From contig JANYCY010000060.1 in the NCBI GenBank assembly GCA_025360045.1, positions 1-35,187 of the forward strand: a stretch of DNA of 35,187 nucleotides. The letters are read 5' to 3'. Positions 1 to 35,187 of this stretch are shown here, in pieces. Each line of letters opens with the position of its first letter. Position 1 is the first letter of the stretch. Under the pieces are notes generated by a model that was not told where the DNA came from, made no database searches, and was given only the letters and a program-made list of their open reading frames with translations. The translations under genes and the position numbers were made by a program. The DNA comes from Janthinobacterium sp. (GTDB lineage Bacteria > Pseudomonadota > Gammaproteobacteria > Burkholderiales > Chitinibacteraceae).

Positions 1-209
1 GGCAAATTCCGACGACGATTGAATTCATCAAGCAAAACTATTGCGCCTGCACAATCTTGCAAAAATCCAGTTACAGGGTTGTGTTCCTGCGCCGCCATCA
101 TCTGCTCACGTAATTCAACATCGTTCAACTCTTGAGGCCGCAACCGTTCGCTTGCATCTTCAATCGCTTGCTCAACGTCAGTTTTTGACAGTTTCCGATT
201 ATTTTCCAT
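1..209 (-). CDS. hypothetical protein, 3'-truncated by window edge
   Basis: The reading frame is open from an ATG at 209 to the window edge with no stop (about 69 residues visible). A strong AGGAGT ribosome-binding site sits 4-5 nt upstream. The visible part is charged and helical-looking (begins MENNRKLSKTDVEQAIED) with no motif I recognise. It lies on the same strand as ssb and the genes upstream and is the most distal visible gene of that run. Its long 5' gap and leader hairpin suggest it may have its own regulation. Function unknown. Confidence 0.6.
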   Translation of the reverse strand, partial: MENNRKLSKTDVEQAIEDASERLRPQELNDVELREQMMAAQEHNPVTGFLQDCAGAIVLLDEFNRRRNL

Positions 210-239
210 TTCTTACTCCTTGAATAAATCGCGGAGCAT

Positions 240-266
240 CCCAAGCGGGATACTTTCCCGCGTGGG
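240..266 (-). promoter_or_regulatory. leader hairpin upstream of the first gene (CCCA-GCGGG type)
   Basis: A stem of CCCA plus GCGGGA pairs with TCCCGC plus TGGG, with a single mismatch and a 5-nt loop. It ends 30 nt before the start codon at 209. The same two-part stem, with the same bases, occurs upstream of the 50-aa gene (3284-3306). Related versions precede the 94-aa gene (2657-2682) and the 43-aa gene (3599-3627). Seen directly by pairing; a regulatory role is inference. Confidence 0.5.
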
Positions 267-391
267 TTAATGGTTCAGGTAATGCTGTTGCGTAAGCCTA
301 AAGAATGGCGGTCTGTTGGTTAGTATTACAAATCGGCAGGTCTAGACGAAACAAGTGACATTTCATTTCTCGAATGTTATTGAACACGCAG

Positions 392-419
392 GGTAACCAA
401 CCTCGAAAGGTTGATTACC
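392..419 (-). terminator. stem-loop downstream of ssb
   Basis: A 12-position stem with one mismatch encloses a 4-nt loop that reads UUCG on the minus strand, the strand of ssb. It lies 46 nt after the ssb stop codon. There is no clear T-tract, so it may be a processing or stability element rather than an intrinsic terminator. The rest of 267-464 shows no gene I can support. Confidence 0.35.
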
Positions 420-464
420 ATGCCTATAAATTAATTTCATTAAACTTTCATTCACAGAAAGAAA

Positions 465-932
465 CTAGAACTGCATCTCATCCTCAAAATCGTCAAAGTT
501 TCTCGGAACTGAAGAAGCAGGCGTTGCTGCAGCAGCAGGACGCTGTTGCCGCCCACTACTTTGCTGGCCATCCACTCCACTGCTGCTATCACTGGAACGC
601 CCACCTAGCATTTGCATCTGGTCGGCGATGATTTCTGTAGTGTAGCGATCTTGACCAGTGGTTTTATCTTGCCATTTACGCGTTTGCAGACGGCCTTCGA
701 TATAAACCGATGAGCCTTTCTTCAGGTACTGAGCAGCGATTTCAGCTAGGCGGTTGTACATAGTGATGTTGTGCCATTCGGTTTTTTCCTGCTTTTGACC
801 GGTGGCTTTATCTTTCCAGCTTTCGGTGGTCGCAATACTGAAGTTACACACTGCGCCGCCCGATGGCAGAAAACGGTTTTCAGGATCTTTACCTAAATTT
901 CCAATCAGAATTACTTTATTAAGAGAAGCCAT
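465..932 (-). CDS. ssb: single-stranded DNA-binding protein
   Basis: Encodes a 155-aa SSB that coats single-stranded DNA in replication, repair or conjugative transfer. The OB fold covers about residues 1-110 (start [18 protein letters not shown]; later [15 protein letters not shown]). A Gln/Ser/Ala-rich flexible linker follows, and then an acidic tip ending DFEDEMQF. Length is normal for bacterial SSB. The usual tip is DDDIPF; here the penultimate Pro is replaced by Gln, a deviation more typical of mobile-element SSBs. An AAGGA site lies 8 nt before the ATG. It follows the relaxase-domain-like gene by 33 nt in the same orientation, so the two are probably co-transcribed. The surrounding genes suggest an accessory rather than a chromosomal housekeeping ssb. 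Confidence 0.95.
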
Positions 933-965
933 GATTACAATCCTTGAATATTTTATGTTTGCAAA

Positions 966-1823
966 TCAGCATTTAATAATTAAATACTGCTGCATGAATG
1001 AATTAACGTTTTTAAGAACAAGGCTGCCGTCAGTCGATTTAATATTTTTCTTAATAACAACAGGAATTCTCCCGTTTTTAGAAAGAGAAATTTTATCACC
1101 TACTTTTGCGCCTGACTTTTCCAATGCCCGTTCAAGATCAACACCCCAAATTTCACGGCCATTAATTTTCAAGAAAAAAGACTCAGACTCTTCTGGGTTG
1201 TGTTTATAACAATCCACACCAAAAGATTCTAAAGTTCCTCGACGAACAAATGTCGATTCACTGTGATTAGAAGTTTCAGCTACAGCGGGAATATCATTCA
1301 CAGTTTCAGCAATTTCATCCTGCCTTCCTGAATAACTCTCTGGCATTTTTTTAATCGTTTCATTAATGGGTAAGACAATAACAGGTTCAGGCAGTGTAGG
1401 ATCAGGCTTGCCATCCAACATTGCATAGACTTGCTCTAGTGAAAACCACTTAATAACTTTTTCTGTTATTAAAGCAGTCACCTCAACAACACCCATATCG
1501 TGTTTTTCTGACAAGTTATATTTTTTTTGAACAAAGTCATCGCACAATAAAGTGCGTCGAATTGCCGTAGTGGAGACCTCCAATTGCAAGGTCATTCCAT
1601 CCTGGATCCAAACGTTAAAAAAGTTTGCTCCATCAAAAATATTTGATTTATTACTATGGCGATCTTCCTCGTTAAAATAATAACGAGGCAACTCAACACG
1701 ATGAGTTGAAGGTTTAGGCTCTAATACTTCAGGAGCAGTCGTTTTGGCAGGTGTTTCCGCTACAAATAAATTACGAAAAAATTCTGCTGGATTTACGATA
1801 AGCATAAAAAGGTTAGATTTCAT
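966..1823 (-). CDS. conjugative-element protein with LPD7-like C-terminal domain
   Basis: A 285-aa protein. I chose the ATG at 1823, which has GGAA 8 nt upstream; a TTG four codons earlier is the alternative. The first ~200 residues show nothing I recognise. Residues ~195-265 contain a stretch running from RRGTLESFG, through FFLKINGREIWGVDLERAL, to GDKISLSKNGRIPV. This pattern (short G-x-L-x-x-x-G lead, WG-x-D-L-x-x-AL, GD-x-(I/V)-x-L, closing PV) matches the small polyvalent-protein domain attached to relaxases and primases of plasmids and integrative elements. There is no relaxase tyrosine or primase motif here, so it is not itself an enzyme of that kind as far as I can see. It sits directly upstream of ssb. 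The assignment is by pattern recall, not by search. Confidence 0.6.
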   Translation of the reverse strand: MKSNLFMLIVNPAEFFRNLFVAETPAKTTAPEVLEPKPSTHRVELPRYYFNEEDRHSNKSNIFDGANFFNVWIQDGMTLQLEVSTTAIRRTLLCDDFVQKKYNLSEKHDMGVVEVTALITEKVIKWFSLEQVYAMLDGKPDPTLPEPVIVLPINETIKKMPESYSGRQDEIAETVNDIPAVAETSNHSESTFVRRGTLESFGVDCYKHNPEESESFFLKINGREIWGVDLERALEKSGAKVGDKISLSKNGRIPVVIKKNIKSTDGSLVLKNVNSFMQQYLIIKC

Positions 1824-1867
1824 GATAAATTCCAAAATAGAAGTATTTAATAAGGGAGTGCCGTAGA

Positions 1868-2326
1868 TTAAAATTCAACCGAAAGCGAAATACCTTTTCG
1901 ACAATCTAAATCTGCGTAACCACACCATGTTTTAAAGTCAGAATTTGGATCATAAATCCAATCCAAAATTTCAGACTGACAAATCAAATCACCACTTTTT
2001 AGCAGTGAAAAAGTATGTTTTAAATATTTAATTGAAAGCTTATGAATATCATCCTTAAAGTAATGACAAACAAAGCTCCTATAAAAATCGACATCATGTG
2101 AGGGCTGATTATGCGAATGATGGTACTTATTCATTGCATCAACCCACATATCTAAATCGCTTGTCGGGTCAATAAACCAAATAAGCGTTTCATGAAAGAG
2201 TTTTCCTTTTCTTATCGCGAAATGCAAATTTCTCATGGATTCCACAATAAGGGCCTCGCCAAGCTGCCCTCTACTATTTTCAGAAAATGTAATATCCTGA
2301 AAAATGATTTGCTTCTCGCGCATCAT
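1868..2326 (-). CDS. hypothetical protein with an internal duplication
   Basis: A 152-aa protein of unknown function. GGAG lies 7 nt before the first of two adjacent ATGs (2326 and 2323), which supports the start at 2326. The sequence holds two related blocks. One, near residues 39-66, has the core WFIDPTSDLDMWVDA. The other, near 110-137, has the core WIYDPNSDFKTWCGYA. They share a W-(F/I)-(I/Y)-D-P-x-S-D-(L/F)-x-x-W signature. This suggests an old tandem duplication of a ~70-residue unit. It lies 12 nt after the 94-aa gene and 44 nt before the LPD7-like gene, so it is probably in one operon with them. I see no membrane segment or catalytic motif. Confidence 0.7.
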   Translation of the reverse strand: MMREKQIIFQDITFSENSRGQLGEALIVESMRNLHFAIRKGKLFHETLIWFIDPTSDLDMWVDAMNKYHHSHNQPSHDVDFYRSFVCHYFKDDIHKLSIKYLKHTFSLLKSGDLICQSEILDWIYDPNSDFKTWCGYADLDCRKGISLSVEF

Positions 2327-2338
2327 GATTTTTCTCCA

Positions 2339-2623
2339 TTAAATCAAACGAGGTTGTATTAATGAATCGTATGAATCACTAAGCTGAGAGAGTGGAACTG
2401 GTTTAAATTCAATTGCATCGTAATATAACTTACGATTTGGTAGCGTATGAGACGAAACAATTGCGGTTTCATCTTTACTCCCAAAAAAAAGAATAATTTC
2501 ATTCTTTTCTACAATATCTATTCTTGCCTTATGAATAACAGGGTGCTCTAAAGTCCACGTATAAAGCCGCTTACACACATTGGCCATACGTGCTTCAAAA
2601 CCTTCAGGTACTTGAACAGCCAT
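2339..2623 (-). CDS. hypothetical protein, 94 aa
   Basis: The open frame extends upstream to 2764, but I place the start at the ATG at 2623 (MAVQVPEGFE). It has an AAAGG site just upstream, and the in-frame extension runs through a GC-rich double hairpin and looks non-coding (Arg-rich, low complexity). The product is a small soluble protein with alternating strands and helices. I recognise no family. It is followed closely by the 152-aa gene. The structured leader upstream suggests control at the level of its transcript. Confidence 0.65.
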   Translation of the reverse strand: MAVQVPEGFEARMANVCKRLYTWTLEHPVIHKARIDIVEKNEIILFFGSKDETAIVSSHTLPNRKLYYDAIEFKPVPLSQLSDSYDSLIQPRLI

Positions 2624-2648
2624 GATGTTTACCTTTATAAAAAAGACA

Positions 2649-2682
2649 ACACCACGCCGCAACGGGTGGTGTGCCCGTTGGG
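2649..2682 (-). promoter_or_regulatory. possible attenuator: two mutually exclusive hairpins before the 94-aa gene
   Basis: Read on the minus strand, the first hairpin pairs CAACGGG with CCCGTTG (arms at 2674-2680 and 2660-2666). The second pairs ACACCAC with GTGGTGT (arms at 2666-2672 and 2649-2655). It is followed within 3 nt by TCTTTTTT and so looks like an intrinsic terminator. The loop and right arm of the first hairpin overlap the left arm of the second, so both cannot form fully. This is the layout of a terminator/antiterminator switch, 26-60 nt upstream of the start codon. Pairing is seen; switching is inference. Confidence 0.45.
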
Positions 2683-2775
2683 GTTGGATATAACTGAGCA
2701 GAAAAATACTGCCCCTACTGCGTTTCTTCCGACGTTCAGGTCGCGCCCTCAATAAATTGAGCAAAGGAAGAATCT

Positions 2776-2815
2776 ATTTTTCTAAAAAACCACAAAGATA
2801 GTTTTTTAGAAAAAT
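2776..2815. repeat. perfect 15-bp inverted repeat
   Basis: Arms at 2776-2790 and 2801-2815 are perfect complements around a 10-nt loop. The arms are AT-rich with central CTAAAAAAC. A C-rich run follows at 2816-2822. It lies in the long untranslated stretch upstream of the 94-aa gene. It could be a terminator on either strand or a protein-binding palindrome. Confidence 0.5.
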
Positions 2816-3106
2816 CCCCCCCTACGGGGTGATTAGATGAAACTGATATCAAGCAAAATTAGAAAGTTTTCTTTTAAACTCTTCTTTTGCTTTTCCTTGA
2901 TAAGACGACGGAGTGAAGCTTCCCCCACCTCTCAAGCGTCTTCGTCGGCTTTCGCCAGACAAGCTGGGAAGGAAGGGGCTTTCACTGGCAAGTCAAAAAC
3001 AGGAGGCTAGCGCCTCCGCACCGCTTTATCCCCCCCTTGAAAAGGGGGGGTTTAGCTATTTGGTGCACTGATCAATTTAGCTTCGCTAATTCTAATTTTG
3101 CGGCCA
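2816..3106. other. non-coding stretch with palindromes
   Basis: No supported gene on either strand. It holds a perfect 16-bp palindrome at 3002-3017 (GGAGGCTAGCGCCTCC). A hairpin of seven C and seven G around TTGAAAA lies at 3030-3050, followed by TTT on the plus strand. There are also two similar direct repeats starting GGCTTTC (2947-2963 and 2978-2993). A 57-codon plus-strand frame (2837-3010) with a GGGGT upstream is possible but not convincing. An 11-codon minus frame (3072-3107) overlaps the stop of the 50-aa gene as TAATG. Position and structure would suit a transfer origin or long leader, but I see no defining nic motif. Confidence 0.4.
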
Positions 3107-3259
3107 TTATTTATTCCTCTTTGTATTAAAAAACAGTCGATTTTGTTTTCGCTCTTTTGTTTTTTGCCGGTGTTCATGAATTAACCCACCAATCACCATT
3201 GGCAATAAAAAAAGACAAAGACAACCTATATATACTGTCAATTCATCAGAAAGATTCAT
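3107..3259 (-). CDS. small single-pass membrane protein, 50 aa
   Basis: A short gene with a well-placed GGAG site 6 nt before the ATG. The product begins MNLSDELT, has one membrane segment at about residues 9-28 (VYIGCLCLFLLPMVIGGLI), and ends in a strongly basic cytoplasmic tail with many Lys, Arg and Gln residues. The positive-inside rule predicts N-out, C-in. It is preceded by a leader hairpin of the same type as three other genes in this block. The family is not recognised. Small membrane proteins of conjugative elements (entry exclusion or pilus assembly) are possible but unproven. A possible 11-codon frame overlaps its stop. Confidence 0.55.
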   Translation of the reverse strand: MNLSDELTVYIGCLCLFLLPMVIGGLIHEHRQKTKERKQNRLFFNTKRNK

Positions 3260-3283
3260 GGATGACTCCGTAAATAGCAGCCA

Positions 3284-3306
3284 CCCAGCGGGTGGCCCGC
3301 AATGGG
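3284..3306 (-). promoter_or_regulatory. leader hairpin upstream of the 50-aa gene
   Basis: CCCA (3284-3287) and GCGGG (3288-3292) pair with CCCGC (3296-3300) and TGGG (3303-3306), with a 3-nt loop and a 2-nt bulge. The element ends 24 nt before the start codon. A competing hairpin, GCCACCC with GGGTGGC, overlaps it. The same stem occurs at 240-266. Confidence 0.5.
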
Positions 3307-3411
3307 ATAAGTAAATAAAAATTAACCTATTTTTTTACGACGTGTTGTTGGAGCTAATGAAATTAGTCCTTCCAAGCTTTTAATATTGCGTGGAGTCGTA
3401 GGCCAATGGTT

Positions 3412-3543
3412 TTACTCGCCGGTTGCTTGAGCGATGGCTTGTTCATGCTTTAACTTTGCAGCTGCAACAGCGCTAGTTGCGCCTTGTGCAAAATATGAAA
3501 ACGATGCAACGGTAATGACTGCGATGACACATAATTTCTTCAT
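3412..3543 (-). CDS. small secreted or periplasmic protein, 43 aa
   Basis: Begins MKKLCVIAVITVASFSYFAQ: a positive N-tip, a hydrophobic core and an Ala/Gly-rich possible cleavage region around residues 19-24, as in a Sec signal peptide. The mature part would be only ~20-24 residues, Ala/Lys/Gln-rich. The ATG at 3543 is preceded by GGA 10 nt upstream, which is weak. An overlapping 27-codon frame (3363-3446, MNKPSLKQPASK...) begins inside its 3' end and is an alternative or second product. The function is not recognised. Upstream is a long imperfect hairpin (3556-3600) and the fourth leader hairpin. Confidence 0.45.
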   Translation of the reverse strand: MKKLCVIAVITVASFSYFAQGATSAVAAAKLKHEQAIAQATGE

Positions 3544-3598
3544 GATGGAGATCCACCCTGGCTGGAGGGGATATTTAAAAAATATTCTCCACGGCCAG

Positions 3599-3627
3599 CC
3601 GCACGGGAGAATTGTGCACCCGCACGG
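3599..3627 (-). promoter_or_regulatory. leader hairpin upstream of the 43-aa gene
   Basis: CCG-CGGG pairs with CCCG-CGG around an 11-nt loop, with a symmetric 2x2 internal loop. The same bases also form a direct repeat, CCGCACGG. It resembles the leaders at 240-266, 2657-2682 and 3284-3306 in the CGGG/CCCG core and interrupted outer stem. It ends 55 nt before the ATG at 3543. Confidence 0.35.
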
Positions 3628-3682
3628 AAAAACTAAAACTTATCAATCAAATTGGCACGACTAAACCTCTATCGTGAAGATG

Positions 3683-3717
3683 AAAAAAAATGCGCATCAC
3701 GGATGTGAATGCGCATT
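3683..3717 (-). terminator. intrinsic terminator, minus strand
   Basis: A perfect 8-bp stem (AATGCGCA at 3689-3696 with TGCGCATT at 3710-3717) is followed on the minus strand by eight T residues. It would stop minus-strand transcription arriving from upstream of 3720, where the IS66 element now sits. The gene it originally served is no longer visible. Confidence 0.7.
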
Positions 3718-3786
3718 ATTGGAATACCCTTGAATCAACAAGGGTTGGTTTTCAGTACTCGCGTGAAGCAAGCACTGGAATTAAAG

Positions 3787-3822
3787 GCCAAGCTGCGAGA
3801 ACAAGGTTCTCGGCAGCTTGGC
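3787..3822. repeat. 16-bp stem-loop abutting the IS66 left end
   Basis: GCCAAGCTGC-GAGAAC (3787-3802) pairs with GTTCTC-G-GCAGCTTGGC (3806-3822), with one bulged base and a 3-nt loop. It lies 5 bp from the IS66 terminus. On the minus strand it is followed by CTTTAATT, so it may be a terminator of an interrupted gene. Confidence 0.5.
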
Positions 3823-3859
3823 GGATGGTAAGCACCCAGCCGCCCCGTGACTGCACAGC

Positions 3860-5422
3860 TTATTTTTCTGCTACTGGGCGCAGTGGTAGTAGTTCATCGA
3901 TTCGGCTGTTGGGCCAGGTTGGCAGTTTTTCTAGTGTATCGGTTAGCCAAGCTTGTGGGTCGAGGCCGTTCAGTTTGGCTGTCCCAAGTAGCGTTTGAAT
4001 CGCCGCCGCACGTTGACCAGCCCGCTCGCTGCCGGTAAATAACCAGTTCTTCTTGCCAATCGCAATCGGCCGAATGCAGTTTTCGACTGGATTATTGTCG
4101 ATCGGCGCAAGGCCGCTGTCGGCGTAGCGCTCAAGCGCATCCCAGCGGCGCAGGCTGTACATCAGCGCTTTGGCGATCGCGCCATTGGGCGCGACTTTGG
4201 GGAGCGTTTCATTGAGCCAAACTTTCAATTCGACTAACTTAGGCTTGGCTTGGGCTTGCCGCAGCGCATAGCGCTCTTCAGTTGTGAGCGCTTTGGCTTG
4301 CGCTTCAATGACGTACAGCTCCGCAATTCGCCGCATCGCTTCAAACGCAACCGGACTTTGGTTGGCTTTATGCAGATCAACGAATTTGCGTCGCGCATGC
4401 GCCCAGCAGGCGAGCTCGGTGACGCCGGCTTTGAACAATGCTTTGTAGCCGCCATAATCGTCGACCATCAGTTCGCCTCGCCAATCTTTGAGGAAATCGC
4501 GCGCGTGCTGACCCGCACGTCCGGTTTGGTAATCGAACACGATGATAGGGGCTGTACCACTGAGTGGTGTACTGCGATAGGCCCATAAATAGGCGGTTTT
4601 GGTTTTGCCGTTACCCGGATCGAGTTGCCGTATCGGTGTTTCATCGGCATGCAGCGTTTTTTCTTGTCGCAGCAGTTCGATGAGTCGATCCGCCAGCATT
4701 TGCAGCCACCATCCCGTGGTGCCGACCCAACTGCCCAGTGTCGATTCGGCTAAATTCACCCCGCTGCGCTCGGCCATCTGCCGAATGCGGTACAGCGGCA
4801 AATGATCGACATATTTACTGACCATCACCCACGCCAATGTCGCAGACGTCGGCAAACCACCGTCGATGATGCTTGGCGCAACGGGCGCTGCGGTCATGGT
4901 TTGGCAACTGCGACACGCGTATTGCGGGCGAATATGCCGAATCACGCTAAACACGGCAGGCTGAACGTGCAATTGCTCGCTGATGTCGGTCCTGACTTTG
5001 ACCAAGTGCTTGCCACATTCGCCGCACCTGCAGGATTCAGGCTCGTGAACGACGTCGGTGCGTGGTAAATGCGCGGGTAATGGCTGGCGACCCGCACGAA
5101 TGCGTGGTTTTCGGGCGGGCGTACTGGCGTCATCCGTGTGCGCTGCGGCGATTTGCGCTTCGATCGCCGCCGCACTCACGTCAAATTCTTCATCAAACAG
5201 ACTGCGCTGCTCGGCGCTCATCGCCTCGGTTTTGGCGCCGTACTGCATGCGGCGCAAATAGCTCAGTTCAAATTCCAGCTTCTCGATCAGCAGGGATTTG
5301 GCTTGAATGAGTGCCGCCTGCGCTGCGGTTTTGACGACTAAATCAGCGTGCGCCTGCGCCAAAATCGCTGCACGGACAGCGGGTGGTAAGTCTAATTTGG
5401 CGAGTTCGGCGATGAGATTCAT
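3860..5422 (-). CDS. tnpC: IS66 family transposase TnpC
   Basis: 520 aa, the full length expected for the IS66 DDE transposase. In order: a helical leucine-rich N-terminus with a conserved block near residues 58-68 (LRRMQYGAKTE); a zinc-binding domain with CRCGECGK (~135-142) and a later YACRSCQ (~168); a long DDE catalytic domain with LHADETPI, VDDYGGYK and CWAHARRKF; and the IS66 C-terminal region with DNNPVENCIRPIAIGKKNWLFTGSERAG. The catalytic acidic residues are visible in DETPI, the DDYGGY motif and the PVEN motif. It catalyses excision and insertion of the element. It lies 84 nt downstream of tnpB. Confidence 0.97.
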   Translation of the reverse strand: MNLIAELAKLDLPPAVRAAILAQAHADLVVKTAAQAALIQAKSLLIEKLEFELSYLRRMQYGAKTEAMSAEQRSLFDEEFDVSAAAIEAQIAAAHTDDASTPARKPRIRAGRQPLPAHLPRTDVVHEPESCRCGECGKHLVKVRTDISEQLHVQPAVFSVIRHIRPQYACRSCQTMTAAPVAPSIIDGGLPTSATLAWVMVSKYVDHLPLYRIRQMAERSGVNLAESTLGSWVGTTGWWLQMLADRLIELLRQEKTLHADETPIRQLDPGNGKTKTAYLWAYRSTPLSGTAPIIVFDYQTGRAGQHARDFLKDWRGELMVDDYGGYKALFKAGVTELACWAHARRKFVDLHKANQSPVAFEAMRRIAELYVIEAQAKALTTEERYALRQAQAKPKLVELKVWLNETLPKVAPNGAIAKALMYSLRRWDALERYADSGLAPIDNNPVENCIRPIAIGKKNWLFTGSERAGQRAAAIQTLLGTAKLNGLDPQAWLTDTLEKLPTWPNSRIDELLPLRPVAEK

Positions 5423-5506
5423 GCCGCTATTTTACCAAAATATGGCCCTCAAAGCCATGTGAATCAACGGTTACAAGGCAACACATCGATGCGATTTGAC
5501 GAACAA

Positions 5507-5848
5507 TCAATACAAGCGCGAACCCAAAGCTGGCGACGATAAACGTTGCCAATCCACGCCCATCGTCAGCCATTGCCACTGCGCAGTTTCGAGCACAAAA
5601 GACACTTCGCCGCCCTGTGGCCAAACAAATCGCCCCTGATGCAAACGGCGTTGCAGCAGCCACACGCCCGTCGCATCCCACAGCAACACTTTGAGTCGAT
5701 TGCTGCGCTGATTGCGAAACGCATACGCCGCCCCATCGCAAGGCGATCTTTGCAAAGCGGCGTGCACTTTGGCCGACAAGCCCTCAATGCCCAAGCGCAT
5801 ATCGACCGGCTCGACGATCAGATGCAGTGAAGTCAAAGGCGGCATCAT
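5507..5848 (-). CDS. tnpB: IS66 family accessory protein TnpB
   Basis: 113 aa when started at the ATG at 5848, which overlaps the tnpA stop as ATGA; a second ATG follows at once. A longer upstream frame exists, but it overlaps tnpA and has no better start. The core (VEPVDMRLGIEGLSAKVHAAL, then AYAFRNQRSNRLKVLLWDATG, then LHQGRFVWP) is the IS66 Orf2/TnpB signature. The protein is required with TnpA and TnpC for IS66 transposition; its biochemical role is not established. Translation is probably coupled to tnpA. Confidence 0.92.
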   Translation of the reverse strand: MMPPLTSLHLIVEPVDMRLGIEGLSAKVHAALQRSPCDGAAYAFRNQRSNRLKVLLWDATGVWLLQRRLHQGRFVWPQGGEVSFVLETAQWQWLTMGVDWQRLSSPALGSRLY

Positions 5849-6315
5849 GATAAACCCCGTAACAGCGTACCGAGCCAATCGGCGCAGATGTTCACAGGCA
5901 AGGTTAAACGCGCGCCAGCGGGCAGAAGCAAACACAATGGCGTTGGCTGGGCAGACAATTCGGTGGCAACCAGCGTTAAGGTGGATAAAGCTGCGGCAGC
6001 CACAGGGGTTGCAATGCGCGCAGGATGGGCGACGGCGGTTTGTACTGGCGCTGTCTGTGTTGGTGTTGGTGTTGGTGTTGGTGTTGGTGATGGTGATGGT
6101 GATGGTGTTGGTGATGGTGATGGTGATGGCGCAAAGCTCGGCGCGATGAAGCCGTTAGCTTCACAGGCGATGGACTGCAAATCCCGCTTGACCCAAGCGA
6201 CCAAGGTGGGACGTTTTAAATCGTGCCGCCGACAAAATTCCGCCATCGACAAACCACTGCCGCGCCAATCCCGAACCCGTGCAAACCAAAGTGCCCGCCG
6301 TTGCTGATGAGTCAT
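5845..6315 (-). CDS. tnpA: IS66 family protein TnpA with a Pro/Ser/Thr dipeptide array
   Basis: 156 aa from the ATG at 6315, which has GGGG 9 nt upstream; another ATG five codons earlier lacks a site. The N-terminus carries the helix-turn-helix of IS66 TnpA (MAEFCRRHDLKRPTLVAWVKR, about residues 24-44), which presumably recognises the element ends. The middle (about residues 60-90) is an unusual Pro-Ser and Pro-Thr dipeptide run encoded by a hexanucleotide tandem array. The C-terminal part is Ala/Leu-rich, as in other TnpA. The array may act only as a linker and could vary in length without shifting the frame. Confidence 0.85.
   Translation of the reverse strand: MTHQQRRALWFARVRDWRGSGLSMAEFCRRHDLKRPTLVAWVKRDLQSIACEANGFIAPSFAPSPSPSPTPSPSPSPTPTPTPTPTQTAPVQTAVAHPARIATPVAAAALSTLTLVATELSAQPTPLCLLLPAGARLTLPVNICADWLGTLLRGLS
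6061..6126 (+). repeat. hexanucleotide tandem array inside tnpA
   Basis: Eleven perfect 6-bp units: four TGGTGT, three TGGTGA, one TGGTGT, three TGGTGA. Each unit encodes Pro-Thr or Pro-Ser on the minus strand. Because the unit is 6 bp, slippage would change length but keep the tnpA frame. Confidence 0.9.
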
Positions 6316-6476
6316 GCTGCTGCCCCGCATTGAAAAATGCAGGATGCCCGATTTAAAACATTAAAAGGAATGGGCGCGCTGGGGGCTTACGATTAATCAT
6401 CATTTTTCACAGATTAAAGATAAAATTTAAACATTAGCGTAAAAACTGGAATCTGGTTTTATTGAACAGCAAGCAT

Positions 6477-9400
6477 TTAATTCCCCATCGCCAACAAATC
6501 AAACACCACTCTCGCAAACCCAGCTGCTTTCTTAGGATCGGATAGCAATTGCATCATCTGGTTTTGATGCGCGGCGCTGCTGTCCATGATGGCGTTGTCG
6601 ATGGCTTTGGAGAAGTCGCCTAGCATGGCTTGCTCGGCGGAGTTGTTGGCGATTTGCTTCATCACGATATCGTTCTCGCCGACTTTGTCGCGGATGGTAT
6701 AAGCGTAATTCACCATATCGCTATCGGTAAGCTGATCGGTAATAAACAGCTCATTGAGTCGGCTGATAATCTGCGATAGGAATTCTTCTTTTTTATCTTT
6801 GGGTTTGGCCGTACCCAGCCCTTCGCCCGTTTCAAGCGGGTATTCGCCTTTAGCTTCTTGCCGTACTAAATCCTGCTGGCGGATTTTGGCGATGCGGTAG
6901 TGGCTGAGGATGACGTTATCGAGATCGATTTCGTCTTCTCCAAGAATGGTTTCGCGCAGCATCGGGCGCAGGTTGCGGGCGTACAGGCTGAGCTTTTCTA
7001 GCTCTGGATTATCGTAATCCACGATCTGCGACATAAACTCGTAAAAGCGTACAAAGGTGCCCAAATCCTTTTTAAAGATGTCCAGCGCGTCTTTTTCTTT
7101 CTGGCAGTCTTTCAGGCTGTTTTCTGTATTGGCAATCAACACCGCATCGTTATATTTTTTGGCACGCTCGAACATGTCCTTGGCTTGCTTAAAGGCCTCG
7201 ACTGCCGATTTGTAGCGTAGCTGCCAGCGTTGCACCGCTGGTTTGCAGATATTCGAGATTGCCGCGTTGCTTTTGTTTTTTACATAAAACGCAGCGCAAA
7301 ATTGCTCCACTTCCTGCCAGTTAAAAATCCCTGCCGCACGCAATTTCTCAAATAGCTCAAAAATCAAATTGGGGTCTGATACATCAGCCAGCTCTGCCGT
7401 TTGGTAGTAGGGCTGGAATGCATCGAGGATGTCTTGTGGCTCATTAAAGAAATCCAGCACAAACGTACCCGTCGCTGCTTTGGTTGGGTAAGTGCGGTTT
7501 AGGCGGGATAGCGTTTGCACGCATTCCACGCCGCCCAGTTTTTTATCCACATACATCGCACACAGCTTGGGCTGATCGAAGCCGGTCTGGAATTTATTGG
7601 CCACGATCATCACTTGGTAATCGTCCGAATCAAAAGCTTTGCGCAGATCTCTGCCTTTTAGATTCTTGTTCATATTGGTTTCGGTATATTTATGTCCGTC
7701 ATTCCCGCGAAGAGCCTGCCCCCGCGAAGGCGTGGGGCGGGAATCCAGTTGCGCTGCTGGATCCCCGACAAAATCACTCGGGGATGACGAAGTAGGGGAT
7801 GACGAGTAATAGGGGTCTTTGTCAGAAAATTCCACTTCCCCCGAGAACGCCACCATGGCATGGATTTTTTGATAGCCTTTGTCGGTGATGTATTTATCAA
7901 AACCCAGCTTGTAGCGCACCGCCTCTTTACGTGAGCTAGTCACCACCATCGCCTTGGCTTGGCCACCCAATAGCCCCATCACATTGTTTTTGAAGTGCTC
8001 CACAATCACCATTACCTTTTGCGCGATATTATGATCGTGCAGGCGCACCCATTGATTGAGTTTCACCTTGGCTTTTTTGCTTTCGACTTCCTTCTCAACT
8101 GTCGCGGCGTTCTGGATTTTTAGCGCAAGGTTGTAGGCGACTTTGTAATTGGTGTAGTTCTTCAGCACATCCAGAATAAAGCCTTCTTCAATCGCTTGGC
8201 GCATGCTGTACACGTGATACGCCGCTGGCTTATTGGTGGCAGATGCCACTTCATCAGGGCGCGGCAGGCGGCCAAATAGCTCTAGCGTTTTGGGTTTCGG
8301 CGTGGCGGTAAAGGCGAGGTAACTCAGGTTTTTAGATGCACGGCGCGAGGCAACCGTTGCGGCGATGATGTCATCCGTGCTCAGCTCTTCATCTTCCTCG
8401 CTAGCGTCTTTCATCAGCACTTCTTTCAATTGCCGCGCCGTCGAGCCAGTTTGTGATGAGTGCGCTTCGTCGGCAATGATGGCGTAGCTGCGCTCTTTTA
8501 GGCTGACACTATTTTCAATGGCTTTTAGTACGAATGGGAAAGTCTGAATCGTAACGATAATAATCGGCTGCGCGCTCTCTAAAGCTTTAGCGAGCTTCTC
8601 TGATTTTGAGCCATCGCCGTCCGTATTATTAATCCGCCCCACCACGCCGTTCGTGTGCTCGAATTGGTGAATCGTATCTTGCAGCTGCGCGTCGAGCACA
8701 TTGCGATCCGTCACCACAATCACCGAATCAAATTGCTTTTTGCCCAGCTCGTTGTACAGGCTAGAGAGCTGATGCGCTACCCACGCAATCGAATTTGATT
8801 TACCTGATCCAGCGCTATGCTGGATCAGGTATTTTTGCCCTGGGCCTTCCGTGCGTGCCGCTTGAATCAGTTTGTTCACCACATCCCACTGATGGTAACG
8901 CGGGAAAATCATCGATTCTTTTTTGTACTTTCGGCCTTCAAAATCCTCGCGCTCTTCGATCTGCAAATGCACATAGCGCGCCAAGATATTCAGCAGATTG
9001 TCGGGCAGCAGCACTTCATTCCACAGGTAATCCGTCGCGTAGCGATTCACATCTTTAGGTACATCATTGCCAGCGCCACCATCGGCAGTGCCTTTGTTAA
9101 ACGGCAAGAAGTAGGTATCTTCACCCGCCAAATGCGTCGCCATGTACACCTCGTATTGGCTCACGGCGAAGTGCACAATTGCGCCGCGCTTAAAGCTCAG
9201 CAGCGGTTCGGGCTTTTTGGCAATGGGGTCAACGGGCAGGCGGGTGGTTTTGTATTGCTTGATCGCGTTGTGCACCGCTTGCTTAAATTCGGATTTCAAT
9301 TCCAGCGTCGCCACCGGCAGGCCATTCACAAACAGCACCAAATCAATCCGCCACGCTTTGGCTTTTGCGCCCGTTTCCGCCAAATGCGCCGCCGTGGCGT

Positions 9401-9830
9401 AGGGGCTGTAAACCAGCTCAGGCACAACGCGCAGGCGGTTCTGTTGATACCGCTGCCGCGTATCGGGGTTTAAATCATGCTCGGGTTTGAATTGGCACAG
9501 GCTAAACCGCGCATTGCGATCTTTAATCTCATGCCGCAACACGCCCAGCGTGCCATAGGTACGCGATGCGCCGCTGGTGGCGTTCGGGTCGGCCTTTTGC
9601 AATTGCTTGGCGACCAATTCTAAAAACTGCTGATCTGTGTCTTTCGGGTGATTGCCGCAAAACTTCTGCCACTCGGCATCCTGCGTCTCGCGCACAAAGC
9701 CCAATAGATCGGCAGGGTAGAGCGCCAATTCTCGATTGTATTGATCGGCTTGGCCGAGCTGCCAACCATGCGCAATCAGCTGGGCGATGATGTCGTTTTG
9801 AAAGGCGAGTTCTGCAGCTTTATCGGTCAT
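6477..9830 (-). CDS. hsdR: type I restriction enzyme, endonuclease/translocase subunit R
   Basis: 1117 aa from the ATG at 9830; the frame also allows a TTG five codons earlier, and neither has a clear ribosome site. N-terminal PD-(D/E)xK nuclease: IDLV near 162-165 and LELKSE near 176-181. Superfamily 2 motor: Walker A HSAGSGKS (338-345), DEAH box (454-457), FTATPK, QTGFDQP and the QTLSRLNRT motif VI. A helical C-terminal region follows for assembly with HsdM/HsdS. The enzyme pumps DNA with ATP and cuts unmethylated DNA far from the recognition site. An in-frame insertion of about 35 residues near 675-711, after FSGEVEFSDKDP, is encoded by a palindromic repeat (7697-7789 and flank). It falls between motor motifs, so activity may survive. 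fic lies directly upstream. Confidence 0.96.
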   Translation of the reverse strand: MTDKAAELAFQNDIIAQLIAHGWQLGQADQYNRELALYPADLLGFVRETQDAEWQKFCGNHPKDTDQQFLELVAKQLQKADPNATSGASRTYGTLGVLRHEIKDRNARFSLCQFKPEHDLNPDTRQRYQQNRLRVVPELVYSPYATAAHLAETGAKAKAWRIDLVLFVNGLPVATLELKSEFKQAVHNAIKQYKTTRLPVDPIAKKPEPLLSFKRGAIVHFAVSQYEVYMATHLAGEDTYFLPFNKGTADGGAGNDVPKDVNRYATDYLWNEVLLPDNLLNILARYVHLQIEEREDFEGRKYKKESMIFPRYHQWDVVNKLIQAARTEGPGQKYLIQHSAGSGKSNSIAWVAHQLSSLYNELGKKQFDSVIVVTDRNVLDAQLQDTIHQFEHTNGVVGRINNTDGDGSKSEKLAKALESAQPIIIVTIQTFPFVLKAIENSVSLKERSYAIIADEAHSSQTGSTARQLKEVLMKDASEEDEELSTDDIIAATVASRRASKNLSYLAFTATPKPKTLELFGRLPRPDEVASATNKPAAYHVYSMRQAIEEGFILDVLKNYTNYKVAYNLALKIQNAATVEKEVESKKAKVKLNQWVRLHDHNIAQKVMVIVEHFKNNVMGLLGGQAKAMVVTSSRKEAVRYKLGFDKYITDKGYQKIHAMVAFSGEVEFSDKDPYYSSSPTSSSPSDFVGDPAAQLDSRPTPSRGQALRGNDGHKYTETNMNKNLKGRDLRKAFDSDDYQVMIVANKFQTGFDQPKLCAMYVDKKLGGVECVQTLSRLNRTYPTKAATGTFVLDFFNEPQDILDAFQPYYQTAELADVSDPNLIFELFEKLRAAGIFNWQEVEQFCAAFYVKNKSNAAISNICKPAVQRWQLRYKSAVEAFKQAKDMFERAKKYNDAVLIANTENSLKDCQKEKDALDIFKKDLGTFVRFYEFMSQIVDYDNPELEKLSLYARNLRPMLRETILGEDEIDLDNVILSHYRIAKIRQQDLVRQEAKGEYPLETGEGLGTAKPKDKKEEFLSQIISRLNELFITDQLTDSDMVNYAYTIRDKVGENDIVMKQIANNSAEQAMLGDFSKAIDNAIMDSSAAHQNQMMQLLSDPKKAAGFARVVFDLLAMGN
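7697..7789. repeat. palindromic repeat family 1, copy 1 (inside hsdR)
   Basis: Begins CGTCATTCCCG and ends CTCGGGGATGACG, with the central GGAATCCAG...CTGGATCCCCGA inner inverted repeat. It carries an extra GC-rich insertion compared with the 74-bp copies, followed by a 15-bp partial repeat of its end (7790-7804). It is translated in frame within HsdR. Confidence 0.85.
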
Positions 9831-9911
9831 TAGTTTTTGTCGCAATAAGTTGTTGTTGGGTATGTAGGCCTAAGCATTGATTGCTAATAGCTAGGTCGAT
9901 AGACCAGTTGA

Positions 9912-10922
9912 TTATTGTTTTTCGGCAGCATCGCGTACACGGTATTTTTGTAAACGGCTTTTGGGTTTGTCGGGAATCGTCATTTCAATCAAGCCTGCTG
10001 CTAGCGCGGGTAGCAAATAGCGTTCTCGAAACGATAGGCGGTCGCGCAGGCCGCAGGCCGCTAGCAATTCGCTCGCGCTCATCTCGCCTTGTAACACCTG
10101 CAATAGAAGCTCGACTTGTGGGGTGACTTGTGGGGTGACTTGTGGGGTCGCTTCGGCTTGCGCGCTAATCGTGTCGTGCAGTGCTGCCAAAATCATCGCC
10201 AGCAAAAACTCAATCAGCGGTGCGCTGTCATTGCCTGCGGTGCTGTCTTGTAGTGCTTGGTAATAAGCGGGCTGGTTATCAAAAATCAGGCTTTCAACGG
10301 GCAGATTGGCGAACAGCGGATTCCAGCGCGATAAAATCAGCGTTTGCCACAGTCGCCCCATGCGCCCGTTGCCATCGGCAAACGGGTGGATAAATTCAAA
10401 TTCGTAATGAAACACGCAGCTCGCAATCAGCGGATGCTGATCGGTGCGTTTCAGCCAGCCCAGCAGATTATTCATCAGATAATCCACCCGATCCGCAGGC
10501 GGTGCCATGTGGATCACCTGCCCAGCCGACATCACACCCACGCCGCCGCTGCGATAGCGCCCAGCGTCGGCCAGCAATCCCTTCATTAACATGCGATGCG
10601 AGGCTAAAAGATCGGCGCGTTTGGTTGGCGTCCAATCGCTCATTGCCTCATACGCCGCGAGTGCATTGATGGCCTCCGCAATCTCGCGCGGCGGGGCGAT
10701 GACGCGTTTGCCGTCTAAAATCGCGGTGATTTGCTCGGTACTCAGCGTATTGCCTTCAATCGCCAGCGAGCCTTGAATCGTGCGGATGCGATTGGCGCGG
10801 CGCAAACGTAAATTCTGTTCTACTTCCAACTGCACCGACACCCGCCCAGTCGCCTCGGCCACATCCGCGACCAAGCGAAGCACAGCAGGCGTAATGCTAA
10901 ACGGCGGTTGATAATCGGACAT
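9912..10922 (-). CDS. Fic family protein (AMPylase-type) with C-terminal winged helix
   Basis: 336 aa from the ATG at 10922; a GTG four codons earlier is possible. The Fic signature HPFADGNGRMGR is at about 179-190, matching HxFx(D/E)GNGRxxR with catalytic His intact. An N-terminal inhibitory motif of the (S/T)xxxE(G/N) kind is present (SLAIEG, 52-57), so this is a self-inhibited class II Fic. Then a TPQV repeat (three 12-bp units, about 10119-10154) and a winged-helix-like domain (LSFRERYLLPALAAGLIE). Family knowledge: Fic proteins transfer AMP from ATP to a target hydroxyl. It sits between hsdS and hsdR, a frequent position for Fic or DUF genes in type I loci, where it may act as an accessory or as a passenger toxin. 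Confidence 0.92.
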   Translation of the reverse strand: MSDYQPPFSITPAVLRLVADVAEATGRVSVQLEVEQNLRLRRANRIRTIQGSLAIEGNTLSTEQITAILDGKRVIAPPREIAEAINALAAYEAMSDWTPTKRADLLASHRMLMKGLLADAGRYRSGGVGVMSAGQVIHMAPPADRVDYLMNNLLGWLKRTDQHPLIASCVFHYEFEFIHPFADGNGRMGRLWQTLILSRWNPLFANLPVESLIFDNQPAYYQALQDSTAGNDSAPLIEFLLAMILAALHDTISAQAEATPQVTPQVTPQVELLLQVLQGEMSASELLAACGLRDRLSFRERYLLPALAAGLIEMTIPDKPKSRLQKYRVRDAAEKQ

Positions 10923-11016
10923 GGTCGGTTTCACGGGTTAAATATTAATGTGCAGGTATTTGCTTGTGGACATTGATTAATATTGGCTACATGGCAATAC
11001 CCCTTACTGCTTTGGC

Positions 11017-11244
11017 ATGTTCAGATTGGGTGTTGATACAAAACACTTTGCACTTGTTCCCCCCTTTGAAAAAGGGGGGCTAGGGGGGATTTGCAGTTGA
11101 CCTTGCATTTATAAATGCATAAAACCAAGGGCAAATCCCCCTCAATCCCCCTTTTACTAAGGGGGAAGCTACAGCATCGTGTATCAAACCGTTGCTATAC
11201 GCCCAAGATGACTATTCATTGTCATCAACACCAAATCTGAACAT
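11017..11244. repeat. MITE-like element with ~22-bp terminal inverted repeats and a nested palindrome
   Basis: Outer arms at 11017-11038 and about 11223-11244 match at about 20 of 22 positions (ATGTTCAGAT...GTTGAT). Inside is a second inverted pair of G/C-run arms at about 11056-11094 and 11131-11169 (CCCCCC TTTGAAAAA GGGGGG and its partner). No coding frame. It sits immediately downstream of an hsdS tail remnant. No target duplication was recognised. Confidence 0.65.
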
Positions 11245-11247
11245 CAC

Positions 11248-11306
11248 CTAGTGCTTTGCTTGCCAATCCCGCACGTCGATCTTGCCGGTGACGGCGGCGG
11301 TTTGGT
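11248..11306 (-). pseudogene. remnant of an hsdS 3' end
   Basis: The minus strand encodes AAVTGKIDVRDW, then QAKH and a TAG stop. This is nearly identical to the end of the intact HsdS (AAVTGKIDVRDWHA). A 40-bp perfect direct repeat (11261-11300 and 11618-11657) covers the shared part. Upstream of it the sequence turns into unrelated repetitive DNA, so only about 19 codons of the old gene remain. Confidence 0.75.
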
Positions 11307-11534
11307 AGGGCGTCAATGAGCGCAGCGAATTGCGCCGAATGCGCCGCAAACAAACACCGCAACGGCGCGATTCAGGCTATGCCGAAACGAGCACGGTTTT
11401 AAGCGGTGTTCTTATCCAGAGCGCAGTGGTGGGTACGCGGCATAAAACCCGCCTAACCCACCCTACGAAACCACAGGTATTTCCTTGTTGGCATTTAAAA
11501 ACAATATCTACGTGGCAATCCCATTTAAAACTAG
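11307..11534. other. repeat-derived non-coding stretch
   Basis: No supported gene. It contains a hairpin with GGTGGGT (11428-11434) and ACCCACC (11456-11462) arms ending at a CCCTACG edge. It also contains a segment rich in GCGC/AATTGCGC near 11310-11345. Both resemble dispersed intergenic repeats of this genome (compare 16515-16583). Confidence 0.4.
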
Positions 11535-11608
11535 CGTCATCCCCGAGCGGTTTTGTCGGGGATCCAGCCGCGCTACTGGATTCCCGATAAACCCATTCGG
11601 GAATGACG
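11535..11608. repeat. palindromic repeat family 1, copy 2
   Basis: A 74-bp copy, CGTCATCCCCGA...TTCGGGAATGACG, with inner GGGGATCCAG...CTGGATTCCC pairing. It lies just beyond the 3' end of hsdS, between the two 40-bp hsdS tail repeats. Confidence 0.9.
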
Positions 11609-11610
11609 GT

Positions 11611-12966
11611 TTAAGCATGCCAATCCCGCACGTCGATCTTGCCGGTGACGGCGGCGGAGATTAGAGCTGTGCGGCGTTCTTTGATCAAATTAATCGTTGT
11701 ATTTGCTTTATCAATTAAATTATCGAACTTTTTAGTTTGTAAAAATAAATATTCTAATATCTCATTTTGTTCATTCTGAGGAGGGAAAATAAAACGAAGC
11801 CCTTTAAAATCTCCCAGAGAAACTCGTTTTCGTGTTGATTCAACGCTGATGTCATCAATGACAATTCGTCCAAAATCGGAATTCAATAGCATGATCAAAT
11901 ATTCGGGATTCACTATTTCTACATCAATACGAATCCTTATTACGTCTTGTGTAATTATTGCATCTGGTTCATTGGCTGGATATATACATGCTTCCCCTGG
12001 TGGGTCGCCTACTTTTGAAATTAATACATCGCCTGATGTCACTCGGCATACATCCAATTGAAGTGCCTTTTCTTCAGAAACACACACCGTACTTTTTCTG
12101 ACATATCCAGTACGGTTGAGATCTCTAATGTAAATGACAGGAACACCGTCATCTATGAGTTCATGTGCAAGTAAGTCACTACCAAAAGGACCATTAACAA
12201 AGCTACCCCTATTACTTTGCGCAACACTATTCAATTTTATTTTTGAAACCCAATGCTCCGGCACTTTGCCTAACCATTCCACGCCCGAATCTTTGAGTGG
12301 GGCGTTGGGGTTGAGGCCTTGGGTGACTGCGTGGCTGATGACGGCCTGGCGTTTTTCTTTGAGCAGCGCAATCAGGCCTTGCTGCTTTTCAATCAACAAA
12401 TCAATCCTCAAAGTCTCGTGGTCGAGGAAGTTGGCGATGTTTTCCTGTTGCAAAAAAGTTGGCGCACTAACTTTAAGTGAAGCTATTTTTTCCTGATTTA
12501 CATTCGGCTGCCCACCACCCGAAGATAAATTGATAATTTCTTGGCGCGTGGCATAGAGCCAGTAAAACAAATATTTGTTATGCAAAATTTCAGATGGCGG
12601 CATTACACAACAGGCTTGATTGGTTGTCGCATCGTTGCCAAAAATACCAAGTCTGCCGATTGTTGCTCCATACATCGCGATAGCGACAGAGCCCTTTGGA
12701 TGAACGCGCAAAGTTGGCAAATCGATCAATGCTTTGTCTGTAACTTTCTTTTGGGTGTCAAAAATAACATCCTCGCGAAGTTCACCCGTTGTTACCCATA
12801 GATTTTCACCGCCATAATAAATTTCGCCATCAGATTTTGGAGTTGTGCCGCTTGCTACGTATGGGCATGCATGCGCGATTTTCCACATATCCCAATCTGT
12901 AGGAATATTGCCAATCCAATCAATCCCAGAATCCTTATATTCCGCATACGCCTGATACCGACTCAT
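11611..12966 (-). CDS. hsdS: type I restriction-modification specificity subunit S
   Basis: 451 aa, normal length. Two target-recognition domains: about residues 20-165 and 232-395. Each is introduced by a KDSG-(I/V)-(D/E)-W-(I/L)-G-x-(I/V)-P-x-x-W motif (residues ~11-25 and ~226-240). Each is followed by a helical conserved region ending ALLKEKRQAVISHAVTQGL and NLIKERRTALISAAVTGKI. These helices set the spacer length of the bipartite target and bind HsdM. The start ATG overlaps the stop of the GIY-YIG gene as ATGA. The protein decides which DNA the complex methylates or cuts. A second, broken copy of its 3' end lies downstream. Confidence 0.95.
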   Translation of the reverse strand: MSRYQAYAEYKDSGIDWIGNIPTDWDMWKIAHACPYVASGTTPKSDGEIYYGGENLWVTTGELREDVIFDTQKKVTDKALIDLPTLRVHPKGSVAIAMYGATIGRLGIFGNDATTNQACCVMPPSEILHNKYLFYWLYATRQEIINLSSGGGQPNVNQEKIASLKVSAPTFLQQENIANFLDHETLRIDLLIEKQQGLIALLKEKRQAVISHAVTQGLNPNAPLKDSGVEWLGKVPEHWVSKIKLNSVAQSNRGSFVNGPFGSDLLAHELIDDGVPVIYIRDLNRTGYVRKSTVCVSEEKALQLDVCRVTSGDVLISKVGDPPGEACIYPANEPDAIITQDVIRIRIDVEIVNPEYLIMLLNSDFGRIVIDDISVESTRKRVSLGDFKGLRFIFPPQNEQNEILEYLFLQTKKFDNLIDKANTTINLIKERRTALISAAVTGKIDVRDWHA

Positions 12967-13517
12967 TCTGCGTCTCCTTCACTATCTTTATCTCCACACG
13001 GCGTCATCCCCGAATGCTCTTGTCGGGGATCCAGTGGCTCTACTGGATTCCCGACAAAGGCATTCGGGAGTGACGAAGTAGCAGCATTCGCGGCAGCGCC
13101 GCCATCACCACACAACGGCGTCATCCCCGAGAGCTCTTGTCGGGGATCCAGTGGCTCTACTGGATTCCCGACAAAGGCATTCGGGAATGACGAAGTAGCA
13201 GGATTAGGGTTGATGTGCTGTGGCACTGCGCCAGCAATTTCCGGCCATAGGTCTAGCCATTGCGAGTTTTGTTTTTCTATCAGACGCAGCTTCCAGTCTC
13301 GATTCCATTTTTTTAGCTGTTTTTCTCGGCGAATGGCGCTTTCCATTGTTTCGTGTTGCTCATACCAAACCAGTGTTTTTACGCTGTGTTGCTGGGTAAA
13401 CCCCTCAACAACGCCTTCGCGATGCTGCCAGATGCGCTGGATCAAATCGGAAGTCACGCCAATATAAAGCGTGCCATTGCGCTGGCTGGCGAGGATGTAA
13501 ACGGCTGGGGCTTTCAT
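12963..13517 (-). CDS. GIY-YIG domain protein with repeat-derived C-terminal tail
   Basis: 184 aa from the ATG at 13517, whose A-T-G-A overlaps the preceding stop. Residues 1-95 are a compact GIY-YIG domain: VYILASQRNGTLYIGVTSD at the start, then IWQHREG, YEQHETMESAIRREKQLKKWNRDWKLRLI and a final WLDLW. This is the small stand-alone family (UPF0213/YhbQ-like), whose usual length is about 95-100 aa. The extra ~85 residues come from two in-frame copies of the 74-bp palindromic repeat (13119-13192 and 13002-13075), each giving FVGNPVEPLDPRQE...SGMTP. The protein is inside the hsd operon, but family members are common passengers; a role in restriction is unproven. Confidence 0.85.
   Translation of the reverse strand: MKAPAVYILASQRNGTLYIGVTSDLIQRIWQHREGVVEGFTQQHSVKTLVWYEQHETMESAIRREKQLKKWNRDWKLRLIEKQNSQWLDLWPEIAGAVPQHINPNPATSSFPNAFVGNPVEPLDPRQELSGMTPLCGDGGAAANAATSSLPNAFVGNPVEPLDPRQEHSGMTPCGDKDSEGDAE
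13002..13075. repeat. palindromic repeat family 1, copy 3 (inside the GIY-YIG gene)
   Basis: A 74-bp copy, translated in frame in the GIY-YIG protein tail. It is 117 bp from copy 4 and almost identical to it. Confidence 0.92.
13119..13192. repeat. palindromic repeat family 1, copy 4 (inside the GIY-YIG gene)
   Basis: A 74-bp copy in the same orientation and the same reading frame as copy 3. The GAAGTAGCA flank is shared by both, which points to a local duplication of repeat plus flank. Confidence 0.92.
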
Positions 13518-13534
13518 GCGATCATCCTTTTCGC

Positions 13535-13642
13535 CGTCATTCCACGGATGGCGGGAATCCAGTTGCACTGGCCGTTATTTACACGCAATTTTATCGAGTA
13601 ATAAACCCTCTGGATTCCCGACAAAAGCACTCGGGAATGACG
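13535..13642. repeat. palindromic repeat family 1, copy 5, interrupted
   Basis: Begins CGTCATTCC and ends CACTCGGGAATGACG like the other copies. About 35 bp of unrelated sequence sits in the middle (around 13568-13605), so this copy is 108 bp. Confidence 0.75.
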
Positions 13643-13652
13643 CCGCAGAGTG

Positions 13653-13673
13653 AGTGTCACCAGTGGTGACACT
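13653..13673. repeat. perfect 21-bp palindrome
   Basis: AGTGTCACCA and TGGTGACACT are perfect complements around a single central G. It is followed by TTTTA on the plus strand. It lies inside the DUF1016 remnant. It could be a plus-strand terminator or an operator left by an insertion. Confidence 0.6.
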
Positions 13674-13794
13674 TTTACCGGATTGAGTACCATGCGTTCA
13701 AATAGCGTGGTGTTGACGGCGCGGTAGGCTTGCTGACGCGCAGCGTCGATTAGCCCGACAATTTCGGCGAAATCAGGCGTATTGATTGGCTCGC

Positions 13795-16137
<2,343 letters not shown>

Positions 16138-16296
16138 TGCTTTCGACCTAATTCAGAATACTTGATGGCCGGTATTGTAGCGGGTTTGACATGTGGAAGT
16201 AGGATTTTGAAAGTGGCAATAAAAAGTCATTACGCGCTAAGAATTTAACTGAAGTTAATAATTGCGCTCTTCTGAATCGCCATTATTTGCAATTAA

Positions 16297-16359
16297 TTAA
16301 TCTACTATTACCGCCATAAGCAAAGTGATCCATATACCCATCGTAAGGATTTGGCTCAT
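16297..16359 (-). CDS. tiny hydrophobic peptide, copy 1 (20 aa)
   Basis: Encodes a 20-residue peptide with a single very hydrophobic stretch (MSQILTMGIW then ITLLMAVIVD). GGGAAG lies 5 nt before the ATG. About 24 nt upstream of the start is a palindromic repeat (16383-16456) that would fold in the leader RNA. A second copy with the same first 19 codons is at 16624-16695. Size and composition resemble type I toxin peptides and other small membrane proteins. No antisense RNA promoter could be proven. Coding status is inference. Confidence 0.4.
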   Translation of the reverse strand: MSQILTMGIWITLLMAVIVD

Positions 16360-16466
16360 ATTAACTTCCCGCAACGAAACGTCGTCATTCCCGCATGCCT
16401 TTGGCGGAAATCCAGATGCACTACTGGATCCCCGATAAAAACACTCGGGGATGACGGTTTGTCATA
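16303..16466. repeat. 164-bp direct repeat, left copy
   Basis: Nearly identical (one difference seen, T versus G in GCAC[T/G]AC) to 16639-16802, offset 336 bp. It contains the tiny peptide gene and a copy of palindromic repeat family 1. Confidence 0.95.
16383..16456. repeat. palindromic repeat family 1, copy 6
   Basis: A 74-bp copy, CGTCATTCCCGCATGCC...CACTCGGGGATGACG, in the leader of tiny peptide copy 1. Confidence 0.9.
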
Positions 16467-16514
16467 AGTACCCAAGCATAAATTATCCAATCTTTTTAAA
16501 TCATGCATTTTTCG

Positions 16515-16583
16515 TAGGGTGCAAAACGCCGTAGGCGTTACGCACCAAGGGCTGGTGCGCAAGAAAGGCACTTGCACACCCTA
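16515..16583. repeat. repeat family 2, TAGGGTG...CACCCTA, copy 1
   Basis: A 69-bp element with TAGGGTGCA and TGCACACCCTA ends, an internal GCACCAAGGGCTGGTGC hairpin and the CGCAAGAAA block. The same organisation occurs at 20971-21037. Confidence 0.8.
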
Positions 16584-16620
16584 AGAAAATCACATATTTT
16601 TTCCTTTAAAAATATGTGAT
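16581..16620 (-). terminator. intrinsic terminator after tiny peptide copy 2
   Basis: A perfect 13-bp stem (16589-16601 with 16608-16620, ATCACATATTTTT and its complement) has a 6-nt loop. On the minus strand it is followed by TTTCTTAG. It begins 4 nt after the stop codon of peptide copy 2. Confidence 0.6.
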
Positions 16621-16623
16621 AAC

Positions 16624-16695
16624 TTATGTCGAACTACTTACTATTACCGCCATAAGCAAAGTGATCCATATACCCATCGTAAGGATTTGGCTCAT
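16624..16695 (-). CDS. tiny hydrophobic peptide, copy 2 (23 aa)
   Basis: The first 19 codons equal copy 1. The end differs because the duplication stops there, giving a C-terminal SSST instead of D. It has the same GGGAAG site and the same upstream palindromic repeat (16719-16792). Unlike copy 1 it has a clear terminator 4 nt downstream. Coding status and toxicity are inference. Confidence 0.4.
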   Translation of the reverse strand: MSQILTMGIWITLLMAVIVSSST

Positions 16696-16802
16696 ATTAA
16701 CTTCCCGCAACGAAACGTCGTCATTCCCGCATGCCTTTGGCGGAAATCCAGATGCACGACTGGATCCCCGATAAAAACACTCGGGGATGACGGTTTGTCA
16801 TA
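16639..16802. repeat. 164-bp direct repeat, right copy
   Basis: Partner of 16303-16466. The sequence from 16803 to about 17110 holds no gene I can support; short frames there lack ribosome sites and known motifs. Confidence 0.95.
16719..16792. repeat. palindromic repeat family 1, copy 7
   Basis: Identical to copy 6 apart from one base, as part of the 164-bp duplication. Confidence 0.9.
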
Positions 16803-17114
16803 TCGGGAAATTATTTCGAGCCATATCCTAAGGACGAAAGCGATCTGCTTTCAGGCCGAATCGCTTACTCAACCACGGCCCTATATTCAGTGGATAACAA
16901 CAACTGGACTTGTAACGGGAGTGGCAATGTTTCGTCAGTGGCAGTGGCAGCGCTTGCTTATGGGATGATGAAAGTTGTTGGGTTCTTTGTTTGACGATTG
17001 ACGCAGGAATAGAATTTCTACCTTTCCAAATTTCTTTTTTTGATGCGTTTTCAAAACTGAGGGGACAAGATACACACACCACAAGGCCTGTGTTTATATG
17101 AAATGTATTCAAAT

Positions 17115-17151
17115 TAAAAAACAAAAAGCCCACCAGTTGAAGTGGTGGGCT
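17115..17151 (-). terminator. intrinsic terminator of tRNA-Ser
   Basis: AGCCCACCA (17127-17135) pairs perfectly with TGGTGGGCT (17143-17151). The minus strand continues TTTTGTTTTTTAA. It lies 55 nt beyond the 3' end of the tRNA. Confidence 0.85.
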
Positions 17152-17205
17152 AAATGCTGGGCTACATCTAAATCTTCTTGAACACCTTGATCTAAAAGGT
17201 GTAAA

Positions 17206-17295
17206 TGGCGGAGAGAGGGGGATTCGAACCCCCGACAGGTTTTCACCTGTGGCCGCTTTCCAGGCGACTAACTTAAACCACTCATACATCTCTCC
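17206..17295 (-). tRNA. tRNA-Ser (anticodon GGA)
   Basis: A 90-nt class II tRNA on the minus strand. The 7-bp acceptor GGAGAGA/TCTCTCC, discriminator G and an encoded CCA are present. The anticodon loop CTGGAAA gives GGA. The long variable arm pairs ACAGGT with ACCTGT. The T arm GGGGG-TTCGAAT-CCCCC is perfect. It reads UCC/UCU serine codons. Serine tRNAs are common integration sites; here the gene lies between the accessory block and housekeeping genes. Confidence 0.97.
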
Positions 17296-17310
17296 GCGAG
17301 AAGAGGCCGA

Positions 17311-17339
17311 ATAATAATCAACTTAGCGGGAGTGCGCAA
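17311..17339 (-). promoter_or_regulatory. sigma-70 promoter of tRNA-Ser
   Basis: On the minus strand, a -35 TTGCGC (17334-17339) and a -10 TATTAT (17311-17316) are separated by 17 bp. A GC-rich discriminator (TCGGCC) follows, as in stringently controlled stable-RNA promoters. The tRNA starts 16 nt downstream of the -10. Confidence 0.65.
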
Positions 17340-17583
17340 GCCCTATTGCTGATTATTTTTCATTTTCTTTGCATTTTTTCTACTCATCCATCCTACTTTG
17401 CTTAACAAACACCCATATTTATTATAAATATCAAATAATTAGCAAAATTCAATGCGATTTAAATGAAGCTCAAAAAAAACTTAATCTATTTAAACACTCA
17501 AACCACAACTCAATTGGCATGCCCGCACCAAGCAGGGCCAAAATATGTGCTTTGCATGTCGCCCCTCCCCACTCTAGGTAAAA
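17340..17583. other. AT-rich intergenic region, no gene seen
   Basis: Between the tRNA promoter and the fumarase terminator. AT-rich, with scattered short frames but no ribosome sites, no RNA gene and no clear repeat. Confidence 0.5.
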
Positions 17584-17610
17584 CAAAACCCACGTAAGGT
17601 GGGCTTTGTT
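17584..17610 (-). terminator. terminator of the fumarase gene
   Basis: ACAAA-CCCAC pairs with GTGGG-TTTGT around a 5-nt loop, with one mismatch. The minus strand continues TTTTA. It lies 18 nt after the fumarase stop. Confidence 0.75.
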
Positions 17611-17627
17611 ACTGCTCTATATACGCC

Positions 17628-19145
17628 TTAACCCACAACTGGAATCTTGCCGATTTTGGCTTGCCAGATTTTTGGCGCTGTCGCGTGTACCGAAATGCCC
17701 TGCGAATCAACCGCCACGGTAACGGGCATATCCACCACGTCAAACTCGTAAATGGCTTCCATGCCCAGATCAGCAAAACCAACCACGCGACTGGCTTTAA
17801 TCGCTTTGGAGACCAGATACGCAGCGCCGCCTACGGCCATTAAATAAACGGACTTGTGCTTTTTGATGGCATCGAGGCCCGCCGGGCCGCGCTCTGCCTT
17901 GCCGATCATGCCTAAGAGACCGGTTTCGGCCAGCACTTGCTCAGTAAACTTATCCATACGCGTCGCCGTAGTCGGGCCTGCTGGGCCGACGATTTCATCG
18001 CGCACTGGGTCTACTGGGCCAACGTAGTAGATAAAGCGCCCAGCAAAATCAACCGGCAGTTTTTCGCCTTTATTGAGCATTTCTACCATACGCTTATGCG
18101 CGGCGTCACGACCAGTGAGCATTTTGCCGTTGAGGAGCAACGTTTGGCCTGGCTGCCAGCTGGCGACGTCCTCACGGGTCACGGTGTTTAGATCAATGCG
18201 GATCGACTCAGCAGATGGTGTCCACGTTACATCGGGCCAGTCTTCCAGCTTAGGCACTTCTAAAACAGCAGGGCCGGAGCCATCCAGCGTAAAGTGCACA
18301 TGGCGCGTGGCGGCGCAGTTTGGAATCATGGCAATCGGCAGGCTGGCTGCGTGTGTTGGATAGTCTTTGATTTTTACATCAAGTACCGTTGCTAAGCCGC
18401 CAAGGCCCTGAGCACCAATTCCCAGCGCATTTACTTTTTCGTACAGCTCAATACGCAGCTCTTCAGCACGGGTTTGTGCGCCACGCTCGATCAGCTCTTG
18501 AATATCGATGGATTCCATCAGCGCTTCTTTGGCCATGACCATGGCCTTTTCTGCCGTGCCGCCGATACCAATCCCTAACATACCTGGCGGACACCAGCCT
18601 GCGCCCATTTGCGGCACGGTTTTAAGTACCCAATCCACAATCGAATCCGATGGGTTGAGCATGGCGAATTTGGATTTATTCTCTGAGCCGCCACCTTTGG
18701 CTGCGATATCAATTTCTACCGTATTGCCTTCCACGATTTCGTAATGAATCACGGCTGGGGTGTTATCTTTGGTGTTTTGGCGCTTGCCTGCTGGGTCTTG
18801 CAGAATGGACGCGCGCAGCTTGTTATCCGGGTGCAAATAAGCGCGGCGCACGCCTTCGTTAATCATATCGGTGAGGCTCATGGTCGCATCGGCCCATTGC
18901 ACATTCATGCCGACGCGCACAAAACAGGTGACAATGCCGGTATCTTGGCAAATAGGGCGATGGCCCTCTGCGCACATGCGGCTATTGGTTAGAATCTGCG
19001 CGATGGCGTCTTTAGCTGCGGGTGATTCTTCTTTCTCGTACGCTTTACCTAATGCTTGGATGTAATCTTTAGGATGGTAATAGCTGATGTATTGCAGGCT
19101 ATCGCTGATGCTATCGATTAAGTCTTGCTGGCGTATTGTGGTCAT
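17628..19145 (-). CDS. class I fumarate hydratase (iron-sulfur, FumA/FumB type)
   Basis: 505 aa, the full length of single-chain class I fumarases. The enzyme interconverts fumarate and malate in the TCA cycle in the cytoplasm, using an oxygen-sensitive [4Fe-4S] cluster. The three cluster cysteines are visible in ICQDTG (Cys66), GAGWCPPGMLG (~184) and PNCAATRHVHF (~278). The catalytic C-terminal beta subunit has LNGKMLTGRDAAHKRM, GPAGPTTATRMDKF and GKAERG. It is transcribed alone, away from the GntR regulator, with a terminator directly behind it. It is a normal housekeeping gene with no sign of damage. Confidence 0.96.
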   Translation of the reverse strand: MTTIRQQDLIDSISDSLQYISYYHPKDYIQALGKAYEKEESPAAKDAIAQILTNSRMCAEGHRPICQDTGIVTCFVRVGMNVQWADATMSLTDMINEGVRRAYLHPDNKLRASILQDPAGKRQNTKDNTPAVIHYEIVEGNTVEIDIAAKGGGSENKSKFAMLNPSDSIVDWVLKTVPQMGAGWCPPGMLGIGIGGTAEKAMVMAKEALMESIDIQELIERGAQTRAEELRIELYEKVNALGIGAQGLGGLATVLDVKIKDYPTHAASLPIAMIPNCAATRHVHFTLDGSGPAVLEVPKLEDWPDVTWTPSAESIRIDLNTVTREDVASWQPGQTLLLNGKMLTGRDAAHKRMVEMLNKGEKLPVDFAGRFIYYVGPVDPVRDEIVGPAGPTTATRMDKFTEQVLAETGLLGMIGKAERGPAGLDAIKKHKSVYLMAVGGAAYLVSKAIKASRVVGFADLGMEAIYEFDVVDMPVTVAVDSQGISVHATAPKIWQAKIGKIPVVG

Positions 19146-19233
19146 CTTCTGGTCCCAGTGGTTTTACAGGATGACGCAATTGTAGCGCATGAGCGGGTTA
19201 GAAAATATTGGCGCAAACAGCCAGCTCAACGTT

Positions 19234-19250
19234 TAGATCAATATCATCTA
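19234..19250. promoter_or_regulatory. candidate operator between the divergent genes
   Basis: TAGAT and ATCTA form a 5-bp inverted repeat with a 7-bp spacer in the 162-bp gap between the fumarase and the GntR regulator. GntR/HutC proteins bind short palindromes near their own gene. Weak evidence: the arms are short and AT-rich. Confidence 0.2.
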
Positions 19251-19307
19251 GTTGCAATGTTATTCAATTACAATAGCTTTTATTACACTTACACAACAGA
19301 CCATACT

Positions 19308-20030
19308 ATGCTTGACCGTCACTCCGGCGTTGCCCTTTGGCGACAAATTGAAGACTCACTGGCACGCGATATTAGCAATAAAATCCTGCGCGATCGCATG
19401 CCCAATGAAACCGAGCTGGCAACGCAATTTGCCGTCAATCGCCATACCATTCGGCGTGCATTGCAAGCACTTGAAGCACGCGGCCTAGTCAGAATTGAGC
19501 AAGGCCGTGGCACCTTTGTGCAAGAAGAAATGATTGATTACCAGCTTGGGCGGCGTACTCGATTTTCGCATAGCTTACAAAAGCAGCGCCTTGCTGGACA
19601 AAGCCAAGTTTTACACGTTAAAACTGAAGCCGCCAATCCAGAAATTTGTCAGTACCTAGGCCTTGCAGTAGAAAGCCATGTGTTGCATATCGAGGCACTG
19701 GATATTGTAGATGAGCGCGTGGTGGGCGTTTGCCATCAATACTTCCCCCTGCCGCGCTTTCAGGGCTTTGAGACTTTTTACACCAGCCAGCCCAATACCA
19801 ATCTAGCGCTCAAAGCCTTTGGCATTCAGCAATGCCAGCGTAAATCATCGCGAATCAGCGCTCGCCTACCCGAAGCAGGCCAGGCGCAGCTATTATCACA
19901 AACCAAATTTCAACCGCTTCTTTGCGTAGAAAGCGTTTACAGTGATGCAGATAGCCAGATTATTGAATATGGCATTACCCATTTCACCGGCGATGCGGTG
20001 CAAATCTACTTAGAAGCCGAAACATTTTAA
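19308..20030 (+). CDS. GntR/HutC-family regulator, PhnF-like
   Basis: 240 aa from the ATG at 19308 (MLDRHSGVALWRQIEDSL); the longer upstream frame has no plausible start. An N-terminal winged helix (about 8-75: ETELATQFAVNRHTIRRALQALEARGLVRIEQGRGTFV) is typical of GntR. A UTRA ligand-binding domain (about 95-238) follows, as in the HutC subfamily. The start RHSGVALW and the block YQLGRRTRFSHSL are characteristic of PhnF, which represses phosphonate-uptake genes. No phn genes lie in the window, so its target is elsewhere or is the NUDIX gene 4 nt downstream. The ligand cannot be told from sequence. Confidence 0.85.
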   Translation: MLDRHSGVALWRQIEDSLARDISNKILRDRMPNETELATQFAVNRHTIRRALQALEARGLVRIEQGRGTFVQEEMIDYQLGRRTRFSHSLQKQRLAGQSQVLHVKTEAANPEICQYLGLAVESHVLHIEALDIVDERVVGVCHQYFPLPRFQGFETFYTSQPNTNLALKAFGIQQCQRKSSRISARLPEAGQAQLLSQTKFQPLLCVESVYSDADSQIIEYGITHFTGDAVQIYLEAETF

Positions 20031-20034
20031 ACCG

Positions 20035-20805
20035 ATGCCCATGACACCCAAGCCCCTACGCCGATTCATTGCCCTAAGCCAAGCATTAGGCTGGATGGAA
20101 GACGACAGCCTACCATTTTTGCAAGCCACACTGGGGCCAACGGCAATACAGGTAAGCAACGAAGCAATCTGCATAGACGCAGGCCTCGACGCAAAAACAC
20201 TTGAGGCACTGCTAGAACACGCCGCAATTAAGATGCGCGATGCGGGGTGGATTAAGGGCTGGCGCAATGAGCGCTACACGGTATTTGCAAGCAATCAAGC
20301 GGGTGATTTGGATTTGACCCAGCCGCTATTTCAGCTAGAACGCGCCGCCTTTCGCCGCTTTGGCCTCACCAGCCGCGCCGTGCATATCAATGGCTACACA
20401 GCCAAGGCTGAGCTATGGATTGCTCAGCGGGCAAGCAATAAAGCCATCGACCCCGACAAGCTCGATAACCTCGCCGCAGGCGGTATCTCAGCGGGTGAAA
20501 ACGTCTGGGATTGTGTAATTAGAGAGCTGGCCGAAGAAGCCGGTATCCCCGACCAGCTGGCTAGACTAGCCGTTGCTAGCGGCAGCCTGCGCACCACTCG
20601 GGTAGAGACCGATGGCTGGCATGATGAAATCATTTATACCTATGATTTAAAACTACCCGATGATTTTGTACCTAAAAATACCGATGGCGAGGTAGCAGGC
20701 TTTCAGCGCTATCGTTTTGAGCAAATTGAAGCGATTTTACCAAGGATGACACTGGATGCGGCTGCGGTAACGCAGGCTTTTCTGAAACAGCAGGAGCGGT
20801 GCTAA
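20035..20805 (+). CDS. DUF4743/NUDIX hydrolase
   Basis: 256 aa; another ATG two codons in is possible, and neither has a strong ribosome site. The N-terminal ~120 residues match the DUF4743 region seen in Tnr3-like thiamine pyrophosphokinase-associated hydrolases. The NUDIX box is at 149-171, exact to GX5EX7REUXEEXGU (GGISAGE...RELAEEAGI), so the metal-binding glutamates are intact. The family hydrolyses nucleoside-diphosphate-linked compounds. In eukaryotic relatives it acts on damaged thiamine diphosphate (oxo- and oxythiamine forms); that substrate here is inference. It directly follows the GntR gene, so the two are probably co-transcribed. Confidence 0.9.
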   Translation: MPMTPKPLRRFIALSQALGWMEDDSLPFLQATLGPTAIQVSNEAICIDAGLDAKTLEALLEHAAIKMRDAGWIKGWRNERYTVFASNQAGDLDLTQPLFQLERAAFRRFGLTSRAVHINGYTAKAELWIAQRASNKAIDPDKLDNLAAGGISAGENVWDCVIRELAEEAGIPDQLARLAVASGSLRTTRVETDGWHDEIIYTYDLKLPDDFVPKNTDGEVAGFQRYRFEQIEAILPRMTLDAAAVTQAFLKQQERC

Positions 20806-20920
20806 CCCGCACAGGCTTACTTCAAATCACCTAATTATTCCTCTTGCTCAATCTCATTATAAATATCGTAGGGCGGGTGAAACCCGCGTATTTATTCAAC
20901 ATTGCACGCGGGTTTCACCC

Positions 20921-21078
20921 CAATCCTATCAACTTAAGCTTATTGCATTGGGTGCGTTGGCATTTATTTATAGGGTGTACAACGACGTAGTCGGAGCACC
21001 AAGAACGGTGCGCAAGAAAAACGACTTGCACACCCTATACAAAACCAACCATGTTTTGACCTTAAGTTGATAGGATTG
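20921..21078. mobile_element. 158-bp MITE-like element with 18-bp perfect inverted ends and 10-bp target duplication
   Basis: The ends CAATCCTATCAACTTAAG (20921-20938) and its perfect complement (21061-21078) are flanked on both sides by GGTTTCACCC (20911-20920 and 21079-21088). No transposase frame fits inside, so it would move only with help from a full element elsewhere. Its centre holds a copy of repeat family 2. Confidence 0.85.
20969..21039. repeat. repeat family 2, copy 2, inside the MITE
   Basis: TATAGGGTGTAC...CACCCTATA with internal GCACCAAGAACGGTGCGCAAGAAAAA. It is the same arrangement as 16515-16583. The edges 20971-21037 correspond to TAGGGTG...CACCCTA. Confidence 0.8.
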
Positions 21079-21163
21079 GGTTTCACCCGCCCTACAAATT
21101 CAAAAACCAAGCCTAGCACTCAAGAAATCCATCTACACATAGTCCACTGAGCAAGAGGCATAA

Positions 21164-21916
21164 TCAGGTCAAATCATCTAAAAGCGCCGATGGCGGCAAG
21201 AAGGCTTTCCAGAATGCCACATCATATTTCCACCAAGCATGCCCCCCCATCGGGGCCGTGCCGCCATTCACCTTATAATAATAAGCAGGCTTTAATTCCA
21301 GAGAAAATAAAGAAGCTGTAATTTCATTAGGAATAATAAAATCGGCAGACAAAGCCCCCATATAAGAAAAAAACAAATCTTCACTAGAGCCTGTTTTTAA
21401 AAATACAGCAATGGCATCTGGAAATTCATTTAATAAGGCCATACATTTACGCGTTCTGCGCAAGCTTAAGCCGCCATTGCCCACATACACTTTAATCGCC
21501 TTGCCAAAATCGCCTTCAAATCGGCCAAGATTTACAAACAATTCATTACCATCCGGCCACGGTGCACCAATATAATCAAAAGGCTTACTTATCCATAAAT
21601 CCAGATCATCGCGTAAAACAATGGCATCTGTTTGTAAAATTAAAATAAAATCATAAGTATCAAACCGCTGGTAAAAATAATCCGCCAACAGTAATCGATT
21701 GTAGCCAGCAATACTCTCGAAATAGTGATCTTCAAAAAAAGAAAAGGGAACATCAGGATAGTTTTCTAAATAGTACGCACGCTCAATATTTTCTGGTGCA
21801 ATAAATTGCACCTTACGTCCCATAAGTGCATGCAAAGAAACACCCAGAGAATAATTTTCTATTTCTGTAAGCGTATATTTATATAGCGGAATAAGTACAA
21901 TAACTTGTTCTTGCAT
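21164..21916 (-). CDS. DUF5672 family glycosyltransferase-like protein
   Basis: 250 aa, with an AAAGGG site 7 nt before the ATG. The pattern is a GT-A-like fold: N-terminal VIVLIPLYK, ILILQTDAIVLRDDL (a D-x-D-like acidic motif around 95-104), FDYIGAPWPDG and GNGGLSLRRTRKC (~150-162), and a later SSEDLFFSY. These are the conserved blocks of the DUF5672 family, found in polysaccharide and glycan clusters. The donor and acceptor are unknown. It is the last gene of the minus-strand export/sugar run, 42 nt after fdtB. An intergenic region full of repeats follows. Confidence 0.8.
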   Translation of the reverse strand: MQEQVIVLIPLYKYTLTEIENYSLGVSLHALMGRKVQFIAPENIERAYYLENYPDVPFSFFEDHYFESIAGYNRLLLADYFYQRFDTYDFILILQTDAIVLRDDLDLWISKPFDYIGAPWPDGNELFVNLGRFEGDFGKAIKVYVGNGGLSLRRTRKCMALLNEFPDAIAVFLKTGSSEDLFFSYMGALSADFIIPNEITASLFSLELKPAYYYKVNGGTAPMGGHAWWKYDVAFWKAFLPPSALLDDLT

Positions 21917-21958
21917 TAAAAAACCCTTTTGACCAGGCTAATATGCCAAATTAAAAAA

Positions 21959-23059
21959 TCACACTACACATGCCCTTACTGCGGCAATCACCTGATTCAC
22001 ATCGCTTTGGCTCATTGTTGGGCTTAAAGGCAAACTCAGCACTTGATGATGAATTTTTTCAGCAATGGGAAAAGATAATTGATTAAACGTTTTATAAGCA
22101 CTTTGCTGATGAGGTGCAATTGGGTAATGTATCAAGGTAACAATGCCTAGCTCTGCAAGCTTACTTTGCAATTCATCTCTTTTTTCAGAGCGCAGCACAT
22201 ACAAATGCCAGACGGGTGAAGTACCCTCAGCCACAATGGGTAAATGCAATGGCAAGCCCTGCAATCCTTGAGTATATTGCTGCGCAATCCGGCAACGCAG
22301 CTGAGTTTCTATATCTAAATGAGGAAGCTTCACACCAAGCAATGCCGCTTGCAATTCATCCAGACGGCAATTAAAGCCCTGTACATCATTATAATATTTA
22401 ACTTTTGATCCGTAATTTAAAAGCATCCGCACTTTTTCTATCAGCAAATCATCATTGCTGGTAATCGCCCCGGCATCGCCCAATGCACCTAAATTTTTTC
22501 CCGGATAAAAACTAAATCCTGCTGCATGGCCAAGCCCCCCTACTTTTCTGCCTTTATATAAGGCACCATGCGCCTGCGCGGCGTCTTCAATTACTTTTAA
22601 ATTATACCGATTGGCAATAGCCATAATTGCATCCATGTCAGCAGGTTGCCCATACAGATGCACGGCGATAATCGCTTTGGTCCGCGGCGTAATGGCCGAT
22701 TCAATTAAAGCAGGACTAATATTATAGCTGGATTCAAGCGGCTCTACCGGTACAGGCACCGCCCCCGCATAAGTCACCGCCAGCCATGTGGCAATATAGG
22801 TATTAGAGGGCACAATTACCTCATCACCCGCCCCGATTCCAAAAGAACGTAAAATTAAATGCAAAGCATCAAGGCCGTTACTCACCCCGGCGCAATGCTT
22901 TGTTTCGCAATAGCTGGCGAAAGATTTTTCAAAGAGATTTAATTCTTCTCCCAGAATATAGCGGCCTGAATCCAACACACGCTCAAATGCCTGAATTAAT
23001 TCAGCACGATGCAGTGCATTAATCGATTTCAAATCCAGAAAAGGAATATTATTTTTCAT
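21959..23059 (-). CDS. fdtB: DegT/DnrJ/EryC1/StrS sugar aminotransferase, FdtB-like
   Basis: 366 aa, PLP-dependent. Visible: [15 protein letters not shown] at the start; [30 protein letters not shown]; the [18 protein letters not shown] block; and the PLP-binding lysine region [19 protein letters not shown] (Lys near 185). These match the 3-aminotransferases that convert dTDP-3-oxo-6-deoxyhexose to the 3-amino sugar with glutamate (FdtB for Fuc3N, QdtB for Qui3N). Its ATG overlaps the fdtC stop by one base (TAATG). FdtB and QdtB cannot be told apart reliably by eye. The symbol is given for the family role. Confidence 0.88.
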
Positions 23060-23775
23060 TATTCAAGTGTTTTCACAAAACGGGCAGGCACACCTGCGAC
23101 TAATGTTTTTTCTTTTACATCTTTAGTCACAACCGAACCAGCGCCTACCGTAGCGCCTTGCCCAACCCGAATAGCCGGCAATAATGATGCACCCACACCA
23201 ATCACCACATGATCTTCAATTGTGGGGCCAACCACATGCGATGAATATCCTTCTCTTACCGCATTATCATTGGTGGTACCTACATGCAGGCTGATAAATA
23301 CATCATCCCCAATCACGGCATTACCCGTAATATGGCTGCAATCCATAATTTTAGTACGGCTGCCAATTTTAGTATTGTAATTCACCGTCACATACCGGCT
23401 TAAAATACAAAAACTGCCCACACTGCATTTCTCTCTGATTGAAGCCCCATCACCCAGCAGAGTATTATTGCCGATAATTACATCATAAAAAATAACCGAA
23501 TTGGGACCAATAGAGCACTCGTCTCCAATTTGGACCACCTTATCAAATTCCGGCATACGTGCCAAAGCACCTGCTCCCTTAGGCTCTTTGCCAATAAAGG
23601 CCCCCGGAAACACCTCTACAGCACGCCCTATATTTACCCCATCAGCAATAACCACATGGGGATGAATCACACTATCATCGCCAATCACACACTCGCCAAT
23701 CACAGCAAAAGGCATGACTGTGACATTAGCCCCTAATTTTGCTTTTTCTGAAATAATTGCAGAAGGATGAATCAT
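23059..23775 (-). CDS. fdtC: left-handed beta-helix acyltransferase, FdtC/QdtC-like
   Basis: 238 aa made almost entirely of hexapeptide repeats (for example [39 protein letters not shown]), which form a trimeric left-handed beta-helix. Such enzymes move an acetyl group from acetyl-CoA to an amino sugar. The position between the ketoisomerase and the aminotransferase gene points to 3-N-acetylation of dTDP-3-amino-3,6-dideoxyhexose. A likely catalytic His lies in the [15 protein letters not shown] region. Its start overlaps the fdtA stop as ATGA and its stop touches the fdtB start, so the three genes are tightly coupled. Confidence 0.88.
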
Positions 23776-24179
23776 GATGTGGCACTCACGGCTTGATTAG
23801 TAAATTCTTCATAGCTACGAATATAGTCTGACTCATCGTAATAATCATCGGTTAATACCAATAAAACACAGTCATCACTAAAATCATACATTTCCCGCCA
23901 AATCATCGACTCAATTAATAAGCCTTGTGCCGGATTGTCTAATAAAAGCTCAATTTTTTCCCTGCCATCATCCAGCAAAAAACGGCAAGACCCCCTCAAT
24001 GAAATTGCAACCTGCTTCAATGTCTTGTGTGCATGAAACCCGCGGTGAACGCCTTCTTTTGTGCCAAACAAATAATAAACCCGCTTAATTGGAAAAGGGA
24101 TGTTCTTTTGCTCTTCGAGCGAAACCAATGAGCCCCTATCATCCCCATGCTTTTGTAGTTGAATAAACTTAATTTGCAT
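23772..24179 (-). CDS. fdtA: dTDP-4-oxo-6-deoxyglucose 3,4-ketoisomerase, FdtA/QdtA-like (WxcM cupin)
   Basis: 135 aa from the ATG at 24179, with AGAGG just upstream; the longer frame start at 24260 is Cys-rich and unsupported. A single cupin domain has DDRGSLVSLEE, VYYLFGTKEGVHRGFHAHK (catalytic His pair around 49-51) and a late DYYDESDYIRSYEEF. The RGxHAHK motif is the hallmark of FdtA/QdtA-type ketoisomerases. These isomerise dTDP-4-oxo-6-deoxyglucose to the 3-oxo sugar, the first committed step to dTDP-Fuc3NAc or dTDP-Qui3NAc. The supply genes rmlA and rmlB are not in the window. First of the three coupled sugar genes. Confidence 0.9.
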   Translation of the reverse strand: MQIKFIQLQKHGDDRGSLVSLEEQKNIPFPIKRVYYLFGTKEGVHRGFHAHKTLKQVAISLRGSCRFLLDDGREKIELLLDNPAQGLLIESMIWREMYDFSDDCVLLVLTDDYYDESDYIRSYEEFTNQAVSATS

Positions 24180-24259
24180 AATAACCTCTGCTTCAAAAAA
24201 TACCGGATCCGCATAAGTAAAAACTGAGCAAAAACAAACTGGCAAACTACAAAATCGCA

Positions 24260-25351
24260 CTAGGCGTGATAAGCACTCAGATAAGAATCGTGAAATGCAT
24301 AATCATTTTTTAAAATACCATCAACAGCACGCTGCACACGTAATAAAATATCATTACAGCGTGTATCTGCATGATGTCTTGCCAAACCATCAAGCACTCT
24401 TTGAATCAAACCGTTTTCACCACTTTCATTAAATGCACTGATGGCTGATTTTACAATTTCATGAGGCTCTACAAGACCATTTAAATCATAATATAATGGC
24501 GCAGTGCCTAAATAAGCCACTTCAGGCATATTTTGATAGAAAGCAGGTAAAATAGGAATACCCCCCGTCAGCAGGGCGTTATATACGCGAATAGGAACCC
24601 CCCCTAAGACAGGCATAATCCAGTGTGTTTTATACCCCCCCCATTCTTTCATATTTTCTAAATCAGAACGTTCTTTAAAATCATTGTTTGCAAATGCAAC
24701 TGTTGGAAAATGCTGCATCACCGAAGCAATTGCGCGATTACGCCTGGCATACTTTTCATAGTGCACATGCATACCAAAAGGCCCGTCTGCTCTTTCAGAT
24801 AATAATAGTTCCAGATTATTTAATACAAAGGTTCTGGACCACTGATGAACACAGGCAAAAACAGGGCCGATTACGCAGGGGTTAAAATGCGATAAAGCAA
24901 AAACGGTTTCTGATGATGCTGATATATAAACATCACAATGAATGGCACACAAAGCGCTCATTTGCAGCCAATGCTGGGAATCCCAATCCCATATTACAAA
25001 AAGAGCCTGTGGGTTTTTATTATAAAAATCAATATACGCGGGTAAATCTTTGCCTATATCATTATTCAGTAAAATAAACACAGCGCCTTTGGGGATATTC
25101 ACAGGCGGTTTATGTAAAAAATCGCTGGCCAGATGTACAAAATGCACATCTTCGCTCATTGATCTGGCATGCAAAAGATGAGCACCTAAATACACCGTAC
25201 TTATTTTTGAAAAATCAGTAGCCGTTAATTTTTTAATTAAATCATTCTTTTTATTAAACAGCAGTGAATCCAGCAGAGGGTCCTGCAAAAGACTTGCAAA
25301 TTGTCCTGATGTTGCAGCCAGCTTTTCAATCAGCTGATAAATTTCATTCAT
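24260..25351 (-). CDS. putative glycosyltransferase (GT-B-like)
   Basis: 363 aa from the ATG at 25351, which has GGAGGG 3-4 nt upstream; the longer frame would overlap the methyltransferase gene. No signal or membrane segment. C-terminal features recall GT-B enzymes of the CgeB/YkvP kind: GVPIRVYNALLTGGIPILPAFY (about 276-297), followed by EPHEIVKSAI. In such proteins this stretch binds the sugar-nucleotide donor. The N-terminal half (VYLGAHLLHARS...VIWDWDSQHWLQMSALCAI) fits a Rossmann-like acceptor domain. The assignment rests on pattern and context between methyltransferase and nucleotide-sugar genes; the substrate is unknown. Confidence 0.6.
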   Translation of the reverse strand: MNEIYQLIEKLAATSGQFASLLQDPLLDSLLFNKKNDLIKKLTATDFSKISTVYLGAHLLHARSMSEDVHFVHLASDFLHKPPVNIPKGAVFILLNNDIGKDLPAYIDFYNKNPQALFVIWDWDSQHWLQMSALCAIHCDVYISASSETVFALSHFNPCVIGPVFACVHQWSRTFVLNNLELLLSERADGPFGMHVHYEKYARRNRAIASVMQHFPTVAFANNDFKERSDLENMKEWGGYKTHWIMPVLGGVPIRVYNALLTGGIPILPAFYQNMPEVAYLGTAPLYYDLNGLVEPHEIVKSAISAFNESGENGLIQRVLDGLARHHADTRCNDILLRVQRAVDGILKNDYAFHDSYLSAYHA

Positions 25352-25395
25352 AAGCCCTCCCGAACCACGATGAGCGTGTTTTTTATCCACATCTG

Positions 25396-26256
25396 TTAAA
25401 AGGCGTTTTTTCCATTCAGAAATGGGTTTGTATCTGTTCGTAAAAAACGCCATTCAGGATTTTGCTGAGCCAGCATATCAAACAGCTCTGGCGTCACTGT
25501 ATTTTTAAAAAATACCGCCTGCACATAGCTGGCCACTACCTCACCCGCATGCATGGCCGTGGTTAATTGCTCGGTGCGTGTACGGGTGGATTCCCATATG
25601 GGATCGCCATCATTACACATGGCAAATTCGCAGCCCGGTGTATAGACATCCATCATTTTTTTACTGGCAATGCCTCTTATATTTAAACCATAGGCAATTT
25701 TTTCTAATTCACGGGTGGAATACTGATAAACATAATTACCAACCGATTCATAATGAGGCTGGCTCTGATCCACGCGGCAGGGATAATCTACCCATGGGTC
25801 TTGTGGCTCGATTACCACCACGCCGTAGCGCGCCACGCGAAACATTTCATAAATTGCCGCATAGGGCCTGCTCATATGGTGCAATGCTTCTTTACATAAA
25901 ATAAAATCAAATGAATTATCGGCAAAACTGAGTGATTCTGCATTTTCAATGGATATATTCTGAATAAAACCGGCGGCTTTGGTTTCTGCCAGTACAGCGT
26001 CATCCAAATCAGTTGCTAATACTTCGCGATAGCCTGCCTGCAATAAACGCCATGCATCGTAGCCTGCACCATCGCCCACGGTAAGCCATGAAAAATCTTT
26101 TAAGCCGCCTAATACTTCAAATACCGCCGCATATAAACGGGTTTGCCGCCAATAGCCCACGCTGCTTGATGTCCACCATGAATCGTATAAGGTGCGGTGA
26201 TGTGCATCGGTCATAAATTCAGCCCAATGCTTTTCATGAATCTCATTCATCGACAT
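25396..26256 (-). CDS. class I SAM-dependent methyltransferase
   Basis: 286 aa. SAM-binding motif I reads LTVGDGAGYDAW (~58-69). A motif II acidic loop VLATDLDD, a motif near IENAESLSFADNSFDFILCKEALHHM and the Methyltransf_11 order are clear. The C-terminal extension (YESVGNYVYQYSTRELEKIAYGL...) is specific to a subset found in glycan gene clusters. It probably methylates a sugar or a lipid-linked intermediate. A second ATG follows two codons in; an AAGG lies about 9 nt upstream of the first. It is followed after 44 nt by the putative glycosyltransferase. The substrate cannot be read from sequence. Confidence 0.85.
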   Translation of the reverse strand: MSMNEIHEKHWAEFMTDAHHRTLYDSWWTSSSVGYWRQTRLYAAVFEVLGGLKDFSWLTVGDGAGYDAWRLLQAGYREVLATDLDDAVLAETKAAGFIQNISIENAESLSFADNSFDFILCKEALHHMSRPYAAIYEMFRVARYGVVVIEPQDPWVDYPCRVDQSQPHYESVGNYVYQYSTRELEKIAYGLNIRGIASKKMMDVYTPGCEFAMCNDGDPIWESTRTRTEQLTTAMHAGEVVASYVQAVFFKNTVTPELFDMLAQQNPEWRFLRTDTNPFLNGKNAF

Positions 26257-26303
26257 AGCGGCAGCCTTTTATCTCATCATCAATTCAAAATGCAGCGATT
26301 AAA

Positions 26304-26798
26304 TTATTCTGGAATTTCTACTTTTTGCATCACCGTAAGCAAATGCGGGCCACGCCATTCTTGTAGTTTAATTTCAAATGCGCCATTAAACCCATAGCCT
26401 GAGGCCCAGCGATTTACATTATCAAAATAGGCTTGAAATGTTTGATCGGTAATAATATTAACGTGGGTTGGATCGCGAAAAGCTTCGGGATGAGGATAAG
26501 CTGGAGTGAAAGATAAAAACTGCCCGCCTACTTTAAGCACGCGATAAATCTCATTCATTAATTCAACAAAGGCATTTCTGCGATGCGGCGCGTAAATAAT
26601 TCTGGGGATATGCTCTAAAAAATCATGCGCAGTGACGTATTCAAAATAATCATTTTCAAAGGGAATAGGTTCAATCACCAAATCTGCCCGTTTTATATTG
26701 GCATCTAAATCCTCCCTCACATCAATTCCGAATAATTCATCGGCATTAAATGGATTTTTGGGTGTAGGCCCACAGCCCAGATCTAAACTTCGTGTCAT
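26304..26798 (-). CDS. small class I SAM-dependent methyltransferase
   Basis: 164 aa, short for the fold. Motif I is LDLGCGPTPKNPF at residues 5-17 and acidic motif II is GIDVRED; ADLVIEPIPFENDYFEYVTAHDFLEHI and YRVLKVGGQFLSFTPAYPH follow. A GGGGAG site lies 4 nt before the ATG. It resembles the small methyltransferases attached to LPS and glycan clusters. It stands directly before the other methyltransferase, so the pair may decorate the same sugar at different positions. Confidence 0.83.
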   Translation of the reverse strand: MTRSLDLGCGPTPKNPFNADELFGIDVREDLDANIKRADLVIEPIPFENDYFEYVTAHDFLEHIPRIIYAPHRRNAFVELMNEIYRVLKVGGQFLSFTPAYPHPEAFRDPTHVNIITDQTFQAYFDNVNRWASGYGFNGAFEIKLQEWRGPHLLTVMQKVEIPE

Positions 26799-26853
26799 AT
26801 TCTCCCCTTTGCTTGCGCGTATTCTTTCACTATAGGATTTACATAGGCTGATG

Positions 26854-28767
26854 TCATTTAATTGACAGCCCTAATTCATCATTAAATGCGCCCAGCTCTT
26901 GAGTTCTCCACATCGCGATGTAAGCACTTTCCAAGTTAAAACAAAGCCCTTCTGTATCAAACAAGGCAAAGCTGGCTTTATTGGCGGCAATTCGGGCTTT
27001 AAATTCGGCCAATTGTTCGGGTTGCGTCGCCAGTTGCAAGGCCAGCGCTTCATACTCGGCGATTGAGTGAGTAGCCAGTTCCGGCACACCCATAGCATTG
27101 AGCACGCTACCCGCTACTCGGGATGGGAAGGAATTACCCATATAAGTCACCACCGGCAGCCCAGCCATCAGGGCATCGGCGGCAGTGGTGTGGGCGTTGT
27201 AAGGATGGGTATCTAAGAAGAGATCGGCCTGCCGGTAACGGGCCAGATGGTCTTCGACCAGCGGCACTCGGCTGGCGAAGACCAGCCGATCAGGATCGAC
27301 GCCCCTTACCTCGGCTTCTTTACGCAGATTACCTTGCGAGGTGTTGCCACGTGACATCAGCCATAGCACACTGCCCGGCACTTGTGTAAGCAGCCGCATC
27401 CAAACATCAAACACAGGTGGAGATATTTTGTAATCGTGGCTAAAGGAACAAAACACAATGCCGCTATCGGGCAAGCCACATTCGCTGCGTGTAGGGGTGC
27501 GATCAGCAATTTGTACGCTACTGTCAGTCGGTAAATAGGTGTCTGGCAGGTAGACCACTTTTTCGGTGTAATACTGTTGTTGCTCAGGCGGGATGATATA
27601 GCGATCGGCGATGATGTAATCAATATAATCAGCGCCCATTGTGCCGGGGTAGCCTAGGTAATTCACTTGAATAGGCGCGGGTCTAAAAGAAAGAATATCG
27701 GTGCGAGTGTCCGACGTATAGCCACCTAAATCAACGATGATATCGATTTCCATATCATGCAGCATTTGCGCAACTTGCTCTGAGCCCATTTCCCTTACAT
27801 CAATAAATTGATCAAATGCTTTAATCATGCGTGCGCGTAAGCGGCTTTGATCGTCAATACCCAGCGAAATTGCAATGGTTTCAAAACGGGATTTATCATG
27901 ATGCTCAAATACGCCTGCCATTAAGTGGCCAACGGGGTGTTCGCGCAAATCAGGGGAAAGATAAGCCAATTTAATTTTCTTATGCCGATATCGCTCACCT
28001 TGCCATAGTGATTTGGCATTTTTTGGGCAATATTGGTTAGCAAAGATTCTAGCAGCCAATAAATGATCGGCGGCATTATCCGAGGCCGACATAAAGGCCA
28101 GCGATTTACAAGTGCGCTCGCCTTTTCTGATTCCATCAACAATTTGCTGAGTAAGCAAATCAAAATCAGTCCAATCGCAAATATGCATGCGCTCGTAAAA
28201 CAACAAACCTAGACCATAATTATAATTGGGATCAATTTGAATCAGTCGCTGAAAAATGGCAATAGCCTGTTCACTTTGCTTAAATTCTGTCAGCAAAATA
28301 CCGCTATTGCCTAAGGCGGCCACATGATCAGGATCAACTCTTAATATTTTTTGAAAGCGCTCTAATGCTTCTAAATGCCGATACATATTTCTAAGTAGCA
28401 CACCACTATTAAGTAATACGCTGACATCATCGGGCTGTATTTCTAATGCGGCATCAAAGCTTTTTAATGCGTCTTCCCGATTGCCCATGGCTTGCAAGAT
28501 AGAGCCATGTAGATAGTGCAGGGGTGCAAATTGAGGGGCGGCTTCAATCCCCCGTTTTGTAAGCTGTAATGCCAGTATTTTGTCACCAGAATTAAGTGCA
28601 ATCAGTCCCAAGGAATACAAAGCGGCCGCGTTATTAGGATCTTGATCCAAAATCTCAATAAACAAACTACCCGCCGCCGCTATTTCACCTTGATTTTGTA
28701 ATTCTATTGCTTTGATGAGTTGGTCTGCAACGGGCATTTTTGGGGCTCTTTTTTTTGAAGGCTTCAT
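26854..28767 (-). CDS. TPR-containing GT41 O-linked N-acetylglucosaminyltransferase-like protein
   Basis: 637 aa from the ATG at 28767. A GTG five codons earlier and an ATG ten codons later are alternatives, and none has a clear ribosome site. Residues ~20-200 are tetratricopeptide repeats (AALYSLGLIALNSGDKILAL, VLLNSGVLLRNMYRHLEALE, AALGNSGILLTEFKQSEQAI). Residues ~250-630 match the GT41 SPINDLY/OGT domain: HPVGHLMAGVFEHHD, IDIIVDLGGYTSDTR, PIQVNYLGYPGTMGADYIDY, FCSFSHDYKI and DLFLDTHPYNAHTTAADALMAGLPVVTYMG. GT41 enzymes glycosylate Ser/Thr of cytoplasmic proteins. The gene lies 49 nt behind the secretion gene hlyD; the Thr-rich repeat protein further upstream is the obvious candidate acceptor (inference). 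Confidence 0.92.
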   Translation of the reverse strand: MKPSKKRAPKMPVADQLIKAIELQNQGEIAAAGSLFIEILDQDPNNAAALYSLGLIALNSGDKILALQLTKRGIEAAPQFAPLHYLHGSILQAMGNREDALKSFDAALEIQPDDVSVLLNSGVLLRNMYRHLEALERFQKILRVDPDHVAALGNSGILLTEFKQSEQAIAIFQRLIQIDPNYNYGLGLLFYERMHICDWTDFDLLTQQIVDGIRKGERTCKSLAFMSASDNAADHLLAARIFANQYCPKNAKSLWQGERYRHKKIKLAYLSPDLREHPVGHLMAGVFEHHDKSRFETIAISLGIDDQSRLRARMIKAFDQFIDVREMGSEQVAQMLHDMEIDIIVDLGGYTSDTRTDILSFRPAPIQVNYLGYPGTMGADYIDYIIADRYIIPPEQQQYYTEKVVYLPDTYLPTDSSVQIADRTPTRSECGLPDSGIVFCSFSHDYKISPPVFDVWMRLLTQVPGSVLWLMSRGNTSQGNLRKEAEVRGVDPDRLVFASRVPLVEDHLARYRQADLFLDTHPYNAHTTAADALMAGLPVVTYMGNSFPSRVAGSVLNAMGVPELATHSIAEYEALALQLATQPEQLAEFKARIAANKASFALFDTEGLCFNLESAYIAMWRTQELGAFNDELGLSIK

Positions 28768-28831
28768 CAAGCATGTACTCACAATAAAATAGAGCGGGCT
28801 GTAAATCCAATTTTATTTTTTATTTGTATCA

Positions 28832-30178
28832 TTATGGCTCTCTGATCGCTTCTTTTATTGCTTTTGTCAGCGGCCAAATTAGGTAAGAAATAACCGTGCG
28901 TTTGCCTATGACAATTTCGGCAGATAAAGTCATCCCTGGCAATAAGCGTGATTTACCAGTCATTTTTTTAAGCTTGTTATCGCCAAAATCAATGCGTGTG
29001 ATATAAAAATTATCTGCGCCACGCGGGGCAGTTTCATTTCTAAATGAATCTTCGCTAATCGTTCTCACCTTTCCATCCAGCATGCCATGTTTTTGAAATG
29101 GGAAAGTATCTAGCTTCATATGCACCGGATCGCCTTCTTTAATATAACCGATATCCAGTGAATCGATCTTTGCCTCAACTTCCAGCACCGCGCCTAATGG
29201 TACTAAAGTAAAGAATTGCTCTGCTTCTCTGATAATAGAGCCTTGCGACAACTTAGCAATATCCAGCACAACCGCATCCACTGGCGATATTAAAGTCACC
29301 ATTTGCCGACGTTTTTCTGATTTTTGTAATTGCTCATTTAAGGAGTCGCGCTCACGTGTACCGGCCAATAAATCTTCCATCACTTTTTGTCGCCAGCCAT
29401 TTGAAAACGCCGCTTTTTCTGCTTGTAATGCACCCACTTCTTTTAATAGCTCAAATTCTTTATTTTGTACTTGCCCTAAATCGCGCTCGACTTCTAATCG
29501 CCGATCTCTGACTTCAAGTAAACGCAATTTGGAATCGTATTGTTGAGCCGCAGCTTTTTCTTGCATGGCTTCAATCTCAGTCATTGATTTAAGCCGCTTG
29601 CTGAGTACCTGATGATCATTGCGATTGGTTTGAATCGTCGCCGATAGCCTCGCTAAGTTTTGATCTATTTTGGTCGCTTGGGCGCGGAAATTAGCTTGCC
29701 GCTCATTTAAGATCTGCGCTTGCAGTACCGTGTCCGCATCGGTATGAGGGTTGCTTTTGGTTTTGCCGGTTAATTCAGCTTGCAAGCTGCTAATTTGAGT
29801 TTCCAAGCTTTGTAAGCGTGAGCGCAACTGCGCATCGTCAGCCTGTGCAAAGGTGGGATCGAGCATGGCGAGCCGTTGCCCCTTATGCACCACCTGCCCC
29901 ACCCTTACATCAATGCGCTGAATAATCGAAGTTTCAAAAGGCTGTACCACAATATTGGGCGAGGGATTGACCAAACGCCCTTGGGCTATCACGACTTGCT
30001 CTACTTCTGAAAAATTGGCCCATAACAAAAAGCTGCTAAATGCGAGTAAAAGCACAAGCAAGGTGCTGCGCACATAAAATGGCAGCTGCCTTTGCTCAAT
30101 TTCATCCGCATCGGGCAGAAAATCGATCGCAACTGACTCGGCTTTCGCTTTTACAGGTGGCTTGTTTGTTGATGCCAT
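28832..30178 (-). CDS. hlyD: type I secretion membrane-fusion protein (HlyD family)
   Basis: 448 aa. Short cytoplasmic N-terminus, one membrane helix at ~34-54 (STLLVLLLAFSSFLLWANF), then a long periplasmic part. It has a lipoyl/barrel half (VEQVVIAQGRLVNPSPNIVVQPFE), a coiled coil of ~170 residues (Gln/Arg/Glu-rich, ~105-285) and the returning barrel (LISPVDAVVLDIAKLSQGSIIREAEQFF). The close LLPGMTLSAEIVIGKRTVISYLIWPL is typical of HlyD/LapC. It links the ABC exporter to an outer-membrane TolC protein, which is not in the window. Its start overlaps the end of hlyB by 28 nt, so translation is probably coupled. Confidence 0.95.
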   Translation of the reverse strand: MASTNKPPVKAKAESVAIDFLPDADEIEQRQLPFYVRSTLLVLLLAFSSFLLWANFSEVEQVVIAQGRLVNPSPNIVVQPFETSIIQRIDVRVGQVVHKGQRLAMLDPTFAQADDAQLRSRLQSLETQISSLQAELTGKTKSNPHTDADTVLQAQILNERQANFRAQATKIDQNLARLSATIQTNRNDHQVLSKRLKSMTEIEAMQEKAAAQQYDSKLRLLEVRDRRLEVERDLGQVQNKEFELLKEVGALQAEKAAFSNGWRQKVMEDLLAGTRERDSLNEQLQKSEKRRQMVTLISPVDAVVLDIAKLSQGSIIREAEQFFTLVPLGAVLEVEAKIDSLDIGYIKEGDPVHMKLDTFPFQKHGMLDGKVRTISEDSFRNETAPRGADNFYITRIDFGDNKLKKMTGKSRLLPGMTLSAEIVIGKRTVISYLIWPLTKAIKEAIREP

Positions 30179-32298
30179 AGGTGTTGGTAAGTCTCACAGC
30201 GGGTTAAGAGCTCTTCGTGTCGGCCGCTATCCATGAGCTGGCCTTGCTGCATCACTAAGATGGTGTGCGCATTTACTAAGGTCGACAGGCGGTGGGAAAT
30301 CATCACTACGGTACGGCCCACCGCAATTTTGGATAGATTCTTAATAAATATGGCTTCGCTTTCTGGATCCAGCGCACTGGCCGCTTCGTCCAAAATTAAG
30401 ATTCGCGGTTTGGCCAGCAGCGAGCGTGCAATCGATAAACGTTGTTTTTGCCCGCCAGATAAATTAGAAGCGTTTTCTTCGAGCATGGTGTCGTAGCCCT
30501 GCGGCATGCGCTCAATAAATTCATCTGCCCCTGCCGCCTCGGAAGCCGCAACAATCTCTTCAAAAGAGGCATCGGGCTTGGTGGCCACCAAGTTTTGTCG
30601 GATGGTGCCTCGGAATAAGAAGTTTTCTTGCAAAACCACGCCAATTTGCCGCCGCAAATGGGGCAATTCAATTTCACGCGCGTCCATGCCATCAAAGCGC
30701 ACAATCCCGCCTTGTAAGGGGTAAAGCCCTTGAATCAGCTTGGTAACCGTCGTTTTACCTGAGCCACTGCGCCCAACAATCCCGACGACCGCCCCCGATG
30801 GAATAGTAAAGCTGGCGTTATTTAATGCTGTAGCCGTAGCGCCGGGGTAGCGAAAACTCACCTCATCAAAGGTAATCTCACCCACTAATTGTGGCCGTAA
30901 TCCGCCAGCGCCCACGCGCCCTTCTGGCGCACGATTCATCACTTCGCCCATCATGCGCACCGACAATGCCGTTTCTTGGTACTCATTCACGAGTCCCACC
31001 ATGGCGATCAAAGGCTGGACCACGCGGCCAGACATCATTTGAAAGCCAATTAAGGCCCCCACCGTCATGGTCTGATCAAATACATCTTGTGCGCCAATCA
31101 CAATCACCACCACGGGCAATAACTTACCCAAGAAATCGGTAACCGCATTACCAACAATCGAGATCTGCCCCACTTTAAAATGTAAGGAAATCGCTTCTGC
31201 CGAAAGCTGGTCCCACGCCCTGCGCTGCTTAGGCTCAATCGCCAAGGCTTTAACCGTGCGAATACCATGAATGGTTTCAACCATCATGGCTTGCCGCTGG
31301 CCTTCTGCGCCATATAGTTTATTTAAACGTCGCTGATAAGTAGGCACCATCGCCGCAATAATTCCCGCAATCAGCAGGGTAAAAAGCAATACAATCATTG
31401 ATAGCTTGCTTGAATACGAAAACAACACGGGAATAAAGATAATCAAAGAAATTAAATCTAGCGCAGTAAAAAAGATCCGCCCTGTTAAAAAGCTACGAAT
31501 TTTTTCTAATTGCTGCATATGTCGGGCAACAACCCCCGCTGAATTGCTTTCAAAATAATCAATAGGTAATGAAAGTAGATGGCCAAATACGCGGCGCGTT
31601 AAACGCATATCAATTTTATTGGTTGCCGCTAAAGTCAAGATCTGGCGTAGAAATCCAAACGCTGTATCAAAGATAAGTGCAATCACCATTCCTGCGGCCA
31701 GCACCCAAAGTGTGGTCGCACTTTGATGGGTGAGCACCTTATCGATCACTAATTGAAAAAATATTGGAGACGCCAAAGAAAGAAATTGCATCACAATGGC
31801 GGCAATAAAAATATCGCGAAAGGCACTGCTTTGCTTGGCGATTTCTGGAATAAACCAAGTTAATCCGAAGGGCTGATTAGGGTCGGATATTTTATGCTCG
31901 CGCTTGGCAAAAAGAACTTCGCCTTCCCAGCGATTACAAAAAGTGCTTTGGTCTTCTAATATCACCTCAGATTGACTCGCGTTTGGGTCAATCAAGGCAA
32001 TTTTCACCGCGCCTTCAGCATCAGGGCGAACGCCAACCACAATAACGGCACGATCAAATGCCGTGCGTGCAATCAACGGAAAAACGCCACCTTGGGCAAT
32101 TAAGCTCGCCCAAGTAAGCTTATCTGCTCTTGCTTTTAAGCCTATATCATTAGCAATCCGCAATAAAACAGAATTACTTGGCTCTTCATTACCCAAAGCA
32201 TATTCATCAACCAAACGCTCAGGATTGATTTGCAAGCCATGATGCTGAGCAATGGCAGCCAAACATTGAATAACGGTATGTTGAGCTTTAGCTGTCAT
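30151..32298 (-). CDS. hlyB: type I secretion ABC transporter (HlyB/RtxB family) with C39-like domain
   Basis: 715 aa. An N-terminal C39-like domain (~1-130) lacks the catalytic cysteine block: the expected D-C-G is replaced by T-V-I before CLAAIAQHHGL. It therefore serves as a substrate-binding dock, as in HlyB, not as a protease. Six-helix membrane domain at ~155-430. ATPase domain: Walker A GRSGSGKT (~508), signature LSGGQKQR (~617), Walker B ILILDEAASALD (~634-645), and switch His in MISHRLSTL. It exports unfolded proteins with C-terminal signals. The repeat-protein gene upstream on the same strand is the likely substrate. The start is preceded by an AT-rich leader with no strong ribosome site. 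Confidence 0.96.
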   Translation of the reverse strand: MTAKAQHTVIQCLAAIAQHHGLQINPERLVDEYALGNEEPSNSVLLRIANDIGLKARADKLTWASLIAQGGVFPLIARTAFDRAVIVVGVRPDAEGAVKIALIDPNASQSEVILEDQSTFCNRWEGEVLFAKREHKISDPNQPFGLTWFIPEIAKQSSAFRDIFIAAIVMQFLSLASPIFFQLVIDKVLTHQSATTLWVLAAGMVIALIFDTAFGFLRQILTLAATNKIDMRLTRRVFGHLLSLPIDYFESNSAGVVARHMQQLEKIRSFLTGRIFFTALDLISLIIFIPVLFSYSSKLSMIVLLFTLLIAGIIAAMVPTYQRRLNKLYGAEGQRQAMMVETIHGIRTVKALAIEPKQRRAWDQLSAEAISLHFKVGQISIVGNAVTDFLGKLLPVVVIVIGAQDVFDQTMTVGALIGFQMMSGRVVQPLIAMVGLVNEYQETALSVRMMGEVMNRAPEGRVGAGGLRPQLVGEITFDEVSFRYPGATATALNNASFTIPSGAVVGIVGRSGSGKTTVTKLIQGLYPLQGGIVRFDGMDAREIELPHLRRQIGVVLQENFLFRGTIRQNLVATKPDASFEEIVAASEAAGADEFIERMPQGYDTMLEENASNLSGGQKQRLSIARSLLAKPRILILDEAASALDPESEAIFIKNLSKIAVGRTVVMISHRLSTLVNAHTILVMQQGQLMDSGRHEELLTRCETYQHLWHQQTSHL

Positions 32299-32587
32299 TA
32301 TAAATGGCAGTGATCAGTGATGGGATACTAAGAGAAATAGTCATCTTATCGCTATTTTAATTATAGATAAGTAGTACCGTATAGCATTTCTTACTTGATT
32401 ATAACTTAGGGTTGAAAAATTATATTTTATTTTTAAGAAACACTGATCTATTTTGTATATGCGCAAAGCACCGGCCTGTTGTAAGCAAGAGGCAAATCCC
32501 ATACTCACATTGTATTCCTGACCAAAACATCAGTGAATATCGATTTAACACACATCTGCATAAAAATATTCTCACCGTTACAGCCAA
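32299..32587 (-). promoter_or_regulatory. AT-rich upstream region of the hlyB run, with two TATAAT boxes
   Basis: No gene. On the minus strand, TATAAT occurs at 32419-32424 and 32398-32403, upstream of hlyB. Neither has a convincing -35 at 16-18 bp, so promoter use is uncertain. This gap, with the terminator behind the repeat gene, suggests that the exporter run is transcribed separately from the repeat protein. Confidence 0.35.
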
Positions 32588-32622
32588 TAAAAATAGGCAA
32601 GACCTTACGGCCTTGCCTATTT
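32588..32622 (-). terminator. intrinsic terminator of the repeat-protein gene
   Basis: AAATAGGCAAG-GCC pairs with GGT-CTTGCCTATTT around a GTAA loop (about 14 bp). The minus strand continues TTTTATT. It begins 21 nt after the stop codon of the giant gene. Confidence 0.85.
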
Positions 32623-32642
32623 AATCACACCCAAAACGGCGT

Positions 32643-35187
32643 TTATTTAATCGCCAATATTCCAGTTACATTGGTATTAGCCAAGCCATTCAATTTAAGC
32701 TGCTGATCAGTTGCGACCAGTGCATCAGCGGCAGATCCAACAAACTTACCATTTGCATCAAATTGTTTCAGCAAATCGCTCATTTGTCCGACCGTGCTAT
32801 TTGCAGCCGCCGCTAAAGCCCCACCCGCTAAATCAACCGGCAATTTATTCGCCTCACTCGTCGCAGCCTGTTTACTACCCTCCTCGAATGCGGCAATGGC
32901 TTGTACCAAATCAACCACTCGTGTGCGCATATCAGGCTCGGCTGCAGAATTTTGCGCTACAAACCAAACATCAGCAGCAGCATGGCTAGATCCATCTGTA
33001 CTCTCATACGTTGATTTCAGCCCAATAAAGTTGCCATTATCCTTCTCTGCCGTTTTGCTTACATCCAAGTTTAGCTTGGCAATATCAAGAGACGCCAAGG
33101 TCTTCAGCTCATCCGCTTGGCTTACCCCATCCGCGTTGGCATCCAGCCAAACACGCAAGTCATTAAAGCCATCGTCGTGCAGATCGACCACGCCATCCTT
33201 ATTACTGTCCATTTCAGCCAGCGCAGCATAGCCATCGGCCGCTTTCGCCCCCGTATTCAGCACCGTAGAAGTCCCGAATAGCTCCTTACCATCATTAATC
33301 ACACCATCATGATTCCGATCCACAACCAACAAACCATCTCCACTGCCCACCCAACCGGTGTTGGTTTTTTCGCCGTTGGCAAACAAATCAAACTTCACGC
33401 CATCAGAGATACTTGCCGTATCTATTTTCCCATTCTTGTTCAAATCAAGAATCAGCGGGCTACCCAAGGCAAGATGAGAGATTTGATCCGTGGTAAACGA
33501 TTGAATCTGCGCCGTGGTCATTTGCATGACCTGCGTCGTGGTAAACGCAGCCACTTGCGTTGTCGTCAAGGCCTGGATCTGAGTCGTTACGAGCGCCGCA
33601 GCTTGACTTGTGGTCAAGGCCGCGATCACTTTTGTACTCAAAACAATCAAATCTGTGGTTTCCAAGGCCGCAATACTATCTGTGGATAGGCCCACAATCT
33701 GCGCTGAAGTCAAGACCGCCGCTTGATCCGTCGTAAAGGCGACCGCCTGACTTGTTGTTAACGCGCTCAATTGCCTTGTTGTTAAACCTGCAATCGCAGC
33801 GGAGGTCAAGGCAGCAAAGTCTGTTGTTTCAAGTGCTGCAATATTGTTGCTCGATAAGGCAGAAACTTGGCTAGAGCTAAGCACAGCAGCTTGGAACGAT
33901 GTCAGCGCCGCAATTTGAACCGTTGTAAATCCATTCGCCAAGCTGGCCGTGGTTAATACACGGACTTGATCTGTTGTCAGATTGTTCACTTGCACGGTGG
34001 TCAAGGCATTCACTTGCGCGGTGTTGAGCGCCGCAATGCCGCTGGTTTTAAGCACCACTAAATCACGGGTTTCGAGCGCCGCAACACTCGTGGTTGAGAG
34101 TGCGGCAATCTGGGCCGAGGACAATGTAGCGGCTTGATCGGTGGTCAGGGCAGCAGTTTGATCGGTCGTCAACACACGAATCTGGCTGGTTGTCATCGCG
34201 CCTACGGCGGTGGTGGTCAACACAGCTAAGTCGCGGGTTTCGAGGGCGGCGATATTGCTGGTGCTCAGGGCCGCCACTTGTTTGGACGTCAGCTCAACAG
34301 CTTGAGCTGTGGTCAGCGCAACCGCTTGATCGGTAGTCAAACCGGCCAAGGAGCTGGTTGTGATATTGATGACTTGATCGGTGGTTAGATTGGCCACTTG
34401 ATCGGTGGTCAAGGCTTTAACTTGCGCACTCGAGAGTGCGGCAATGGCCAGCGTGCTGATCACGGCCAGATCGCGGGTTTCTAGCGCAGCGATATTGGTG
34501 GTGCTTAGCCCAGCGACTTGGCGAGAAGTCAGTACGGCAGCTTGTGCTGTAGTCAGCGCTGCAATTTGATCTGTAGTCAGGCCCAACAGCGATGCGGTTG
34601 TTAATTGAACAGCCTGATCAGTCGTTAAATTAGCCACTTGCGCCGTCGTTAAGGCTCTGACTTGGTTACTTGAAAGCACGGCAATCGGCAAGGTGGTCAC
34701 AACGGCCAGATCACGGGTTTCGAGTGCGGCCACATTATTAGTTGAAAGAGCCGCAACCTGACGGGTTGTCAGCACGGCAGCCTGTGCCGTATTCAAAGCG
34801 ACGATTTGATCTGTGGTCAGGCCACTTGAAAACGCCGCAGTATTGAGCGCCACAACCTGATCTGTAGTCAGGTTATTCACCTGAGCAGTAGTCATGGCAT
34901 TGATTTGCGCGGTATTGAGCACCGCTATACCGCTCGTTTTCAGCACCACCACATCACGCGTTTCAAGCGCAGCAACACTGCCCGTTGAGAGCGCGGCGAT
35001 TTGTGAGGACGATAAAGTGGCGGCTTGATCAGTGGTCAGCGCAACCGCCTGATCACTGGTCAGCGCTCTAACTTGGCCGGTCGACATGGCGGCGACGGCA
35101 GTTGTGGTCAGCACGGCAAAATCACGCGTTTCAAGGGCTGCGATATTGGTCGTTGAAAGTGCCGCTACTTGGCGGGAAGTCAGCTCG
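32643..35187 (-). CDS. giant octapeptide-repeat secreted protein with EF-hand-rich C-terminus (5' end outside window)
   Basis: The frame is open to the window edge: 847 residues are visible and the start is beyond 35187. The visible N-terminal ~570 residues are an unbroken array of 8-residue units of the form (A/V/G)-L-(T/S)-(T/S)-x-(Q/x)-(V/I)-A, about 71 copies. The next region has calcium-binding loops: DLNKNGKID, DRNHDGVIND, DSNKDGVVD, DANADGVSQADE. It follows the GSPLILDLN...GWVGSGDGLLVVDRN...DGKELFG pattern of RTX-type exported proteins. The last ~100 residues have no cysteine and end GILAIK, as expected for an uncleaved type I secretion signal. Likely a surface adhesin, matrix or S-layer-like protein exported by the HlyB/HlyD pair. 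No classic GGxGxDxUx repeats are visible. Confidence 0.85.
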   Translation of the reverse strand, partial: ELTSRQVAALSTTNIAALETRDFAVLTTTAVAAMSTGQVRALTSDQAVALTTDQAATLSSSQIAALSTGSVAALETRDVVVLKTSGIAVLNTAQINAMTTAQVNNLTTDQVVALNTAAFSSGLTTDQIVALNTAQAAVLTTRQVAALSTNNVAALETRDLAVVTTLPIAVLSSNQVRALTTAQVANLTTDQAVQLTTASLLGLTTDQIAALTTAQAAVLTSRQVAGLSTTNIAALETRDLAVISTLAIAALSSAQVKALTTDQVANLTTDQVINITTSSLAGLTTDQAVALTTAQAVELTSKQVAALSTSNIAALETRDLAVLTTTAVGAMTTSQIRVLTTDQTAALTTDQAATLSSAQIAALSTTSVAALETRDLVVLKTSGIAALNTAQVNALTTVQVNNLTTDQVRVLTTASLANGFTTVQIAALTSFQAAVLSSSQVSALSSNNIAALETTDFAALTSAAIAGLTTRQLSALTTSQAVAFTTDQAAVLTSAQIVGLSTDSIAALETTDLIVLSTKVIAALTTSQAAALVTTQIQALTTTQVAAFTTTQVMQMTTAQIQSFTTDQISHLALGSPLILDLNKNGKIDTASISDGVKFDLFANGEKTNTGWVGSGDGLLVVDRNHDGVINDGKELFGTSTVLNTGAKAADGYAALAEMDSNKDGVVDLHDDGFNDLRVWLDANADGVSQADELKTLASLDIAKLNLDVSKTAEKDNGNFIGLKSTYESTDGSSHAAADVWFVAQNSAAEPDMRTRVVDLVQAIAAFEEGSKQAATSEANKLPVDLAGGALAAAANSTVGQMSDLLKQFDANGKFVGSAADALVATDQQLKLNGLANTNVTGILAIK
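33477..35187 (-). repeat. 24-bp (8-codon) tandem array with 7- and 10-unit super-repeats
   Basis: About 71 units. A distinctive ALET(R/T)D unit recurs at unit numbers 3, 10, 20, 30, 40, 47, 57 and 64, counted from the window edge. The spacing is therefore 7, 10, 10, 10, 7, 10, 7. The 7-unit blocks share one internal order (start VLTTTAV, then AM[S/T]T) and the 10-unit blocks another (with an NLTTDQV unit and then a GLTTDQ/GFTTVQ unit). One unit in two of the 10-blocks has an extra residue. The array continues beyond the window. Confidence 0.9.

What the first reader, a model, noticed from the sequence alone, without database searches (positions are those of the whole stretch)
21164..35187. 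A possible dedicated sugar-synthesis, O-glycosylation and type I export system for a giant Thr-rich repeat protein
One strand carries, in order of transcription, the giant octapeptide-repeat protein, hlyB, hlyD, a TPR-GT41 O-glycosyltransferase, two methyltransferases, a putative glycosyltransferase, the coupled FdtA/FdtC/FdtB set for a dTDP-3-acetamido-3,6-dideoxyhexose, and a DUF5672 glycosyltransferase. The substrate presents Thr/Ser pairs every 8 residues (LTT, LST, LSS) over at least 570 residues. GT41 enzymes modify Ser/Thr in the cytoplasm, before export through an HlyB channel. The simplest combined reading is that the repeat is decorated in the cytoplasm, the glycan is extended or methylated, and the chain is then secreted. 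Gene content is seen; the functional link is inferred from order and composition.
Basis: partly seen in the sequence, partly recalled or inferred. Interest (0 to 1): 0.78.

Follow-up and report, generated by a model that had tools for sequence, protein, structure and literature searches.

The report
Giant repeat protein with dedicated glycosyltransferase
A giant, threonine-rich bacterial repeat protein sits beside its own exporter and beside an enzyme related to the sugar-attaching enzyme OGT, and in many different bacteria this kind of repeat protein and enzyme lie close together, which suggests that the enzyme coats the repeat protein with sugars before export.

Summary
The gene content is confirmed: a PF20080 (ALTTAQ) repeat protein, hlyB-like, hlyD, TPR-GT41, two methyltransferases, an unassigned protein, FdtA, hexapeptide acetyltransferase, DegT aminotransferase, DUF5672. 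GT41 occurs in 75 of 75 ALTTAQ genomes searched, against 80 of 150 genomes of the order. The two lie within 20 kb in 46 of 66 genomes where both were placed; about 1.5 expected by chance. The window's GT41 falls in a fully supported clade of 9, all from ALTTAQ genomes. 'GT41 modifies the repeat protein before type I export' is thus a comparative-genomic prediction, no longer a guess from one locus; no chemistry is shown. The sugar genes are different: FdtA plus FdtB lie beside 6 of 44 linked loci examined, a sister locus has a CDP-dideoxyhexose set, and no dTDP-glucose 4,6-dehydratase passes the family cut-off in this genome, so the 'dTDP' sugar is not supported. Closest precedents: FlmG, HMW1C, serine-rich-repeat adhesins.

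The parts
32643..35186 (-). C-terminal 847 aa of a giant ALTTAQ (PF20080) octapeptide-repeat protein, cut at its 5' side by the contig end; 572 aa of repeat and a C-terminal domain of 275 aa with Asp-rich EF-hand-like motifs and no RTX nonapeptide GGxGxD
   Evidence: predicted 8-residue short-helix solenoid, low confidence
30151..32298 (-). HlyB-like type I secretion ABC exporter with a C39-like N-terminal domain
   Evidence: PF00664, PF00005, PF03412; TIGR01846 630.3 bits, under its cut-off; 71-75% identical homologues in 4 of 44 linked loci examined
28832..30178 (-). HlyD periplasmic adaptor, overlapping hlyB
   Evidence: TIGR01843 308.5 bits over cut-off
26854..28782 (-). TPR + GT41 (OGT/SPINDLY-type) glycosyltransferase; the only GT41 gene matched in this genome
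   Evidence: PF13844 and TPR families; aligned to OGT, XcOGT and SPINDLY; the genome's 2 matched stretches are both in this gene
26304..26798 (-). SAM methyltransferase MT1
   Evidence: PF08241; 75% and 70% identical homologues in L193 and L162
25396..26256 (-). SAM methyltransferase MT2
   Evidence: PF08241; homologue in L193, 34%
24260..25453 (-). unassigned protein 'GTx' (glycosyltransferase by context only)
   Evidence: no family match; homologues 52% in L193, 36% in L170, 29% in L175
23772..24260 (-). FdtA-like 3,4-ketoisomerase
   Evidence: PF05523; best PDB relative 2pa7, dTDP-6-deoxy-3,4-keto-hexulose isomerase (160.9 bits), ahead of QdtA (114.3 bits)
23059..23775 (-). hexapeptide acetyltransferase (FdtC/QdtC-like)
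   Evidence: best PDB relative QdtC 3fs8
21959..23059 (-). DegT/DnrJ sugar aminotransferase (FdtB/QdtB-like)
   Evidence: best PDB relatives 2oga (transaminase) and 3frk (QdtB)
21164..21916 (-). DUF5672 protein, possible glycosyltransferase
   Evidence: PF18922 150.2 bits; homologues 56% in L193 and 54% in L162

Best explanation
This is a surface or extracellular glycoprotein factory. The giant ALTTAQ protein presents Ser/Thr pairs every 8 residues. While it is still in the cytoplasm the TPR domain of the GT41 enzyme holds the repeat, and its catalytic half puts a first sugar from a nucleotide-sugar donor on Ser/Thr. In this locus (and in Azospira) the neighbouring genes make an amino-deoxyhexose and, with GTx, DUF5672 and the methyltransferases, extend or cap that sugar. 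HlyB-HlyD with an unlinked outer-membrane channel then exports the chain. Shown here: gene content, repeat periodicity, the link between ALTTAQ proteins and particular GT41 clades, and recurring neighbourhoods. Inferred: the modification itself, its timing, the sugar, and that this exporter carries this substrate. The core module is ALTTAQ + GT41, often with a type I-like exporter; the sugar cassette is exchangeable.
For: GT41 in 75 of 75 ALTTAQ genomes against 80 of 150 genomes of the order; the 5 ALTTAQ genomes in that set of 150 all have it. 18, 34 and 46 of 66 genomes have both within 3, 10 and 20 kb; expected 0.34, 0.83 and 1.5. By record titles (classes assigned by me, not looked up) the 46 are 22 beta-, 15 alpha- and 6 gammaproteobacteria, one acidobacterial MAG and two of unstated class. 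Tree: the window's GT41 is in a clade of 9, support 100, all from ALTTAQ genomes; clades of 43 and 6 (support 100 each) also hold only ALTTAQ genomes; 29 GT41s from ALTTAQ-negative genomes lie outside all three. In 5 genomes one GT41 is beside ALTTAQ and a different one within 20 kb of a flagellin-domain hit. Azospira oryzae repeats the cassette on one strand: GT41-MT2-MT1-(4 more genes)-FdtA-FdtB-GTx-DUF5672-two ABC exporters-ALTTAQ. In this genome one flagellin (C69) has its own sugar and glycosyltransferase genes beside it, without GT41.
Against: No biochemical data. In 17 of 66 genomes ALTTAQ and GT41 are on different contigs, and in 3 they are 24-27 kb apart. 7 of the 65 GT41s from ALTTAQ genomes fall among the control rows of the tree, one of them (L029) lying beside an ALTTAQ gene. 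The genome's second ALTTAQ gene (3572 aa frame, C79) has no GT41 or HlyB/HlyD homologue within about 18-19 kb on either side. A type I-like exporter part is seen in 24 of 44 regions of at most 20 kb, most at 22-49% identity. The ABC protein misses its family cut-off. The genome also has flagellins (7 matches), known substrates of such enzymes elsewhere, and 4 of 43 ALTTAQ-linked GT41s are within 20 kb of a flagellin-domain hit.
Confidence: 0.68

Rival explanations
1. The GT41 is an FlmG-like flagellin O-glycosyltransferase that happens to lie in the same island as the repeat protein.
For: FlmG, a TPR + GT-B enzyme, glycosylates flagellins in the cytoplasm in Caulobacter (passages of PMC7591256). 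This genome has 7 flagellin-domain matches and one GT41 gene. G131 has ALTTAQ and GT41 inside a flagellar cluster.
Against: No flagellin-domain match lies on the window's contig. The flagellin on C69 has its own neighbouring sugar and glycosyltransferase genes; the surroundings of the other flagellins were not examined. Only 4 of 43 ALTTAQ-linked GT41s lie within 20 kb of a flagellin-domain hit; 5 genomes have a separate flagellin-side GT41.
Confidence: 0.12
2. GT41 does modify the ALTTAQ protein, but the Fdt-like, DUF5672, GTx and methyltransferase genes serve another glycan (LPS, capsule or a second protein) and are neighbours only.
For: FdtA plus FdtB accompany 6 of 44 linked loci examined. 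The genome has no RmlB over cut-off. GT41 enzymes of known type use UDP- or GDP-sugars (recalled), not dTDP-sugars.
Against: Short gaps and overlaps on one strand from hlyB to DUF5672. The same accessory genes recur with the same GT41 clade in Azospira (MT1 75%, GTx 52%, DUF5672 56%, FdtB 59%) and, in part, in Sphaerotilus (MT1, DUF5672) and a Nitrosomonadales MAG (GTx).
Confidence: 0.35
3. The genomic link reflects shared 'surface islands' with no enzyme-substrate relation.
For: Adhesins, glycan genes and exporters often sit in variable islands (recalled); no experiment links the two; no other giant exported protein was tested as a control.
Against: The pairing spans three proteobacterial classes and several GT41 clades, often with the two genes adjacent.
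Confidence: 0.13

Closest known systems
FlmG of Caulobacter crescentus (PMC7591256; start of abstract and passages seen)
   Same: Cytoplasmic TPR + GT-B enzyme; the TPR half binds the substrate; O-glycosylation of a protein that is then exported.
   Different: Substrate is flagellin and the donor pathway is pseudaminic acid; here a repeat protein with a type I-like exporter and a catalytic half of GT41/OGT type.
HMW1C and the HMW1 adhesin (starts of abstracts of PMC3012730 and PMC3983070 in a search listing)
   Same: GT41-family enzyme (family placement recalled) dedicated to a large adhesin with its own secretion system.
   Different: N-linked on Asn and two-partner secretion; no OGT-like TPR array (recalled).
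Serine-rich repeat adhesins with accessory Sec (title and start of abstract of PMC5578698 in a search listing)
   Same: Repeat adhesin, intracellular glycosylation, dedicated exporter; O-acetylation as a further modification.
   Different: Gram-positive, SecA2/SecY2 route; non-GT41 enzymes (recalled).
RTX adhesins and BapA-type type I substrates (search listings; passages)
   Same: Giant protein with a type I exporter.
   Different: Here no GGxGxD nonapeptide; Thr-rich octapeptide repeat, predicted short helices; paired with GT41.

Membership tests
ALTTAQ repeat proteins (PF20080) | Match over the curated cut-off | tested here: met
   408 bits against 26.4, 21 stretches
GT41 (OGT/SPINDLY type) | PF13844 over cut-off with N-terminal TPRs | tested here: met
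   288.4 bits and TPR families; alignment to OGT, XcOGT and SPINDLY
GT41 (OGT/SPINDLY type) | O-glycosyltransferase activity and donor | not testable with these tools
   The HP..H, YKI and HTT..D stretches of OGT are kept in the alignment (their catalytic roles are recalled); activity needs an assay
HlyB-type T1SS exporter | Curated NCBIfam cut-off for TIGR01846 | tested here: not met
   630.3 bits against 725.55; LssB model 521.8 against 693.1. Described as HlyB-like, not filed as a member
HlyD T1SS adaptor | TIGR01843 over cut-off | tested here: met
   308.5 against 208.65
RTX protein | GGxGxD nonapeptide repeats | tested here: not met
   None in the 847 aa present; the N-terminal part of the gene is not in the window
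dTDP-Fuc3NAc pathway (Fdt) | FdtA-type ketoisomerase, aminotransferase and acetyltransferase | tested here: met
   (by family and best solved relative, not activity)
dTDP-Fuc3NAc pathway (Fdt) | dTDP-glucose 4,6-dehydratase in the genome | tested here: not met
   Best match 105.2 bits against 365.1, and that gene is a CDP-glucose 4,6-dehydratase; the assembly is a draft; RmlA was not searched
FlmG-type flagellin glycosyltransferase | Flagellin as substrate / flagellin linkage | tested here: inconclusive
   Flagellins exist in the genome but on other contigs

The most novel reading that the evidence does not exclude
ALTTAQ proteins are an undescribed class of Gram-negative, mucin-like O-glycoproteins. 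Across alpha-, beta- and gammaproteobacteria they are modified in the cytoplasm by dedicated GT41 clades, separate from the flagellin-side GT41s, and exported by type I-like systems; the deoxyhexose cassette beside them is swapped between loci (Fdt-like here, CDP-dideoxyhexose in a sister), so the coat sugar varies while carrier and attaching enzyme stay.
Probability: 0.5. Interest if true: 0.82.

Novelty: new variant of a known kind. Interest (0 to 1): 0.7.

Why it matters
Bacterial GT41 genes are common (80 of 150 genomes of this order) but few have a known substrate (recalled). A partner within 20 kb of them in 46 of 66 genomes is a direct, testable substrate assignment, and would make a Gram-negative counterpart of the serine-rich-repeat adhesins. 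No paper in the held library holds the word ALTTAQ or the terms 'PF20080' or 'ALTTAQ repeat'; searches for a GT41- or O-glycosylated type I-exported adhesin showed no such system in the rows listed (one search found no paper). The library lacks most subscription journals, so this is not proof that nothing is in print.

Tried and rejected
Structure of GTx: mean pLDDT 36.4, discarded. Structure of the repeat protein: mean pLDDT 54.1; 10-residue blocks of the repeat part 49-82, with a largely regular ---HHHHH pattern of period 8; the C-terminal domain under 50. Foldseek against PDB gave nothing at E <= 0.001; the weak high-probability hits are mesothelin (rank 3: E 0.046, probability 1.0, TMt 0.39); not relied on. 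End overlap of contigs C90 and C71: none exact of 15 bases or more, so they are only thought to be one gene. A B. cenocepacia paper that holds both an OGT and BapA: the passages list them as separate loci under one regulator. L211 is GalE and L212 looks like ArnA by eye, so neither supplies RmlB. The idea that the Fdt genes define the system was dropped.

Caveats on counts. Of the 75, 9 were dropped before the distance count: 8 without an ALTTAQ place at the strict cut-offs used (G531, G541, G552, G560, G577, G579, G584, G585) and G547 without a listed GT41 place. Place lists were cut and cut-offs were strict, so distances are upper bounds; two genomes (G521, G550) took their ALTTAQ places from the same contigs (G058, G129). 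The chance figure uses listed genes at uniform positions and is approximate; relatedness of the genomes is not removed. The 150-genome control is one order, the ALTTAQ set is not. The 29 control GT41s in the tree were among the higher-scoring, not random. Of the 53 'linked' tree rows, some are second genes of one locus (L150, L154, L155, L185, L188), some are near-copies, and three come from other searches (L024, L029, L242). One search covers 44 of the 46 linked genomes, in regions of 4.1-19.9 kb.
Full report
What is in the window. The window is contig C90 (1-35187) of a 4.02 Mb, 97-contig genome. From 35186 down to 21164 the gene-sized frames named here are on the minus strand: the C-terminal 847 residues of an ALTTAQ repeat protein (PF20080), a HlyB-like ABC exporter, HlyD, a TPR-GT41 enzyme, two methyltransferases, a protein without family (GTx), FdtA, a hexapeptide acetyltransferase, a DegT aminotransferase and DUF5672. 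From hlyB to DUF5672 the genes overlap, abut or are separated by 42-55 bases (coordinates), which fits one transcript; 344 bases separate the repeat gene from hlyB. The octad period of Ser/Thr is far beyond shuffled sequence (117 against a mean of 44.6). The repeat gene is cut by the contig end; contig C71 starts with an N-terminal ALTTAQ fragment in the matching direction, probably the same gene, but no exact overlap joins them.

Enzyme identities. The GT41 aligns over TPR and both catalytic halves with the OGT 110 kDa subunit (E 2.4e-99), and also matches XcOGT and SPINDLY. FdtA's best solved relative is 2pa7, a dTDP-6-deoxy-3,4-keto-hexulose isomerase, ahead of QdtA; the aminotransferase is nearest 2oga and QdtB, the acetyltransferase nearest QdtC. 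The ABC protein does not reach the curated HlyB cut-off but has 71-75% identical homologues in 4 of 44 linked regions (L184, L186, L189, L191), and HlyD 55-60% in 6 of 44; in L189 and L191 ALTTAQ is followed by hlyB as here.

An exact-pattern scan for ALTTAQ coding DNA, blind to GT41, gave 80 loci, 75 of whose genomes were searched. GT41 was found in 28 of 28 and 47 of 47 of them. In the window's order 80 of 150 genomes have GT41 and 5 of 150 have ALTTAQ, the window's own included, all 5 with GT41. In the class set 4 of 369 have ALTTAQ at E <= 1e-8, again with the window's own, so the family is rare. Positions give 18, 34 and 46 of 66 genomes with both within 3, 10 and 20 kb, against 0.34, 0.83 and 1.5 expected for random placement. 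Seventeen genomes have them on different contigs, three at 24-27 kb. Five GT41s from such unlinked or farther genomes (L203, L205, L244, L247, L248) fall in the ALTTAQ clade of 43, so they may act at a distance.

Dedicated GT41 clades. In a quick maximum-likelihood tree of 94 GT41 catalytic domains the window's enzyme is in a clade of 9, support 100 (SH-aLRT), with those of Aquabacterium (two), Sphaerotilus, Azospira, Rhodoferax, a Nitrosomonadales MAG, an uncultured betaproteobacterium and Desulfamplus; all 9 genomes carry ALTTAQ, though in Desulfamplus the two genes are not on one contig. Clades of 43 and 6 are also made only of ALTTAQ genomes, and 29 GT41s of ALTTAQ-negative genomes lie outside all three. 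Against this, 7 of 65 GT41s from ALTTAQ genomes fall among the controls: six are not ALTTAQ neighbours (L243, L246, L249, L250, L251, L252), and L029 is one. Label changes are 7 against a shuffled mean of 25.0 (ALTTAQ genome or not) and 7 against 30.7 (linked or not), with none of 500 shuffles as low; relatedness inflates this. Five genomes have one GT41 beside ALTTAQ and another near a flagellin-domain hit, which looks like a split by substrate.

The sugar cassette. Of 44 fetched linked regions, HlyB or HlyD homologues are in 24, FdtA in 6, FdtB at 45% identity or more in the same 6 (betaproteobacteria by record title), FdtC in 1, DUF5672 in 2, GTx in 3, MT1 in 2 and MT2 in 1. Azospira oryzae (L193) carries most of the window set: GT41, MT2, MT1, FdtA, FdtB, GTx, DUF5672, two ABC exporters and ALTTAQ on one strand. 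In a Nitrosomonadales MAG (L170) ALTTAQ and GT41 are followed by glucose-1-phosphate cytidylyltransferase, CDP-glucose 4,6-dehydratase, RfbH and an RmlC-type epimerase, and farther on a radical-SAM B12 protein and a GTx homologue. So the sugar set is swapped within one GT41 clade. In the window's own genome no RmlB passes the cut-off; the best match is a CDP-glucose 4,6-dehydratase on C69, in an island beside a flagellin gene with its own glycosyltransferase and methyltransferase genes. The nucleotide that carries the window's amino-sugar is therefore open.

How it most likely works. Cytoplasmic O-glycosylation of the repeat by the GT41, optional extension or methylation by cassette enzymes, then type I-like export. 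Shown: sequence content, period, linkage, phylogeny, recurring neighbourhoods. Inferred: catalysis, donor, order of steps, exporter-substrate match. The model of the repeat (about one 5-residue helix and a 3-residue turn per octad, Ser/Thr at the turn) is low-confidence and only hints that the hydroxyl residues recur at equivalent places.

What is known. FlmG shows that a TPR + glycosyltransferase protein can bind and glycosylate its substrate in the cytoplasm (start of abstract and passages). HMW1C shows a dedicated enzyme for an adhesin, and serine-rich-repeat adhesins show intracellular glycosylation followed by a dedicated exporter (starts of abstracts in search listings). I found no paper on ALTTAQ proteins in the held library. 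I rate it a new variant of a known kind.

Noticed in passing
G000:C79, about 50.5-61.1 kb (L019, L020): A second giant ALTTAQ gene (3572 aa open frame) in the same genome, C-terminal part 56% identical to the window's, with no homologue of the window's GT41, exporter or sugar genes found within about 18-19 kb on either side.
   Followed up: partly
L253 (G000:C69:133000-152900): Probable flagellin glycosylation island: flagellin gene followed by a 1508-aa protein with RgpF and GT2 domains, a rhamnosyl O-methyltransferase-like protein, DegT, hexapeptide transferase, RmlC-type epimerase, CDP-glucose 4,6-dehydratase and glucose-1-phosphate cytidylyltransferase.
   Followed up: partly
L170:1599-9185 (Nitrosomonadales MAG): A CDP-dideoxyhexose set (cytidylyltransferase, dehydratase, RfbH, epimerase) and a radical-SAM B12 protein after ALTTAQ and GT41: an unusual sugar, perhaps methylated by a radical enzyme.
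   Followed up: partly
G131:C11, about 46-52 kb (L028, L029): An ALTTAQ gene (971 aa) and a GT41 gene lie together inside a flagellar gene cluster, with a flagellin about 12 kb away; this GT41 is not in the ALTTAQ clades.
   Followed up: no
window 6477-16137: By eye a type I restriction-modification locus (hsdM, hsdS, hsdR) with a GIY-YIG-like frame (12963-13568) and a Fic-like gene (9912-10934) between its genes.
   Followed up: no
window 3860-6330: By eye an IS66-type transposase pair; the upstream frame holds a Ser/Thr-Pro run coded by a 6/12-base tandem repeat at 6057-6129.
   Followed up: no
model of window 32643-35186: Weak fold resemblance of the octapeptide solenoid to mesothelin (Foldseek rank 3: probability 1.0, E 0.046, TMt 0.39; TMt up to 0.45 in another chain).
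   Followed up: no
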